NCBI GenBank assembly: GCA_002401455.1
Contig: NVTE01000007.1
Coordinates: 22,721 to 86,720, forward strand
Direction: 5' to 3'
Length of the DNA stretch: 64,000 bases
From: Alphaproteobacteria bacterium
GTDB lineage: Bacteria; Pseudomonadota; Alphaproteobacteria; Sphingomonadales; Emcibacteraceae
A program made the position numbers and the translations under genes. Positions 1-64,000 of the stretch are shown here, in pieces; position 1 is the stretch's first letter; each line of letters opens with the position of its first letter. Below the pieces are notes generated by a model, which had not been told where the DNA came from, searched no databases, and was given only the letters and a program-made list of their open reading frames with translations.

Positions 1-63
1 CTGGTCCTGGCCATTGGGTCAAAGAAGGTTGTGGCAGGCGGAGTGCCCAGTTTTGACCGGGAG

Positions 64-140
64 TGGTGGGCCTGGTAGGACTCGAACCTACGACCGAACC
101 GTTATGAGCGGTTTGCTCTAACCAACTGAGCTACAGGCCC
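64..140 (-). tRNA. tRNA with CAU anticodon (Ile2 or Met)
   Basis: On the minus strand the sequence folds as a complete 77-nt tRNA with an encoded 3' CCA (64-66). The 7-bp acceptor stem GGGCCTG/CAGGCCC is perfect, a TTCGAGTC T-loop is present, and the anticodon loop reads CTCATAA, so the anticodon is CAU. Identity is either elongator Met or the lysidine-modified Ile2 tRNA; the GGGCCTGTAGCTC start resembles alphaproteobacterial Ile2 tRNAs as I remember them, so Ile is favoured. It lies downstream of rpoD and the PspB-like gene on the same strand. Confidence 0.93.
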
Positions 141-251
141 TTCTCGAAAGGGTGAATAGGGGAATACCAGATTATCCCCCAACAATACAGGGAAGAATGC
201 CCCCATATTGATTTTTTTTACTTACCTTATGCCAGCGCGAAAATCAGCCGC

Positions 252-521
252 CTAAAGCCGGTCAATTTCGTCGGACAGGGTGCGGCCCTTGTCGGTGGCG
301 ATGCGCTCCAGGACCTTAACCCGCTCTTCCAGCTGGTCAATACGCTCCAGGTAGGGTTTGAGCTTATTCTTGCTCATATAGCCGTCACTGAGGCCCAGGG
401 CCTCCGAGAGCTTGTCCAGGTCGTAGTCGACCCCCATCTCTTTGCCTTTGAGATATTGTATGACGATCCCGCCCAAAACGGAAATCGCGACAACGGCTAC
501 AATCATTGACCATAAAGTCAT
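252..521 (-). CDS. PspB-like small membrane protein
   Basis: An 89-residue protein of unknown exact function. Residues about 4-23 form one hydrophobic membrane segment, followed by a charged cytoplasmic part whose residues about 57-75 (LEERVKVLERIATDKG) form a short coiled coil ending in a DEIDRL-type tail. This layout, and the ERVKVLERI-type motif, are those of phage-shock protein B and related envelope-stress proteins, in which the coiled coil contacts PspA/PspC. No pspA or pspC is nearby. The ATG at 519-521 lies 24 bp downstream of rpoD, so it may be co-transcribed with it. The family call is by motif only. Confidence 0.6.
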   Translation of the reverse strand: MTLWSMIVAVVAISVLGGIVIQYLKGKEMGVDYDLDKLSEALGLSDGYMSKNKLKPYLERIDQLEERVKVLERIATDKGRTLSDEIDRL

Positions 522-545
522 TATAGTACCCCTTTAGCTGACGGT

Positions 546-2597
546 TTAAGTATCAAGGAAACTCCGGAGTTGGCGGGAGCGGCTCGGATGTTTCAGTTTA
601 CGCAGGGCCTTGGCTTCAATCTGCCGGATACGTTCCCGGGTCACAGAGAATTGCTGGCCAACTTCTTCCAGCGTATGGTCGGTGTTCATGCCGATGCCAA
701 AGCGCATGCGCAGGACCCGTTCTTCCCGCGGAGTCAGGGAGGCCAGAACCCGGGTCGTGGTATCGCGCAGGTTGGACTGGATCGCACTGTCGACCGGCAG
801 CAGAGCATTTTTATCTTCAATGAAGTCACCGAGGTGACTGTCTTCCTCATCCCCGATCGGGGTTTCGAGGGAGATCGGCTCTTTGGCGATTTTCATGACC
901 TTGCGGACTTTTTCCAGCGGCATACTCAAGCGCGCGGCCAGTTCTTCCGGGGTCGCTTCCCGGCCAATCTCATGCATCATCTGGCGGCCGGTACGGACCA
1001 GCTTGTTGATGGTTTCGATCATATGGACCGGAATACGGATGGTCCGGGCCTGGTCGGCAATGGAGCGGGTGATCGCCTGACGGATCCACCAGGTGGCATA
1101 GGTGGAGAATTTATAGCCCCGGCGATATTCAAATTTATCCACCGCCTTCATCAGGCCGATGTTGCCTTCCTGGATCAGGTCGAGGAACTGCAGGCCGCGG
1201 TTGGTATATTTTTTGGCAATGGAGATCACCAGACGCAGGTTGGCTTCAACCATTTCCTTCTTGGCGATCCGGGCTTCTTTTTCGCCCTTCTGGACCATGG
1301 TCACGATCACGCGGAATTCACCGACCGGCAGGCCGACTTCCTGTGAGATGTCAATGACCTGGCCGCGCATATTGGTAATAATTTCACGTTCGCGCTCGGC
1401 AAATTCGGCCCAGCCCTTGCCGCTATTACGCGCGACAGAATCGATCCATCCCGGCTCCAGTTCCCGGCCCTGATAATTCTTCAGATAGATGTCACGCTTG
1501 ATTTTATAACGCTCGGCCAAGCGGAACATTTTACCTTCCAGCGCCATCATCTGTTTGTTCAGGGAATAGAGCTGCTCCAGCAGGGATTCAATGCGGTTGT
1601 TGTTCAGACGCAGGCTTTTCATCAGCACAATCAGTTCATCACTGAGCTTGCGGTAGCGCTTTTCCTGGGGGGCACCCAGGGCTTCACTTTTCAACCCGGC
1701 CTCATGTCGGGCTTCCTGCAGTTTGGCAAATTTCTTGTATACCTTGCGGATATTACCAAAAATTTCCTGAACCTGCGGGGTCAGTTCACTTTCCATGACC
1801 GCCAGGGAGACGGTGTTGTCGACCTCATCATCATCGTCTTCGTCATCATCTTCAGAGGTGGTTTCTTCGCCCTCCTCACCCTCGGCTTTAGGCTCTGTTG
1901 AGCCCTCCGTTTTGACTTCGGGGTCGGCAGATTTTTCTGCGGATTTTTCTTCAGTTTTTTTCTCGCCTGCTCCTTCTGCTGTCGGCAGTTCATTCTCATC
2001 GGACGGGTCAATGCCATACATGGCATCAAGATCAATCACGTCACGCAGCAGGATTTCTTCTTCTTCGAGCATTTCAGCCCATTCGACCAGGGCCCGGAAG
2101 GTGAGCGGGCTTTCGCACAGTCCGGCAATCATGGTTTCCCGGCCAGCCTCAATCCGTTTAGCAATAGCTATTTCGCCTTCGCGGGACAGCAGTTCCACGG
2201 TGCCCATCTCCCGCAGATACATGCGGACTGGATCGTCGGTGCGATCGGCCGCTGCCTTGGAAGGGGCTTTGGCGACGGGGCCATCTTTGCTGGCTTTGAC
2301 GGTGGGTTCTTTTTCCGAGGCCTCATCGGCGTCTTCGGAATCTTCACCGTCAGCCTCATCAACCACATTGACGCCCATTTCCGACAGCAGGGTCATGATG
2401 TCTTCGATTTTTTCCGAGGACATTTCGCCCTGGGGCAGGGCCGCATTAAGGGCATCATAGGTGATATAGCCCCGCGCCTTGGCGGCGGCGAGCATTTTTT
2501 TCACACTGTCCTGAGAAGAATCAATCAGCGGGCTATCCGGCGCCTCTTCCTGTTTTGATGTTGTCTTGTCTTCAGTCTTAGCCGCTTTTTCAGCCAT
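546..2597 (-). CDS. rpoD: RNA polymerase primary sigma factor sigma-70
   Basis: The housekeeping sigma factor, which recruits RNA polymerase to -35/-10 promoters. The 683-residue protein has region 1.1 near residues 25-85, a conserved 1.2 segment ([12 protein letters not shown]), and a long non-conserved insert with a run of Asp/Glu (around 205-270). Region 2 carries [25 protein letters not shown] and the -10 reading [14 protein letters not shown] helix. Region 4 has [20 protein letters not shown] for -35 recognition. Length is in the normal range for alphaproteobacterial RpoD. It follows dnaG by 81 bp in the same direction, the usual macromolecular-synthesis operon order. The acidic insert produces long serine-rich antisense reading frames that are not genes. 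Confidence 0.98.
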
Positions 2598-2678
2598 TTA
2601 AAAACCTCAAATCCCATTGTTTCGTTACAGGGTCAGGCCCCCATGTGCCTGACTGAACGATTTCACACTTCAGGAAAG

Positions 2679-4679
2679 TTATCCTTTTCCCAAGGGTGTT
2701 CCATATCCATCTATACTGGCTTCGTTACCTTTGGCATTTTCAAGTTCCGTCTTCAAGGCCAGAAAACGGGCATATACCTCTTCGGTCATATTATTAGCCA
2801 GTTCTATTTCCGCCGCTTTCAGGTCTTTTTCAAGGTCTGAAACACGCCGATACCGATTGACCACATGTAACCACCCCCGCTCCACATCTTCGTGGGCGGC
2901 GTTCGGCCATGCGAACCATTCGGCTTTAAATTCACCTTGTTTGAATATGACTTCAAGTGCCCTGCCATATCCTATTTTCAATAGATGGCTATACAGGCTT
3001 TTATGTTCAAGGTCCAATTCGCGAATTGATACATCTATTATCTCGTTACGGAGTTTGTCAAGCTCCTCTGATTCGAAAATAAACGTTGCAAATTCCTCAT
3101 GGTGCTTCTTCAGCAGCCACGGATGGTTCAAAACCGTTAGAATCAGTAGTCTTTCGCGCTTAATGTCCGTTGATTGCAGCCCCTTGAAAATACCTGTGTC
3201 ACTGAGTTTTTTTACCCCCGGAAGAGGGGTGTCCCAACCCGACTTAGTCTTTTTTCCATAGGTATTTGGGGTAAAATCGAAGTGATTCTTTTTTCTGGCC
3301 CGGTTTTGCACCCGATGAGAGACCTGGTGAGAGGACGATTTAGAAGCCTGATTTTCCAGGGAATGGTCGGCAACAAAGGCCCCGCCCAACAGCTTGGTCA
3401 GCCGGTCCTGAAAAGCCTTGTCATAGTATCCGCGGATGGTTTTATCGCTGATTTCCGACAGGGTTTCCGACAGGGTTTTTTCCAGACCGGCCTGTTGCTC
3501 CGGGGTGTCGGCCTGAACCGTTCCGGTCTTGAGTTCCCACAGGGTGTCCACCAGCGGCCGGGCCTGTTCCAGCAGGTCCCGGAAAGCCTGTTGACCGTGA
3601 CTGCTGATGTAACTGTCCGGGTCCTCTCCGGCGGGCAAATGGACAAAGCGCAATGAATAACCAGCCTTCAGCAGGGGCAGAGACTTTTCCGCCACCCGGT
3701 AGGCGGCGCGTAAACCAGCCTTGTCGCCGTCAAAGCACATCAGGGGCTCCGGTGCCAGTCGCCATAGTTCGGCGATCTGTTCCTCGGTTACCGCAGTGCC
3801 CAGGGGGGCGACAGCATTGGTGAAACCTGCCTGGGCCATGGCGATGACATCCATATAGCCTTCCGCCACCAGAACCCTGCCCTCATCATAGGAGGACTTT
3901 CGGGCCCCGGCCAGATTATACAGCAGCCGGCCTTTATGAAACAGCGGGGTTTCCGGTGAATTGAGATATTTGGCCTTGGCATCGGCCCGCAGCGCCCGGC
4001 CGCCAAAGGCGACCACCCGGCCCTGGCGGTCGGTAATAGGAAACATGACCCGGTGGCGGAAGCGGTCATAGCTGGGTTTCTGCCAGCTTTGCTCATTCTG
4101 GTCGCCATCGCTTTCCGGCCTGATCAACAGGCCTGCCTCGACCATCATATCCTCGGTGATGCCCTCCCGGCTGAGCAGGGCGTCCTTCAAGGCGGTGCGG
4201 TTTTCAGGGGCAAACCCCAGGCGGAATTTTTTTAAGGTGGCTTTTTCCAGTCCCCGGCGGGTGAGATAGTCCAGTCCCTCGGCCCCAGCCTGGGAAACCA
4301 GTTGGGCCTCAAACCATTTGGAGGCGACCTCCATCACCTCATAAAGGGATTTTTTCTGTTGGGCCTTTTGGGCGTCCTCAGGCGAAAAGTCGGGCATGGC
4401 GAGCCCGGCCTGACCGGCCAGCCGTTCGACGGTTTCGGGAAAGCTTAGGCCCTCTGTTTCAATAACAAATTTGATGACATCGCCGTGGGCACCACAACCA
4501 AAACAATGGTAAAACCCCTTGTCATCATTGACGGTGAAGGACGGTGTTTTTTCATTATGGAACGGGCAGAGGCCGCTGTGCTCCCGGCCTTTATGAGCCA
4601 GTTTAACCCGGCGGCCAACCACATCGCTAACCGGTATCCGGTTTCTTATTTCGTCCAGAAAATCAGGTGTGAACCCCAT
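2679..4679 (-). CDS. dnaG: DNA primase DnaG
   Basis: Synthesises RNA primers at the replication fork. The 666-residue protein has an N-terminal CHC2 zinc-binding domain (CPFH followed by CFGCG, residues about 38-66), the primase core, and a Toprim domain with EGYMDVIAMAQAG and CFDGDKAG acidic metal-binding motifs near residues 270-330. The C-terminal region, poorly conserved in the family, would bind the DnaB helicase. It lies between yqeY (78 bp upstream) and rpoD (81 bp downstream), all on the minus strand, matching the macromolecular-synthesis operon of many proteobacteria. The ATG start MGFTPDFLDEIR is the conserved family start. Confidence 0.98.
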   Translation of the reverse strand: MGFTPDFLDEIRNRIPVSDVVGRRVKLAHKGREHSGLCPFHNEKTPSFTVNDDKGFYHCFGCGAHGDVIKFVIETEGLSFPETVERLAGQAGLAMPDFSPEDAQKAQQKKSLYEVMEVASKWFEAQLVSQAGAEGLDYLTRRGLEKATLKKFRLGFAPENRTALKDALLSREGITEDMMVEAGLLIRPESDGDQNEQSWQKPSYDRFRHRVMFPITDRQGRVVAFGGRALRADAKAKYLNSPETPLFHKGRLLYNLAGARKSSYDEGRVLVAEGYMDVIAMAQAGFTNAVAPLGTAVTEEQIAELWRLAPEPLMCFDGDKAGLRAAYRVAEKSLPLLKAGYSLRFVHLPAGEDPDSYISSHGQQAFRDLLEQARPLVDTLWELKTGTVQADTPEQQAGLEKTLSETLSEISDKTIRGYYDKAFQDRLTKLLGGAFVADHSLENQASKSSSHQVSHRVQNRARKKNHFDFTPNTYGKKTKSGWDTPLPGVKKLSDTGIFKGLQSTDIKRERLLILTVLNHPWLLKKHHEEFATFIFESEELDKLRNEIIDVSIRELDLEHKSLYSHLLKIGYGRALEVIFKQGEFKAEWFAWPNAAHEDVERGWLHVVNRYRRVSDLEKDLKAAEIELANNMTEEVYARFLALKTELENAKGNEASIDGYGTPLGKG

Positions 4680-4757
4680 GGAACCTCGTTACTCCTAGAG
4701 AGAAAATCAGGTAATAATATGCCAGGCACTGCTCAGCTACTATTTTGGCCCGCAAGC

Positions 4758-5213
4758 TTAGGAAAGTTCGGACCGAGCCATGGCACTGGCGCGGGAGAAA
4801 TCCATCTGGCCGGCATATTTGCTTTTCAGGCCAGCCATGATCTTGCCAATATCTTTCAGCCCGGTGGCCCCGGTTGCGGCGATCTCTTCCTTGACGGCGA
4901 CCTCGATTTCATCATCAGGCATTTGACGTGGCTGGAATTCGGCGATGATTTCTATTTCCGACTGTTCCTGTTCGGCAAGCTCTAGCCGACCGGCTTCCTC
5001 GTAAACGACAAAGCTCTCTTTGCGCTGTTTAATCATCTTGGTCAGGATTTCCAGAACGACAGTATCTTCGTCGCGGACGTCTTTTTTATCGGTCCGGGCG
5101 GCAATGTCCCGGTCCTTGATAGCGGCCAGAATGAGTCGGATTGTCGTCAGGCGACGTTTGTCCTTATTTCTCATCGCCTGCTTCATGGCGGTGGTAAGCT
5201 GATCTCGCAACAT
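4758..5213 (-). CDS. yqeY: YqeY/GatB-domain protein
   Basis: A 151-residue member of the YqeY family, which resembles the tRNA-binding tail domain of GatB; its precise role is not established. The family-typical start is MLRDQLTTAMKQAMRNKDK at 5211-5213. The frame is open 53 codons further upstream, but that extension has no family similarity. Conserved features are the RRLTTIRLILAAIKDRDI helix, IKQRKESF, and the C-terminal TGLKDIGKIMAGLKSKYAG motif followed by a glycine-poor helix. It is the first gene of the yqeY-dnaG-rpoD string, the place taken by rpsU in enterobacteria. Transcription probably starts in the divergent spacer shared with carA. Confidence 0.93.
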   Translation of the reverse strand: MLRDQLTTAMKQAMRNKDKRRLTTIRLILAAIKDRDIAARTDKKDVRDEDTVVLEILTKMIKQRKESFVVYEEAGRLELAEQEQSEIEIIAEFQPRQMPDDEIEVAVKEEIAATGATGLKDIGKIMAGLKSKYAGQMDFSRASAMARSELS

Positions 5214-5416
5214 ATTGTTTTTTAGTCCTTTTTCATAAAAATGCTGACGTGTGACTTGAGTGCTCACAAGTCGTGTACTTTTAGGAAGCAAAGACTCTAA
5301 CGTAAAAGGGGGCGAAATGCAACAGCTATTTATCGTGTAAGTCATTGATTTTAAAGGGTTTTTTTTCTTCAATATTCGCTTGACCTTATGTCTAGCTTCA
5401 CTTATGTTCCCGTCAA

Positions 5417-5445
5417 TTTACCTCTGGGCACAAGGCTGCTATAGT
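5417..5445 (+). promoter_or_regulatory. candidate sigma-70 promoter of carAB
   Basis: TTTACC at 5417-5422 and TATAGT at 5440-5445 are separated by 17 bp and lie 34 bp upstream of the carA ATG. A second candidate, TTGACC at 5380-5385 with TATGTT at 5403-5408, also has a 17-bp spacer. Both sit in the 265-bp divergent spacer between yqeY and carA. Assignment is by consensus only. Confidence 0.4.
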
Positions 5446-5478
5446 CCGAATCCATACGCCGGATAGTGAAAAAATATT

Positions 5479-6651
5479 ATGATAGAACAAACTAAAGACC
5501 TCATTCCACCCCACAAGGATATTACCGCCGTATTGGTCCTTGAGGATGGCAGTATTTTCTGGGGCTACGGCCTTGGCGCGGAACAGGATATTGTTGCAGA
5601 AGTCTGCTTCAATACCTCGATTACCGGGTATCAGGAAATATTGACTGACCCCTCTTATGCTGGGCAGATTATCACCTTTACCTTTCCTCATATCGGCAAT
5701 GTCGGTATCAATGAGCAGGATTTGGAAAGCACCGTTCCTGCCGCCCGCGGCCTGATTGTCCGGGAAGCGATTACCGCCCCATCCAACTACCGCAGCAGCC
5801 AGCATCTCAATGACTGGTGCCTGGCCCAGGGCCTGGTCGGCATATCCGGGATCGATACCCGGCGGCTAACCCGTTATATCCGCCAGAATGGCGCCCCAAA
5901 CGGTGTCATCAGTCACAATCCGAACGGAACCTTCGATATTCCGGCCCTGATTGAAAAGGCCAAAAACTGGCCGGGCCTGGAAGGCATGGACCTGGCCCGT
6001 GAGGTTACTTGTGACGTGGGTTATGAATGGGATGAAGTACGCTGGACCCTGGAAGAGGGCCATCAGAAACTGGCCAGCCCAAAGGCCCATGTGGTGGCGG
6101 TCGATTACGGCATCAAACGCAATATTCTGCGCTGCCTAGCCTCCGCAGGAGCGCGGATTACGGTGGTTCCGGCCACGGCCACGGCCGAAGAAATTCTTGC
6201 CCATAAGCCCGACGGGATTTTCCTGTCCAACGGCCCGGGCGATCCGGCTGCCACCGGGGAATATGCCATTCCGGTGATCCAGGATCTGCTGAAAACTAAA
6301 ATTCCCCTGTTCGGGATTTGCCTGGGCTATCAGATGCTGGCCCTGGCCATCGGGGCCAAGACCCTTAAAATGCATCAGGGTCATCGGGGGGCCAATCATC
6401 CGGTGAAGGACTTTAATACAGACAAGGTGGAAATTACCGCCATGAACCACGGTTTCATGGTCGATAAGGACAGCCTGCCGGCGACGGCAAAGGCCAGTCA
6501 TATCTCCCTGTTTGACCAGACGCTTTGTGGATTTGAGCTTAATGATACGCCCGCCTTTGCGGTGCAGCACCATCCCGAAGCCAGCCCCGGCCCCCAAGAC
6601 AGCCATTATCTTTTTGACCGCTTTATGGAAATGATCGCCAACCATGCCTAA
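5479..6651 (+). CDS. carA: carbamoyl-phosphate synthase small subunit
   Basis: The glutaminase subunit that supplies ammonia to CarB for carbamoyl phosphate, feeding arginine and pyrimidine synthesis. The 390-residue protein has the N-terminal CPSase small-chain domain and a class I glutamine amidotransferase domain with the nucleophile Cys281 in GICLGYQ and the His365/Glu367 pair in HPEASPGP. The NGPGDP motif is present. The stop overlaps the carB start by 8 bp, so translation is probably coupled. The start follows a weak purine-rich stretch (GGATAGTGAAAAA). Confidence 0.98.
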
Positions 6652-9600
6652 ACGTACAGATATAAAATCCATCCTCATCATCGGCGCCGGCCCGATTATT
6701 ATCGGCCAGGCCTGTGAATTCGACTATTCCGGCACTCAGGCCTGTAAAGCCCTGAAGGAAGAAGGCTACCGGGTGATCCTGGTCAATAGTAATCCGGCAA
6801 CGATCATGACCGATCCCGACCTGGCCGACGCCACCTATGTGGAGCCGATCACGGCGGAATTTGTCGAGAAAATCATCATCAAGGAACGCCCCGATGCCCT
6901 CCTGCCGACTATGGGTGGACAGACCGGCCTGAACACGGCGCTGGATCTGGCGAAAAACGGTGTTCTTGAGAAATATAATGTTGAATTGATTGGTGCCGAT
7001 ATCGAGGCCATCAACAAAGCCGAAGACCGGCTGTTGTTCCGCAATGCCATGGACAAGCTTGGCCTGGGCACCCCGCGCAGTGAAGTGGTCCGGACCATGG
7101 AAGAAGCCCTTGAAGCGTTGGTGCATATTAAACTGCCCAGCATCATCCGGCCCAGCTTCACCATGGGCGGTACCGGCGGCGGTATCGCCTATAACATGGA
7201 AGAATTTGAAGAAATCATCAAGACCGGTCTTGATGCCTCTCCGGTGGGGGAAGTGCTGGTTGAGCAGTCCGTGCTCGGCTGGAAAGAATATGAAATGGAA
7301 GTTGTCCGCGACACCGCCGACAATTGCATTATCATCTGTTCCATTGAAAATATCGATCCCATGGGCATTCATACCGGCGACAGCATCACCGTGGCGCCAG
7401 CCCTGACCCTGACCGATAAAGAATATCAGATCATGCGGAACGCCTCGCTGGCGGTGCTGCGGGAGATTGGTGTTGAAACCGGCGGCTCCAACGTCCAGTT
7501 TGCGGTTAACCCGGAAAATGGCGAGCTGATTGTTATTGAAATGAATCCCCGGGTCAGCCGGTCTTCGGCTCTGGCCTCGAAAGCCACCGGCTTCCCCATC
7601 GCCAAGGTCGCGGCCAAGCTCGCGGTTGGCTATACGCTGGATGAGCTGGAAAATGATATTACCGGGGCGACGCCGGTGTCCTTTGAGCCGACCATCGATT
7701 ATGTGGTCACCAAGATCCCGCGCTTTACCTTTGAAAAATTCCCCGGCACCAAGCCGACCCTGACCACGGCCATGAAGTCCGTGGGCGAGGCCATGGCGAT
7801 CGGGCGCTGCTTCACGGAATCCCTGCAGAAAGCCCTGCGTTCCATGGAAACCGGCCTGACCGGTCTTAATGAAGTTGATATCCCGGGCTATGATCCGGAG
7901 AATGGCGATATTAACGCCATCCGGGCGGCGCTGGCCAGCCCGACCGATGATCGCCTGCTGGTCATGGCCCAGGCCCTGCGTCTGGGTATTTCCGAGGCAG
8001 AAATTCACGACATCGCCAAATATGACCCCTGGTTCATCAGCCAGGTCAAGATACTCACCGATGCCGAACTGGCGATCCGCAAAGACGGCCTGCCTGACAA
8101 CCGTCATGAGTTGGCACGCCTGAAGGCTCACGGTTTCTCCGATGCCCGTCTGGCCGAACTGATCGGTGAAAAAGAAAGCTTTGTCACCGCTCTGCGTCAC
8201 AAGATGAACCTGCATCCGGTGTATAAACGGGTTGATACCTGTGCTGCCGAATTCGACGCCAAGACGCCCTATATGTATTCGACCTACGAGCATGAGGCGG
8301 GCGGCTATGCCGAATGTGAAGCCAATCCAACCGATGCTAAGAAAATTATCATCCTCGGCGGCGGCCCTAACCGAATCGGTCAGGGAATCGAATTTGACTA
8401 TTGCTGCTGTCATGCGGCTTTTGCCCTCAGCGAGCAGGGTTATGAGACCATCATGGTCAATTGTAACCCGGAAACCGTCTCCACCGATTATGACACCTCG
8501 GACCGGCTGTATTTTGAGCCGCTGACCGCTGAAGATACCATCGAGCTGATCAAGCGTGAGCAGCAAAATGGCGAAGTGGTCGGCGTGATTGTTCAGTACG
8601 GTGGCCAGACGCCGCTGAAATTATCCCATGCCCTGCAGGATGCCGGTATTCCGATCCTGGGCACGTCGCCTGATTCCATTGACCTGGCCGAAGACCGGGA
8701 AAGATTCCAGCAGCTGGTCAACAAACTCGGCCTGCGCCAGCCCGACAATGGCCTGGCCACTAACACAGAGGAAGCGGTCAAGGTTGCCGAGAAAATTGGT
8801 TATCCAATCCTGATCCGGCCGAGCTATGTTCTCGGCGGACGGGCCATGGAAATTGTCTATGATACGGTATCGCTGGAGCGCTATATGGCGGCGGCAGTGT
8901 CGGTATCCTGGGACAGCCCGGTGCTGATCGACCGCTATCTCGGCGGCGCGACGGAAGTCGATGTGGATGCGCTCAGTGACGGGACCACAGTCCATGTGGC
9001 GGCGATCATGCAGCATATCGAGGAGGCCGGCATTCACTCCGGTGACAGTGCCTGTTGCCTGCCACCTTTCTCCCTGAAAGAGAGCGTCATGGTCGACATC
9101 CGTCAGCAGACGGAGAAGCTGGCTCTGGCCTTAAATATCAAGGGCTTGATGAATATTCAGTTCGCGGTTAAGGATGATGTGGTCTATCTGATCGAGGTTA
9201 ATCCCCGGGCCAGCCGGACCGTACCATTTGTTGCCAAAGCCATCGGTGCGCCGATTGCAAAATATGGCGCCAGACTGATGGCCGGCGAAAAAATGTCGGC
9301 CTTTACATTTCCCTCTTCCACGCCAAAACATGTGGCGGTCAAGGAAGCGGTGCTGCCGTTTAACCGGTTCCCGGGTGTTGATGTTCTGCTCGGCCCTGAA
9401 ATGCGTTCGACCGGTGAAGTGATCGGGCTCGATGATACTTTTGCCAAAGCGTTTCTGAAATCCCAGATTGCCGCCGGCACTCATCTGCCGCTGGAGGGCA
9501 CCGTGTTTATTTCGGTGAAGGACGACGACAAGGAAAAAATGATTGAACCGGCGCGGGATTTGATGGCCATGGGCTACCGGGTGGTTTCCACCGGCGGCAC

Positions 9601-9892
9601 GGCAAGCTATCTCCAGGAGCAGGGGGTGGCGGTTGATCGCATTCACAAGGTACTCGAAGGCCGTCCACATATTGTTGACGCCATCAAGAATGAGGGCATC
9701 CAGTTGATCTTCAATACCACCGAAGGCGCCCAGTCGATTACCGACAGTTATGAGCTTCGCCGGACGGCATTGACCCATAACATTCCCTATTATACAACTA
9801 CACGGGGAGCTATTTCTGCTATGGAAGCAATAAAAGTCTTGAAATCAAGCTCACTTGAAGTTAAACCCCTTCAATCTTATGTATTCGATTAG
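6644..9892 (+). CDS. carB: carbamoyl-phosphate synthase large subunit
   Basis: The synthetase subunit that makes carbamoyl phosphate from bicarbonate, ATP and ammonia. The 1082-residue protein shows the expected duplication: two ATP-grasp halves, each beginning with a [10 protein letters not shown]- or [10 protein letters not shown]-type motif (near residues 15 and 570), an oligomerisation region between them, and a C-terminal MGS-like allosteric domain containing [11 protein letters not shown]. Length is standard. It starts inside the end of carA and is followed after 93 bp by greA. Long antisense frames within it are shadows of its codon bias. Confidence 0.99.
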
Positions 9893-9985
9893 ATCGTTTT
9901 ACGAAGAATGAAGCCACAATGACGGGCTGTGTGATCAGACAGGGCCTGTAACGGATTGTGGCGCAAAAGATAGAAAAATTACATT

Positions 9986-10459
9986 ATGGTTGAAAAAGTA
10001 CCAATGACAGCGGAAGGCCATCAGCGGCTGGAAGCGGTTTTGAAAGATTTAAAACACCACCAGCGTCCTGCGGTGATCAAGGCGATTGAAGAGGCCCGGG
10101 CCCACGGTGACCTGTCCGAGAATGCTGAATATCATGCCGCCAAGGAACAGCAGGGCTTCATCGAATCCCGCATCAATGACCTTGAGGGCAAGATCAGCCG
10201 TTCTGAAGTGATCGACCCGAAAGAGCTTTCAGGGGAGAATGTGGTGTTTGCCGCTACGGTCAGCATGGCCGACGAAGATGACAAAATCGTCAAATACCAG
10301 ATTGTTGGTGTTGATGAGGTTGATGTCACGGCGGGCAAAATATCCTATATCTCACCCATTGGTCGGGCCTTGATCGGCCGTAAGATCGGCGATGAGGTCG
10401 AAGTGAAAACCCCGCGCGGCGAAACCTACTATGAAATCACCGAAATCCAGTTTGTCTAA
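9986..10459 (+). CDS. greA: transcription elongation factor GreA
   Basis: Binds the RNA polymerase secondary channel and stimulates cleavage of backtracked transcripts. The 157-residue length is canonical. The N-terminal coiled coil (residues about 1-75) carries the tip motif ARAHGDLSENAEYHAAKEQQ with the acidic Asp/Glu pair that activates cleavage; the C-terminal FKBP-like domain ends with GDEVEVKTPRGETYYEI. The carAB-greA order is common in alphaproteobacteria. It is the last recognisable core gene before the accessory region. Confidence 0.98.
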   Translation: MVEKVPMTAEGHQRLEAVLKDLKHHQRPAVIKAIEEARAHGDLSENAEYHAAKEQQGFIESRINDLEGKISRSEVIDPKELSGENVVFAATVSMADEDDKIVKYQIVGVDEVDVTAGKISYISPIGRALIGRKIGDEVEVKTPRGETYYEITEIQFV

Positions 10460-10528
10460 GTTGACAACCGGGCCGGCCTGATTTTCAGAACCTGAGAATG
10501 AGATATCGCGGACCAGTTTAGAGATAGG

Positions 10529-10558
10529 TCCCATAGCGAATCATGTCCTGCTATGGGA
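10529..10558. repeat. perfect 9-bp inverted repeat after greA
   Basis: TCCCATAGC (10529-10537) and GCTATGGGA (10550-10558) are perfect inverted arms around a 12-nt loop, 70 bp after the greA stop. No T run follows on either strand, so it is not a classical terminator. It lies at the 3' edge of the adjacent IS3-type remnant, so it may belong to either. Confidence 0.5.
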
Positions 10559-10559
10559 G

Positions 10560-10900
10560 TTGAGTAAACTTCATCCGGGGTCTGCCCGTCAAGGCTTGTA
10601 AGGTGGCCAGGGGCCACCATTATCATGCTTCATCCATTTGCCAATGCCCCTGCAAACCTCTTTACCACTGTCCAAAATATGCAGATAGATGCATTCATTT
10701 TTCCGTCCATAGAGAAGCGAATGCCAGACTGTTTGTGCAGGGCGGAATAGACTTTATGGCGGGAGCCGTAATAGGGCGTTGCCATAAACTTCCCATCAAT
10801 CAGACGCATCAGCAGCAGGTTTTATCGGCTCTTCCCTTTGGCTGTGTGATAAAAGAATGACCGGTTGATGCTGACCAGTTCCCATTGAAAGTGCCCAATA
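10560..10900 (-). pseudogene. decayed IS3-family transposase (orfB) remnant
   Basis: Reading the minus strand in shifting frames gives pieces of an IS3-type OrfB transposase in the right order: ELVSINRSFFYH near 10865-10890, then after a frameshift LMRLIDGKFMATPYYGSRHKV near 10755-10815 (the helix-turn-helix_21 region), then ECIYLHILDSGKEVCRGIGKW near 10630-10690 and LTSLDGQTPDEVY near 10565-10600 (the C-terminal end of the integrase core). The catalytic core between the second and third pieces is missing, so this is an internally deleted, frameshifted remnant. It marks the boundary between the core genes and the accessory block. Confidence 0.72.
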
Positions 10901-11023
10901 TTACTCTTCCTTACATACAACTTCCTGTCTTTGAAGATACTTTTATTGGGGTAATGATTAATCTAAACTGTCTATATGGAATTAAAAATAAATTAAATTA
11001 AAAGATATTAGGAATGTGTAAAC

Positions 11024-12181
11024 ATGCGGATTGGCGTTTTAACAAGCGGCGGGGATGTGCCCGGCCTGAATGCTTGTATTAGGGCGATTGTCCATGAAGC
11101 AAGCCGACATAACTGGGACGTCATTGGACTGCTCCGGGGTTGGCAGGGGTTATTAAACCTCAACCCCGATGCCACCCCATCAGAGACAAGCAGCGTCCTC
11201 GTCCCCCTCACCCGGGAAACAACACGTGGCATCGAAAACTTGGGCGGGACAATATTACATACCGCGCGCGTCAACCCGACAGAGATCAGTCAGGATATGT
11301 TACCCGCCTTCCTCAGGGGATCGCCCTATAGTGAAGCAACCGCGGCGGGATATGACTGTACATTGCATATGGAGCGGGTTTTGGATTTTCTTGGGATCGA
11401 CGCTCTTATTCCCATCGGTGGCGACGGGTCATTACGGTTTGCCGCCCATCTTCATTCTCGAGGGTTTCCGCTGGTTAGCATCCCCAAAACCATGGATAAT
11501 GACGTTAACGGGACCGATTATAGTATTGGATTCAGCACATGTGTTACCCGCAGTGTCAATTGCATTAATAATATCCGCACATCGGCCGACAGCCACGAAC
11601 GCATCACCCTCATTGAACTTTTCGGTCGACATAGTGGCGAACCCGCTCTGTTAGCCGGGCATATCGCCTCAGCAGACCGGGTTCTCATTCCAGAATGCCC
11701 GTTTGACACAGAGAAATTTATCCATCTTATGCTGGATGACAGAAGCCAGAACCCCCGAAACTATAGCATCGCCGTCGTGGCCGAAGGGGCTTACTCCCAA
11801 AACAGCCCCCACTCTGAGGACCGGGACAGACACCCTAAGGGCCGGCAACGGTTAGGAGGTATTGGCAATGAAATAGCCCAATTCATTCGGGACCACCATG
11901 GCATTGATGTCATCACCCAATCCCTCGCCTATCTCCTGCGCAGCGGAGAGCCGGATGCGCTGGATAAACTCGTTGCCTCCTCCTTTGGGACTCTGGCCAT
12001 TCAGGCTATTCACCAGAAAAGCACCGGCACAATGACAGCCCTGCACAATGGGCGCTATACCCTTGTGGACGCGGGCTCTTGCCTACAGTCGCAAAGGCGG
12101 GTCGATGTGGATAATATGTATGACGTCCAGGCCTATCGGCCACAAATTCGCCGCATCCTGGACATGCCCATGTATCTTTGA
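11024..12181 (+). CDS. 6-phosphofructokinase (PfkA family)
   Basis: A 385-residue PfkA-family kinase, predicted to phosphorylate fructose 6-phosphate or a related sugar phosphate. Family motifs are TSGGDVPGLNACIR at the N-terminus, IGGDGS at residues 131-136, IPKTMDND around Lys155, and ELFGRHSG. Gly135 in GGDGS is the residue expected for ATP use, whereas Lys155 in PKTMDND is typical of the PPi-dependent lineage; this mixed pair is known in some ATP-using members such as trypanosomal PFK. The donor is therefore probably ATP but should not be assumed. It precedes a ribokinase-like gene by 136 bp. Start is ATG with AGGA about 10 nt upstream. Confidence 0.9.
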   Translation: MRIGVLTSGGDVPGLNACIRAIVHEASRHNWDVIGLLRGWQGLLNLNPDATPSETSSVLVPLTRETTRGIENLGGTILHTARVNPTEISQDMLPAFLRGSPYSEATAAGYDCTLHMERVLDFLGIDALIPIGGDGSLRFAAHLHSRGFPLVSIPKTMDNDVNGTDYSIGFSTCVTRSVNCINNIRTSADSHERITLIELFGRHSGEPALLAGHIASADRVLIPECPFDTEKFIHLMLDDRSQNPRNYSIAVVAEGAYSQNSPHSEDRDRHPKGRQRLGGIGNEIAQFIRDHHGIDVITQSLAYLLRSGEPDALDKLVASSFGTLAIQAIHQKSTGTMTALHNGRYTLVDAGSCLQSQRRVDVDNMYDVQAYRPQIRRILDMPMYL

Positions 12182-12317
12182 TCGCCAAAACCCCCTATTG
12201 TTGCGTTAAAGTGAGCCGATAAGACTGATGGAGGCATCTATCAACAGGTTAAAAGGATTACAGCCAATCAAGCCCCTTAGCAGAGTCAAAAAAACATTAT
12301 TCTTAAGAAAAACCAAT

Positions 12318-13292
12318 ATGATGAAAAATAAAAAAACCACCCCCCCAAACGACACTGTTAAGATTGTTATCGTCGGCAGTATAAACTGTGACATCACGAC
12401 CTATATTAATCACTTTCCCAAAACCCATGAGACGATCATGGCGGAACGCACGGCTGTTTCTGTTGGCGGCAAAGGATTAAATCAGGCCGTCGCCGCAGCC
12501 CGTGCGGGGGCCGAAGTCTCCATTGTCGCCTGTATTGGTAACGACCAGTTTGGCTCTCAGGCCATGACTTACCTTAAGGATAATAACGTATCCGTAAATC
12601 ATGTTTCCTGTATCAAGGGTATTGTTACCGGCACCGCCACAATTTTTGTTGCCAACAATGGCGAAAACATGATCGCGGTATCCCCAGGAGCAAATTCCAG
12701 ACTTACCCCGGAACTTGTCGAAAAAGCCTCTGATATCCTCACCAGCGCCGATATAGTGATCGTCCAGTTGGAAACACCCCTGGATGCCGTGGAAACCGCG
12801 TTAAGAATTGCCAAAAAGGCCGGCGTTAAAACCATTCTGAACCCAGCACCAGCGGACGCGAATGCGGTTAGGCTCCTCCCCTTCGTCGATATCATTACCC
12901 CTAATGAAACAGAGACAGAGGTCCTGGTCGGCATTAATCCAAATAGCCCCGAGGCAACTGAAAAAGCCGTACAGGCCTTCCATGATCTAGGCACGGAAGG
13001 CGTTATCATAACAAAAGGCGAAAATGGCTGTGCGATTTCCATTGAGGACCACCGTACCGACATCGAATCATTCAAGGTAGAGATGGTTGATGCCACAGGA
13101 GCCGGCGATGTTTTTAATGGCGTTTTTGCCCTATATACTGCCCGGGAATTAAGCCCGGAAAAAGCCGCGCGGATAGCCTCCGCAGCGGCGGCTATTTCTG
13201 TGACCCGCCCCATGGCCGAAAATGCCGCCCCCTTTTCTGGGGAAATAGAAGAATTTCTGGAAAAACACAAGGCTCAACAGCCGGGGCAATGA
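12318..13292 (+). CDS. ribokinase-like PfkB-family sugar kinase
   Basis: A 324-residue PfkB-family kinase close to ribokinase, expected to phosphorylate ribose or a similar pentose. It has the N-terminal GSINCDITTYINHFPKTHETI segment, the substrate-binding GGKGLNQAVAAARAG motif, NPAPAD, ITPNETE, and the ATP/anion-hole motif DATGAGDVFNGVFA with the catalytic Asp. The ATG at 12318 gives a ribokinase-like length; the frame is open 30 codons further upstream but that part is basic and unlike the family. The gene follows the phosphofructokinase-like gene and is convergent with the CoA transferase, 11 bp away. With two ADP-ribosylglycohydrolase genes in the same block, a role in salvaging released ribose is a reasonable inference. 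Confidence 0.85.
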   Translation: MMKNKKTTPPNDTVKIVIVGSINCDITTYINHFPKTHETIMAERTAVSVGGKGLNQAVAAARAGAEVSIVACIGNDQFGSQAMTYLKDNNVSVNHVSCIKGIVTGTATIFVANNGENMIAVSPGANSRLTPELVEKASDILTSADIVIVQLETPLDAVETALRIAKKAGVKTILNPAPADANAVRLLPFVDIITPNETETEVLVGINPNSPEATEKAVQAFHDLGTEGVIITKGENGCAISIEDHRTDIESFKVEMVDATGAGDVFNGVFALYTARELSPEKAARIASAAAAISVTRPMAENAAPFSGEIEEFLEKHKAQQPGQ

Positions 13293-13303
13293 GAGCCCCT
13301 GGA

Positions 13304-14518
13304 TTAGCGTATGATGCCCTTTTGATGTAATTCCACCAGGTCTTCCCGGGAACAACCGGCCTCTTCCAGCACAGCGTCCGAATGCTGACCCATGGTCGGG
13401 GCCGCAAAGGGTTCTGGCCCGGGTGTCCGGCTGAATTTAATGGCCTTTGACATGCCCCGGTAAGGACCAATCAAAGGATGATCGAAGTCTGTCAATATAT
13501 CCTCTGCAAGCACTTGGGGGTTATGAAACAAATCTTCAACAGTTTTTGCCGCAGCGCAGGGCACGTCATTACCTAAAAAGTCTTCCCACTCCAAGGCACT
13601 CCGGGAGCGAAGTTTTTCGTGTAACAGGGGCACGATTTCGGAGGCATGTTCCGCCCGTTTACGCACTGAATCATACCGCTCATTTCCAGCAAGGCTTGGA
13701 AGATCAACTTTGCTACATAAGGAATTCCAGAAATTATCGGTATTTGCCGAGAGATAAAGATAACCGTCCCGGGTCGGATGAATGCCGGACACGCCACCGG
13801 AACGGAAATCCCGTTCGATATCTTTGGGTTCGCCTTCTGCCCACACCAGGCGAGCGGATTGCATGGTCATGGCACTACGCAGAAGCGAGACACTGACCAT
13901 CTGCCCCTTGCCACTGCGTTCCCGCTCAAACAGGGCTGACGACACCCCACCGGCCACTAGGGCGGCAGCATAATAATCGACCACTGAACCATAAATAATT
14001 TCAGGTTTGCCCCCGCGTTTACCCTGCATACTACACATACCGGTCATGACCTGTAACAACTGATCAAACCCCGCCTTCTGTTTTAAGGGACCAGACTCCC
14101 CGAACCCGGAGACCGCACAGTAAATCAGGCGCGGATTGATCTGCTGCAGACGATCATAATCGATGCCCAGCTTCTCCGACACGCCAGGGCGGAAATTATG
14201 AACCAGCACATCAGCCTTACGGACCAGCCGCAGGAGGGCTGCGAGCCCCTCAGGGGCCTTCAGATCAAGTACCAGCCCAAGTTTGCTCCGGTTAAGGCCG
14301 ATGAAAGCCCGGCTCTCCTGCTCCAGGGTAGACGGATAATTGCGCAAGTTATCCCCGGTTGGGGCTTCGATTTTCACTACATCCGCCCCCTGATCCGCCA
14401 AAAGAGTACAGCCAAACGGTGCCGCAATATAGGCACTCAAATCCAGCACTCGGATGCCGCTGAGAGGTCCAGGAGAACCTGTACGGTTGCCGGGGGTATC
14501 GTCTGATATAGTCGTCAT
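13304..14518 (-). CDS. CaiB/BaiF-family (class III) CoA transferase
   Basis: A 404-residue class III CoA transferase, which moves CoA from a donor thioester to a carboxylic acid. Family features include LSGIRVLDLSAYIAAPFG at the N-terminus, DVVKIEAPTGD, ADVLVHNFRPG, NPRLIYCAVSGFGESGP and GFDQLLQ. The Asp in GSVVDYYAAALVAGG is at the position of the catalytic Asp. The substrate cannot be told from sequence. It is the last gene of the minus-strand string and starts 47 bp after the GH-like/SUMF1 gene. The CitE-type lyase upstream in the same module suggests a CoA-ester route for an organic acid. Confidence 0.9.
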   Translation of the reverse strand: MTTISDDTPGNRTGSPGPLSGIRVLDLSAYIAAPFGCTLLADQGADVVKIEAPTGDNLRNYPSTLEQESRAFIGLNRSKLGLVLDLKAPEGLAALLRLVRKADVLVHNFRPGVSEKLGIDYDRLQQINPRLIYCAVSGFGESGPLKQKAGFDQLLQVMTGMCSMQGKRGGKPEIIYGSVVDYYAAALVAGGVSSALFERERSGKGQMVSVSLLRSAMTMQSARLVWAEGEPKDIERDFRSGGVSGIHPTRDGYLYLSANTDNFWNSLCSKVDLPSLAGNERYDSVRKRAEHASEIVPLLHEKLRSRSALEWEDFLGNDVPCAAAKTVEDLFHNPQVLAEDILTDFDHPLIGPYRGMSKAIKFSRTPGPEPFAAPTMGQHSDAVLEEAGCSREDLVELHQKGIIR

Positions 14519-14565
14519 AGGCCTACTCGTTCTTTTATCCGTTCGATGTGCAGAATGTAATTATG

Positions 14566-16791
14566 TTAACCATCGGTTGCGTCAACAACACAGCGGAAGC
14601 CCAGCTTCCCCGACCTGTCTTTACTGGGGGCCATAAGCAAATATTTACCATGCTGGTCAAGCTGATAGGCCTGGGGGAAATACCAATGTGATGTGGTCGG
14701 ATTATAAGAGCAACCTCCCCTGAGCGCCGCAGCCCGGGTATGGTCGTCCATAAACTCATCCGTCCACTGCCAGACATTCCCCACAAGATCCAGAACGCCG
14801 AACGGGCTGGCACCTGCAGGATGAGCCCCCACGTCCGATGGCGGCTGCATATTACGCCCCCGGTCTATGGCCGGAACCGCATCGGCATTCCAGTCATTAC
14901 CCCAGGGAAACAACCGACCATCAATGCCCTGGGCGGCATATTGCCATTCCCACTCGTGGGGCAGGCGTTTTCCGGCCCAGGCGGCATAAACCCGGGCATC
15001 TTCGATACCAATCCAGGTTACCGGTTTATTTTCCCAACCGGGACGCGGCATGCCATCCTGCCAGTCCCGCAAGTAATTATGATCATCCAACGGGTAATAG
15101 CCGGACCCTTCAACAAATTCCAGGTAATCAGCATTGGTGACCAGGTTACGGTCCATATGAAACGGCTTCATCGCCATCCGGTGCAGATGATTGCGGCGGG
15201 CGGAGGTCTCCCAGGGGTATTGGAAATCAACCCCGTCCCAGGTATAGCCCTCAATTTCAATGCCATTGACCCGGAAATCAAATTGACCGGCCGGAATCCG
15301 CACCATACCTGCCGGGGGGGCAGCCACGGCCTTTGTCGCCTCAATAGGGACAATCTGTTGCGGGATTGCCTTCCAGACATTGGACAGGCTTTGCAGCGGC
15401 ACCTTGGCCAGCGCCTTCATTTCACCTAGAAATTCTTCAAATTTGTCAACAGCCGCCCCGTCTTCTAGCGCAAGAATACAGCCAAAACCCTTGGATTCCA
15501 GCGGCATATTCAGGATCGCTTCGTCGTTTTCAAGGCGGGGGCTAAGCTCAACCCCATTCCAGATATCGTAATAGCGTCGTCCCGCCCGATGGGGCACCGC
15601 CAACTGATCGCCCGCAACCTCATATTCGTTGCGGTTGATCACGGTCCACAGGGTCATTTTATCGCTGGGAAAGGCGGTGGCAAAAACACTAAACTGCAGG
15701 GTTGCCGCATAGGGTTCCCAGTCCTGGCTCACCATCAGGGGAGAAAATTTACGTTCAATTTTGGAAATGCGGCGCAGGGTTTCCCCGGCCCGTGGGGTCA
15801 ATTGGTTCCAGATGCCCCAGACATTCTCCCAGGCAACATAGCCAATGCCGTTAAAGAAAATATACTGAAGATCATCGGTCCGGTCCCGGCCCCACCGGTT
15901 TTCCACATTGACCATGTGCCGGGGCTCGATCCACTTGAGCTTGGCGACCCCGGGAACCTGGGTTCTGGTCAGCTTGCCCCAGCTCTGGTTATTCCACATG
16001 ATATGATCATCGGCGATCGGGGTTGTTTCTGGCTGCAAAACAACCGGATGCCCGGTGGCGTCGGAGGCCTCGCGGTAGGCATGGGGCACCGCATAATAGG
16101 TATCGCCATTAATTCCGTCAGCCTTGACCTCTGCGGCAAGTTTAGTAATCGCTTCCCAGTCCTGCATGCCAACGTCACGGGTGCCATTATCCCAGGGCAT
16201 GGTGGGCAGGAACACGCGGACACCCCGGCGATGGAAATCGGCAACAACCGTTTTTAATCCTTCAATGCCCCCGGGCAGGTCACTGGCCAGGTCAATCTGA
16301 TTGCGGTCATCAATGCCAATATTGGGGTAAATATACCAGAGCAGGACGCTATCAATGCCGCCGTAGCGCGCAATCAGGTCATCAAGATATCTGTCTATGG
16401 TATATTTGCCGGCGACCGGATCATAGAAATAACGATCCTCGACCATCATCTGAGTATGAATGAAGTTACTTTGAGACCAGAGCAAGTCTTCCCGCCGGTA
16501 TTCGGCATCATTATAGCCCATGCGAATGAGATGCTCATGGCGCCAGACCTTCATGCCCTGTCGCCAGGCTTCAATATTCTTATCAATATCAACCATCCAC
16601 GTGCCAACAGTATGAAACGGCCAGGCTGGAGTTTTTTCCGGTGTGGGCAGGTGATGACCCAGGACATGGGGCTGAACATATTCCGCACCCTGGGGGTTTG
16701 GTGCCGGCGTAAAGCGCCCCGCCTCAGGTGATCGTTTATTCAGTCTACCCTGAGTTTGACCTTCAGGCGGTTCCATGTCTTTTGTCGTCAT
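14566..16791 (-). CDS. GH-like TIM-barrel / SUMF1 hybrid protein
   Basis: A 741-residue two-part protein of unknown function, starting at the ATG at 16789-16791. Residues about 40-480 look like a glycoside-hydrolase-type barrel (DSVLLWYIYPNIGIDDRNQI, FHRRGVRVFLPTMPWDNG, ADGINGDTYY, FPSDKMTLWTVINRN). Residues about 500-735 are a formylglycine-generating-enzyme/SUMF1 fold (MVRIPAGQFDFRVNG, NADYLEFVEGSGY, GKRLPHEWEWQYAAQG, FPWGNDWNAD, FGVLDLVGNVWQWTDE, ALRGGCSYN, LGFRCV). The paired copper-binding cysteines of true FGE are not at their usual place: the segment after RGG reads CSYNPTTSHWYF. It is therefore unlikely to activate sulfatases and may bind carbohydrate or have another activity. No signal peptide is obvious. 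Confidence 0.75.
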   Translation of the reverse strand: MTTKDMEPPEGQTQGRLNKRSPEAGRFTPAPNPQGAEYVQPHVLGHHLPTPEKTPAWPFHTVGTWMVDIDKNIEAWRQGMKVWRHEHLIRMGYNDAEYRREDLLWSQSNFIHTQMMVEDRYFYDPVAGKYTIDRYLDDLIARYGGIDSVLLWYIYPNIGIDDRNQIDLASDLPGGIEGLKTVVADFHRRGVRVFLPTMPWDNGTRDVGMQDWEAITKLAAEVKADGINGDTYYAVPHAYREASDATGHPVVLQPETTPIADDHIMWNNQSWGKLTRTQVPGVAKLKWIEPRHMVNVENRWGRDRTDDLQYIFFNGIGYVAWENVWGIWNQLTPRAGETLRRISKIERKFSPLMVSQDWEPYAATLQFSVFATAFPSDKMTLWTVINRNEYEVAGDQLAVPHRAGRRYYDIWNGVELSPRLENDEAILNMPLESKGFGCILALEDGAAVDKFEEFLGEMKALAKVPLQSLSNVWKAIPQQIVPIEATKAVAAPPAGMVRIPAGQFDFRVNGIEIEGYTWDGVDFQYPWETSARRNHLHRMAMKPFHMDRNLVTNADYLEFVEGSGYYPLDDHNYLRDWQDGMPRPGWENKPVTWIGIEDARVYAAWAGKRLPHEWEWQYAAQGIDGRLFPWGNDWNADAVPAIDRGRNMQPPSDVGAHPAGASPFGVLDLVGNVWQWTDEFMDDHTRAAALRGGCSYNPTTSHWYFPQAYQLDQHGKYLLMAPSKDRSGKLGFRCVVDATDG

Positions 16792-16968
16792 AATCTGTGT
16801 TTTCCGAAAATTACGTATAAATATCAATTAGATTGGAGTCACAAGATAACAGAGCCAGCACGCCTCCATGCGCCTCACGTCAACAGTAACGTAGTTTAAG
16901 GGATAAAAAAAGCTGGCCTGGACCTGCCGAAGAAAAAGAAACGGGAGAACGGGTTCCAGCCGGTAATT

Positions 16969-17004
16969 TTTATCGCCAGCCCCCTATAGGAGACTGGCGA
17001 TAAA
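16969..17004. repeat. 11-bp hairpin just after TonB receptor stop
   Basis: TTTATCGCCAG (16969-16979) and CTGGCGATAAA (16994-17004) are perfect inverted arms around a 14-nt loop, 10 bp beyond the receptor's stop. In the transcribed direction the stem is followed by A-rich rather than U-rich sequence, so it fits an mRNA-stabilising or processing hairpin between the receptor and the downstream GH-like gene better than a rho-independent terminator. Confidence 0.55.
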
Positions 17005-17014
17005 TCAGATACGA

Positions 17015-19222
17015 TTAGTACGTAATGGTGTAACCGAGAGAAACCTCACGACCGCGTCCACGGAGATAATTCCGCCAATAGGTGATCTGTGACTGAGGCA
17101 ACAGATAGGTTTTATCCAGAAGGTTATCAATGCCCAGGGACAATCTGCCGTTACCGATTTCGTAGTTGATGGCCAGATTAAAGAGCGTACTTCCTTTGAT
17201 ATGCTCTTCGCCGCTGGCCCCTTCATTGATATCACGGTTAAATATTGTCTGTGATCCCAGGATAACATTACCCTTGTCAGAGAACTGCCAGTTAGCGGAT
17301 AAAATCAGCTTGTTAGGATTGATATTGAGAACACCCATTGCCTTTTCAAGGTCATCCCCTGTCTTACCGGTAATACTCGCATAGACGGCTGAGAGGCTAA
17401 AGTCTTCGGTAAAATTATAGGAACCGGTAACTTCGATACCCTGAATTTTCTGACGTGACCGATCCAAAGCGAATTCGCCGTCGACGATTTTAACGCCGTC
17501 ACCCAGGTCTGAGGTTGATTCATACAACGAGATACCAAATTTTCCATCGTCGCCCGTCCAGCTGAAACCAACTTCTATGCTTTCAATAATGATCGCTTCC
17601 AGGTCAAGGATGTCATTAACAGATGTTGGCGTGTCACTAGGACAGCCTTCCACGGCTGGTGCCGTGTTACAGGACAGTTTACGCAGGGCATAACCAACGT
17701 TGGGCAGAGTGAAGCCTTTGGCATATGACGCATAGACCGACCATTGATCACTCACACGCCAGATGGCACCCGCATTAGGCAGCCATTCGCCGTAGCCCAC
17801 ATCACCGCCATTAACAAATTTGCGTTTGCGATACCATGTGGTGGTAAAATCCTGAACATTCAGGTTTCCGTCTTCATAACGCAGTCCGCCGGTTACGGTC
17901 AGGGCATCAATATCAAGGGAGACCTGTGCGAAGGGTGCAAAGCTGGTATATTTCATTGGCGGAACCCATGAACGATCCGTCAGGGCAAATCTCTGCAGGG
18001 CAATATCTTCGACGAAATCGGCACCAATCTGCAATCCTAAACCCTCATTGCCAAACAGGGAATCCGTATTCCAGGATGACCGCAGACCTTTTTTCTGGGA
18101 ATTAATTTCAGACTGTTCAAGCAGCGTGCCAACCGGGGCAAAGAGCGGGTCTTGCTTGCTGTTGGCCAGTTCTGCTTCAAACCGCATTGACTGATCAGCT
18201 TCATAAACCTGAATCTGCAAGGCACCGCCAAACAGGTCATTATGAGTATAGGTCATTGTCGTCTGTTTAAAGTCGTTGAAAGACGCCTTGGAGCCTAAAG
18301 GCTGCTCTTTAATGGCATGAATAGGAACCTTGTTGGCTTCATGATAATCCCAAATTTCAGGATGCAGAATTTCAGAACTGTAGTTGCACTGACACTCAAG
18401 GATAAAGCGGCTATGAGAAACCTCTATCCGTTGCTCATCATTTTCACCAAAGTTAGTGCCAAGTTTAATAAACACGTTGTTGGACTTGGTATCTCTGTCA
18501 GAGCCACTGGCCCCCAGGCCGATAGTCTCGCCTTCACCATCATAAGAAATACCGGTTTCAGCAAAGGAGCCGGCAACCAGGACATCATAATTGTCGGCTT
18601 TATAAGCAACATTCATACCCACGCGCCAGCTATCACTGTCGTTCTTGAATTGTGAACGATATTGGGTGGAAATTTGAGCTTCAAGGCCCATCTTGGTTGG
18701 GCTCTTGGTGATATAGTTGATAATACCACCCGTGGCGCCAATACCTTCTGAGGAAGACGGTCCGTTAATGACTTCAACCCGGGATATAATCCCCATATCG
18801 GTGAAGATACTGTCCCGACTGCCATCGCGCAGAGGAGAGCCTTGCGGCACACCATCAAGAAGACGCAGGGCAATGCGCCCCCGTAAAGTTTCGCCTTTTC
18901 TGTCCATCTGCTGTTTTGAAATACTATATCCGGGTACCGTTCTGGATAACATGGCGGTGAGATCGGATGTCAGCGCAATATCATGCTGTATTTCAGCCTG
19001 GCTGATAATACTGACGGCACCGGGAATTTTGTTCAGTGCTTTACCTGTCCGGCTACCGGTAACGATAACTTCTTCAAAATCTTCCGCCGCGTCCTGAACC
19101 GCAGCTTCTTCGGCGGCAAACGCTATTGTCGAGACCGATGCCAGAAGTGCCGCAGCCAGAAGAGTTGATGTTAGTGTCGGTAGCTTTTGAGCAGATTGTG
19201 ACTGTTGAATTTCTCTGTCCAA
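17015..19222 (-). CDS. TonB-dependent outer-membrane receptor
   Basis: A 735-residue outer-membrane active transporter. It has a cleavable signal peptide (TLLAAALLASVSTIAFA), a TonB-box-like EEVIVTGSR, a plug domain (about 50-170) with RLLDGVPQ and RVEVINGPSSSEGIGATGGIINYITKSP, and a beta-barrel that ends in an aromatic residue (LGYTITY). The start is a TTG at 19220-19222, chosen because AGGAGGA lies 5 nt upstream. The spacer above it holds nested inverted repeats and the LysR gene. In this module it would import the substrate across the outer membrane; ligand unknown. Confidence 0.93.
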   Translation of the reverse strand: MDREIQQSQSAQKLPTLTSTLLAAALLASVSTIAFAAEEAAVQDAAEDFEEVIVTGSRTGKALNKIPGAVSIISQAEIQHDIALTSDLTAMLSRTVPGYSISKQQMDRKGETLRGRIALRLLDGVPQGSPLRDGSRDSIFTDMGIISRVEVINGPSSSEGIGATGGIINYITKSPTKMGLEAQISTQYRSQFKNDSDSWRVGMNVAYKADNYDVLVAGSFAETGISYDGEGETIGLGASGSDRDTKSNNVFIKLGTNFGENDEQRIEVSHSRFILECQCNYSSEILHPEIWDYHEANKVPIHAIKEQPLGSKASFNDFKQTTMTYTHNDLFGGALQIQVYEADQSMRFEAELANSKQDPLFAPVGTLLEQSEINSQKKGLRSSWNTDSLFGNEGLGLQIGADFVEDIALQRFALTDRSWVPPMKYTSFAPFAQVSLDIDALTVTGGLRYEDGNLNVQDFTTTWYRKRKFVNGGDVGYGEWLPNAGAIWRVSDQWSVYASYAKGFTLPNVGYALRKLSCNTAPAVEGCPSDTPTSVNDILDLEAIIIESIEVGFSWTGDDGKFGISLYESTSDLGDGVKIVDGEFALDRSRQKIQGIEVTGSYNFTEDFSLSAVYASITGKTGDDLEKAMGVLNINPNKLILSANWQFSDKGNVILGSQTIFNRDINEGASGEEHIKGSTLFNLAINYEIGNGRLSLGIDNLLDKTYLLPQSQITYWRNYLRGRGREVSLGYTITY

Positions 19223-19248
19223 GGTATTCCTCCTATTATTGTTTAATG

Positions 19249-19290
19249 CAATTGGTCGTGGACCAACTTTTTTGGCTTTATTGCCAATTG
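19249..19290. promoter_or_regulatory. nested inverted repeats in receptor leader
   Basis: Upstream of the receptor start, CAATTGG (19249-19255) pairs with CCAATTG (19284-19290), and inside lie TTGGTC-GTG-GACCAA (19252-19266) and TTGGC/GCCAA (19272-19287). These mutually exclusive pairings could form an operator or an mRNA switch. The neighbouring LysR regulator is a plausible binder. No further operon gene lies in this 303-bp gap (19223-19525). Confidence 0.4.
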
Positions 19291-19451
19291 AATATTGATT
19301 ACATGACTTAATTTATTTTCGCTCAAGGCGAAGTCTTTGCTAATGTCACCAGTGTCCGGTATTTATGAAACAAACAAAACCCCATCGCAGTATCTTCAGA
19401 CGTTACATTTTGTTGCTTACGAGAACGTGAAAAGTGACCCTGCCCCCCTCA

Positions 19452-19476
19452 GCTCCTCTTCTTATGAAGGAGGAGC
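19452..19476. terminator. hairpin after lysR
   Basis: GCTCCTC (19452-19458) and GAGGAGC (19470-19476) form a 7-bp stem with further TTC/GAA pairing in the loop, about 50 bp past the LysR stop. No U run follows in the lysR direction, so terminator function is uncertain. Confidence 0.35.
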
Positions 19477-19525
19477 GATGCAGGTTCTGTGAGATTAGAA
19501 ATGTCGTGACAAACCCAAGCTCTTG

Positions 19526-20389
19526 TTAAATATTATCAATTTCTTCTATGAAGGCCGTTAAAAGACGTATCCGAATCGAGGATCGGCACCACACGACCCC
19601 GATCCGGCGGGGGGCACATTCAAGGGGAAGCGCCAGCCGTACCAGATTCAGATCTTCTGGCCAGGGTGCCGCCCAATCGGGTACGAGGGCCACGCCGAGG
19701 CCCCGGTCAACCATCACCGCGATCGCGTGCAGGGAATTTAATTCAAACCGTTCTATGGGAACAATTCCGGTTTCCCTCAAATATTCATCAACCTGATGGC
19801 CACCCCACCAGTTTCTGTCATATCTGATCAAAGGCTCTGTCGCGAGAAGCTCATGGGGGTCACAGCCCGCCATGCTGGCCGGGGCCAGCACAATCAGGGG
19901 TTCTTCGCGCACCAGTTTCCAGCTCACGGTTTTATTCAGGGCAAACGGAGCCTCTAATACAAAGGCCGCATCCAGCTCGCCATTTTCCACCGCCCGGTGC
20001 AAATCAATCGACAGGCCGGTCCTGATCGACATATTGACCTGAGGAAATTTCTTGATCAGACGGGCCAGAATATCCGGCACGATGCCGGTCAGGGCCGTCC
20101 CCCCGGCCCCGATGCGAAGCTCACCGCCAATGGCATCATCAATGGCGACCGTATGCAGGTCATCCACATCCCGCAAAAGAGCCCGCGCCCGCTGCAGTAT
20201 CCGCGCCCCGGCCTCGGTCACAACAACCGTATGGCCGGATCGCCGGATCAGCGGTGCCCCGACCTGGCGCTCAAGGGTGCGTGTTTGCTGTGCCACGGCG
20301 GCCGGGGTAATATTCAGTTTGCGGGCCGCCGCCGCCATGGAGCCATAATCGACCACCGCCACAAATGTACTCAAAAACTTTGTATTCAT
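19526..20389 (-). CDS. LysR-family transcriptional regulator
   Basis: A 287-residue LysR regulator. Residues 1-60 are the winged helix-turn-helix (FLSTFVAVVDYGSMAAAARKLNITPAAVAQQTRTLERQVGAPL), followed by a periplasmic-binding-protein-like effector domain (about 90-285) starting GGELRIGAGGTALTGIVP. AAGGTG 4 nt upstream supports the ATG. It lies within the minus-strand string between the symporter (25 bp upstream) and the TonB receptor, so it probably controls this catabolic module; the ligand is unknown. Confidence 0.93.
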   Translation of the reverse strand: MNTKFLSTFVAVVDYGSMAAAARKLNITPAAVAQQTRTLERQVGAPLIRRSGHTVVVTEAGARILQRARALLRDVDDLHTVAIDDAIGGELRIGAGGTALTGIVPDILARLIKKFPQVNMSIRTGLSIDLHRAVENGELDAAFVLEAPFALNKTVSWKLVREEPLIVLAPASMAGCDPHELLATEPLIRYDRNWWGGHQVDEYLRETGIVPIERFELNSLHAIAVMVDRGLGVALVPDWAAPWPEDLNLVRLALPLECAPRRIGVVWCRSSIRIRLLTAFIEEIDNI

Positions 20390-20414
20390 ACTTCACCTTT
20401 TTACAACGCACCCC

Positions 20415-22868
20415 CTATCCCGCGTCTTTCTTAAAAATAGTCAGCCCCTTCAGGGTCGAAGGTGCCGGGAAAAGCCAACTTGCGGTATAGCCGACCACGA
20501 TACAGACAAACACCGACAGCGGCAGATAGAAATAAGGATGGACCAGGTCTACTGCCCAGGCCCCAAGGGTCACAGCGATACTCACCGCAACACCAATGGC
20601 CACCCCCTGCCAATTGGCTCTGCGGGTAAACATGCCTAGGGTATAGGCCCCGGCAAACCCGCCGCCCAACAGCCCCCAAAGTTCAAGGGCCAGATCCAGC
20701 AATGACTTTATTTCAATCCGGGTTAAGAGCAGAGCCAGACCGATACCGATCACCCCGGCTATTACCGTTGAAAACTCCGCAAAACGGATGGTTTGCTTCT
20801 CCGTTGAGTTTTTTCTGATCTTTTCGTAAAAATCGACCGTCGCCAATGTGGCAACACTGTTCAGAATGCTCGATAATGTTGACATGGAGGCGGCAAAAAT
20901 CCCGGCAATGATCAGCCCCGTGACACCGATGGGAAGTTCCGCGGCGATAAACAGCGGGAACGTGGCGTCAATTGATAACGACGGGTCCATTCTTTCAGGA
21001 TGACTTTGGTAAAAGACATAAAGCGCCGTCCCGACCAGATAAAACAGAACACTGCCCGGCAGAACAATGGCCGCGAATGTCCAGACTGACCGGCTGGCGT
21101 CCTTGGCGGTTTTGGTCGACAGAACCCGCTGCATGAGAACCTGATCCTTGGGAAAGGTCAGGATCGTGTCGAACGTAATCAGAAAGATGAAGCCCCAAAT
21201 GGTCGCACCGGTTAAATTAAAGCTCCAGTCGACCAGCTTTAACTTATCGTCCGCAATGGCGGCTGAGAAGAATTCCGTCACCCCGCCGTCCAGCATCATA
21301 AAAATAAACCCAATGGCAAAAAATGTTCCCCCGAACATGACGAATAACTGGATAACGTCCGTCCAGATAACCGCCTTCATGCCGCCCAGCACGGTATAGA
21401 CAATGGTAATCCCGCCCATGATCAGGATGCTCAACCCCACATCAAAACCGGTCACTGTCGCAATCGCCATCGACGGCAGAAACAGAATAATGGTCATGCG
21501 CCCACCAAGTTGAAATACGATAAAAAGCGCGCTCGACATGACCCGGATACTCGGATGGAACCGGGTCTCAAGATAGTGAAAACTCGACATCAGATTGAGC
21601 CGACGGAGCAAAGGTATCACCCATATGGCGACGAAGCCAAGCCCGATCACCACGATGAGGTTGCTGAGCAAATATTGCCAATTGGTGGCAAAAGCCTTTG
21701 CCGGCACGGCGATATAGCTGATGGAACTGGCATTTGAGGCATAGAGGCTTATGCCCGCAGCCCAGAAAGGAATTGAGCGGCCGCCAAGGAAAAATTCACT
21801 CTTGGAATTCTGGGCCTTGCGGGTATAAAAATAGAGCCCGATCCCCAGCATACCGAGCAGATAAACGATAATCACAGCCCAATCCACAGAATGCAGAAGA
21901 TGCTGACCGGTTTCAACCTCGACCAGGGAGAAAGCAATACCAGCACCCGCCACAGCAGGCTGCCCCCAGAGAAGGCCATCCTTCCAGCCGACGCTATATA
22001 TTGCCGCCGCGGAGTCCAGGTCGCCGTAGGTTGCCCACGAGCCCGTGACCGTATAGAAACTCATCAGGCTGGTCTTTTCCGGCCCCTTGATCATATAAAG
22101 CACATGGCCTTGCCCCATGGCCCGCACCCCTTTGGCCACCACGGTTCCCGGCACAGAAGATCGCTCTGACCAGCCTTCCCCGGCAGCCCATTGCACCAGG
22201 CGATCGGTCTTTCCCACCGGGTTCGCAAGGGTGAGCAAAAGCAGGGAATTCTGCCCAACCAAAGACGTCACAACGCCGTCAACCAGGACCCCGACATCAT
22301 GAAAAACCCATTCCGACTGATCGGCTAAAAGATCAAAGGAGAACAGGTATCGCTTGCCCTCAAGGCTATCGCCAATGACAAAAATCTTATCGTCAAGCAG
22401 AGCCCCATGGGCCGCCGCAAGGGGGATCGGTAAAGGGGGGATTTCCGGCATGTCACCAGCTTCGTCAGGGTCGGTTAAAAGCATAAACCGCTCAACCTGT
22501 GTGACGGAACTACTCTGTTCAGACCCTCGGAGTAAAAAGGCCTCCTGCCCGTCACCGACCACACCACGAACTTGGCCCAGGACGGTCCCGTCCAGAGGCT
22601 GCCATGCCGCCTCCCGCTCATTGAGAACCCAGGCTTGACCCTCTGTCAGCGCAACCACTTGCCCTTCCGTTATCAGAATATGGGAAACGGTATCATCTAT
22701 GGGTAAGGGGGCAATGGCCTGTATTTTGGTGGCAACCAGACTTTCCGCCCGGGCGGTGGCCCCACCCGCTATCAGGAGGAATGCGGCGAGGCAAAGACAC
22801 CAGCCTATCCTTACCCGGACCTTAGAACAAAAAGCGATACGCAACATAAAATGATCAACTATTATCAT
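20415..22868 (-). CDS. beta-propeller / sodium:solute symporter fusion
   Basis: An 817-residue inner-membrane transporter. Residues 1-40 hold a signal peptide, about 45-310 a soluble, Trp/Gly-rich kelch-like beta-propeller predicted to be periplasmic, and about 325-805 a sodium:solute symporter (SSS) core of about 13 helices with SEFFLGGRSIPFWAAGISLYASNASSISYI, GGMKAVIWTDVIQLFVMFGG and IAGIFAASMSTLSSILNSVATL. Ordinary SSS proteins are about 500 residues, so the propeller is an N-terminal fusion, of a kind reported for some sialic-acid and sugar-acid symporters. A second ATG lies 7 codons in, so the exact start is uncertain. It is flanked by the CoA-lyase gene (35 bp) and lysR (25 bp). Confidence 0.88.
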   Translation of the reverse strand: MIIVDHFMLRIAFCSKVRVRIGWCLCLAAFLLIAGGATARAESLVATKIQAIAPLPIDDTVSHILITEGQVVALTEGQAWVLNEREAAWQPLDGTVLGQVRGVVGDGQEAFLLRGSEQSSSVTQVERFMLLTDPDEAGDMPEIPPLPIPLAAAHGALLDDKIFVIGDSLEGKRYLFSFDLLADQSEWVFHDVGVLVDGVVTSLVGQNSLLLLTLANPVGKTDRLVQWAAGEGWSERSSVPGTVVAKGVRAMGQGHVLYMIKGPEKTSLMSFYTVTGSWATYGDLDSAAAIYSVGWKDGLLWGQPAVAGAGIAFSLVEVETGQHLLHSVDWAVIIVYLLGMLGIGLYFYTRKAQNSKSEFFLGGRSIPFWAAGISLYASNASSISYIAVPAKAFATNWQYLLSNLIVVIGLGFVAIWVIPLLRRLNLMSSFHYLETRFHPSIRVMSSALFIVFQLGGRMTIILFLPSMAIATVTGFDVGLSILIMGGITIVYTVLGGMKAVIWTDVIQLFVMFGGTFFAIGFIFMMLDGGVTEFFSAAIADDKLKLVDWSFNLTGATIWGFIFLITFDTILTFPKDQVLMQRVLSTKTAKDASRSVWTFAAIVLPGSVLFYLVGTALYVFYQSHPERMDPSLSIDATFPLFIAAELPIGVTGLIIAGIFAASMSTLSSILNSVATLATVDFYEKIRKNSTEKQTIRFAEFSTVIAGVIGIGLALLLTRIEIKSLLDLALELWGLLGGGFAGAYTLGMFTRRANWQGVAIGVAVSIAVTLGAWAVDLVHPYFYLPLSVFVCIVVGYTASWLFPAPSTLKGLTIFKKDAG

Positions 22869-22903
22869 AAAAACTTGGCTTTCAATCAGGCAACCCTATC
22901 AGG

Positions 22904-23769
22904 TCATTTTTGTTCGGACAAGCGCTGGCTTGCGGCAATTACGGCTTCTGCACGTCGTATAATCGGAAGATCAATCATCTTTCCATCAACAGTAAAAGCA
23001 CCGTCGCCAGACGCAGCGGCACGTTGAGATTCCTTAATCACGCGCAAGGAAAATGTAAGGTCATCCTCACTATGGACAAAAATTTCGTTGGCGGGGGCCA
23101 CTTGGGACGGGTGAATACAGCTCTTCCCCAAAAATCCTAGCCGGTGTGCCATTTCGGCCTCTGACCGGAACCCTTTTTCATCTTTGATATCGGCAAAAGC
23201 ACCATCATAGGCAAAGACATCACCCCCCCCGCCGCCATGCGCAGGGCAAACAGGACGGCGTGGACATTTTTAGCGTCATCCCTCTCGATAGACAGAGAGT
23301 TAAACAAGTCATTCAGGCCCAATTGCAACCCGACGACACGCGGATGTGCCGCCGCAATCTCCGCCGCGGCCAGCAGCCCCTTCGGCGTCTCAATATTGGC
23401 AAGTATGAGTATCTCCCGGGTCATGCCGGCGGCTTTTTCAGCCCGCTCCAGAATTTCAGCGGCCGTACAGACATCACGGGAGCTTTCAACCTTGGGCAGG
23501 TTCACCATCGTCAGGGCGGGATGGGTAATTGCCAGGATATCTGCCTCAAAATGCACTGTATCCCCGGCATTCACCCTGACAATGATAACCTTATCGCTGG
23601 CGGCCACCTCGGGAGAACCCAAAAATTCTGTGACATTCTCCCGGGCCTCTGCCTTGCGGCTTTCAATCACCGAATCTTCCAGATCAAGTGAAATCGCATC
23701 CGCCTGACTGCTCAGCGCCTTGGCAAACAGCTCCTTGCGGGAGCCCGGAACGAAAAGCTTACTTCGCAT
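22904..23769 (-). pseudogene. CitE/HpcH-type CoA-ester lyase, frameshifted
   Basis: Two overlapping frames encode the two parts of one citrate-lyase-beta/malyl-CoA-lyase-like protein of about 285 residues. The N-terminal frame (from ATG 23769) has RSKLFVPGSRKELFAKAL, ISLDLEDSV, IIVRVNAGDT, NLPKVES and LGLNDLF. The C-terminal frame has the family motif LGFLGKSCIHPSQVAPANEIF. The break is at a run of eight Gs (complement of 23223-23230): one extra G would restore YDGAFADIKDEKGF between the parts. The family cleaves (S)-citramalyl-, malyl- or citryl-CoA. The gene is either inactivated, mis-sequenced at the homopolymer, or switched by slippage. It is first in the minus-strand string. Confidence 0.85.
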
Positions 23770-23772
23770 CAC

Positions 23773-24139
23773 TATACGCCTTATCCATTGTCATTAACTT
23801 TACGTGAATTACTTCATTGGCTAAAGTTTCTTCCATATGACAAACAAACAAAACAGCCAGAAGGTAGCTTCAAAAGATACTGCTCCTATCTTCATGGTAC
23901 CTAATACCCCGCAAACCATATATAAAGTGGCATTTACACAGGATATATTCATTGGTTTTACTATCCTTTGAAAACCCTGAAACAGTATTGATAAATGGTA
24001 ACATTGTAATATAGTCCCCTTACATTAGATAATTTAAGGAGGTCCCCAGGCGCCATAACCGCTCTGAAACTAGCCCCTATTATCTTTCCTCAGGTGAGGA
24101 CGACTGTCTCGTCCAAAGAAAAAAAACGAAAGAATATTA
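23773..24139. promoter_or_regulatory. divergent control region with shared A/C-rich motif
   Basis: This 367-bp spacer separates the minus-strand string (lyase, symporter, LysR) from the plus-strand ADP-ribosylglycohydrolase pair, and must hold promoters for both. It contains ACAAACAAACAAAAC at 23840-23854; 13 bp of this (AAACAAACAAAAC) recur at 19368-19380 upstream of the TonB receptor in the same orientation. TAAGGAGG occurs near 24040. No open frame of interest is seen. Confidence 0.4.
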
Positions 24140-25528
24140 GTGATAGTCAGATACCTGGACCCGCTCGAAAGATTGGAATATGAAGTCATTCAACGGCGGC
24201 AAGAAGGCAGCGAATTCCGTGATCTTCAGGCCAGTTTCAAGGACCTGAAGACTAAACCAGCGGAGGACGCCCGTCAGGAGGCCGACAAAATTCTGCGTCA
24301 GTTGATGGACAAAGACGCCGCCACACCAATCCTATCCAGCGCTGAGCCTGATGACCTGGATGCCATCAGGCAAGCCAGCACTGCCCTCCAAAATTCCTCC
24401 GTTCCCGCTCCGGCCCATAGCCTGAATGACGCCGACCTTTATGACAGAATTCTCGGCGGGTGGCTTGGCCGTTCGGCGGGCTGCCTCCTGGGTAAACCGG
24501 TCGAACGTTATATGCGGCCTGTGCTCAGGGAAATGCTGGAATCCAATAACAATTGGCCCCTGGATCATTACTGGACTCAGGACGGCATGCCCCAGGAAAT
24601 CCTGGACCTCTACCCCTGGAAACAGCGTCTGGGACTTGAAAGTCTGCGGGAAAACATTGACGGCATGCCCGAAGACGACGACCTGAATTATGTCATGCTG
24701 AACCTGCATATCATGGAAAACCATGGTTACGGCTTCAGCAGCAGTGACGTGGCGACCGCCTGGTTAACCAAGCTACCCGCTTTTCAGCTTTTCACCGCCG
24801 AACGCGTGGCTTATTTCAACCTACTGGACGGCCGCGATGCCCCGAATTCCGCCCGCCACATGAACCCGTTCCGGGAATGGATCGGTGCACAAATCCGGGC
24901 CGACCTCTGGGGCTATGTCTGCCCCGGCAATCCCCTGCTTGCCACAGAGCTGGCCTGGCGGGATGCCCGGATCAGCCACAGCCGCAACGGCATATACGGC
25001 GAAATGTTTTATGCTGCCCTCATTGCCCAGGCCTTTGTAGAATCCGACCCACGCCGCCTGGTGGAAACGGCCCTAAGCTATATCCCAGCGCAATCCCGAC
25101 TGGCCCAAGCCATTACCATCATCCTCGACCTGCCGATCAGCACGCTGAGCTGGGAAGTGGTTCTGGATAAGCTTGAAGATCATTTCGGCACCTATCACTG
25201 GGTCCATAGCATAAATAATGCCGCCCTGACCGTCGCGGCCTTGCTCGCCGGGGATGGTGATTTTGAGAAAACCATCTGCGCTACCGTGATGGGCGGATGG
25301 GATACGGATTCCAATGGGGCCACCGCTGGCTCCATCATCGGCATTATTCAAGGGGCCAAAGCCCTGCCAGAAAAATGGATTTCCCCTCTGAACAATACAA
25401 TCCGCTCAAGCCTGGGCGGGTTTGACAATGCCCTTTTTACCGACCTCGCCCGCCGGACACTTATGGTGTCACAACGGCCTGTGGATCATAAATCATCGGG
25501 TCCTATGGGCCTATCCAATGACTTTTAA
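24140..25528 (+). CDS. ADP-ribosylglycohydrolase-family protein, variant
   Basis: A 462-residue member of the ADP-ribosylglycohydrolase (ARH/DraG) fold, whose members hydrolyse N- or O-ribosyl bonds using a metal pair. Residues 1-100 are a charged extension; the catalytic fold begins at YDRILGGWLGRSAGCLLGKPVE. The usual TDDT metal motif is replaced by MPEDDDLNYVML, while the C-terminal motif GGWDTDSNGATAGSIIG is intact. The start is a GTG; the first in-frame ATG is about 55 codons later. The gene precedes a second family member by 14 bp. Together with a ribokinase it suggests hydrolysis of a ribosylated small molecule, not protein de-ADP-ribosylation. Confidence 0.85.
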   Translation: MIVRYLDPLERLEYEVIQRRQEGSEFRDLQASFKDLKTKPAEDARQEADKILRQLMDKDAATPILSSAEPDDLDAIRQASTALQNSSVPAPAHSLNDADLYDRILGGWLGRSAGCLLGKPVERYMRPVLREMLESNNNWPLDHYWTQDGMPQEILDLYPWKQRLGLESLRENIDGMPEDDDLNYVMLNLHIMENHGYGFSSSDVATAWLTKLPAFQLFTAERVAYFNLLDGRDAPNSARHMNPFREWIGAQIRADLWGYVCPGNPLLATELAWRDARISHSRNGIYGEMFYAALIAQAFVESDPRRLVETALSYIPAQSRLAQAITIILDLPISTLSWEVVLDKLEDHFGTYHWVHSINNAALTVAALLAGDGDFEKTICATVMGGWDTDSNGATAGSIIGIIQGAKALPEKWISPLNNTIRSSLGGFDNALFTDLARRTLMVSQRPVDHKSSGPMGLSNDF

Positions 25529-25542
25529 TAAGGAATATAGTA

Positions 25543-26538
25543 ATGACGACGCCAGCAAAGAATAAATTTGACCTCTCCCCAGAAGAATTTAAAGACAAGG
25601 CGGCTGGCTGCCTGATTGGTCTGGCTATTGGCGATGCCTTTGGCGATGCCGCCCGCGACCCGGAAAACCAGTTCCTGTATGGCATCACCATGGATTTCCC
25701 TGAAAAGCCAACCGCCAGTACCGATGACACGGAATTTGCCCTGCTGACAGCAGAAATTCTGCTCAAATCACAGGGCAACCCCAGCCGGGAAGATGTGACT
25801 GAAGCCTGGAAATCTCATGTGATCGTCCAGGACAAATTAACCCGGGGCGGCGCCAGTGAGCGCGAAGCCGCCACCAATGTCAGACGCGGCATCCTGCCAC
25901 CTGAATCCGGTCAATATAATACCTATGCCGCCAGCGACGGTGCCGCCATGCGGTCAGCGCCAGCCGGTATTGTTGCCGCCGGAGATCCCGACCTGGCCGC
26001 AGAGCTTGCCGAACGGGACGCGGAAATCAGCCATTGGGCCGAAGGCATCTGGGGCGCCCAGGCCGTTGCCTCCGCCGTAGCCGTAGCCCTGGCCGGTGGT
26101 AGCGTTGAAGAAATCTTTGCCGAAGGCATGCGCCGGGCCCCCGAAGGAAGCTGGTTTTTGCATAACTTCACACAGGCTGTTGCCCTGATGGAGAAACACG
26201 ACCATGACCTGAATGCCGTATGGATGCCCCTGCATCAATTGCTGCGCGGCGAATATAAAGCCTCCGTGCCTGAGGCCGTTGTCTCGGCCTTTTGCGTCTT
26301 CCTGCTGACCAAGGGTGATTTTAGGGATGGCATCGTATATTCCGGTAATTTCGGTCGGGATTCCGATACCATTGGCGCCGTGACCGGTGCCCTGGCCGGG
26401 GCCATGTGCGGTCTGTCAGGCATTTCGGATAATTGGGTAGAGCGGGTTAGACAGCCCAGCGGCACCTGTCTTCAATTCACGGCTGACCATGACATTGTCG
26501 ATGTTGCCCATAAGCTGACCGCCCTCCGAAAATCATAG
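25543..26538 (+). CDS. ADP-ribosylglycohydrolase-family protein, canonical
   Basis: A 331-residue ARH-fold hydrolase with all canonical metal motifs: CLIGLAIGDAFGDA near residue 25, ASTDDTEFALL near 70, and GRDSDTIGAVTGALAGAMCG near 275. It lies 14 bp after the variant paralogue and has AAGGA upstream of the ATG, so the two are co-transcribed and may act together or on successive bonds. The length is usual for single-domain members. A strong hairpin terminator follows. The substrate is not predictable; ribosyl nucleoside-like compounds or ADP-ribose adducts are candidates. Confidence 0.88.
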   Translation: MTTPAKNKFDLSPEEFKDKAAGCLIGLAIGDAFGDAARDPENQFLYGITMDFPEKPTASTDDTEFALLTAEILLKSQGNPSREDVTEAWKSHVIVQDKLTRGGASEREAATNVRRGILPPESGQYNTYAASDGAAMRSAPAGIVAAGDPDLAAELAERDAEISHWAEGIWGAQAVASAVAVALAGGSVEEIFAEGMRRAPEGSWFLHNFTQAVALMEKHDHDLNAVWMPLHQLLRGEYKASVPEAVVSAFCVFLLTKGDFRDGIVYSGNFGRDSDTIGAVTGALAGAMCGLSGISDNWVERVRQPSGTCLQFTADHDIVDVAHKLTALRKS

Positions 26539-26592
26539 CCCCACATGGAATTGCCAGGAGCCCTGTGCTCCTGGCCTCTATGGGGCGTTTTT
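26539..26592 (+). terminator. rho-independent terminator
   Basis: GCCAGGAGC (26553-26561) pairs with GCTCCTGGC (26567-26575) around a 5-nt loop, and an outer CCCCA/TGGGG pair (26539-26543, 26581-26585) extends it; GCG and five Ts follow. It ends the two-gene hydrolase operon. Confidence 0.85.
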
Positions 26593-26723
26593 GCCAATCC
26601 GTCAGGCTTTATACAGCCCCCTGATTAGCGTGACCCCACTCAGAGATCAGCCGCTCAAGCGGGAGGGGTTAAGCCTAAGCCGCACCAAAAAGATTCACCT
26701 AAACTGGCCTTTACTCAGGCTTA

Positions 26724-27233
26724 TCAGAAACCCGGGGTTTCATTCACCTTTCCAAGGCTGTCAACAGAACGTCTGTTACCCTGCATAGGGGGAAAAAAGT
26801 TAACCAAAGTCAGCATATATTTATTATAAAAGGGAGGCAACGGGGATCGATGGTCGACAACATCTGTAAAATTCCTGGGCTTAATCTTTCCTGGTGTCAT
26901 TCTAAGGTGACTGGCCATGGGGAAAAATCCATAAATGCGCTGCCCCACTTTGACATCATCACACTGACTTTCAACGACATCAGCCATCCCCCAGACAGTG
27001 AGCTTGCCCCAGCCCTCCTCGCCGGTTGGAAAATAGTTCCAATAATCAATCCTATCATCTGATACAGCATAATCAACAGGGTTGGACATCAGGCAATATT
27101 TGTCGATAGAGACCACAATCTCGCCGTCCGAGAGCGGACCCAGGAACTTTCTGACCCGCTTAGTATCACGGTAATTATGGCGATTTACCCATATTTCAGT
27201 GATGTCCATAGATGAGCCCTGCTTGCCCGTCAT
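26724..27233 (-). pseudogene. truncated DUF2855 oxidoreductase-like gene
   Basis: The 169-residue frame begins like DUF2855 proteins, which are MDR/quinone-reductase-like and about 360 residues long: DGEIVVSIDKYCLMSNPVDYAVSDD, DYWNYFPTGEEGWGKLTVWG, ADVVESQCDDVKVGQRIYGFFPMASHL, and RSPLPPFYNKYM. After about residue 137 the similarity stops and 30 unrelated residues lead to a stop; the C-terminal nucleotide-binding half is absent from this region. It is most likely a decayed remnant. The start is coupled to the stop of the upstream GST gene (1 bp apart). Confidence 0.65.
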
Positions 27234-27234
27234 C

Positions 27235-28392
27235 TTATTTGCCCCAGACTTCTAAATGATTTTTCCGCTCCACCCGCCGGGTTGTCCGCACCCTGAGCAG
27301 CGGCTCCAGATGGGTCTCGGTCAAGACAGACAGCATAGTTTTCCGCGCCGGGTCCGCCCCACCATCAAAATGATCCTGGAGCCGCTGGAGAACATAGAAT
27401 CGATAGGGCATGACGGCTGATGTCAGGGACTGCCCCCGCCAGGTGAAGGTGCACATGCCGATGGTGCGCGCCGCCGGATCATCAAGGCCATTGGTGCCCG
27501 CTTCCAGATCAGGACGCCGCGCCAGCCAACCATTGGCATGGTCAACATGGGCCGTAATCTCCGGCAGATATTCCTCTGCCACATAGCGCATCAGAGCTGT
27601 TAAGGTCCCGGGAATCTTATGATCCTGAAACAGGTCTGTTCCCTGGGCCCCCTGAATATGGTCAATATAATCATGGGGGGCGTTCATGCGCTCAATCCAG
27701 CGAAAGACATGAGGAGCATTTTTCTGCATAAGCGCCAGGGGATAAGGGTCGCGGCCAAGGTGGGCCGACAACGGGCCAAACAGGCCATAGTCGCCAATGG
27801 TCGCCCGGCCCCCGAGCAGGTAAGGCGTGTCCTGAAAATGGGCCTCTAACAGGTCGAGGAATTCGGTGTAACTTTGTTCAATCGCCGGGATGGTCTCAGC
27901 CGTCACCCCGAACGCCACCGCCGCCTTCCGCATCCGGCCACTGGCCAGAAGGAAAGCCCCCTCCTTTTGCTCTGGGGCCAGGCCCTCAGGCAGGCCATCG
28001 GCGAAGGTGGTACGGATAAAATCAAGATTTTCCTGATCAAAATTCCAGCGGTAATGCATGGCCGGACGCAGCAGGCCTTCATTTCCGAACAGTTCGAAGA
28101 CATGGGCAATTACCTGCATCAAAGAACTGTCACACTGGAGGGAGGTTTTGGCCTCGCCGCTCTCCTCTAAATAATCCAAAATATGAATGCCATCCTGAAA
28201 CAACCGACCCTCCGGCGTTTTGACAACAGGAATGATCCAACGCCCCACCTCGGGCAATACATTTTGGGTAAACTCATCCCTGCCCGGCGCAACCTCCCTA
28301 AAGGGGATATTCTGCTGGCGCATATAGGCGCGGACCTTGGCCGTATAAAGCGACGCTGTCATCCCATATAGGGTAAAAGGTTTCCGGCTCAT
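27235..28392 (-). CDS. glutathione S-transferase family protein, long form
   Basis: A 385-residue protein with an N-terminal thioredoxin-like GST domain (FTLYGMTASLYTAKVRAYMRQQNIPFREV, then RWIIPVVKTPEGRLFQDGIHILDYLEE with the conserved cis-Pro and Asp-Gly-Ile pocket) and an enlarged helical C-terminal region with GRATIGDYGLFGPLSAHLGRDPYP. Ordinary GSTs are about 210 residues, so the last 150 residues are extra. AAGGAG 6 nt upstream of the ATG at 28392 fixes the start. The divergent spacer to the next GST carries a 17-bp palindrome shared with other promoters of this module. The glutathione-conjugated or reduced substrate is unknown. Confidence 0.82.
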   Translation of the reverse strand: MSRKPFTLYGMTASLYTAKVRAYMRQQNIPFREVAPGRDEFTQNVLPEVGRWIIPVVKTPEGRLFQDGIHILDYLEESGEAKTSLQCDSSLMQVIAHVFELFGNEGLLRPAMHYRWNFDQENLDFIRTTFADGLPEGLAPEQKEGAFLLASGRMRKAAVAFGVTAETIPAIEQSYTEFLDLLEAHFQDTPYLLGGRATIGDYGLFGPLSAHLGRDPYPLALMQKNAPHVFRWIERMNAPHDYIDHIQGAQGTDLFQDHKIPGTLTALMRYVAEEYLPEITAHVDHANGWLARRPDLEAGTNGLDDPAARTIGMCTFTWRGQSLTSAVMPYRFYVLQRLQDHFDGGADPARKTMLSVLTETHLEPLLRVRTTRRVERKNHLEVWGK

Positions 28393-28433
28393 TCTACACT
28401 CCTTGATAATCCTTGACGATTCCATTTGTCTAT

Positions 28434-28450
28434 TGACATATATTGTGTCA
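28434..28450. promoter_or_regulatory. operator copy 1, TGACATA-N3-TGTGTCA
   Basis: TGACATA-TAT-TGTGTCA, a 17-bp palindrome with one mismatch, lies between the two divergent GST genes and overlaps a TTGACA -35-like hexamer (28433-28438). The same palindrome occurs at 36138, 36955 and 36986. Likely operator for the TetR encoded at 29168-29758. Confidence 0.7.
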
Positions 28451-28501
28451 TAACTTTTTCAAATACCATTCTTTTTTTGAAAAACTTTCTGGAGTGTACC
28501 A

Positions 28502-29137
28502 ATGAGCCTGACTTTTTATGATTTCACCATGGCCCCGAGCCCGCGGAGAACCCGGATCCTGCTGGCGGAAAAAGGCATCGCCCATCAGGTGGTCCAGGTC
28601 GATATGATGAAGGCAGAGCAGATGGGTGGTGACTTCAGAAAAATCAATCCTGACTGTACGTTGCCGACCCTGAAACTGGATGACGGGACGGTTCTGACCA
28701 ATGTGGCTGGCATCACCGCATGGGCAGAGGCGACCTATCCGGAACCCGCGATGATGGGGACCACGCCGCTGGAAAAAGCCGAGATTGCCACCTGGGTATC
28801 GATGGCAGAACAGGATCTGGGAATGGCAATTCCAAATGCCTTCCGCAACACCAATCCCGCCATGAAAGACCGCGCCCTGCCCGGCCCGGTGAATTACTGC
28901 CAAATTCCAGAACTGGCCGACCGGGGGCTGAAAATGATTGATGCCTTCATAGTCAAGCTGGAAAGCCACCTCGAAGGCCGGGATTTTGTAGCGGCGGATC
29001 AGTTTTCCGTAGCGGATATCACCGTTGTCTGCTTTCTGGATTTTGCCCGGGTTGTCGGCAAGAAAATTCCTGAGGATTGCCCCAATTTAAAACGCTGGCG
29101 CAAGCACCTTGGCACCCGGCCCAGCATTAACCTGTAA
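28502..29137 (+). CDS. glutathione S-transferase
   Basis: A 211-residue cytosolic GST. The N-terminal thioredoxin fold starts LTFYDFTMAPSPRRTRILLAEKGI, with NPDCTLPTLKLDDGTVL carrying the cis-Pro, and the helical domain includes GRDFVAADQFSVADITVVCFLDFARVVG, the conserved N-capping box and hydrophobic staple. GGAG 7 nt upstream supports the ATG. It is divergent from the long GST, shares an operator with it, and is convergent with the TetR gene. GSTs of this kind can cleave ether or halide bonds as well as conjugate glutathione; no substrate can be inferred. Confidence 0.9.
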   Translation: MSLTFYDFTMAPSPRRTRILLAEKGIAHQVVQVDMMKAEQMGGDFRKINPDCTLPTLKLDDGTVLTNVAGITAWAEATYPEPAMMGTTPLEKAEIATWVSMAEQDLGMAIPNAFRNTNPAMKDRALPGPVNYCQIPELADRGLKMIDAFIVKLESHLEGRDFVAADQFSVADITVVCFLDFARVVGKKIPEDCPNLKRWRKHLGTRPSINL

Positions 29138-29167
29138 TATTGGTCCCTATACCCGCCTGAACCCGAC

Positions 29168-29758
29168 CTAATTTAACGGAATGACGACGGAGACCATCTT
29201 GATCATGACCTGTCTGGTCGTCGCCGCGTCCAGGCCCTGGAGTTCTGTTAACCTGCGCCACATTTCAAAAGAAACGGACGCATCAACTGCTTCCCGATCG
29301 ACGACAGACAGCTCTTTCAGCTCTGGAACCAGATGGTCAAAATCGGCCCGCAGGTTTTTTTGAAGGCCGGCATACATATCCCGCAGTATTTTATATTCCC
29401 AGCGCTGACTTCTGCCCGACAAGAGAATATTCTGGTGCTTCTCGTAAACCTGAATACGGCAGTCGACCCCGTGATGAACCCGAATCTCCAGCGAGCCTGT
29501 CCGGTCCCCCCCTATGATAAGCGGGGTGCTCTCAATATAAATTTCTTCTGTAACAAGGGAGAACAGGCTTTCCATATCATCAAAATGCCGGAAGACGGTT
29601 CGGATACCAACCCCCGCCCTGTCGGATACAGACTGGGCTGTAGGCACGAGAATACCTTCCGCGATCAACTCAATCATCGCCTTGAGGATCGCCCCCCGGC
29701 TGCGCGCGCTTCTGGCGCGGCGGCCATCTCCTGCCTTTGCCGTTTTCTTTTCAGTCAT
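29168..29758 (-). CDS. TetR-family regulator of the sulfatase/GST module
   Basis: A 196-residue TetR-type repressor. The N-terminal helix-turn-helix is RRARSARSRGAILKAMIELIAEGILVPTAQSVSDRAGVGIRTVFRHFDDMESLF; the remainder is a helical ligand-binding domain. AAAGGG 6 nt upstream favours the ATG at 29758 over the in-frame ATG at 29773. It is the last gene of the seven-gene minus-strand operon, whose promoter carries one of four copies of a 17-bp palindrome, which would make it autoregulated. This is inference from position. Confidence 0.9.
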   Translation of the reverse strand: MTEKKTAKAGDGRRARSARSRGAILKAMIELIAEGILVPTAQSVSDRAGVGIRTVFRHFDDMESLFSLVTEEIYIESTPLIIGGDRTGSLEIRVHHGVDCRIQVYEKHQNILLSGRSQRWEYKILRDMYAGLQKNLRADFDHLVPELKELSVVDREAVDASVSFEMWRRLTELQGLDAATTRQVMIKMVSVVIPLN

Positions 29759-29814
29759 ATCAGGCCCTTTCATAACAACATCCCCCTGTCGCGGGAGTGC
29801 CGTGCCTATTTGGT

Positions 29815-31092
29815 CTATTCACTAATCAAAGACCCATCCGTAATCAATCTTTTAATTTCTCTGGCCACCAGCCATAATCGGTCCTGGCCCCACAGCGCCA
29901 GCACCGGCGCACCCTTTTCATCCAGCAGCCGGAAACTGGGCACGCCCCATAAGCCCGCCTGATAGAGAGTGCGCCTATTTTCTTCCAGCATGTCCTGCCA
30001 GTTGTCGTCCCTGCCCATGCGCACACACGCTTCCGCCCACTCCAAACCAGCCATGTCGACCACTTTTTTCATACCGCAGCGCCTGTTGGTGTTGATACCC
30101 AGAACAAACGCGGCTTTCAGAAATGCACTGATCAAAGCGTTACCCTTGCCCTGCTCGACCGCCCAAGGATAGAGCGAATAACAAGCTATCACTGGATCCC
30201 CAATGGGGTCATAAAAATTACCGTATGCCACGCCCGCGTCACGGGCCTCTCTGGCGGCGTCCTTGAAGATATAAATTCCTTTGACCCGGGTCACCGGCAC
30301 CCCGCGCATCACCATCGGCAAAACCGGCTTCACCACCAGCTTGACCCCGGTATCTTCGGCCAATCGGACAACCCGGTCAAAGACTATGGCGGTGTAGGGG
30401 CTACGGAGCGAGGGATAGAATTCAAGGGTCAAACGGCCCTGATCTCTCACCCTCCCGATCTCCACCAAGGGTCTCGGGGCCACCAGCGGTGTCCAGGGCC
30501 TGGTGTCCGCCCCCAGGCTGGCCAGGCGTTTTTCCAGGTGATAGAGCCGGTCGACGCCCCCATACCATTCCCCTTCATAAAAAAACATCGCGCCGGAATA
30601 ATGCCCAAGCTCCTGACGGCGTCTATTGCCGGCCTCAAGGCGATCCGACAACGCCCCCTGGCCCGCTCCACCATACAGGTTTTGAAGGTCGGTCAGTGCC
30701 TCTGGCGGACAGGCCTTGGGCGCTTCCAGACCATAATAGGGCGCAATTTTCGCCGCGTCCCTGTGGGCATAGGCGGCCAATAATTCGGGCTCCGGGGCAT
30801 TATTGCCCAAGGATGCTGTCACCAGATGGCAGATAATATTGACATCATAACGTTCAGCCAGTCGCGGCAGCATCTGCACCGCTATTTGGGAGTAGCCGTC
30901 ATCGGCCTGATGAAAATACTCAACCACATGGCGGCGGCCTTGTTTCTGGCGCCGGGCTTCGGCTTTTTTACGGGCCTTCTGGACCGCGGCGTCACTGGCT
31001 ATTTTAGTGACAATTTTCGAGGTCAGATAGCGAACAAAAGCGGACGGTGTGCTGGTGGACGCGCCCTTCTGCTGAGTAACCCGGTCTGTCAT
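29815..31092 (-). CDS. DsbA / HCCA-isomerase-like (kappa-GST-type) protein
   Basis: A 425-residue protein with two thioredoxin-like parts. After a basic N-terminus, the first (about residues 55-120) begins HVVEYFHQADDGYSQIAV; the second (about 220-415) begins LTLEFYPSLRSPYTAIVFDRVV, where the Ser-Pro-Tyr motif is that of 2-hydroxychromene-2-carboxylate isomerases and kappa-class GSTs, and it ends with GLWGVPSFRLLDEKGAPVLALWGQDRL, the family's cis-Pro segment. The enzymes use glutathione as cofactor in aromatic-ring degradation. The start overlaps the upstream sulfatase stop (ATGA), so the two are translationally coupled. The large Cys-poor architecture is unusual. Confidence 0.78.
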   Translation of the reverse strand: MTDRVTQQKGASTSTPSAFVRYLTSKIVTKIASDAAVQKARKKAEARRQKQGRRHVVEYFHQADDGYSQIAVQMLPRLAERYDVNIICHLVTASLGNNAPEPELLAAYAHRDAAKIAPYYGLEAPKACPPEALTDLQNLYGGAGQGALSDRLEAGNRRRQELGHYSGAMFFYEGEWYGGVDRLYHLEKRLASLGADTRPWTPLVAPRPLVEIGRVRDQGRLTLEFYPSLRSPYTAIVFDRVVRLAEDTGVKLVVKPVLPMVMRGVPVTRVKGIYIFKDAAREARDAGVAYGNFYDPIGDPVIACYSLYPWAVEQGKGNALISAFLKAAFVLGINTNRRCGMKKVVDMAGLEWAEACVRMGRDDNWQDMLEENRRTLYQAGLWGVPSFRLLDEKGAPVLALWGQDRLWLVAREIKRLITDGSLISE

Positions 31093-32876
31093 GACGACCC
31101 GCTGCCCCTCTTTTTCAGACGCCAGGCCACGACGAAGGGCGCAAGGATAAGTAGCGTCAGCAGAAAAATCACCAAGCCTTTGCTTAATCTTTTCTGCATG
31201 GAATTCAGGATGATCTGACGCATATAATTATAGCTATCGGGCACCTCAATCACGCCATTTTCTACTGCCCATGTGTGATAGTGATTAAGCATCGTCTGAA
31301 AGCGGATCGGTATCTGGGCACTCAAGTCCGTGGTCTCGCCGGGGTCGCGCACAATATCATACAGGTGCCAGGAGCCGTCGCCCATCGGGGTGCGGATTTT
31401 AACAATCTTATGATCACCCATAAACAGCGCCTTATGCCCTGCCAGCTCATAGCCAACCGGATCATTCTCGCCATACACGTCGTCCGCAATTCCGGTCACG
31501 ACCGGCATTAAATCGCGGCCAATCATGGGCTCAATGGGGCGTCCGGCATAACGGCCCGTCGGGGCTCTAACCCCGGTCAGGCTGAGGATTGTCGGGGTAA
31601 TATCCGTGGCAAAAGAAAAGGCGGATGAGAGTTTATTCTGGTTTGGGAGGTTGGCCCCGGAAATAATCAACGGCACCCGCATACCGCCTTCACCGGTGTA
31701 AAATTTATACAGGGAAAGCGGCGATGATGATGCGCTGGCAAAGCTTCTGCTCAAGGCATTATAACTGCCCTTCAGCCCCAGGGTTTCATAGTCCGATGAA
31801 TAGTTCATTTGTCCATTGGTAAAGCGGCTGATCAGGTCTTTTTGATTATGCCGACCTGACGAATGAGTGCCATTGTCTGAGGTAAAAATGAAAATCGTAT
31901 TGTCAAATTCACCGGTGCTTTTCAGATGATCGATCAGCCGGCCGATGTTATGATCCATCGCTTCGACCATGGCCGCGTAAACAGCCATGCGTTTTGCCTG
32001 ATAACGTTTCTCGGCCGCCGACTGTGCGTCCCAATCTTCTGTTGAGCTCATGGGGGCCATTTTAGTATCCGCCGGCACGATGCCTTTTTCAATAGCCCCT
32101 TTTAAGCGCGCCGTCCGGAGCGCGGCCCAGCCTTGATCATAAACCCCCTTATAATGATCGATAAATTCCTGGGGGGCCTGCACCGGGATATGGACCGCCT
32201 GAAACGAGAGAAAGGCAAAGAAAGGCTGGTCGTCGTCAGCATTTCCGCCAATAAATTCAATCATTCTGTCTACTAGGTAGCGCGAAGAATAAAAGTCCTC
32301 GGGCAGAGTGAATTCCTCCCCGTCAGCATACCAACTGGCCTTTTTATACAGCGGCATATAGGGCCTTTGCTGCCAGTTATCAGCGCCACTGTCGGCCAGG
32401 GCCACGGTACGCTCAAAACCACGGCGGAAAGGCAGCAGATCCGGTGTTTGACCCAGATGCCACTTGCCGGACAAATAGGTGTGATAGCCGCTATCCTGCA
32501 GCAGGGTGGCCACCGTGACCACATTACGGCCCAGAACCCCCTTATAGCTGACATGGCCCCGGGCTTCCACATGAACGGTCTCCGGAATATTGCCGACCCC
32601 GGCCTTGTGATTGCTCACCCCGGTCAGCAACATGGCGCGGGCAGGCGCACAGTTGGCCGCAGTATGATAATTGGTAAAGCGGATGCCTTGATTAGCCAGG
32701 GCGGTGATATTGGGGGTGGAGATTTCGCTGCCATAACTGGCCAAGTCAGAATAGCCCAGGTCATCGGCCAGGATGAACACAATATTGGGCCGTTCTGGAA
32801 GCTCCCCCGCTGTGGCCCCCTGCCCCGTAACGACAAAAGTAACGACCAGAAGGCACCATCTGAGCGCTGTCTTCAT
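31089..32876 (-). CDS. arylsulfatase, C-terminally membrane anchored
   Basis: A 595-residue type I sulfatase, hydrolysing sulfate esters outside the cytoplasm. It has a signal peptide (ALRWCLLVVTFVVTGQGATA), the metal-binding RPNIVFILADDLGYSD, the modified-cysteine motif NCAPARAMLLTG, GKWHLG, and TSDNG. A hydrophobic helix near the end (LVIFLLTLLILAPFVVAW) followed by a basic tail anchors it in the inner membrane. The ATG at 32876 overlaps the upstream stop by ATGA, which decides the start over an earlier in-frame one. The cysteine must be converted to formylglycine by an FGE, none of which is convincingly encoded here. Confidence 0.92.
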   Translation of the reverse strand: MKTALRWCLLVVTFVVTGQGATAGELPERPNIVFILADDLGYSDLASYGSEISTPNITALANQGIRFTNYHTAANCAPARAMLLTGVSNHKAGVGNIPETVHVEARGHVSYKGVLGRNVVTVATLLQDSGYHTYLSGKWHLGQTPDLLPFRRGFERTVALADSGADNWQQRPYMPLYKKASWYADGEEFTLPEDFYSSRYLVDRMIEFIGGNADDDQPFFAFLSFQAVHIPVQAPQEFIDHYKGVYDQGWAALRTARLKGAIEKGIVPADTKMAPMSSTEDWDAQSAAEKRYQAKRMAVYAAMVEAMDHNIGRLIDHLKSTGEFDNTIFIFTSDNGTHSSGRHNQKDLISRFTNGQMNYSSDYETLGLKGSYNALSRSFASASSSPLSLYKFYTGEGGMRVPLIISGANLPNQNKLSSAFSFATDITPTILSLTGVRAPTGRYAGRPIEPMIGRDLMPVVTGIADDVYGENDPVGYELAGHKALFMGDHKIVKIRTPMGDGSWHLYDIVRDPGETTDLSAQIPIRFQTMLNHYHTWAVENGVIEVPDSYNYMRQIILNSMQKRLSKGLVIFLLTLLILAPFVVAWRLKKRGSGSS

Positions 32877-33259
32877 GACCGGGCCTTTTGGCATATTTTT
32901 GCACTGCCGAAATACCATAGCAGGGCAATCAGGACTTCCGGGGCAATCAAAGCCCCCGCGAAGCTCGCATCATAAAGCAGCCAGGCCAGCACCCGGCCGA
33001 GCGCGGTTAAGGCCAGCATGATCACAGGCGGGTAAAACCAGGTCCGATTTTCGGTCACGACCCCCATCAATGCACAGAGGCCGAGGGTTAAGAAGAAGGC
33101 TGACATATCCCCGATCTGGGAGCTTAAGCCGACACCGTCCATCAGGGTCAGGCCCAACTCACCTGCGATCCCCGTAGGCGCGACAATCCAGCGCAAGCCC
33201 ATGGTGATAAACAGGATGGCGGGCAGGATAAGCAGTATCCGGATAATTTTTATCATCAT
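32873..33259 (-). CDS. small four-helix membrane protein (DUF4345-like)
   Basis: A 128-residue integral membrane protein with about four hydrophobic helices (IIRILLILPAILFITMGLRW, SAFFLTLGLCALMGVV, PPVIMLALTALGRVLAWLL, IAPEVLIALLWYF). The organisation and the ALGRVLAWLLYD motif resemble DUF4345 proteins, whose function is unknown. It is embedded in the sulfatase operon, overlapping the downstream sulfatase start. Confidence 0.7.
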   Translation of the reverse strand: MMIKIIRILLILPAILFITMGLRWIVAPTGIAGELGLTLMDGVGLSSQIGDMSAFFLTLGLCALMGVVTENRTWFYPPVIMLALTALGRVLAWLLYDASFAGALIAPEVLIALLWYFGSAKICQKARS

Positions 33260-33270
33260 AGTATTTCCCC

Positions 33271-33531
33271 TTACCCCTGATCATTATGTGTTTGGATGCG
33301 GTGCTGCAACAGCTTGATATGCAGCATGCCAAAAACAAATGAATTGACATAATCCTTCGGGCAGCGATGCCATTTCCGAAACAGAAATATTTCCACATGA
33401 TGGAACAGAACAAACACCGCGCCGATAATTTTAAAGACATCGGCGTAGATCACCTGATCCGGTGCAATAAAAGCGGCCCCGGCCATTACCCATAGCCCAA
33501 TCAAAAAAGCCTTCAACGCGAATATTATCAT
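33271..33531 (-). CDS. small membrane protein (DUF1145-like)
   Basis: An 86-residue membrane protein with two to three helices and the segment KIIGAVFVLFHHVEIFLFRKWHRCPKDYVNSFVFGMLHI, resembling DUF1145 proteins of unknown function. GGGAA upstream supports the ATG. It lies 3 bp after the PfpI-like gene and 11 bp before the DUF4345-like gene, so it is part of the operon. Confidence 0.65.
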   Translation of the reverse strand: MIIFALKAFLIGLWVMAGAAFIAPDQVIYADVFKIIGAVFVLFHHVEIFLFRKWHRCPKDYVNSFVFGMLHIKLLQHRIQTHNDQG

Positions 33532-33534
33532 GTT

Positions 33535-34392
33535 TTATTTCCCCTTCTTATCAGCAATAAGCTTCATCATAGCATGGGCTGTTTCCAGCCCTGAATTCTG
33601 GTTCTGCCCGGTGACAAACCGCTTTTCATCATCAATGGTCACATGGGTGGCGAGGAAATCCCGGAATCTTGTACTGCTCTCAAAAACCACGCCTGATTTT
33701 CTCAGCTCTGCTTCCGGATGCAGGGGCGTGACCTCAATGCGCAGCTCCTTGAGTTGCTTATCCGTGACCCCGGTCATCCGGCGGCCCTTGATCAGCAGGT
33801 TGCCCGCATGGTCCTGAGCCTTGATCAGCCCCAATACCCCGTGGCATACCCCGCCGATCACGGCTTGATCCCCATAATAGGCTTCACTGATTTTCTGGCC
33901 CAGCACCTCAGATTGTCCAAGATCATAGGCCGCGCCCCAGCCCCCGGCTAAAAAGATGATGTCATAGGCGGTAAAGTCCACATCATCGATCTTCAATGAG
34001 GTCTTCACTTTAGCGCGAAAGATGTCATCTTTCAGAAACCGATCGTCTTCCGGGGACGCGATCATATAATAAAAACTTTGCGGATCTATGGGTATCTCCC
34101 CGCCGTTGATACTGGCCACATCAACCTGCATCCCGCCGTCCAGAAAGGTATAATAGGGATGGGTCATTTCAGAGGCAAACACCCCCGTTGCCGTGCCTTC
34201 CGTTTCCCCGACCGGTGCCAGAACACTGTGGCTGGTGGTAATAATCAGCGCGCGTTTACCCGGCAGTTTCACCGTATCCCCGGTATACACAGGATGCAGG
34301 CCCTGGCTATGCAGAATGGCCGGCAGGGCCATCAGGAAAACGGCCAATACCGCGACAATAACCGCCGCTGTTATTTTGGTTCTCTTCGTCAT
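33535..34392 (-). CDS. membrane-anchored DJ-1/PfpI amidotransferase-like protein
   Basis: A 285-residue protein with an N-terminal membrane anchor (AAVIVAVLAVFLMALPAIL) and a DJ-1/PfpI (class I amidotransferase-like) domain close to Hsp31/glyoxalase III types: RALIITTSH, FAVA-like ASEMTHPYYTFLDGGMQVDVASINGG, DIIFLAGGWGAAYDL, and the nucleophile elbow GGVCHGVLGL with the Cys-His pair. Related enzymes detoxify reactive carbonyls or act as chaperones. The location in the cell envelope and in a sulfatase operon are unusual. AAGGAA precedes the ATG. Confidence 0.85.
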   Translation of the reverse strand: MTKRTKITAAVIVAVLAVFLMALPAILHSQGLHPVYTGDTVKLPGKRALIITTSHSVLAPVGETEGTATGVFASEMTHPYYTFLDGGMQVDVASINGGEIPIDPQSFYYMIASPEDDRFLKDDIFRAKVKTSLKIDDVDFTAYDIIFLAGGWGAAYDLGQSEVLGQKISEAYYGDQAVIGGVCHGVLGLIKAQDHAGNLLIKGRRMTGVTDKQLKELRIEVTPLHPEAELRKSGVVFESSTRFRDFLATHVTIDDEKRFVTGQNQNSGLETAHAMMKLIADKKGK

Positions 34393-34411
34393 GTCATTTC
34401 CTTAGGCTCGG

Positions 34412-36076
34412 TTAATTAGGCCAATAAATAAACGCATCGCCCTTTTCGTAGCCTTGATTGAGCGGCTTGTCGATCATGACCGGGGCATAGAGGGTCGACG
34501 GATAGATCGGCCCGCGACCAGAAGCGATATGAGCCGTTATCAAGCCCTGTAACTCGGCCAATTTTTTGGGGTTTTTTTCGGCTAAATTTACCCGTTCCGT
34601 CGGATCGGCAGCCAGGTCATAGAGCCATTTTTTCGCTGGCTTTTCGGATACCTGTAATTTCCAGTCGCCCAGCCTGACCCCCCGGTAAAAACTGCTTTGC
34701 CAATAAATCGGCCGTTCCGGCAATTGAGCTTGACCACGCGCCAGCGGCAACAGGTTCACCCCATCAATGACCAGCCCCTCCGGCAGGGTGACCCCGGCGG
34801 CAGCAGCCATGGTTGGCAAGAGGTCAATATGGGACACCGGCGCTTCAGCGCGGCTTCCGGCGGGAATTTTCCCTGGCCATTTAACAAACATCGGCACCCG
34901 GATGCCCCCTTCGAAGAAGGTTAACTTCCACCCCCGGTACGGTTTGTTGACCTCGGGCAGGCCAATATAGCCCGGCGCGCCATTGTCATTGGTCAGAATA
35001 ATCATGGTATTTTCGGCCAGGCCTTCCGCCTTCAGGGTCTCTTCGATCTTGCCGATACTGCGGTCCAGTGCCCGCATCATCGCCGCATAAACCCGCAGGC
35101 GATGGGGTTTGATATCCCCGACAGCCTCATAATCCTCCCGGGTTGCCTGAAGCGGCGTATGCAGGCCCCAGTGGGCAAGATATAGAAAGAACGGCCGGTT
35201 TTTATTGGCCTTGATAACCTTGATGCTCTCCTCCGTCCAATAATCGGTCAGATATCCTCTGGGCTCAAAAGCCTGATCATAGCCGGCATCATTAAAAGAG
35301 GCTGAATAGCGCAGGCGAGCCCATAAAAATTTATCAATCGGGTCAAAATCCAGCTTGGCATTGACCACATTTTCATCATCCTCTGGCAGATAGAGGCCAC
35401 TGTGCATCAACAGGCTTTCATCAAAGCCCTGGTCATTGGGCGCCATGCCCTGCCCCCGGCCCATATGCCACTTGCCAATATGAACCGTATGGTAGCCCTG
35501 GTCTTTAAGCAACTCGGCAATGGTCACTTCACTGGACGGCAATCCCTGCTCATCAAAAGGCAGGGCGGCCTCCTCAGCAATTTCGTTGATTTCTGCCGGC
35601 GGCAATCCACTATCAAGACTATTAAAAATAGTCGCCAGCATGCCCTGCCCGCCCGGGAAGGGCGTGAATTCATAGCCTGTGCGCGTGGGATAGCGTCCGG
35701 TCATCATCATCCCCCGTGACGGGGCACAGGTGGCATTACCGGCATATGCCTGGTTAAAGATCATGCCTTCTGCCGCCAGCGCATCGATATTCGGCGTTTT
35801 CAGCCTGCCGTCTGCGATCCCCCCGCCAAAGCTGGAGATATCGTTAAGACCAACATCGTCGAGAACAATGAAGATGATATTCGGCGCCCGCTCTGATGCC
35901 CCATCTCCGGGCAAGGCCGGTCCTGCCTGCCATGTGATTTCCCGATTTGGCGCGACATCATACGCCCTCTGGGTCTTAAACTTCACCAGGGTCAACATAA
36001 TATCGATCTTATGAGACCAGCCGACGAATCCAATCAGGACTATGACCACGACCAAACCGAAAACCATTTTTTTCAT
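34412..36076 (-). CDS. arylsulfatase (periplasmic, signal-anchored)
   Basis: A 554-residue type I sulfatase with an N-terminal signal/anchor helix ([17 protein letters not shown]), [18 protein letters not shown], the canonical formylglycine motif [29 protein letters not shown], and [10 protein letters not shown]. It would release sulfate from an aryl or alkyl ester in the periplasm. It is the first gene of the seven-gene minus-strand operon; the 131-bp spacer to the divergent GST contains the perfect copy of the palindromic operator. The substrate is unknown. Confidence 0.94.
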
Positions 36077-36137
36077 GCTCTATCTCATCTTCCTGTACAG
36101 CAATTTACGTGAAAACACGCCAACACTTTAAATGTAT

Positions 36138-36154
36138 TGACATAACTTATGTCA
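36138..36154. promoter_or_regulatory. operator copy 2, TGACATA-ACT-TATGTCA
   Basis: A perfect 17-bp palindrome between the divergent sulfatase operon (start 36076) and GST gene (start 36208). TTGACA at 36137-36142, overlapping it, could be the -35 of the GST. Identical arms to copies 1, 3 and 4 within one or two bases. Confidence 0.75.
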
Positions 36155-36207
36155 TATTGTTAACTTGGTGTCTAGAAGAAATAGAAATGTGTCCAAGGAT
36201 AACAAAT

Positions 36208-36891
36208 ATGATTACTTTATACACCGCCCCCACCCCAAATGGTCACAAAGCCTCCTGCACGTTAGAGGCCTTGGGGTTTGATTATGATGTCAAACTCGTC
36301 AACCTGATAGCGGGCGATCAAAAGAAACCCGACTTCCTTACCATTAATCCCAATGGACGCATTCCGGCGATTGTCGATCATGACGCCGATGACTTTGCCA
36401 TCTTTGAATCCGGGGCCATCATGGTTTATCTGGCTGAAAAAGCCGGCAAACTCCTGCCAACTGACGCCAAAGGCCGCTCCGAAGTAATGCAGTGGCTGAT
36501 GTTTCAGATGGGCGGTATCGGCCCCATGATGGGACAGGCCAATGTTTTTTATCGCTACTTCCCCTTGACGATACAGCCGGCCATCGACCGCTATCAAAAT
36601 GAAAGCCGCCGTCTGTTTGAGGTCCTCGATAGCCACCTGAAAGATCGTGAATGGCTGACAGAGGCGTATTCTATCGCTGACATCGCCAACTGGTGCTGGG
36701 TGCGAACCCACAAGTGGTCCGGGGTTTCTGTGGACGGCCTGGATAACCTGACCCGCTGGAGCGAGGCTATGATCAAACAGCCTGGCATGTCAAAAGGCAT
36801 TGATGTGCCCTTCCCCATGGAGAACCTGCTGAAAGATGAGGCCAAAGCCGAAGAGTTCAAGAAAAATGCCCGAAAGCTTTTGCAAAAATAA
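36208..36891 (+). CDS. glutathione S-transferase (YghU/Ure2-like)
   Basis: A 227-residue GST. The N-terminal domain reads [32 protein letters not shown], then [38 protein letters not shown]; the Asn in TPNGHK and the following pattern are those of the nu-class/Ure2p-like GSTs, which have disulfide-reductase or peroxidase activity. AAGGA 8 nt upstream supports this ATG; the frame extends 33 codons further upstream across the operator, which is not plausible as protein. It is divergent from the sulfatase operon. Confidence 0.9.
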
Positions 36892-36954
36892 TCCATAACT
36901 AATGACCAAGTAGAATCATTTCACGTCACTCATAAAATTATACCCTTGGTATAT

Positions 36955-36971
36955 TGACATAAACTATGCTA
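36955..36971. promoter_or_regulatory. operator copy 3, TGACATA-AAC-TATGCTA
   Basis: TGACATA-AAC-TATGCTA, upstream of the TonB receptor; left arm perfect, right arm with two mismatches. TTGACA at 36954-36959 overlaps it. Its centre is 31 bp from copy 4, about three helical turns. Confidence 0.6.
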
Positions 36972-36985
36972 ATACAATGTATTAA

Positions 36986-37002
36986 TGACATAGACTATGC
37001 CA
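36986..37002. promoter_or_regulatory. operator copy 4, TGACATA-GAC-TATGCCA
   Basis: TGACATA-GAC-TATGCCA with one mismatch in the right arm, 48 bp before the receptor ATG. Together with copy 3 it forms a tandem site before the receptor gene. Confidence 0.65.
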
Positions 37003-37049
37003 ATACATCATAAGGGAAGATGCAAAAATAAGTAAGTAAAGGGAGAACA

Positions 37050-39671
37050 ATGAAAAAATACACCGGATATTTAGCGGCGACTTCAGCGATGGCGTTAACC
37101 GCAACACTGGCCCTGGCCAACCAGGCCACAGCCCAAGAGGATGATAAGTTTGTCCTGGAAGAAATCATCGTCAGCGCCACCAAGCGCCAAACCACGTTGC
37201 AGGACACCCCAGTGTCCGTGTCTGTGACCAGCCAGAGGACAATTCAGGAAGCCCGAATTTTTGACCTGAAAGACTTACAATCTGTCATCCCCTCCCTGCG
37301 GGTCAACCAGTTGCAGACATCAACAAATACCAATTTCATCATTCGCGGCTTTGGCAATGGCGCCAACAATGCCGGGATTGAATCCTCCGTTGGTATGTTC
37401 ATTGATGGTGTTTACCGGTCGCGTGCCGTGGCCCGTATGGGCGATCTGCCAAAATTGGAGCGCGTCGAGGTACTTCGCGGGCCGCAAAGCACCCTTTTCG
37501 GGAAAAATGCCTCCGCTGGCGTGATTAACATCATTTCTGCCAAGCCGACCTTTGACAATGAAGGCTACGTTGAGGCTGGTTACGGAAATTTCAATGATGT
37601 CTCGGCCAGAGGATATTTTTCCGGCGGCCTGTCAGAAACGGTAGCGGTCAGTATTGGCGGCAGCTTTAACAAACGTGACGGCTATTCAGAAGCCCTGTTA
37701 GAGGGCCTGGAAAAAGTCAATGACCGCAATCGCTGGAACATCCGCGGGCAACTGCTGTTCACCCCCAGTGACACCACCAGCATCCGCATCATCGCAGACT
37801 ATACCGCCATTGATGAAATTTGCTGTACCGTCACCAACTACCAGAATGAAGGCGCGTCAAATATCATCCAGGCCCTTGGCGGCCAGATGGCCGATCCAAA
37901 TGATCCCCATAAGCTTCTGACCCACTATAATAAAGATCCTAAAAACACAGTGGACGACTTTGGCTTTTCCCTTCATGTGGATCATGACTTCGGGTCCGTT
38001 ACCCTCTCCTCGATCACCGCTTACCGGGGCAATGACTCACTGAACGATTTTGATGCTGACTTTACCACGCTGGACATCATGTCCACCTCGTCAGACGTTA
38101 ACATCAAAACCTTTACCCAGGAATTCCGCCTGGCCTCAACCGGCGACAATACCCTTGACTGGATGGCCGGGGCGTTCCTGATCAGGGACAAAGTCAAGAC
38201 CGACGATGGCCTGACATGGGGAACGGGTACCCGCGCTTATATGGATGCGCTGGCGGGCAGCCCTGCCCTGTTGAGTGTACTTGAAATGTTCAATGGATTT
38301 GCTCCGGGCACCTTCTTCGGCACGGGTGTGGATGCCCATGAAAAATTTAAGCAGGATAATACCGCCATCTCCCTCTACGGGACGGTCGATTATCATGTCA
38401 CCGATCGCCTGACCCTTACCGGGGGCCTGAACTATACCAAGGATAAAAAGACCTTAACCGGGGCCCAGACCGGCATCGACCCGTGGATGCAGCTCGACCT
38501 GGCCACAGCGGGCGGCACGGACCTGCTGACCAATGGCCAGATTGCCGCCGCCTATGGCGACCCGACAAGTGCCGTCTTCCAAGGCTTTATGGGGGCCTTT
38601 GGTATTCCCCTGACGGCTGGAACCCATAACCTGATCGCCAGTGGTGGCCTAGGCCCCGCAGCGCAACAAGGTTATTTGCTGGGCTTTTTCCCCTCCATTA
38701 AACAGGGCCTGATTTCCTCACTTCAGGGGCTTCAGTTCATCCCGGGCATGCTGGACTTCCCCAATGGCATTGAAAGTGGCAAAACCAATGATAGCGACCT
38801 GACCTGGAACATCCGGGTCAACTTTGAAGTCAATGATAATGTCACGGTCTATGGCGGGGCCTCCACCGGCTTCAAGTCCTCCTCCTGGAACCTGTCCCGG
38901 GCCTCCAAGCCCTTCTTTAAGGATGGCGCTGCCCTGGCGGCTGAAGGCCTGCTCCCCAACAATTATATTGTCGGGCAGACCCTGGCGACCTCGAAGAACT
39001 TTGGCACCCGCTTTGCCAGCCCGGAAGAATCCATCGTCTATGAAATTGGCCTGAAGGCCCGGTTTAATCGTGGAGCCATCAACATCGCCATCTTTGACCA
39101 GACCATCAAAGGTTTCCAGTCCAATACCTTCCTCGGCGATGGTTTCTCGCTGACCAATGCGGGCGAGCAATCAACAAAAGGTGCTGAAGTCGATGTGACC
39201 TGGGTGCCCGTTGACCGACTGACGCTGACCTTTGCCGCGACCTACCTGGATGCCATATACGATTCATTCCTGACCGGCCCAGGACCAAATGGGTCAGTCG
39301 AGGACCTCTCCGGCGAGCGCCCTGCGGGTATTCCGGAATGGGCTACCTCGGTTGGAGCCGCCTATAACTTCGAGATCGGTGAGGCCGCCGCCTATATCCG
39401 CGGTGACTGGCAGTATGAGAGCAACATTCGGACCAACGAAGCGATCTTCGCTGTCGCAGGGACGGTCCAGCCCTACCGTAAAATCAGCACTTTCAATGCC
39501 AGTGCTGGCATTTCCTGGGAAAGTGGTCTGAGTGCTCAGGTCTGGGCCCGCAACCTGTTCAATGATGAATATGTCAACACGGTATTCCCCGGCGTTCTGC
39601 AGCCTGGTGTGATTAACGGCTATCGGAACCCCCCGCGCACATTTGGCCTGTCCGTGCGTCAGACATTCTAG
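37050..39671 (+). CDS. TonB-dependent receptor of the sulfatase/GST module
   Basis: An 873-residue outer-membrane receptor with a signal peptide (ATSAMALTATLALANQATAQ), a plug domain beginning EEIIVSATKRQTTLQDTPVSVSV with RVEVLRGPQSTLFGKNASAGVINIISAKP, and a barrel ending in Phe (SVRQTF). AGGGAG precedes the ATG. Tandem palindromic operators upstream link its expression to the sulfatase and GST genes, so it probably imports the sulfated or aromatic substrate. The ligand is not predictable from sequence. A strong terminator follows 70 bp after the stop. Confidence 0.95.
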   Translation: MKKYTGYLAATSAMALTATLALANQATAQEDDKFVLEEIIVSATKRQTTLQDTPVSVSVTSQRTIQEARIFDLKDLQSVIPSLRVNQLQTSTNTNFIIRGFGNGANNAGIESSVGMFIDGVYRSRAVARMGDLPKLERVEVLRGPQSTLFGKNASAGVINIISAKPTFDNEGYVEAGYGNFNDVSARGYFSGGLSETVAVSIGGSFNKRDGYSEALLEGLEKVNDRNRWNIRGQLLFTPSDTTSIRIIADYTAIDEICCTVTNYQNEGASNIIQALGGQMADPNDPHKLLTHYNKDPKNTVDDFGFSLHVDHDFGSVTLSSITAYRGNDSLNDFDADFTTLDIMSTSSDVNIKTFTQEFRLASTGDNTLDWMAGAFLIRDKVKTDDGLTWGTGTRAYMDALAGSPALLSVLEMFNGFAPGTFFGTGVDAHEKFKQDNTAISLYGTVDYHVTDRLTLTGGLNYTKDKKTLTGAQTGIDPWMQLDLATAGGTDLLTNGQIAAAYGDPTSAVFQGFMGAFGIPLTAGTHNLIASGGLGPAAQQGYLLGFFPSIKQGLISSLQGLQFIPGMLDFPNGIESGKTNDSDLTWNIRVNFEVNDNVTVYGGASTGFKSSSWNLSRASKPFFKDGAALAAEGLLPNNYIVGQTLATSKNFGTRFASPEESIVYEIGLKARFNRGAINIAIFDQTIKGFQSNTFLGDGFSLTNAGEQSTKGAEVDVTWVPVDRLTLTFAATYLDAIYDSFLTGPGPNGSVEDLSGERPAGIPEWATSVGAAYNFEIGEAAAYIRGDWQYESNIRTNEAIFAVAGTVQPYRKISTFNASAGISWESGLSAQVWARNLFNDEYVNTVFPGVLQPGVINGYRNPPRTFGLSVRQTF

Positions 39672-39741
39672 CTAAACAGGCGTGAGGCTGTGGATGGCAT
39701 CCCAATGCACCAAGTAACTCCCCCACAGTTTCACACCCAGC

Positions 39742-39770
39742 AATGCGGGCTCATCAGAGCCCGCATTTTT
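39742..39770. terminator. bidirectional rho-independent terminator
   Basis: An 11-bp perfect stem, AATGCGGGCTC/GAGCCCGCATT, with loop ATCA, followed by a T run on the plus strand. It lies between the converging receptor and RND genes and can end both. Confidence 0.92.
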
Positions 39771-39799
39771 GATTCCAATAGCATTGCCATAACATGGAT

Positions 39800-42700
39800 T
39801 TAGGCTGTTTCCCCCTGGGCGCGGGCGCGGGTTCGCATGAAAATTCTCATATGCAGGACCGTAATCGCCGGCAGCGTGAAGATCAGAATAGATGTTCCGA
39901 TGATGATGCCGAAACCCAGAGAGACCGCGGTCGGCACCAGGAACTGGGCCTGAACACTGGTCTCCAGAATGATCGGTGTCACCCCCAGGAACGTCGTCAA
40001 AGTGGTCAGCAAAATTGCCCGGAAGCGCTCAATGGAGGCATTAATCACAGCACTTGTCCCCTCTTCACCTCGGGATAGTCGGTCATTGACAAAATTGATC
40101 ACAATCAACGAGTTATTGATGATCACCCCACTGAGCCCGATCACCCCGAACATCGACAGCAGGGTCATATCCTGCCCCATCAGGGCATGACCGATCAGGG
40201 CGCCCATAAAGCCAAAGGGGATCGCGATCATCACAATCAGGGGCTGGGAATAGGACATAAAACTTAACGCCAGCAGCGTATAGATCACCATCATCGCCAC
40301 CATGAAGTTTTTCGCAATCGCCGGCGCGGTCTTAGCCTGTTCCTCCTGATCACCGGTAAGTGAAATTTCCAAACCCTCAAACTGGGCCCGTAATCTGGGC
40401 AGGGTGTCGTTGAGCATACGGTCCGTGACAGTCCCGGGCGTGATCAGGTTAACATCAACGTCCGCCGTCAGCTTGAATACCCGTCGACCACCGATCCTTG
40501 TGATCGCCGCCGGCGATGGCTCAATGGTGATATCGGCCAGTTGGGAGATCGGCACAAAACCGTCCCCCACCTTGATCCGCAGTTGGCGCATGGCGTCCAG
40601 GCTGTTACGTTCATGGTGCGGCAGGCGGACCCGGACCTGAATTTCTTCCCGGTCACGCTGAACCCGCACCGCCTCGGCGCCAAAGAAGGCTGCCCGGACC
40701 TGGCGGGCCAGATCAATCTGGGTCAGGCCATAAGAGCGGGCCAGCGGCTTGATCGAAATCCGTACTTCATCTGTGGTCCGGAACCGGTCATCGCGCACAT
40801 CATAGACACCCGGCAGGGCCTCAAGCTCAGCCCGGACTTCTGCCATCGCGGCGCGTGTATCCCGGTCATGGGCCGTGCTGATCTGAAGTTGGATCGCCGC
40901 ACCGGGACTGATCAGGTCAGAGGTAAAGGTCAGTTTCTGGGTGCCGGGAATTTCCCCGACTTTGTCACGCCAGGCATCCTCAAATTCTTTGGCGCTGAAG
41001 CTGCGGGAGCCGGCTTCTTCAAGGCGGGCCATAATGAAAGCCCGGTTCGATGTCGCACCACCGTCTGTTTTAGCCTGACCGTCATCAAGGGCCAGAGACA
41101 CGCCGAGGGTCCAGAAAACCCCCTCAACCGGTTTTGTCTTTGACGAAAACAGTTTGGCGGTTTCCGTGGCCGCCGCTGCAATGCGCTCGGCATAAATAAT
41201 AGTCTGGTCCTGGGACGACGATTCCGTCAGTTCCAGCTCAACGGTCACATAATCGCCTTCAACATTCGGGAAGAAGATAAACTTGACATAGCCACTGGAG
41301 ATCAGCGACATGGCCCCAAAGAACAGGCCAAAAGCAACCATGATGGTGACCATGGGATTGTGAACGCTGAAGGTAATGCCCCGGCGAACCGGGCCTTCGG
41401 TCAGGCGGCGCAGGCCGGCGGCGAACTTGTCCCGGAACGGGTCAGCGAAGCGGCGCGGCGAAAACCACCGGGGCGGACCATCGCGTAAATGGGCCAGATG
41501 GCGCGGCAGGATGAAAAAGCTTTCAAACAGCGAAATGGCCAGCACAAAAATCACCACCGCTGCAATCGGTCCCAGAAACTGGCCAAAGGTGCCCGGCAGC
41601 AGCAACAGCGGGACAAAGGCGACGATGGTCGTGAACACCGAGAACAGCACCGGGGTCGAGACCCTGAGCACACCCAGACGGGCGGCTTCCATGGCCGAGA
41701 CATTTTCCGACTTGCGCACCGAATGAATATTCTCCCCGACCACGATCGCGTCATCGACCACAATGCCAATGGCCAGAATGAAGCCGAACAGGGTCAGCTG
41801 GTTGATGGTAATGTCAAACAGGCTCATGGCGGTAAAGGCCCCGACAAAAGACACGCCGACGCCAAAGGCAACCCACGCCGCAATCCGGATATCCAGAAAG
41901 GCCATCAACAACAGGCTGACCAGAATCAGGCCGACCACGGCATTTTTGGTTAATAGGTCTATCCGTCCGGACAGCATCACCGATTCATCACGCCACATCA
42001 CCGCCTTGACACCTTCGGGCAGCGCGGCCTTAATATGATTGTCAAAATAATCCCTGACCGAGGCGGTCAGGTCCAGCAGTTTTTCATCACCGACCCGGGA
42101 GATCGTGATAAAGGTTGCCGGCTGGCCATTAAAGACCGCTCTGATCGGTGAGTCGGCCAGGCCATCACTGACATCGGCAATATCCCCCAATAAAATAGGC
42201 CGGCCGCTGGCGCTTGTACCCAGAACAATGGAGCGGAATTCATCTTCGCTCCGGCGTTCGCCCGTGGAGCGGATCAGCAGTTTCTGACGGTCGCCTTCGA
42301 TGTTACCGCCGGACAGGTCCAGACTCTGTTCGGACAGTCGGTTGGCGATATCAACCAGGGAAATCCCCAGCGACTGCAGCGTATCGTTACTGACTGTAAT
42401 GTCGATCAGATATTCGGGCGCCCCGCTGATGGTCACCCGGGAAACCCCGGACCGACCCGCGAGCTCTGTGCGGACCCGTTCGGCCAGCGCCTTCAGGGTT
42501 TGGGCATCCCGGTCACCATACAGAACAATGCGGGCGGCCAGTTCGTCCATCTGCACATGAACCACCTGGGGCCGTTCAGCGTTTTTGGGAAACACCGTGA
42601 TCCGGTTAATCTCGGTCTGGATATCATCCAGCATATCCGGAATAGACTCACCCTCTTCCAGGTCGACAATGACGCTGGCCACATTCGATGCCGCCAGACC

Positions 42701-42946
42701 GGTAATCCGGCGCACACCTTCCATTCCTTCAAGCCGTTCCTCTATCGGTTTGAGAATGGACTTTTCCACCTCATTGGGTGTCGCGCCGGGAAAGGGAACG
42801 GTGATGGAGATCGCCTGCAGGGTTATTTGCGGGAACAGGCGCATATTCAGCCCCTGCATGGACATTAGGCCGGTGGCAATAATAACGATGGCGAAGAGGT
42901 TCGCCGCAACCTTGTTTTTCAGGCAGGCTTCGATCAGATTTTTCAT
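39800..42946 (-). CDS. RND efflux pump permease (AcrB/MexB type)
   Basis: A 1048-residue inner-membrane proton antiporter of the hydrophobe/amphiphile RND type. It has the 12-helix layout with two large periplasmic loops; the proton-relay Asp pair is in FILAIGIVVDDAIVVGENIHS (TM4). The N-terminal MKNLIEACLKNKVAANLFAIVIIATG and the VEKSILKPIEERLEGMEGVRRI porter segment are typical of this subclass, which includes pumps with unusual substrates. It lies 9 bp after the adaptor gene. No outer-membrane channel gene is adjacent, so it would use one encoded elsewhere. Confidence 0.95.
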   Translation of the reverse strand: MKNLIEACLKNKVAANLFAIVIIATGLMSMQGLNMRLFPQITLQAISITVPFPGATPNEVEKSILKPIEERLEGMEGVRRITGLAASNVASVIVDLEEGESIPDMLDDIQTEINRITVFPKNAERPQVVHVQMDELAARIVLYGDRDAQTLKALAERVRTELAGRSGVSRVTISGAPEYLIDITVSNDTLQSLGISLVDIANRLSEQSLDLSGGNIEGDRQKLLIRSTGERRSEDEFRSIVLGTSASGRPILLGDIADVSDGLADSPIRAVFNGQPATFITISRVGDEKLLDLTASVRDYFDNHIKAALPEGVKAVMWRDESVMLSGRIDLLTKNAVVGLILVSLLLMAFLDIRIAAWVAFGVGVSFVGAFTAMSLFDITINQLTLFGFILAIGIVVDDAIVVGENIHSVRKSENVSAMEAARLGVLRVSTPVLFSVFTTIVAFVPLLLLPGTFGQFLGPIAAVVIFVLAISLFESFFILPRHLAHLRDGPPRWFSPRRFADPFRDKFAAGLRRLTEGPVRRGITFSVHNPMVTIMVAFGLFFGAMSLISSGYVKFIFFPNVEGDYVTVELELTESSSQDQTIIYAERIAAAATETAKLFSSKTKPVEGVFWTLGVSLALDDGQAKTDGGATSNRAFIMARLEEAGSRSFSAKEFEDAWRDKVGEIPGTQKLTFTSDLISPGAAIQLQISTAHDRDTRAAMAEVRAELEALPGVYDVRDDRFRTTDEVRISIKPLARSYGLTQIDLARQVRAAFFGAEAVRVQRDREEIQVRVRLPHHERNSLDAMRQLRIKVGDGFVPISQLADITIEPSPAAITRIGGRRVFKLTADVDVNLITPGTVTDRMLNDTLPRLRAQFEGLEISLTGDQEEQAKTAPAIAKNFMVAMMVIYTLLALSFMSYSQPLIVMIAIPFGFMGALIGHALMGQDMTLLSMFGVIGLSGVIINNSLIVINFVNDRLSRGEEGTSAVINASIERFRAILLTTLTTFLGVTPIILETSVQAQFLVPTAVSLGFGIIIGTSILIFTLPAITVLHMRIFMRTRARAQGETA

Positions 42947-42955
42947 AGTTCTGGC

Positions 42956-44149
42956 CTATTGGTCACGGGTCATGTGAAGTGGTTTCGCGGCCAGTCTCAC
43001 CGACATATCTTCATTCTCTTCTGATAACAGGGTCAACAGAATGCGCTTGCCGGTCAGGTCAGTATCACTGGTCACCAGGGCACGGGAGCCCACCCGTTCC
43101 AGAACCTGTACCGGTACTTTTCTCAGCTGATCGTCACGGCCCACAGTCCAGACATAGGCATTCTTCCGCACCGCCTCAAAGGGTAATTTCCAGACGAGTT
43201 CATCCAAGATCATGTCAATCTCCAGGGTCATGAAATCACCGGCGAATACCCGGCCAGTATTATCCCCGGCAAAAACATCAGGAAAGACGGCCAGGATAGT
43301 CGCCGTCCGGGATTTCTGGTCGATGGCCGGTGAAAACTGCTTCACCACACCGATCAGATTTTGCAACCCGACCGAACCGCTAGTGGATTTCGCGGTAACG
43401 GCAATCTCTTTACCACCATTGGCATCAAAAGCCGCCGCGATTAACGTCGACTCCCGCTGTGTCAGGGACGCGACAATCTCCCCAGCGCGCACATCAAATA
43501 TCCGGGCGAGAGACTGGCCCGGTGACACATAGGTGCCCAGGGTGACATTTTCCGCTAACACTGCGGCGGGAAAAGGTGCCCTGATCACTGTCCGGTCCAG
43601 GTTTTCCTGAGCCGATATCAACTGGGCCTTAGCCTGAAGGCTGCCGGCGCGGGCACCTTCAAGGTTGGCTTCCGCCCGGTCCCGGGTGGCGACAGAGGCG
43701 TTGCCCCGCTCCGCCAGTCCCTGGATGCGGCGATAATCGCTTTCCGCCAATTGCTGTTGGGCCTTGGCATTTTGCACCGCTGCCTTGGCCTGCATCAGGG
43801 CCGCGTCATAGAGGGTCGCGTTGATGCGCAACAGGACCTCGCCTGCCTTAAGCTGTCCGCCCAGTTCCAGGGCCGGATTGACATAGGTGACCTTGCCGGA
43901 GACTTCGCCGACAATATCCAGCACATTGCGCGGTTGCAAACGCCCGGGGGCCCGGATCGTAATTCGGGGTGCGGCGGATGAGACCAGGGCATAATCCACA
44001 TAAGGCGCGGGCACGACCTGCTCGGCGATCTTCGAATTGCTCAGGGCGACACTGTCTTCGCCGTTCATGGCCAGACCAAGCCCCCCGGCCAAGACCAGCA
44101 GACCGACCACGACCGCAGGCCCCATTTTAAATTTACTCATATATGTCAA
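42956..44149 (-). CDS. RND periplasmic adaptor (MFP) subunit
   Basis: A 397-residue membrane-fusion protein linking the RND permease to an outer-membrane channel. It has an N-terminal anchor (VVVGLLVLAGGLGLAM), a barrel-sandwich hybrid with an alpha-helical hairpin (AALMQAKAAVQNAKAQQQLAESDYRRIQGLAERGNASVATRDRAEANLEGAR), VIRAPFPAAV, and beta-barrel segments. AAGGG about 8 nt upstream favours the TTG at 44149; an ATG three codons later is the alternative. The gene lies between TetR (27 bp) and the permease. Confidence 0.92.
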   Translation of the reverse strand: MTYMSKFKMGPAVVVGLLVLAGGLGLAMNGEDSVALSNSKIAEQVVPAPYVDYALVSSAAPRITIRAPGRLQPRNVLDIVGEVSGKVTYVNPALELGGQLKAGEVLLRINATLYDAALMQAKAAVQNAKAQQQLAESDYRRIQGLAERGNASVATRDRAEANLEGARAGSLQAKAQLISAQENLDRTVIRAPFPAAVLAENVTLGTYVSPGQSLARIFDVRAGEIVASLTQRESTLIAAAFDANGGKEIAVTAKSTSGSVGLQNLIGVVKQFSPAIDQKSRTATILAVFPDVFAGDNTGRVFAGDFMTLEIDMILDELVWKLPFEAVRKNAYVWTVGRDDQLRKVPVQVLERVGSRALVTSDTDLTGKRILLTLLSEENEDMSVRLAAKPLHMTRDQ

Positions 44150-44176
44150 TTTCTTACCCTTAAATCTTATTATAAT

Positions 44177-44842
44177 CTATTTTGTCCCAAGCGCGGCAGG
44201 AGCTGCCGTCCCCCCGGAATATGTCCCCAGGATGAGCCGCAGAACGGCGCGCATCCCCTGATCAAATTCAGCATGATTTTCGGCGGTATGCAGCAGGCCC
44301 TCTGCCGCCACACCGATGGTCAGCACCGCATCGTCGCGCCATTGCGCGTCAGCCTCACCGAGATTTTCCTGTAACGCCTCCCCGATCCGCCGGTTGATCC
44401 GGGCCCACAATTTATGGCACATATCTTTCGCCTGAACGTTGGCCAGGGCAATAATTTCGTGGCTGTGGGGAGAAGCCCGCAGGTCATCCACATGCTGGCC
44501 GCACCAGATATCCATGGCCATATGCAGGCGGTTCTCCAGACTCAAGTTTTTGTCATTGAGCGCCTCGTAGCCCGCGACCTCTGACCTTTCAATCCAAAAT
44601 TTCACCGTTGCCCGAAACAGGGCATCCTTGGTTTTATGGCGCTTATACAGAGCCTGGCGCGAGATTCCGATCGCCCCGGCGACATCGTTCATGGAGGTTT
44701 TGCGGTAGCCATAGCGCATGAACACATCCATGGCATCCTGCATGGCCTGCTCATAGTGGCATCCGATGGGGGGAGGGGCATCTTTCATGGGACGTAGTTG
44801 ACAGATTACATCTATTTTGTCAACCTTAGTTTTATCGACCAT
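44177..44842 (-). CDS. TetR-family regulator of the RND operon
   Basis: A TetR regulator of up to 221 residues: AMQDAMDVFMRYGYRKTSMNDVAGAIGISRQALYKRHKTKDALF is the DNA-binding domain, and the rest is helical. Two ATGs are possible, 44842 and 44788 (MKDAPPPIG); neither has a good ribosome-binding site. A GTTGACA-N14-TGTCAAC palindrome lies between them, so if the later one is used the palindrome would be an upstream autoregulatory site. It is the first gene of the TetR-MFP-RND operon and probably represses it. Confidence 0.9.
   Translation of the reverse strand: MVDKTKVDKIDVICQLRPMKDAPPPIGCHYEQAMQDAMDVFMRYGYRKTSMNDVAGAIGISRQALYKRHKTKDALFRATVKFWIERSEVAGYEALNDKNLSLENRLHMAMDIWCGQHVDDLRASPHSHEIIALANVQAKDMCHKLWARINRRIGEALQENLGEADAQWRDDAVLTIGVAAEGLLHTAENHAEFDQGMRAVLRLILGTYSGGTAAPAALGTK
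44797..44824. promoter_or_regulatory. palindrome before TetR/RND operon
   Basis: GTTGACA (44797-44803) and TGTCAAC (44818-44824) are perfect inverted arms 14 bp apart, near the start of the TetR gene. This spacing suits a TetR-type operator. Confidence 0.45.
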
Positions 44843-44913
44843 AAGGCTTAACGCGGCTGGATTAAGAAAGGGCAGGACGGGTCCTCGCCCGCTGATATGC
44901 CACCCTCTTTACC

Positions 44914-45141
44914 TGAGGTGGTCCTAAAAAACTGTACAGTCTGTTAAGGTGTATCCGAGCATATATTCGGAGACATAAAATGACGAAGAGAGGAACCTTT
45001 ACGACCGCATTTAAGAATAAAGTGGCCCTTGGCGCCTTGCCAGACGATAAAACCCTTCAAGGTCTCGCCGCCCACTATGAGGTCCATCCAAATCAGATTA
45101 GTCAATAGAAACGCCAAGATTGGGGAGTTGACAATGGTTAA
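44914..45141 (+). pseudogene. IS3-family orfA remnant with IS-like end
   Basis: ATG at 44980 begins MTKRGTFTTAFKNKVALGAL, then LAAHYEVHPNQISQ, the N-terminal helix-turn-helix of an IS3-type OrfA; the next codon is TAG (45106-45108) where the family has Trp, and the frame continues only to 45141. Upstream at 44914-44940, TGAGGTGGTCC...CTGTACAGT looks like an IS3-family terminal repeat. No orfB follows. From here to the regulator start (45476) I see nothing else recognisable except possible end sequence near 45205-45235. Confidence 0.7.
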
Positions 45142-45475
45142 CATTTTTTTAGAAAGCGGCCTCAATTATTGCGCGTTCTTGCCACCACCGCAAGCAATGT
45201 CCTACTTTGAGCCCCCACTGTCGTACTTGAAAATTGAATTCACCTAATAGCCCTTAAGAATTAGGATTCTATTGTGTATTGAACCTGCAAGGTTAACCCA
45301 TTAATTCCAGGGAATCTCAATTTTAAAAACACTCATTCTCTAACTTATTATCTTCTGAGGTTACGTCCAATTTCAAATGTTCCTCCCCAATTTGGGTGAC
45401 GGGATGTTTCTTGTGGGATATACTGATGGCACAATAATACTTGGGCCTAAACGGCAAAAAAGGGACGCTCATTGG

Positions 45476-48178
45476 ATGGTAAACAGTTTAACACTTTCAG
45501 ATGCCTTCCCCCCCTGGCTGACAGCAACAAAAATCCTGCCTCTCAGGCACCATATATCCCTCATTGAACGATCCGAGTTAATTCGTCGGTTAAATGCGGG
45601 ACTGAATCAGAAACTGGCTTTACTGGTTGCATCCGCAGGCTTTGGCAAATCAACATTGCTGGGCCATTGGCGTAAGGAGCTGTTGGAACAAAATATCTCC
45701 GTCGCCTGGTTGAATATTGATCAGGACGATAATGACCCGGCCCTATTTGCCATTTATCTGGCCTATTCCCTGGCAACGGCCGGTCTGGCAGAAGATATCT
45801 TCGCTTTGTTCCCCACAGGCTTCAGCCCCGATACTTCCGCCCGGACCATCATTGGGGTTTTGTTATCGGCCATCGCTCAGCAGGATGAAAAAGTGGTCCT
45901 GATTCTGGACGATGTAGAAAAACTTGACGAGATGGCAGTCAACAAAATTCTGGTCCCCCTGCTGCGCTATTCACCTGAAAATCTGCATGTGGTTCTGGCC
46001 ACCCGAACCGCGGATCGATTACCGTTATCCGTTCTTAAGCTCCAGGGCCAGGTCAATCAGATCACAACAGAAGAGCTGAAATTCACCCCTTTTGAAATTG
46101 AAGAGTTTCTCGGTGGCACCCTCGATAAAAAAACCTTGCAGAAGGTCAATAAAAAGACCGAAGGCTGGCCTGTGGCCCTACAACTGATCAAAAATTCAAT
46201 TACCGGCCATAGTGATTACAAAAATATTATCGAAAAATTCAAGGGGACCGAACAGGATACCCGGGACTATATCTTTGAACAAATCCTGAACAATCTGCCC
46301 CCTGCCCAGAAAGACCTGCTGCTGGATGTCAGTATTCTGGAGCATTTTGATCCGGAAACTATTGACCAGGTGCGCGGCGTTGACAACAACAGTATCATCC
46401 TGAAAGAACTGGAAGTCCTGAACAGGCTGATCACCCCGCTTGAGAACCGGGAAAACCTGTTTCGCCTGCACCCCTTGTTCCGGGAGGCCCTGATGTATTA
46501 TCTGGAACAAACCGATCCCGAACGCATGAAAAATCTGCATTTAAGGGCCTCAGACATGTTTCTAAATCAAGGACATATCATCCAGTCCATGCGTCACGCC
46601 CTACAGGCTGGCGAACCGGAAACTGCTGCCAGAATATTGGAACGCGCCGGCGGCATTCTGCTATGGAACAAGGAAGGCATGACCCGCATCCGCAAAGCCC
46701 ATAGCCTGCTGCCAGAGAAGATCATCACCACCCGGCCGCGGTTAAGCCTGTTAAGAGCCCTGGTTCTCCTGAAAGATGGCCATCTGAATGATGCCCGTGA
46801 TATCTATAACAGGGTACGGCAGGACCTGAAGAATAACAACCTGACGCATTCTGCCGAACTTGACTATGACCTTGCGGTTATTACCTCAACCCTCGCGGTA
46901 TATGAAGGCACCCCGCTGACAGAGAAAATGAGTGATAACCTTATCGCGTCAATCGAACAGTTTGAACAGATTGACAACATCCAGATTGGGTTTGTCTATA
47001 CGATCCTCTGTGTCTTTAATTTGCAGAAAGGTGACTTCCCCGCCGCGACAAAAGTTGGTCAAAAAGCCATCACTCAATTCCAACAACATCATTCCATCTT
47101 TGGCGAAACCTATATCTATATTCATCTCGGCGTCGTTGCCTCAGCAGAAGGCAGGTTAGACAAGGCCCATGAGCATTATCAGAAGGCCCAGAATAACCTG
47201 AGACGTTATTTCATTGATGATAAGGACCTCAAGCTGGTCCTCAACATTCTGATGGCAGAATGGCATTATGAAAAGAATGAACTGAGTACGGCTGCCCGCT
47301 TGTTAGGCGATATCAATCAGCGGCTGGAAACCGGCGAGGCATGGTATGAAATTTACGCGGCGGGCTACAGCACATCCACCGCCCTGGCTTATCTACAGAA
47401 GGGTTTATCTGCCTGTCTCAATGCCAGTGATGATGCCAGCACCTACATCAGACGTGAAGGATTGAAACGACTGAACCGCCTGGTCATCGCCAACAAGGTC
47501 GGACATTTATGCCGGGCCGGCAAAACCAACCAGGCCCGTAAAATCGTTCAGGAAAACAACCTGACCTTTCAGGATTATAATAGAGACAACGGCATTTGTT
47601 TTTCGGTCCGGGAATGTTACGGGGTAGTCCAGGCTTTAGCCAGATTGTTGATCGCAGAACAGCGTTACGGCGACGCCGTCCGGGAACTCACCGCACAGAT
47701 TGAAAGTCATCTCCCGGCCTATGAAATCCGCGCGATCCAGAAATACCGGCTCTTGCTAGCCATCGCTCTCTATCAGAATGGTGACCCCCAACAGGCCTTC
47801 AGGGAACTTGAAGCAGTACTAAAATTTGTTCGGACCCACGGCTTAATCCGGTTTATGCTGGACGAGGAACCATTCATCACAGCCCCCCTTGACGCCTATA
47901 TTCAGGACAGCAGATCATCTGAAAAAGATCACGCCCAATATCTGCTAGATCAGTTAAGTGACGCAAAATCACCCCAGATTCACATCACCCTGAGCCGCCG
48001 GGAAAGGCAGGTTCTCAACCAGTTAGCCGAAGGTTTTGCCGACAAGGTTATCGCCCGCAATCTTGATGTCTCGGAAAATACCGTCCGCTTTCACCTCAAG
48101 AACCTGTTTTCCAAGCTGAATGTCAACAGCCGTCTGATGGCTGTGAGCGAAGCAAATAAACATAACCTTTTGTCATGA
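45476..48178 (+). CDS. MalT-like LuxR-family ATPase regulator (LAL)
   Basis: A 900-residue LAL regulator, starting at the ATG at 45476; the frame is open 33 codons further up, but the N-terminal motif TKILPLRHHISLIERSELIRRL then lies at the family-typical position. It has a STAND-type NTPase with Walker A ASAGFGKSTLLGHW and a hydrophobic Walker B VVLILDDVEKL, a long TPR-like helical region, and a C-terminal LuxR helix-turn-helix LSRRERQVLNQLAEGFADKVIARNLDVSENTVRFHLKNLF. MalT-like proteins bind a small inducer and ATP. It converges on the hydantoin-type operon and probably activates it. The last 56 bp overlap the permease gene on the other strand. Confidence 0.92.
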   Translation: MVNSLTLSDAFPPWLTATKILPLRHHISLIERSELIRRLNAGLNQKLALLVASAGFGKSTLLGHWRKELLEQNISVAWLNIDQDDNDPALFAIYLAYSLATAGLAEDIFALFPTGFSPDTSARTIIGVLLSAIAQQDEKVVLILDDVEKLDEMAVNKILVPLLRYSPENLHVVLATRTADRLPLSVLKLQGQVNQITTEELKFTPFEIEEFLGGTLDKKTLQKVNKKTEGWPVALQLIKNSITGHSDYKNIIEKFKGTEQDTRDYIFEQILNNLPPAQKDLLLDVSILEHFDPETIDQVRGVDNNSIILKELEVLNRLITPLENRENLFRLHPLFREALMYYLEQTDPERMKNLHLRASDMFLNQGHIIQSMRHALQAGEPETAARILERAGGILLWNKEGMTRIRKAHSLLPEKIITTRPRLSLLRALVLLKDGHLNDARDIYNRVRQDLKNNNLTHSAELDYDLAVITSTLAVYEGTPLTEKMSDNLIASIEQFEQIDNIQIGFVYTILCVFNLQKGDFPAATKVGQKAITQFQQHHSIFGETYIYIHLGVVASAEGRLDKAHEHYQKAQNNLRRYFIDDKDLKLVLNILMAEWHYEKNELSTAARLLGDINQRLETGEAWYEIYAAGYSTSTALAYLQKGLSACLNASDDASTYIRREGLKRLNRLVIANKVGHLCRAGKTNQARKIVQENNLTFQDYNRDNGICFSVRECYGVVQALARLLIAEQRYGDAVRELTAQIESHLPAYEIRAIQKYRLLLAIALYQNGDPQQAFRELEAVLKFVRTHGLIRFMLDEEPFITAPLDAYIQDSRSSEKDHAQYLLDQLSDAKSPQIHITLSRRERQVLNQLAEGFADKVIARNLDVSENTVRFHLKNLFSKLNVNSRLMAVSEANKHNLLS

Positions 48179-49391
48179 GGGCATAGAACACCATCGCGAT
48201 CAGCAGGGCATCCAACGCCGGAATAGTGGTCAGGGTGAACAGGCCCGATGAAGTGGCCAGGGCCGTACCCGACGCCAATACCCATGCGGCAATCGCCGGC
48301 AAGGCAATCCGGCTGGTACTCTTCGCACAGGAAAAGAAAAAGTGGGAAATATAAATCCCGGCCACGGGCGGAATGAAAATCCCCAGCAGGATCAAAAACT
48401 GGATCAGATACTCCATAATGCCGGACAGGGCAAAAATCCCGCCAAGCGTCCCGGCAAATATCGTGACCTGCCAACGCTTCACCCGCGGGGCGACCTGAGA
48501 CAGGCCCAGGCTGCAGGAATAAAGGTTGCTGATATTTGTCGTCCAGCTGGCAAAAATCATCATGATCAGGGCCGGAACCCCCAGGCCGGATTGATACATG
48601 GTGACGATCAGGTCCTTTTCCCCGGTCATCAGTCCCGGCAGGCCGGCCATGATCAGAATCAGCGGAAAGAAGGTGCCATAACTGCCCAGAGAGGCCACAT
48701 AAATCTGATCTTTACGGTTAATAAATCGGGCAATATCCGGCAAAATTGTCAGGCCGACCATGAACGAACCAACCACTACCGACACCACACTGCCAAAGCT
48801 TTTAAAACTCTCAAAGGAATTGGCCGGGGCCTGCCATATCTGATCAGGCGTGAAATTTGATGAGACAAAATAAACCCCTGTCACCAAAATCACCAGCATC
48901 AGGGGCACCGTGAACTTGCTCAGGATATCCATGGCCCGAAAGCCATAAATGGTGGTCAGGGTCATCACAATACAGCCGAGGATAATATAAACCTCCCCCG
49001 GCAGATAAAGCGAGAACAACTCTTCCATGGATTTTGCCATGGCCTGGCCAAACAGCGACGCCGTCACCCCGAACCAGCCCAGCAGGGTCAGGGAAATCAG
49101 CAGACTGACCAGACGGCTGCCCACCCTGCCGAAAGAGTTATCCAGCATCTGATAAGTGGTCAGGCGCTCGGAGACCGCCACATACATGCACGCGCTGGCG
49201 ATCAGGGCCAGAATAACCCCGCCGGTGAGAATGGCAAATACCCCCTGCTCTGTGCCCAGGGCGCCCATGATTTCAGCGCCAATCAGAAAGGCAGGCAGCG
49301 TAATAGCGACCCCAATGACAATCACGGCAACATGCCAACCGCTGACGGTCTGATCTGCGGATACCTGTGGCTGCGAAATTTGCTCGGTCAT
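48123..49391 (-). CDS. NCS1-family (cytosine/hydantoin-type) permease
   Basis: A 422-residue, 12-helix NCS1 symporter, a family that moves nucleobases, allantoin and hydantoins (Mhp1). The ATG at 49391 lies 1 bp after the dipeptidase stop. Features are VAVIVIGVAITLPAFLIGAEIMGALG, MLDNSFGRVGSRLVSLLISLTLLGWFGV, DIARFINRK, and SWTTNISNLYSCSLGL. The C-terminus overlaps the 3' end of the regulator. It is the last gene of the operon and would import the substrate or its breakdown product. Which ligand is used cannot be said. Confidence 0.88.
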   Translation of the reverse strand: MTEQISQPQVSADQTVSGWHVAVIVIGVAITLPAFLIGAEIMGALGTEQGVFAILTGGVILALIASACMYVAVSERLTTYQMLDNSFGRVGSRLVSLLISLTLLGWFGVTASLFGQAMAKSMEELFSLYLPGEVYIILGCIVMTLTTIYGFRAMDILSKFTVPLMLVILVTGVYFVSSNFTPDQIWQAPANSFESFKSFGSVVSVVVGSFMVGLTILPDIARFINRKDQIYVASLGSYGTFFPLILIMAGLPGLMTGEKDLIVTMYQSGLGVPALIMMIFASWTTNISNLYSCSLGLSQVAPRVKRWQVTIFAGTLGGIFALSGIMEYLIQFLILLGIFIPPVAGIYISHFFFSCAKSTSRIALPAIAAWVLASGTALATSSGLFTLTTIPALDALLIAMVFYALMTKGYVYLLRSQPSDGC

Positions 49392-49392
49392 A

Positions 49393-50388
49393 TCAGGTGT
49401 CTTTCCATACTGTTTGGGCAATGCGCAGATGATTTTCACCCGCAATATTGCGAAGGTCTGAATCAGAGTAGCCCAGCTTTTGCAAGCCAGCCATAATGTC
49501 CATCAGCTGTTCTGGTCGCACAATATTCATGCCGCCAGCATAGCCATCTTCAGGGGGAAATAGATCAGGGTGCTGTTCAATATAGTCCGTCAGTTCCTGA
49601 TGATCAAAGACATAATCAAAGGCAAGCCCCACATGGCGCGGCCCGACCAGCTGCACGATATGGTCAATATGGCGGACAAAGGTTTCACTGCGGATATCAT
49701 TATTACCCAGAAAAGGCCCAACGCCGTTAATGCCGATCACCCCGCCCGTTTCGGCACAGGCGCGGATCATCTGATCACTGATGTTGCGCGGATGAGGCCA
49801 GATAGCAGCCGGATTTGAATGGGAGAAGATCACCGGGCTATCCGACTGTTCCAGGGCCTCCATAGCGCTACGCTGTCCGGTGTGACTGCAACAGACCACC
49901 ATGCCCACCCGGTTCATCTCAATAATGACCTCGCGACCAAAGTCAGTCAGGCCCGGGTCATCATCCTGACAGCCACCGCCCAGAAGGTTGTTTTTATTAT
50001 AGGCGATCAACATCCAGCGCACCCCCAGATGATAAAACATCTCAACCATGCTCAGGTCACCGTTCAGGGCATTGCCGCCCTCAAGGTCGAAACAAATGCC
50101 CAGACGGCCATTTTTCTTGGCCTCCCGAATGTCCGAGGCCGACCCCACCAGATGAAATTTATCGCTGTGGCGTCCAATCCAGCTCCGGAACTGGGCCAGC
50201 ATACGCAGGCTATTCTCCCAGGGGAGAGCATCAAAACCCACATTCAGGGTGACAACATCAAAGCCGGATGTCCGGTAGCGCTCCAGTTGCGGCAGAAAAG
50301 TCTCATCCCCGGGCCGGAGCGGCATACAGCCATGATTGTCCCAGACGACAGTATCTGCAATCACTTTTTCTAACGAAGTCTGAGTCAT
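49393..50388 (-). CDS. membrane dipeptidase (peptidase M19)
   Basis: A 331-residue M19-family zinc hydrolase (TIM barrel), related to renal dipeptidase and acting on dipeptides or N-acyl/lactam compounds. Metal-ligand segments are recognisable: VVWDNHGCMPL at the N-terminus (the first His-x-Asp is modified to His-Gly-Cys), CFDLEGGNAL (Glu), VVCCSHTGQRSAMEAL (His), FSHSNPAAIW (His), and VGLAFDYVFD (Asp). The altered first motif suggests one metal site differs. No signal peptide is evident. It lies in the hydantoin-type operon, 190 bp after the receptor. Confidence 0.82.
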   Translation of the reverse strand: MTQTSLEKVIADTVVWDNHGCMPLRPGDETFLPQLERYRTSGFDVVTLNVGFDALPWENSLRMLAQFRSWIGRHSDKFHLVGSASDIREAKKNGRLGICFDLEGGNALNGDLSMVEMFYHLGVRWMLIAYNKNNLLGGGCQDDDPGLTDFGREVIIEMNRVGMVVCCSHTGQRSAMEALEQSDSPVIFSHSNPAAIWPHPRNISDQMIRACAETGGVIGINGVGPFLGNNDIRSETFVRHIDHIVQLVGPRHVGLAFDYVFDHQELTDYIEQHPDLFPPEDGYAGGMNIVRPEQLMDIMAGLQKLGYSDSDLRNIAGENHLRIAQTVWKDT

Positions 50389-50434
50389 ATCGAGATCAAT
50401 CTTTTTGGCAGAATAATCTGTTAAAAAATGAATT

Positions 50435-50492
50435 GGGCATTGTCAGGTGGCGCGACGCTTCAAACTTGAAACGCCCTCTTTTGACAATGCCC
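50435..50492. repeat. 11-bp inverted repeat stem-loop
   Basis: GGGCATTGTCA (50435-50445) and TGACAATGCCC (50482-50492) are perfect arms; inside lies the palindrome TTCAAACTTGAA and a GGCG/CGCC pair. It lies between receptor and dipeptidase genes. It could be an mRNA structure or a regulator site; no U run follows. Confidence 0.6.
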
Positions 50493-50515
50493 ACCCTAAG
50501 ACTGTTACTTTACGC

Positions 50516-50562
50516 GTCTTAAAATCCAGGGCAGGTACGCAACAGGCCCTGGACATTAAGAC
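50516..50562 (-). terminator. long hairpin terminator after the TonB receptor
   Basis: GTCTTAAAATCCAGGGC (50516-50532) and its near-perfect inverted partner GCCCTGGACATTAAGAC (50546-50562) form an extended stem with one 2-bp mismatch around a 13-nt loop, and TTTTAAG follows in the transcribed direction. It lies 16 bp after the receptor stop. The motif ACGCGTCTTA occurs twice nearby (50512 and 50571). Confidence 0.65.
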
Positions 50563-50577
50563 TATACTCAACGCGTC

Positions 50578-52725
50578 TTAGAAATTTACGCTGGCTTCGA
50601 TACCGTAAGCCCGCGGCAGGCTGTTGGACCGGACATATCCGATACCCAGGTTACCAAAGTCATTGGCCTGGCGCACATCAAACAGGTTGGTGACATAAGC
50701 CCCGACGGTATAATTGTCGCTGCGGAATTTAACCCGGGCATTGACATAATCCTTCTCAGGAATTTCATAACGGATGCCACCGCCATCAATCAGGATGAAA
50801 GATCCCTGACGGCGATAATCAACCCGGGCAAAAAGGTCCCATTCGTCGGTGATCTGGGTGTTATAGCTCAGGGCCAGATTGATGCTGTAATCCGGTGTGG
50901 ACGGCGAACGCCCCTCACCGACGATCTTGGCATCGGTGATGCCCAGGCCACCGCTCAGCTCCAGTTCTTCAGACAGCAGGGCAACAATTTCCAGCTCCCC
51001 GCCATTGATGTTGGATTCAGGCACATTGGTCGTCTGTCGGAACGGCGCTTCCCCAATGATGGAGGTGAACTGCTGATTGGAATAATCAATGTGGAAGATC
51101 GCACCATTCAGCCGCACCCGGCCATCGGCCAGCATGGATTTAAAGCCAAACTCAAAGTTTTTCGTGCTTTCCGGTGCGGTCAGGTTTCCGGTGTTGAAGA
51201 AACCATAACGGAAACCTTCGGCATAGGTGACATAGGTCATGACATCGTCATTCCACTGATAGGCCAACTGGACTTTAGGCTGCCATTTATCGTTGGTCGT
51301 GGTCTGGGTATCGACAAACTCAGAATCCTCTGGGATCCAAACTTGAATCGGAGTCGTCAATGTCAAATCCGTATAGTGAGTGGTATCAAAGTCATTTTTG
51401 TCATAGCGCAAGGCCACGGTCAGTTCCAATTTGTCACTGATGTCATAGTTGGCCTGGCCATAAAAGCCCCAGGCTTTGTCATTGCGCACATCGGGGCGGT
51501 TCACAATGCGAACCATATTGGCTTCAACCCGTTCCGTACCCTGGAGCATGCCGCCGACGCTTAATAAATTGACCACCTCACGGTCCATGTAAGAAACCCC
51601 AACCATCCAGCGCAGGGACTGATCCGCATTGGACGTGAAGCGGAAATCCTGGGTGAAGCTCTCAAAGTTATCCATCAGGTCCTGAAAATGATCTGTGAAA
51701 CCGTCACCCACAGCACCAAAATGACCGAACAGGCCAGCTCCCGGGCCTTTCTGCCAGGAAGCCGAACCAAACAGATCCTGATTGATGTCACTATACCCAC
51801 TGATAGAGGTGAAAGTACCAAATTCAGTTTCCCAGTCAATTTTCGCAGATAACTCAACAAATTGACGGTTTTCATACCCGATAATACCCCGGGCAGGTCC
51901 GGGCGCTTCTGCGGTATCAAAGACGTCAAGCAGGTCAGCGCTGGTGACAAGTTCCTGGGCCGCGGCCCCGGCTTTGATGTCGGAATATGACGCCCGCAGG
52001 TCGATGGTAAGATCGTCCAGGTCAAATATCAGACGACCTTTGACGGTGATCTGCTCTTCAAAGTCCAAATTGTCCCCATCAGTGGATTTGATCAGGCCAT
52101 CGGTATTGCGGTAATAGGCCCCAACCCGGAACAGGACTTTATCTTCGACGATCGGCCCTGAAACAGCACCGGACATGGTAAGGTCATTGCCGTTGCCGTA
52201 GGAGGCTTTGGCGCTGACTTCCAATTCGTTGGTTGGTTTTTTGGTGACCACATTGATCGCTCCGGCGATGGCCCCGGCACCATACAGCGCGCCTTGTGGA
52301 CCTTTCAGAACTTCAATGCGTTCGATATCCATCAGGGCACCCTGATTGATGGCATCAAGGGAGCTGGCCTGCACACCGTCAACCACATAGGTTGCCGGTG
52401 CCCAGCCCTGCTGGCCGGTGGTGATGCCGCGAATGGTCAGGAAGGTAACCCCGGCCCGGAAAGTTTCGCGCATGGAGATATTTGGTGTCAGGTCGACAAA
52501 ATCCTGAACATCATTGATGCCGGCATTCTCGATGGCGACGGAATCAAAGGCGGTAACAGAATCCGGAACGGACTGCAGATTTTCTTCCCGTTTCCGTGAC
52601 GTTACAACAATTTCTTCCAACGCCAGAGGGGCAACAGCATTTTCTGCAGCAACCGAAACCTGGGCCGTTAACAACAGGGGTAATGCTGTGGACGCAATCA
52701 ACCCCTTCAAAATCAATTTACTCAT
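50578..52725 (-). CDS. TonB-dependent receptor of the hydantoin-type module
   Basis: A 715-residue outer-membrane receptor with a signal peptide (IASTALPLLLTAQVSVAA), TonB-box-like EEIVVTSRKREENLQSVPDSVTAF, a plug with RIEVLKGPQGALYGAGAIAGAINVVTKKP, and a barrel ending in Phe (IEASVNF). GGAG 8 nt upstream supports the ATG. It lies 45 bp after the DUF917 gene. A strong terminator follows, so the dipeptidase and permease may be transcribed at a lower level or from another promoter. The ligand is unknown. Confidence 0.94.
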   Translation of the reverse strand: MSKLILKGLIASTALPLLLTAQVSVAAENAVAPLALEEIVVTSRKREENLQSVPDSVTAFDSVAIENAGINDVQDFVDLTPNISMRETFRAGVTFLTIRGITTGQQGWAPATYVVDGVQASSLDAINQGALMDIERIEVLKGPQGALYGAGAIAGAINVVTKKPTNELEVSAKASYGNGNDLTMSGAVSGPIVEDKVLFRVGAYYRNTDGLIKSTDGDNLDFEEQITVKGRLIFDLDDLTIDLRASYSDIKAGAAAQELVTSADLLDVFDTAEAPGPARGIIGYENRQFVELSAKIDWETEFGTFTSISGYSDINQDLFGSASWQKGPGAGLFGHFGAVGDGFTDHFQDLMDNFESFTQDFRFTSNADQSLRWMVGVSYMDREVVNLLSVGGMLQGTERVEANMVRIVNRPDVRNDKAWGFYGQANYDISDKLELTVALRYDKNDFDTTHYTDLTLTTPIQVWIPEDSEFVDTQTTTNDKWQPKVQLAYQWNDDVMTYVTYAEGFRYGFFNTGNLTAPESTKNFEFGFKSMLADGRVRLNGAIFHIDYSNQQFTSIIGEAPFRQTTNVPESNINGGELEIVALLSEELELSGGLGITDAKIVGEGRSPSTPDYSINLALSYNTQITDEWDLFARVDYRRQGSFILIDGGGIRYEIPEKDYVNARVKFRSDNYTVGAYVTNLFDVRQANDFGNLGIGYVRSNSLPRAYGIEASVNF

Positions 52726-52770
52726 GGTGTAGTCTCCGTTTTATGGCTTGTTTATATTAATTTTAGCTAA

Positions 52771-53856
52771 TTACAAATTCTCAATGGGCGTAAAGTCTTC
52801 ATCCAGCCCAAATTTCCGTGGTCCGAAAACCTCCAGCGCTTCTGGCGTCCGCATAATTGGGGCTGCCGATGTCCCTATGATCTTCAATCGCTGACCATAG
52901 CGCAGATGCTCCACCGGGACCGGTTCTGCGGTTTCCCGATCGACCATGCAGATCAGGTCGGGAACGATGGCTTTAATGACCCCGTTTTCCCGGGCCACCA
53001 GATGTTCATTCTGAAACAGAACCTCCATCTGCCGGCCGGAGCCATCCATGGCCTCAAGCTGACAATGGCCGACAGCAAAGCCTTTTGTCGTTTCCCGGCG
53101 CAGGTCCGTGACCTTGCCGTCAAACAGGACTTTGGCATGATTATAATAGGGTGTGGTTTTCAGGTAGCGGATCAGCTCATCAACAGGATTACCTGTAGAC
53201 CGGCCTTCGCGAATGGCGGTACCAATGCCTAGCGCCAGGGACAGCGTGCCATGAACCGCATAATCCTTGACCTGCTTGCCGAGCAGCGGATACGCCGACA
53301 GCATCACACTCAGGCCCATCTGGATCGCCGTCGCCCGGACCAGGCCTTCGGCCCTTTCCGGGGTATCGGCCTCGATCGTGACAGAATTCAGATGCTCGTC
53401 GGTGACCACAATCGGAGTTGCCGAACAGCCATAGACACTGAAAGTAACCATCTGAATTTCAGGGAAGGCCCGGCCCATGCCGTCGGCATCCACAATCGGC
53501 AGACCCAACCGGGCTGCCGCCATGATCGGTAAGGTGGAATTCACCCCGCCAATCTCGATTGGCATGATGGCCTCAGCCTTACGGCCCAGGTGTTTCTCCA
53601 GATTTCGGATCGCCAGGTCGATGTCATCGCCGCAGCAGCCTTTTTCCATCAATACCGGGGGAGAGCCCAGCATGGCAGCGGTAAAGACCGCCGTATCGTC
53701 ATCCAGGTCATCGGCGGAGATAACCTTTGGCGCGCCAAATTCCTTGATGGCATTTTGCGCCAGCAAGCGCCCAATATAGGGATCGCCGCCGCCGCCGGTG
53801 CCCAGAAACGCTGCCCCGCGGGCAAAGTCTTCCATATTATCTAATGTAATTTCCAT
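52771..53856 (-). CDS. DUF917 / S-methyl-thiohydantoin-desulfurase-type protein
   Basis: A 361-residue DUF917-family protein. The family includes the S-methyl thiohydantoin desulfurase and is often paired with hydantoinase/oxoprolinase subunits. Conserved segments here are ARGAAFLGTGGGGDPYIGRLLAQ, the PVLMEKGCCGDD with a Cys pair, MPIEIGGVNSTLPIMAAARLGLPIVDADGMGRAFPEIQM, and AIREGRSTGNPVDELI. It starts 7 bp after the hydantoinase-type gene, so the two probably act as one complex. The substrate is a hydantoin or related five-membered ring; whether it carries sulfur is not shown. Confidence 0.88.
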   Translation of the reverse strand: MEITLDNMEDFARGAAFLGTGGGGDPYIGRLLAQNAIKEFGAPKVISADDLDDDTAVFTAAMLGSPPVLMEKGCCGDDIDLAIRNLEKHLGRKAEAIMPIEIGGVNSTLPIMAAARLGLPIVDADGMGRAFPEIQMVTFSVYGCSATPIVVTDEHLNSVTIEADTPERAEGLVRATAIQMGLSVMLSAYPLLGKQVKDYAVHGTLSLALGIGTAIREGRSTGNPVDELIRYLKTTPYYNHAKVLFDGKVTDLRRETTKGFAVGHCQLEAMDGSGRQMEVLFQNEHLVARENGVIKAIVPDLICMVDRETAEPVPVEHLRYGQRLKIIGTSAAPIMRTPEALEVFGPRKFGLDEDFTPIENL

Positions 53857-53863
53857 CTGCCTG

Positions 53864-55447
53864 CTAACCCTTTTCTGTCTTACTGCCGTGGTTTTTTATC
53901 TGGTCTAAATTCAGGTGACCGGCGGCCTTGATCCGCAGGCGAACCGCACCGCCCGGCACATAGGCCAGCGGCACTTCTTCAATATCAATGATCTCGATCG
54001 TGCCCCGTTCTGCGCCAGCGGCCACCGCCTTTTCGATCACTTCCTGCTTGGCCATATTCATGGCCTTATCCCGGCCAATGTCGTCATAGGAAAAGACTTT
54101 GTCTATTTCGGCCCCGATCTGGGCAATGGCCGCGCCAATGGCGTTGGCGACCGAAGCATGATCTGGAATGATGGTATCGCTGGTACCCGGGATATCCCGG
54201 TTGATCAGCACCGCCCCGCCGCCGACCAGAATCAGTGGCACCAGATCGCCACTGGTTTTCATCCGGTCAACCACATCGGCCATGATGTCATGAATGACAT
54301 CCACCGCCTTGGTCACCATGTCAGGGTCAAGAGAAGCTACTTTTGAGCTGTCGCCCATATCCACATAGCCGGCTGCAACCGCAATATCACTACTGGTCAG
54401 GGTGTCACCGCCAAAGACGATGGCGTCATCCAGAAGCTTATAGCCGACCGACTGCGGACCGACCGTGACCTCTGCCCCGTCCTGCCGGACAAGACTACCC
54501 CCCCCCAACCCGAAGGCCAGAATATCCGGCATGCGGAAATTGGTCCGGACGCCACCAATATCCACCGTCACCGAGGACTCCCGGGGGTAGCCATTGACCA
54601 GCATGCCAACGTCTGTTGTTGTGCCGCCAATATCCGCGACAATGGCATCCTTAACCCCGGACAGATAAGCCGCCCCGCGCATGCTGTTGGTGGGACCAGA
54701 GGCAAAAGTCAGCACCGGATATTTTCCGACAAATTCCGCATTCATCAGGGTGCCGTCATTCTGGCTGACATAAAAGGGCGCGGTGATATTGAGGTTTTTC
54801 AGGGCCTGATGAAAGGACGTGACCACGTCCTGGGCCATCTCCGCCAGCGAGGCATTCATGATGGTGGCATTTTCCCGCTCAAGAATCCCCAGGCGACCAA
54901 TGGTATGGGACAGGGAAACACTGACCTCACCCATATGCTCCCTCAGAAGCTCCTCCGCCCGCAGTTCCATAGCGCCATTGACCGAAGAGAAAAGTCCGGT
55001 CACCGCGACAGTGCGCAGGCCCTTTGCTTTAAAGTCCTGGGCCGCGGCAATGATCGCCGCTTCATCCAGCTCTTCATTGATCCGGCCATCATACTGGTAA
55101 CCGCCTTTGACCTGACGGATGGTATCCCCCACGGTCGCCGCGATTTCCTCTGGCCAGTCCAGCAAGGGCGGCAATGCCTGAGCCGCGGGTAAGGCAATCC
55201 GCAGAATACCAACCGGCAGCAGTCTCTTGCGTTCAACGAAGGCATTGGTGAAATGGGTTGTGCCGATCATCACACACTGGATATCATCAGCCGAAACATC
55301 AGCCTCGGCCATCACCTTTGATATGGCGGCGGTAATGCCGTCGCCCACATCCGGGGTCGTCGGCATCTTGCACCACGACAGAACCTGATCACCATTCAGT
55401 AATACAGCATCGGTATTCGTACCACCAACATCTACACCAATTCGCAT
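53864..55447 (-). CDS. hydantoinase/oxoprolinase family protein (HyuA-like)
   Basis: A 527-residue ATP-dependent hydantoinase A-type protein of the actin-like fold: MRIGVDVGGTNTDAVLLNG at the N-terminus is the phosphate-binding loop, with IGTTHFTNAFVERKRLLPVGILR, TFASGPTNSMRGAAYLSG, VADIGGTTTDVGMLVNG, and LVGGGAVLINRDI. The length matches the single-subunit HyuA class paired with DUF917, not the 650-700-residue HyuA/HyuB type; no HyuB is present. It is the first gene of the operon. The segment 55448-55646 upstream has no other gene. Confidence 0.93.
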   Translation of the reverse strand: MRIGVDVGGTNTDAVLLNGDQVLSWCKMPTTPDVGDGITAAISKVMAEADVSADDIQCVMIGTTHFTNAFVERKRLLPVGILRIALPAAQALPPLLDWPEEIAATVGDTIRQVKGGYQYDGRINEELDEAAIIAAAQDFKAKGLRTVAVTGLFSSVNGAMELRAEELLREHMGEVSVSLSHTIGRLGILERENATIMNASLAEMAQDVVTSFHQALKNLNITAPFYVSQNDGTLMNAEFVGKYPVLTFASGPTNSMRGAAYLSGVKDAIVADIGGTTTDVGMLVNGYPRESSVTVDIGGVRTNFRMPDILAFGLGGGSLVRQDGAEVTVGPQSVGYKLLDDAIVFGGDTLTSSDIAVAAGYVDMGDSSKVASLDPDMVTKAVDVIHDIMADVVDRMKTSGDLVPLILVGGGAVLINRDIPGTSDTIIPDHASVANAIGAAIAQIGAEIDKVFSYDDIGRDKAMNMAKQEVIEKAVAAGAERGTIEIIDIEEVPLAYVPGGAVRLRIKAAGHLNLDQIKNHGSKTEKG

Positions 55448-55624
55448 TTCTACTTTTCCCTAAACTTTACGCGTTGTGAATAACCAGTTAATTTTTATCG
55501 AAATCTCCAGGTATCACAAGGGGACTGTCTGGTAGGTTTTTGCATATTTTAGATAGGGCATGGGAAATTGAAGGAAAATTTAATAGCTACTGATAATGGT
55601 AGGTTTTTAGATAATTATTTAATC

Positions 55625-55648
55625 TGAGGACCAAATAACGGTACAGTC
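55625..55648. other. IS-end-like sequence at flgK breakpoint
   Basis: TGAGGACC...ACGGTACAGTC at 55625-55648 resembles the presumed IS3-type end at 44914-44940 (TGAGGTGGTCC...ACTGTACAGTC). It lies just beyond the point where FlgK similarity stops. This may be the trace of an insertion; the match is short and gapped. Confidence 0.35.
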
Positions 55649-56234
55649 AAATCAGACTTAGGTTTAATGTCAGCCCAATTTTTACCCTGATACAATAAGA
55701 ACTAAGCACCGATACCAGATGATCAAGTTTACTATTAATACTGTCAACAACATGAGGTATCTGCTGATCTGCGTCGGTGCGAAGGGACTGGATATTCCGG
55801 GAGAGATCATTGATATATAATGATAATGACTGAGAGCTCTGAACAACCTGTTCTTTGTAAATATTAGAATCCGGTTGCGATGACAGTTCATTGAACGCCG
55901 TCTGCACGTCAGAAACCTGACCGCTCAGGTTAAGGCCATCCGTGGTACCGATGGCAAAATCATAAGAGGACATATAGTCATTGATTACTTTATTCTTCCC
56001 GAGCTCAGCGGCTTGCGTATTTACCGACTTGGATAAGATATCATTGGAGATTCTTTGCTGTATCCCGCCACTGAAGGTCATGCCGGCACCAGACGATACT
56101 GTCGTGACGTCATAGGTCTTGCGCGTATAACCAACATTACTGGCATTGGAGATATTGGTGGACGCGACCGACATTTGATTTTGGGAAGACAACAAAGCTG
56201 TCGTCGACGTGGTCAAAATCTGATTGATTGACAT
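55647..56234 (-). pseudogene. flgK: truncated flagellar hook-filament junction protein FlgK
   Basis: FlgK, the first hook-filament junction protein, is about 450-600 residues long; here only 195 residues remain. The N-terminus is typical: INQILTTSTTALLSSQNQMSVASTNISNASNVGYTRKTYD, then QRISNDILSKSVNTQAAELGKNKVINDYMSSYDFAIGT. Similarity ends after INSKLDHLV near residue 173; 22 unrelated residues lead to the stop. The C-terminal helix needed for assembly is missing, so the protein cannot function normally. AGGAGAGG precedes the ATG at 56234, which overlaps the upstream stop (TGATG). Confidence 0.88.
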
Positions 56235-56554
56235 CACACCTCTCCTTTTTCACCTAACGTTGAGGAATGAGAATATTTGGCACACACCACCATATTCTCT
56301 TGAATTCTGGTGATCTTGACCCGCTGATTTTTCAGGCTATCGGTTAAAATATATTCACGCGCCTGCATGCCCCGGTCTATTTCTGCCAAGTCCGTCAAAA
56401 ACAGAAACTTTTGTTCCCCAGTTAACTGCTTGACACTATCTCTGATTTCCCGGGACAGCGCGATCGCATCTTCACTGGTATCTAACAGGGGAAGACGGTA
56501 GCCCTGTCCCTGGGAACGGCTAATGCGGTTAAGAGTTTTTTGAATATGGGACAT
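56234..56554 (-). CDS. hypothetical hook-operon protein (FlgN-like position)
   Basis: A 106-residue protein with no recognised domain. It lies between flgE (4 bp) and flgK (overlapping stop), with a ribosome-binding site in the end of flgE. Its sequence has a helical middle (SEDAIALSREIRDSVKQLTGEQKFLFLTDLAEIDRGMQAREYILTD). A FlgN-type chaperone for FlgK could be expected here, but there is no clear similarity. The frame is open 30 codons further upstream within flgE, which is not plausible. Confidence 0.65.
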   Translation of the reverse strand: MSHIQKTLNRISRSQGQGYRLPLLDTSEDAIALSREIRDSVKQLTGEQKFLFLTDLAEIDRGMQAREYILTDSLKNQRVKITRIQENMVVCAKYSHSSTLGEKGEV

Positions 56555-56558
56555 GACC

Positions 56559-57836
56559 TTACCTGACCGCCTGCAGCAGGGTGTCATACATTTCACTTGT
56601 CGCCGTGATAACTTTCGCCGCTGACGAGTAGGCTTGCTGCGCAATAATCATTTTATTGAATTCAGTCGCCGTATCTGTGTTTGACGTCTCAAGCGAGCTC
56701 GCCAGTATTTTCCCCGCGCTGCCCTGACCCGGCAAGGTCAGGTTTAAGTTACCGGCCAGATAACTTTCGTCATAAACCGTACCATCCACATGGGTAAGAC
56801 CATTGGCATTTTGAAAGGTCGCAATGGGAATTCGGTAAATTGTCTGAGACAGACCATTATCAAAATAGGCCGTCACCAGACCCGCATCATCAATGGCAAT
56901 ATCAGTAAGCTGGCCATAACGGGCCCCATCATCACTGGTGCTGAAAATCTCGACATCGGGGGCTGAGAAATTTGAGGCTTTCTGGGTAAGTCCATCCGAT
57001 TGCCCCACCGTCCCCAGGTCCAGCAGGAAATCATTGTCCTGAGCGCCGGTGGTAAAATTGGAAATCGTAATATCCAACGGATCAGGATTTGTTGCCGACA
57101 GGATCCCCTTGCCATCAAAATCAACCGTAATGGTAGAGGGGCTGATGGTACCGCTGGACATTCCGGGGGTCCCCGTTACATAGGGGTCATTCAGGGTCAA
57201 TGTCCATTGGTTGGCCGCATTTTTGGTCCAGTCCTGCTCTATGGTGTGACTGACGCCCAGGGAATCAAACGTCTCAACGGATGTGGTAAAAACATCCCCA
57301 ACCTGGGCATCTGCGGGCAGGTTGGCGGACATGGAAAGTTTTGAGGTGGCCTGGGCCGAGCCACTGATTGAATCCACACTGATCGGCTCCAGACCGTTCA
57401 GGTTATTACTGCTGCTCGCCAAAATATCGCCCTTGGCATCCGTCTTATATCCTAAAAGATAATAGCCCTCACTGTTGATAAGGTTCCCCCCCGCATCCGT
57501 AGAAAAACTACCATTACGACTATAGGCATAGCCAGAAGGCTTATTGTTTACATCATCCGAGACGACAAAAAATCCGTTGCCGTTAATGGCAACATTGGTC
57601 GCAACCCCCGTGCTTTCAATGAGACCGGGGGCACTGATGGCCTGGCCTGTCTCTGCCCGAACGCCGCTGACGGATTCAGACCCCAGGCTCCCAGACACCA
57701 TCGCATTGAAAGATACTTGTTTGGTTTTATAGGCCGTCGTACTGCTATTCGCGATATTTTCTGATATTGCGGAAAGGGCCGTGCTTTGGGCGGCAAGGGC
57801 ACCAACGGCAATGTTAAGGGCTGCGGTGAGGCTCAT
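56559..57836 (-). CDS. flgE: flagellar hook protein FlgE
   Basis: A 425-residue hook subunit. The N-terminal rod/hook motif reads LTAALNIAVGALAAQSTALSAISENIANSSTTAYKTKQVSF, then domain motifs such as ATNVAINGNGFFVVSDD and YSRNGSFSTDAGGNLINSEGYYLLGYKTD, and the C-terminal helix ASSLETSNTDTATEFNKMIIAQQAYSSAAKVITATSEMYDTLLQAVR. Length is usual for alphaproteobacterial FlgE. It lies 27 bp after flgD. Confidence 0.96.
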   Translation of the reverse strand: MSLTAALNIAVGALAAQSTALSAISENIANSSTTAYKTKQVSFNAMVSGSLGSESVSGVRAETGQAISAPGLIESTGVATNVAINGNGFFVVSDDVNNKPSGYAYSRNGSFSTDAGGNLINSEGYYLLGYKTDAKGDILASSSNNLNGLEPISVDSISGSAQATSKLSMSANLPADAQVGDVFTTSVETFDSLGVSHTIEQDWTKNAANQWTLTLNDPYVTGTPGMSSGTISPSTITVDFDGKGILSATNPDPLDITISNFTTGAQDNDFLLDLGTVGQSDGLTQKASNFSAPDVEIFSTSDDGARYGQLTDIAIDDAGLVTAYFDNGLSQTIYRIPIATFQNANGLTHVDGTVYDESYLAGNLNLTLPGQGSAGKILASSLETSNTDTATEFNKMIIAQQAYSSAAKVITATSEMYDTLLQAVR

Positions 57837-57863
57837 ATCGGATCTCCTAAAAAAAATGAAACA

Positions 57864-58565
57864 TTAAATAACGTCAGCGTCACTGCTGAAAAATTTGAGG
57901 ATGTCACTGTCGGCAAAGGTGAGGTTTCCTGCCTGATACAGCGGGGCGCTTCGCGTCGTGTCGATCATCTGTACATTGACAAAAGACGAGATCGTGCTGG
58001 TAAGCTCTTCGCCCTGGGCATCTAAGGACCTTACCGATAACGTCAGCACACTATCCTCATGAACACTGTCGGCCATATCCTCCAGTTTCAGGTCAAGCTT
58101 GTGCCTGCCGGGCTCTGTCTCACCTTCGGCCTGATAGACAACATTGCCTTCACCATCGACGACGGAGATTACTGTCGTGCTCACTCCGCCCTGGGTTTCA
58201 TAGGCCCAGCTTGCTGTGCCGCCCTGAACCGGCGCCTGCGCCGAATTGAGTTCCATATCTGTCCCCAGATAAGACACGGCAAGAAAACTTGTGTTGGCCA
58301 ATAAACTGGTATTCAGGTTTTCCAGTTGAACATTGGTGTCTATTGATTGTTCAAGTTGGGAATAGCTGACCATCTGGTTGGTCATTTCATTGGTATCCAT
58401 GGGATCCATCGGATCCTGGTTCTCTAGCTGCACCAGTAACAGAGAAAGAAAGTCTACAATGTCATCAGACTCTTCGGTTTTTTTGGCTATGCTTGAGTTG
58501 TCCAGATACTGGGGAGTATTCTGGATTATTTGTGAATTATATGTTGTTGCCTGGACGTCAGACAT
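57864..58565 (-). CDS. flgD: flagellar hook assembly protein FlgD
   Basis: A 233-residue hook-cap protein that supports FlgE polymerisation. The N-terminal segment has DIVDFLSLLLVQLENQDPMDPMDTNEMTNQMVSYSQLEQSIDTNVQLENL, the FlgD signature, and the C-terminal part a FlgD Ig-like/Tudor-like region. GAAGGAGG with 5-nt spacing fixes the ATG at 58565. It is the first gene of the minus-strand hook operon, divergent from flagellin. Confidence 0.95.
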   Translation of the reverse strand: MSDVQATTYNSQIIQNTPQYLDNSSIAKKTEESDDIVDFLSLLLVQLENQDPMDPMDTNEMTNQMVSYSQLEQSIDTNVQLENLNTSLLANTSFLAVSYLGTDMELNSAQAPVQGGTASWAYETQGGVSTTVISVVDGEGNVVYQAEGETEPGRHKLDLKLEDMADSVHEDSVLTLSVRSLDAQGEELTSTISSFVNVQMIDTTRSAPLYQAGNLTFADSDILKFFSSDADVI

Positions 58566-58754
58566 GCCCGCCTCCTTCAAGTGTAAAAGTATAAGCTGTG
58601 GTCGATTACCGACTGTTCACTATGTTTCACGAGAGGGGTTGGCGAATTGGGGCGATAAATATTAAAAAATTATTTTTACTGACCCGCCGCCCCAAACAGA
58701 AAGGACGGTTCGTATAAAGAAGGGAACGTGTTTCGCAGAATGTGATTTTGTTCC

Positions 58755-58780
58755 CCGGTCCCCACATGAGTGGGGGCCGG
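58755..58780 (+). promoter_or_regulatory. stable hairpin in the flagellin mRNA leader
   Basis: CCGGTCCCCAC (58755-58765) pairs with GTGGGGGCCGG (58770-58780): an 11-bp stem (one G-T pair) and loop ATGA, 28 nt upstream of the flagellin ATG. Leader structures of flagellin mRNA are targets of the FlbT post-transcriptional regulator in Caulobacter; whether this one is, is unknown. No T run follows, so it is not a terminator. Confidence 0.7.
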
Positions 58781-58808
58781 ATACTGAACAGATTAATGGA
58801 GTAAAAAT

Positions 58809-59633
58809 ATGCCTGTTATTTCTACAAATATGGCTGCGAATACAGCCCTGAGGTACTTAAATCAAAACTCGGACGCTCAAAGCAGCTCATTAGCCAAGCT
58901 TGCCAGCGGATCCAGGATTCAGGTGGCATCCGATGATGCTTCCGGTCTGGCCGTGGGCACAGCCCTGTCTGCTGATATTGCTGTCCTTGAACAAGCTTCC
59001 ATCAATGCCCAGCATGGAGAAGCCGTGTTGCAAACTGCCGATGGCGGACTATCCCGAATTGGAGACATCCTGCAACGGTTGAAATCCTTGACCGCACAGT
59101 CACAATCCGGTGCCATAAGCAACACAGAACGTGGGTACGTGGATGCAGAATTTCAGCAACTCATCAAGGAAATCGATGCCATCTCTTCCCAGACAACCTT
59201 TAACGGTGAAAAGATGCTGGATGGAACCGGTGCTTATGCAGCGGGTGTGGATTTCCTGGTGGGCGTGGAGGCAACAAACACGATTACAGTAACCCTTGCT
59301 GATGTTGATACAACGGCGTTAGGCATCAACGCCGCAAGCGTAACGACAACAACAAATGCAGCTGCTGCCATGACGCTTATTGATACGGCAATTGGCACGG
59401 TATCGGGTGAGCGGGCCAATGTGGGGGCGACCCTGTCCCGATTTGGCTATCGAGGTGATGTCATTAACAGTTCTCTGGAAAACCTGAAGGCTGCTAAATC
59501 CACGATTATGGACGCCGACATTGCCGCAGAGCAGATCAACTTCACCAATGCGCAAACATTGACTGATGCCGCGATCTCTGCGCTGGCCCGGGCCAACACC
59601 ATGCCGCAGAAGCTGTTGCAGCTATTATCTTAA
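58809..59633 (+). CDS. fliC: flagellin
   Basis: A 274-residue filament subunit. The N-terminal D0/D1 helix is VISTNMAANTALRYLNQNSDAQSSSLAKLASGSRIQVASDDASGLAVG; the C-terminal helix has RFGYRGDVINSSLENLKAAKSTIMDADIAAEQINFTNAQTLTDAAISALARANTMPQKLLQLL. The short variable middle (Ala/Thr/Val rich) is typical of alphaproteobacterial flagellins of 270-280 residues. GGAG 7 nt upstream supports the ATG. A leader hairpin is present. No second flagellin gene is in the window. A short 8-bp hairpin lies 44 bp beyond the stop. Confidence 0.97.
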   Translation: MPVISTNMAANTALRYLNQNSDAQSSSLAKLASGSRIQVASDDASGLAVGTALSADIAVLEQASINAQHGEAVLQTADGGLSRIGDILQRLKSLTAQSQSGAISNTERGYVDAEFQQLIKEIDAISSQTTFNGEKMLDGTGAYAAGVDFLVGVEATNTITVTLADVDTTALGINAASVTTTTNAAAAMTLIDTAIGTVSGERANVGATLSRFGYRGDVINSSLENLKAAKSTIMDADIAAEQINFTNAQTLTDAAISALARANTMPQKLLQLLS

Positions 59634-59676
59634 TACTGGGCTGAATAAAATTCCGGATTTTTATTTTAACCCGACC

Positions 59677-59699
59677 GGGGGAAGGCATTGTCTTCCCTC
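59677..59699 (+). terminator. weak hairpin after flagellin
   Basis: GGGGGAAG (59677-59684) pairs with CTTCCCTC (59692-59699) around a 7-nt loop, without a T run. Possible termination or mRNA-stability element between flagellin and fliD. Confidence 0.35.
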
Positions 59700-59745
59700 A
59701 AACCCAAAAAACAAAAAATGACCTGTAATTATTTAAGGACCTATA

Positions 59746-61440
59746 ATGTCAACCGCCGGCGCTGTTATCCAAAATGATAATACAACTTATATTTCCTCTA
59801 TCTCGTCAGGGCTGGACACCAATTCACTTGTCGAGGCCGCCGTTGCCCAAAAGACCGCCCCGGCTGATAGAATAGACATAAAGGTCGAAGAAAATGATTT
59901 AAAGGCAGAAGCATACAAGGAACTGCAAAAACTTTCCCTCGAGCTTGAGAATTCCCTGAATAAGTTAAGCTCCAGAAATTACAGCGCCCTCGGCGGCAGC
60001 AATGATTTTGATCTCAAACAAGCCTATTTAGGCAGCAGTGACCTCTCTGATCCAACAAGTATTATCGCCGTCAGTGCCGATAATACCGCCATCGCGACAA
60101 ATTATAATGTTGAAGTGACGCAACTGGCCCAGAAGATGAAAGTCACCAGCGCCGCCCAAAACAATGCCCCCCTAGGATTAACCGGCGACTTCTCTTTGGG
60201 ACTTGAGGGCAGGACTAATAATATTATTTCAGTGACGCCTGAAATGACCATATCTGACCTTGCTGATAAAATTAATGCGACATCGTCTGAAACCGGCGTC
60301 AATGCTACGTTAATTTCTATCGACGCCGATACTGTTAAGCTGGTCCTGTCAGCCGACCAAGCAGCTCAACAAATATCCTTTTCAATCATTAGTGGTGAAA
60401 ATGTTTTAAGCGCCATTGGTGTCTCTGACAATTTGGGTAATTTCGCAACTATAAATAAGCAGGCTCAGCCCGCCATAATAATCGTCGACGGCAATGAAGT
60501 CGTCCGAAACAGTAATGAAATTGATGATGTTATTTCAGGGTTAAGTTTTTCCCTGTTAAATGCCCAGCCCGGGTCCGTCATAAATATTGACATTGAGCAT
60601 GATTATAATGCCGTCAAGACCTCCCTTACCGACTTCATTGACTCCTACAACGCCCTGCGGGAATTTATTTTAAACCAACAAAATATTTCAGAAGATGGCC
60701 TTGTATCAGCAGAAAGCATTCTGTTTGCCGATACCCTGGTGCGTAATATGGACGCCGGCATCTATGATATCCTGAATACAACGTCATTTGGGTCACCTCT
60801 GAACATTGATAATCTGGCACAAATGGGCATAGAGATGGATACGAGCAATCGTCTTTTTCTGGCAGATGAGAATAAACTGGACACCATCCTGTTATCAGAC
60901 TTTTCCGCATTGGAAAATTTCTTCGAAACCACCTACACCAGCTCAGACAGTCGATTGAAAATTCTTAACAACTCAACCCTGAATTCAGGAATGAATTTTT
61001 CGCTTTCCCTGTCATCTGATGATCAGGGCAATATCACCGCTGTCCAGGCGGATGGCCAATCGGGGCTTTTCGATTTCCAGGGGAATTTGATAACAGGCAA
61101 AAAGGGCACCCAATATGACGGGTTGAGCTTTGCGATAACTTTGGATCCTCTCGAATCGAAAACCATTGACGTGAATATTCACAGTGGTTTCACAGATAGT
61201 CTGGGAAATTATCTCAGTGTGTATTCTAATGACCTGGACGGCCTGGTCCAAAATGAAATAACCACCCTTTCAAACAATAATTCCACCCTCAAAGCAGAGG
61301 CGGCAAGAATACGATTTGACGCAGAGATTTATCGTCAAAAAGAAATTGAAAAATATGCAAAAATGGAAATTGAATTGCAAAATGCAGAATTACTCAGAAA
61401 ACAAATTGCATCAATATTAGGAGACAATGGCAATGACTGA
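59746..61440 (+). CDS. fliD: flagellar filament capping protein FliD
   Basis: A 564-residue cap protein. The N-terminal ISSISSGLDTNSLVEAAVAQKTAPADRIDIKVEENDLKAEAYKELQKLSLELE is the FliD D0 helix region, followed by the central FliD_C region (VIIVDGNEVVRNSNEIDDVISGLSFSLLNA and YDAVKTSLTDFIDSYNALREF-like) and a C-terminal coiled coil (RFDAEIYRQKEIEKYAKMEIELQNAELLRKQI). Length is normal. AAGGA 6 nt upstream supports the ATG. The end overlaps the FliS start by 14 bp. Confidence 0.93.
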   Translation: MSTAGAVIQNDNTTYISSISSGLDTNSLVEAAVAQKTAPADRIDIKVEENDLKAEAYKELQKLSLELENSLNKLSSRNYSALGGSNDFDLKQAYLGSSDLSDPTSIIAVSADNTAIATNYNVEVTQLAQKMKVTSAAQNNAPLGLTGDFSLGLEGRTNNIISVTPEMTISDLADKINATSSETGVNATLISIDADTVKLVLSADQAAQQISFSIISGENVLSAIGVSDNLGNFATINKQAQPAIIIVDGNEVVRNSNEIDDVISGLSFSLLNAQPGSVINIDIEHDYNAVKTSLTDFIDSYNALREFILNQQNISEDGLVSAESILFADTLVRNMDAGIYDILNTTSFGSPLNIDNLAQMGIEMDTSNRLFLADENKLDTILLSDFSALENFFETTYTSSDSRLKILNNSTLNSGMNFSLSLSSDDQGNITAVQADGQSGLFDFQGNLITGKKGTQYDGLSFAITLDPLESKTIDVNIHSGFTDSLGNYLSVYSNDLDGLVQNEITTLSNNNSTLKAEAARIRFDAEIYRQKEIEKYAKMEIELQNAELLRKQIASILGDNGND

Positions 61441-61867
61441 ACAAAATAACCCCGCCCTTTTGGGCTTCAACGCCTATCAGAAAAAACTCTATGGGGCCAC
61501 GTCCAAGGAACAGGTTTTTTTATCTCTCAACAAAGGAATTCACGAATTCCTGAGGGCGGCAAAATTTTCCTATGAACAAGATTCCCTGGACAAAATGTGC
61601 CACTATTGCCAAAAATCATTACAGGTTATACTGGCATTAAAGTCTCAATTTGCCCGTGTTGATGCCCACAAAAACGAGGCTATCCTCCACTCTTTTTATG
61701 AATTTTTATTCAAAAAAAATGTTTCAATACAAAATGTTAGCGACAAACAACGGGAATTCGATTCCTTATTGTCAACCATACATGGCTTTTATACTCTCCT
61801 CGAAGATCAGATCACCCCCCCGGGAGAGGGGAAGAATTTACCTATGCGGACAAATACCGTCATATAA
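61427..61867 (+). CDS. fliS: flagellin export chaperone FliS
   Basis: A 146-residue small helical protein that binds unpolymerised flagellin. The FliS pattern is visible: NAYQKKLYGATSKEQVFLSLNKGIHEFLRAAKFSYEQDSLDKMCHYCQKSLQVILALKSQF, then a helix FYEFLFKKNVSIQNV. The residues normally Asn-Pro-Tyr are Asn-Ala-Tyr here. Its start overlaps fliD by 14 bp, and an ATG two codons later is also possible. The last 20 residues are unlike the family. Confidence 0.75.
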   Translation: MAMTEQNNPALLGFNAYQKKLYGATSKEQVFLSLNKGIHEFLRAAKFSYEQDSLDKMCHYCQKSLQVILALKSQFARVDAHKNEAILHSFYEFLFKKNVSIQNVSDKQREFDSLLSTIHGFYTLLEDQITPPGEGKNLPMRTNTVI

Positions 61868-61937
61868 ATTCTGGCATCATACTTGCGTATTACTTAACTA
61901 CGGACACGATAGTTAAATAATATGAGAAGAAGTTTTG

Positions 61938-62540
61938 ATGTATAAAATTAATAATATTCAAAATCTTGAAACTGTAGCGGACGAAAAATTGTACCACCAA
62001 ACAAGCCAGGGCAATGAACATGCTTTTCGGATCCTTATGTCTCGCCACCTTGACAAGGTGTGGCGGTTATCTTTCAACATTCTCGCGGATGACAAAGACT
62101 CTGAAGATGTTGTCCAGGAAGTGTTTTTATCCGTTTGGAAAAAAAGCACCTCCTGGCAAGAAGGGGGCGCAAAATTCAGCACCTGGCTCTATCGGGTCAG
62201 TATTAACAAGGCCATAGATTTTAAAAGAAAAAAGGCAAGAACTCCGATACCACTGGACGCTGACAAAATTAATTTCATCCAGGAAGAAACTTCTTTAAAG
62301 AGTGATTTTCCTTTGCCCGACGACATTTTATTAAAGAAAGAGGCCGCGCAGGAAATAAGCAAAATCATTTTATCCTTGCCAGCCAAGCAAAAAACGGTCA
62401 TTCATTTATTCTACTTTGAGGAAATGACGGTGCCCGAAATTGCCAAAGACATCAATACGACCGAAGTTGCCGTACGGTCTTTACTCAAAAGAGGCAAAAA
62501 ATCACTTAGGGAAGAACTTTGTCACCAGAAGAAGATCTGA
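61938..62540 (+). CDS. ECF-type RNA polymerase sigma factor
   Basis: A 200-residue extracytoplasmic-function sigma factor. Sigma-2 has NEHAFRILMSRHLDKVWRLSFNILADDKDSEDVVQEVFLSVWKKS and the -10 helix FSTWLYRVSINKAIDFKRK; sigma-4 has LPAKQKTVIHLFYFEEMTVPEIAKDINTTEVAVRSLLKRGKKSLREEL. The ATG at 61938 follows AGAAG. It lies 70 bp after FliS and 4 bp before its small partner. The target regulon is not identifiable; no promoter of its own type is evident in the window. Confidence 0.93.
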   Translation: MYKINNIQNLETVADEKLYHQTSQGNEHAFRILMSRHLDKVWRLSFNILADDKDSEDVVQEVFLSVWKKSTSWQEGGAKFSTWLYRVSINKAIDFKRKKARTPIPLDADKINFIQEETSLKSDFPLPDDILLKKEAAQEISKIILSLPAKQKTVIHLFYFEEMTVPEIAKDINTTEVAVRSLLKRGKKSLREELCHQKKI

Positions 62541-62544
62541 AATT

Positions 62545-62769
62545 ATGAAGTTAGATGAATTTAAAGATAACCTGACGGTTTATGGTGCCGATTTGAATAA
62601 ATGGCCCGATGCCGTAAGACCAGCAGCAGAAAACCTCCTGGAAACGTCCGTGGACGCACAGGATGCCTTCAGTGACGCAACGACCCTGGACATGCTGATT
62701 AACCCTGGTTTAACGCATCCGCCCCAGAACCTTGCCGATAAGATTAGCCATAAAATTATAAAGAAATAA
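62545..62769 (+). CDS. small protein paired with the ECF sigma factor
   Basis: A 74-residue protein, KLDEFKDNLTVYGADLNKWPDAVRPAAENLLETSVDAQDAFSDATTLDMLI, similar in pattern to short proteins (YGAD-x-x-RWP) found after ECF sigma genes in alphaproteobacteria. It has no membrane segment. It may act as a small anti-sigma partner or be a remnant of one; function is not known. It starts 4 bp after the sigma stop. Confidence 0.65.
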   Translation: MKLDEFKDNLTVYGADLNKWPDAVRPAAENLLETSVDAQDAFSDATTLDMLINPGLTHPPQNLADKISHKIIKK

Positions 62770-62822
62770 TTCAGGCATCCCTATGGTGATGAAAAGGGAA
62801 CCCGGCACCCGCCAATATAATC

Positions 62823-63086
62823 TTAGGTTCCTCTCATTGAATTTGCCGGGCCCCATTCAGAGCAAGAGCGATGTCGACGCAGGTTAATACCCGCCGCCTC
62901 AATTTTTTTCAGGGCACCCTCCCTATCCTGTTGCCAACCGCATAACAACCCATGCCGTATCTTTACCAAGAAAGAGGACGCCAGTTGCATATCAGAATAC
63001 TTCCGTTGCAGAACGCCTATATGAGGAACAGAGGCAGAAATCAGCAATAATAATATGAAATAGTCTGATAAAGTCAACGCCATCAA
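62823..63086 (-). CDS. doubtful hypothetical protein
   Basis: An 87-residue frame with a hydrophobic N-terminus (LTLSDYFILLLLISASVPHIGVL) and no similarity I can recognise. It lacks a ribosome-binding site. It occupies the otherwise empty 354-bp gap (62770-63123) between the ECF pair and a TetR gene, where I see nothing else apart from a GGAACC/GGTTCC inverted repeat near 62800-62838. Confidence 0.2.
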   Translation of the reverse strand: MMALTLSDYFILLLLISASVPHIGVLQRKYSDMQLASSFLVKIRHGLLCGWQQDREGALKKIEAAGINLRRHRSCSEWGPANSMRGT

Positions 63087-63123
63087 GAAAGTCCGTAAGT
63101 TAGTAACGAGTAACTAACTTAAC

Positions 63124-63732
63124 TTATAGCTTCTCTTGATCGGGATTGTCAAGCGCCCCTAATACCAACGGTAACAAAGATTGTGCTTCGTCTTGTATAT
63201 CAAACTTAAAATCATGTACTGACCAGCGTACAATGATCCCTTGTATCGTACTGACAACAAGGCGTGCGGCAACATCTGGATCGATGTCTTGCCTGAATTG
63301 CCCACATTGAACCCCCTCTTCAATCACCTGGGAAATTTTCTGAATATACAGGGTCATTATTTTTTGAACCACCAACTTCAGTTTTTTGGGCCCCTTATAA
63401 ACATGATTAGAAAATATTAATCGGGCGACACCCGGCCGACTTTTGATAAAGCCGATCTGAGCCGTGATAAGTTTCTCAAGTCTTGCCTTTGGCAAGTCAT
63501 TTTCATCTGACACGCTGGCTTCAAATTTGGCAAATATTTTACCTGCCACCCATTCAAAAACAGACAAAAATAAAGTATCATTATTTTTAAAATGCTTGAA
63601 TATGGCAGGCTGAGATAGGTTGAGTTTATCGGCAATCACCTGGGTTGTTAGTTTCTTAAATTTGGCATCTGCGGCGATATCCAATGTTGCCTGGATAATC
63701 TCAGATTTCCGGTCTTCATGTGACTTTCTCAT
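63124..63732 (-). CDS. TetR-family transcriptional regulator
   Basis: A 202-residue TetR regulator. The DNA-binding domain is EIIQATLDIAADAKFKKLTTQVIADKLNLSQPAIFKHFKNNDTLFLSVF; the remainder is a helical domain with IDPDVAARLVVSTIQGIIVRWSVHDF, resembling TetR_C-type ligand domains. The target is unknown; the neighbouring gene beyond the window is not seen. Confidence 0.9.
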   Translation of the reverse strand: MRKSHEDRKSEIIQATLDIAADAKFKKLTTQVIADKLNLSQPAIFKHFKNNDTLFLSVFEWVAGKIFAKFEASVSDENDLPKARLEKLITAQIGFIKSRPGVARLIFSNHVYKGPKKLKLVVQKIMTLYIQKISQVIEEGVQCGQFRQDIDPDVAARLVVSTIQGIIVRWSVHDFKFDIQDEAQSLLPLVLGALDNPDQEKL

Positions 63733-64000
63733 ATATTAGAATTTCGCTTCCCTTTGTTAACTCATCACCACCAATGAATTTCCCTAAAGTTTTTATCGTG
63801 AATATGAGTGACTGTCCAGTTGGGCCGTATTTTGCTTCCCTATTTCCTGTACGGTATGAATAGGCCCGCGTTTCTTAGCCCCCCTTTAGCTGCGATTGTT
63901 GCTACCCTTCAAAGTCACTTGTTGACAACTTACCGTTGTTACCATGCTTCCTAATTGAATTGTAGAAAAATTCAATATATCCAAAGGCATCCTTCCGATC
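63733..64000. other. non-coding window edge
   Basis: No gene is seen. TTGACA at 63922-63927 could be a -35 element, and TTGAATT (63955-63961) pairs with AATTCAA (63969-63975) across 7 bp. These may be control sequences of a gene beyond the end. Confidence 0.25.

Follow-up and report, generated by a model that had tools for sequence, protein, structure and literature searches.

Two sulfatase genes, three GST genes and a TonB-dependent receptor gene lie together in the window (the whole 64,000-nucleotide stretch of DNA analysed here), and copies of one palindrome stand in their promoters. Are these genes a single regulon, and is the palindrome read by the TetR-family regulator encoded among them? 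Judging from its sequence, the module very probably works as a single unit, and we consider it very likely that its TetR protein represses the sulfatase operon (including its own gene), the three GST genes and the receptor gene, and is released by a compound of the pathway.

Genes of the module

27235..28392, minus strand: long GST, 385 aa; O1 upstream
28502..29137, plus strand: GST, 211 aa; O1 upstream
29168..29758, minus strand: TetR-family regulator (PF00440), last gene of the sulfatase operon, proposed reader of O1 to O4
29815..31092, minus strand: DSBA-like thioredoxin-fold protein (PF01323), operon member
31089..32918, minus strand: sulfatase 2 (PF00884; C-x-P-x-R, as CAPAR), operon member
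32873..33259, minus strand: small protein, operon member; DUF4345 at 19.8 of 26.5 bits, below the curated cut-off
33271..33531, minus strand: unclassified 86-aa reading frame inside the operon
33535..34392, minus strand: DJ-1/PfpI-family protein (PF01965), operon member
34412..36076, minus strand: sulfatase 1 (PF00884; C-x-P-x-R, as CAPSR), first operon gene
36208..36891, plus strand: GST, nearest to YfcG/YghU-like NCBIfam models, with scores below their cut-offs; O2 upstream
37050..39671, plus strand: TonB-dependent receptor (PF00593, PF07715); O3 and O4 upstream

Both sulfatases carry the PF00884 domain and the C-x-P-x-R motif by which type I formylglycine sulfatases are recognized. Two further regulators are encoded less than 10 kb from the module, a second TetR protein (44177-44842) and a MalT-like LuxR protein (45377-48178).

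The N-terminal helix-turn-helix of the module's TetR matches PF00440 with 27.9 bits (cut-off 24), and its predicted structure is an all-helical TetR-like fold (mean pLDDT 90.2, pTM 0.81). The 50 Foldseek matches listed are all transcriptional regulators by title, with a best E of 3.5e-4 and TM-scores of 0.45-0.74. Conservation of the recognition region is good across 24 homologues: it reads GVGIRTVFRHF in the window and, for example, IGLRTVYRQF or VSPRTVFRCF in others. Among the homologues seen, the window's TetR reaches about 51% identity at most, with L084. No homologue was found among 72,556 plasmid records (E up to 1e-5).

A 23-bp palindrome confined to the module

The original prediction described four copies of a 17-bp palindrome, TGACATA-N3-TATGTCA, and all four are present in the window, at the positions and with the letters given there. 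Only the copy at 36138 is perfect, however; those at 28434 and 36986 have one mismatch each and that at 36955 has two. The conserved site is also longer than was thought, a 23-bp palindrome, TATTGRCAYA-N3-TRTGYCAATA, found at the following predicted operators, none of which has an assigned strand:

O1, 28431..28453: TATTGACATATATTGTGTCATAA, between the divergent GST genes
O2, 36135..36157: TATTGACATAACTTATGTCATAT, between the sulfatase operon and a GST gene
O3, 36952..36974: TATTGACATAAACTATGCTAATA, upstream member of the pair before the TonB receptor gene
O4, 36983..37005: TAATGACATAGACTATGCCAATA, downstream member of the pair, 31 bp from O3

In AT-rich promoter DNA, TTGACA and its complement could come together by chance or as a repeat artefact, the more so as TTGACA is also the -35 consensus. 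The counts refute this explanation, to which we give next to no credit. In the window the 17-mer with up to two mismatches occurs at 5 places, whereas 150 permuted palindromes average 0.19 and never exceed 3; with up to three mismatches it occurs at 12, against a mean of 1.71 and a largest count of 5 in 100 shuffles. The fifth of the two-mismatch places, at 51228, was set aside, as it lies within the reading frame of a TonB receptor. In the genome assembly to which the window belongs (2.08 Mb, 69% complete), 16 places carry the 17-mer with up to two mismatches, against 3 for the reversed control. The four places with at most one mismatch are three in the module and one directly before mutL (G000 C13:79256). 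This last near-match might be taken to speak for chance, or for a fifth member of the regulon; it was dropped from the regulon because the TAT/ATA flanks are missing. The 23-mer with up to three mismatches occurs at the four predicted sites, all in the module, against 0 for the reversed control, so that the genome-wide scan proposed at the outset returns exactly the original four.

A matrix built from 23 distinct sites, none of them from this genome, places O1 to O4, at 27.1-30.2 bits, ahead of everything else in the 64 kb, where the next best score is 15.1; the top score over 60 Markov windows is 19.3 bits. For the core this test is partly circular, because the sites of the matrix were initially found with the original 17-mer. 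The shuffles, this ranking, the own-genome control, the orthologous promoters and the TetR-less GST loci (both below) together rule out chance or AT-richness as the source of the sites.

The same sites at orthologous promoters

A shared operator at the corresponding promoters of relatives is what a single regulon predicts, and it is found in two of them. The relative G034 has four sites, before the orthologous long GST gene (L138:1890-1912), the sulfatase operon (L138:12518-12540) and the TonB receptor gene (66%), the last again with a pair, 29 bp apart. G085 likewise has four, before the orthologous long GST (L149:8421), the sulfatase (L148:5648) and the receptor (a pair). The spacing of the receptor pair, 29-31 bp, is thus kept across three genomes. 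The long GST of G034, read as its longest frame (L138:694-1950), extends across its site, and the first start of the sulfatase frame, a GTG, lies 11 bp from the site there; the true starts of both genes are assumed to lie further in.

The operator recovered from TetR promoters

The palindrome also emerges from promoters chosen without it. Among 35 non-redundant promoters of TetR homologues, picked from genomes other than the window's and with no reference to the motif, the commonest palindromes are TGACAC-N5, TGGCAT-N5 and TTGACA-N7 (10 each; 6-8 in shuffles), which are registers of one operator, identical to that of the module. The word TTGRCAY-N5-RTGYCAA matches 19 of the 35 with up to two mismatches, against a mean of 0.40 for 300 permuted words; the other 16 differ from it by more than two. 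The highest permuted counts, 11, 11 and 14, belong to words that a single swap would turn into the operator (TTGACRY, TYGRCAT); below these, the top count is 2. A first run on 38 promoters, with highs of 11, 11 and 15 likewise from near-operator words, included L134-L136, whose genomes had been picked for holding the site; the 35 exclude them.

Association of the site with the TetR homologue

Of 147 genomes of the same order, 22 have a homologue of the module's TetR, and 12 of these carry the site; among the 125 others it is found in 8 (p = 3.4e-7, an inexact value because the genomes and loci are related; odds ratio 17.6). Sites number 22, with 0 control places, in the TetR genomes and 11, with 14 control places, in the other 125; by hand count, 20 of the 22 sites are on the contig of the TetR gene, at most 15 kb from it. 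These systematic figures cover, among regulators, the module's TetR alone. At the level of the phylum the association is thin: the strict 23-mer occurs in 5 of 397 genomes, 2 of 18 with a TetR homologue and 3 of 379 others, TetR being scored on at most 8 candidates per genome. Three of the five (G443, G490, G549) belong to the same family; when the module reference proteins used were compared with the genes around these sites, one match appeared, a weak one at 26%.

The palindrome might be a genuine operator read by some other protein, be it a global or unlinked regulator, the second TetR or the MalT-like LuxR protein, the linked TetR being a passenger. The proximity of the last two to the module lends this some colour, as do sites in genomes with no detected TetR homologue: eight of the order, as well as G186 and G151. 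One of the eight, G085, is an assembly of 410 contigs whose sulfatase contig stops just past the first gene, and the other seven have one two-mismatch place each, about the control rate. The SAR86 loci L071 and L079 have weaker sites (3 and 4 mismatches to the 23-mer), and their genomes, searched at E up to 1e-6, gave no TetR homologue. Conversely, TetR homologues occur with no recognisable site in 10 of the 22 genomes of the order and at 8 of 22 GST loci, and nothing closer than 6 mismatches to the site stands at the start of the window's TetR gene. Set against a different reader are the 80 best GST loci of a genome scan, picked by homology alone (64-76% identical to the GST at 36208..36891): the 23-mer, with up to two mismatches, is present in 14 of the 22 with a TetR gene and in none of the 58 without. 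Promoters chosen by TetR or by GST homology alone, moreover, yield the same palindrome, and in many loci the site stands directly before the TetR homologue. We therefore regard another reader as distinctly improbable.

The site precedes the TetR gene directly in eight SAR86-labelled loci and several others; 22 of 30 SAR86-labelled loci lack both the gene and the site. Measured to its far end, the 17-mer is 11-75 bp away from the start of the TetR gene in L033, L034, L047, L048, L055, L057, L058, L059, L063, L075 and L085. The longest reading frame of L059 overlaps its site. The set of 31 in this survey contains the window's TetR twice (as L014 and as the window). A palindromic operator is thus found at the TetR's own and neighbouring promoters, in the window by way of the operon promoter only; since its own start has no site, control of the window's TetR gene rests on the promoter at 36138.

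How the regulon may work

It had been argued that every copy overlaps a TTGACA-like -35 hexamer, as a repressor site would. The letters do overlap each copy (as ATGACA at 36985 in one case). In the sigma-70 scan, no gene-directed promoter with at least 9 of 12 matches used the hexamers overlapping the sites, no good -10 box was found for them and no convincing promoter sat on a site; the sole match over a site (36976-37003, minus strand) is directed away from the receptor gene. The argument from overlap is weak, because TTGACA belongs to the operator itself and the scan gave these hexamers no promoter at this threshold. This might suggest that TetR reads the sites as an activator, or as a looped complex at O3 and O4, and the constant spacing of the receptor pair, about three helical turns in the window, fits such a role. 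On the other side, the 17-mers of the module are 42-79 bp from the start codons, the usual range of repressor sites (O2 is 54 bp from the start of the GST at 36208..36891), and TetR-family proteins are mostly repressors. Activation or looping is accordingly improbable.

Under repression by the module's TetR, the protein would bind the 23-bp palindrome as a dimer at four places; we infer binding, dimerisation, repression and inducer alike. Occupied O1 would shut off the two divergent GST genes, O2 the sulfatase/DJ-1/sulfatase/DSBA/TetR operon and the third GST gene, and O3 with O4 the receptor gene. A compound of the pathway, likely the imported or desulfated substrate, would bind TetR and take it off the DNA, and the set would be expressed. 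The TetR gene would be induced with it, because it closes the operon read from O2. The orthologous promoters, the co-occurrence and co-localisation with TetR and the confinement to the module bear out, as far as sequence can, the original prediction that import, desulfation, glutathione chemistry and the module's own repressor form a single regulon.

Substrate and comparison with known systems

The module probably imports and degrades a sulfated compound. Sulfated aromatics as the TetR ligand are a guess; gene content elsewhere includes a CoA ligase, an acyl-CoA dehydrogenase and an enoyl-CoA hydratase, which would suit a sulfated lipid or steroid equally well. The TetR with its predicted operator offers a way to the substrate, through compounds that release it from the 23-mer. 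The palindrome is rare and confined to the module in its own genome (69% complete), and can therefore serve as a search tag for the catabolic gene set. Among the papers listed by searches of the open PMC set, which mostly leaves out subscription papers, none concerns this operator or regulon by its title or the opening of its abstract. The proposed TetR regulon is new; its mechanism is ordinary.

The tagged gene set is found in some SAR86 genomes as well, a group among the most abundant of the surface ocean (PMC11582366). Parts of that study describe putative arylsulfatases in all families, possibly for sulfoglycolipids, abundant TonB transporters and many GSTs hypothesised to open hydrophobic compounds to catabolism; the word TetR is absent from its text, and those parts do not couple an operator to these genes (PMC11582366). 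Tentatively, a repressor-operator pair shared horizontally by the window's lineage, SAR86 and others may run an undescribed pathway for a sulfated hydrophobic algal compound. The substrate might be a sterol sulfate, a sulfoglycolipid or another sulfolipid, possibly halogenated, taken up by the receptor, desulfated twice, carried through several glutathione steps and then activated with CoA for beta-oxidation. Were this so, the operator would mark the genes of the pathway throughout a genome.

In the bile-salt cluster of Caenibius tardaugens, a TetR gene (EGO55_16300) lies beside steroid catabolic genes with proposed palindromic operators, and an arylsulfatase gene is induced on cholate (PMC12882949). 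Those operators, ATAGGGCCATTG and GCATGCGGGATGC, bear no resemblance to the present palindrome (PMC12882949).

Among TetR proteins of solved structure, MexL, NalC, EthR, KstR and RutR share with the window's TetR the helical fold and the N-terminal helix-turn-helix, whereas identity is 10-22% among the matches listed, and operators and gene sets differ. The RutR operator, TTGACCA-NN-TGGTCAA, begins with TTGAC, as does the present palindrome. KstR, by the title of its PDB entry, likewise represses a catabolic gene set.

The module and its palindromes

Four copies of a 17-bp palindrome, TGACATA-N3-TATGTCA, had been placed by the original prediction in the promoters of a sulfatase/GST module, in which Pfam identifies the following:

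27235-28392, GST (long)
28502-29137, GST (211 aa)
31089-32918, sulfatase with a C-x-P-x-R motif
34412-36076, sulfatase with a C-x-P-x-R motif
36208-36891, GST

Pfam also assigns to the module a DJ-1 protein, a DSBA-like protein, a TonB receptor and one TetR regulator. From 36076 the operon reads leftwards; neighboring genes overlap or lie a short gap apart, and the TetR gene (29168-29758) is the last. Adjoining the long GST, a DUF2855 gene (26724-27233) is shortened: only residues 1-134 of the 358-residue protein from G034, a relative, are matched, and the remainder was not found in the window (tblastn, E up to 1). Two adjacent ADP-ribosylglycohydrolase genes (PF03747; 24140-26538) lie just past this truncated module end. 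At 44177-48178, 5-9 kb to the right of the receptor, are two further regulator genes, one for another TetR and, divergent from it, one for a MalT-like LuxR protein.

Direct location in the window confirmed all four palindromes at the predicted places: a perfect copy at 36138 only, one mismatch at 28434 and 36986, and two at 36955, with 42-79 bp separating them from start codons. The symmetry continues into the flanks to give 23 bp, TATTGACATA-N3-TATGTCAATA, a pattern loosened to TATTGRCAYA-N3-TRTGYCAATA once other genomes had been compared. At up to two mismatches the window holds five 17-mers, while 150 permuted palindromes gave a mean of 0.19 and a maximum of 3. The window's own genome, of which the available 2.08 Mb (69% complete) was scanned, holds 16 against 3 for the reversed control; at up to one mismatch there are four, three of them in the module. 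The 23-mer at up to three mismatches returns exactly the four module sites and no control, so that the genome-wide scan favors the prediction. A 17-mer with one mismatch also stands directly before mutL (L011:9257 = G000 C13:79256); without the outer flanks, it is probably a chance match rather than an operator.

Overlap of the sites with -35 hexamers had been advanced as a further argument for a repressor. The TTGACA hexamer is indeed there, but it is the operator itself, and a promoter scan with a threshold of 9 of 12 matches found no -10 box to pair with it in the direction of the genes; the overlap therefore adds little.

Conservation of the sites in orthologous promoters

In G034, which belongs to the same order, the operon is present with proteins 45-71% identical. 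A perfect 17-mer lies immediately upstream of the first sulfatase (L138:12521), the long GST (56% identical) has the site TATTGACATATTTTGTGTCATAA (L138:1893; window counterpart TATTGACATATATTGTGTCATAA), and the receptor (66% identical) is preceded by two sites at a spacing of 29 bp. The arrangement differs in that a metallo-beta-lactamase-fold gene stands opposite the long GST, where the window has the 211-aa GST, and in that the orthologue of the 36208 GST (72%) lies left of the receptor's site pair, behind a serine-beta-lactamase-like gene and away from the sulfatase operon. Another relative, G085, has four sites on three contigs, likewise upstream of the long GST, sulfatase and receptor. 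The orthologous upstream regions of both relatives thus agree with what had been predicted. When the sequences are set side by side and judged by eye, the operators are kept, whereas most of the intergenic DNA around them looks diverged. In three genomes, the upstream member of the receptor's two sites (36952-36974, L146:9597, L147:3327) has an identical off-consensus arm, TATGCTAATACA; this site may double as a promoter element.

Association of the site with TetR

Within the order, 147 genomes were searched for a TetR homologue (E up to 1e-8), found in 22, and for the 23-mer (up to two mismatches), found in 20. Both occur in 12 genomes, TetR only in 10, the site only in 8 and neither in 117 (p = 3.4e-7, or 1.4e-6 after removal of the window's genome, values that are inexact because the genomes are related). 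The 22 TetR-bearing genomes contain 22 sites and no control places; the 125 others contain 11 sites (four in G085) and 14 control places. By hand count, 20 of the 22 sites share a contig with TetR and are no more than 15 kb from it; the sites in G088 and G115 are on other contigs. When the sample was widened to 396 genomes, the stricter 23-mer (up to two mismatches) was found at 18 places in 14 genomes and the control at none; 11 of the 14 carry TetR, in 10 cases within 8 kb of the site. Among the 147 are 32 genomes from the window's own family, and TetR was found in one of these, so the module is accessory in the family; it may have been gained horizontally.

To look beyond the order, genomes were scanned with the 36208 GST as query, using neither motif nor TetR, and the best 80 loci (64-76% identical) were retained; 30 of these are labelled SAR86, and labels among the others include Zhongshania, Microbulbifer and Halioglobus. 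At up to two mismatches, 22 of these 80 hold 25 17-mers (10 occurrences at up to one mismatch). Of the 22 loci in which tblastn (E up to 1e-5) finds a TetR homologue, 14 have the 23-mer (up to two mismatches), and of the 58 without, none has it; among the SAR86 loci, 8 have both site and TetR and 22 neither. The site directly precedes the TetR gene in SAR86 loci L047, L048, L055, L057, L058, L059, L063 and L085, and likewise in L075, labelled only Gammaproteobacteria. These nine TetR proteins are 30-37% identical to the window's, and in each locus the site-TetR unit heads a GST-containing cluster. Two SAR86 loci, L071 (L071:6344) and L079 (L079:3599), have weaker sites only, departing from the 23-mer at 3 and 4 positions respectively, and a search of their genomes (E up to 1e-6) found no TetR homologue; of the nine genomes in this check, seven have one (E 1.6e-61 or lower), in some cases already found earlier. 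It is as if these operators had decayed after loss of the regulator.

The operator also emerges without prior knowledge of the motif. The test used 35 non-redundant TetR-homologue promoters from outside the window's genome, picked purely by homology to TetR or GST. Three palindromes shared the top count of 10 (TGACAC-N5, TGGCAT-N5 and TTGACA-N7) and three followed with 9 (TGACAT-N5, TGGCAC-N5 and ATTGAC-N9); all six are one operator read in different registers, and the top counts in 20 shuffles were 6-8. The degenerate operator matches 19 of the 35 at up to two mismatches; 300 permuted words averaged 0.40, and their high values all came from words a single swap off the operator. An initial run used 38 promoters, of which three came from genomes selected for having the site; its top count was 11, against 6-9 in shuffles, and the operator fitted 20. 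The recognition region of the TetR is well conserved among 24 aligned homologues, and its predicted structure is a confident TetR-like fold.

A predicted regulon and its putative substrate

The simplest account would be a TetR repressor acting on the four operators. It would regulate its own gene via the operon promoter in the window and, in the SAR86 loci, directly. The 31-bp spacing of the receptor pair, about three turns, would let two dimers sit on the same face of the DNA. Comparative evidence supports the original proposal of a single predicted TetR regulon comprising uptake, sulfatases, GSTs and its own repressor.

Sulfatases of the module's type require an FGE enzyme. At 14566-16827, outside the module and about 10 kb to its left, the window encodes a 753-aa protein that carries an FGE (sulfatase-modifying) domain, and no operator was detected in the window in its vicinity; the cluster of G130, a comparison genome, includes an FGE gene. 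In other genomes, genes close to the sites encode AMP-binding CoA ligase, acyl-CoA dehydrogenase, enoyl-CoA hydratase and saccharopine-dehydrogenase-like proteins, as well as metallo-beta-lactamase-fold, DUF1330, DUF2855, nitronate-monooxygenase-like and alpha/beta-hydrolase proteins. This gene content suits, as putative substrate, a sulfated hydrophobic compound degraded via CoA esters. For SAR86, PMC11582366 proposes that its many GSTs serve hydrophobic compounds and that arylsulfatases possibly act on sulfoglycolipids.

The value of the predicted regulon lies in the uncharacterised pathway that it marks; as a TetR regulon it is new, and its mechanism is ordinary.
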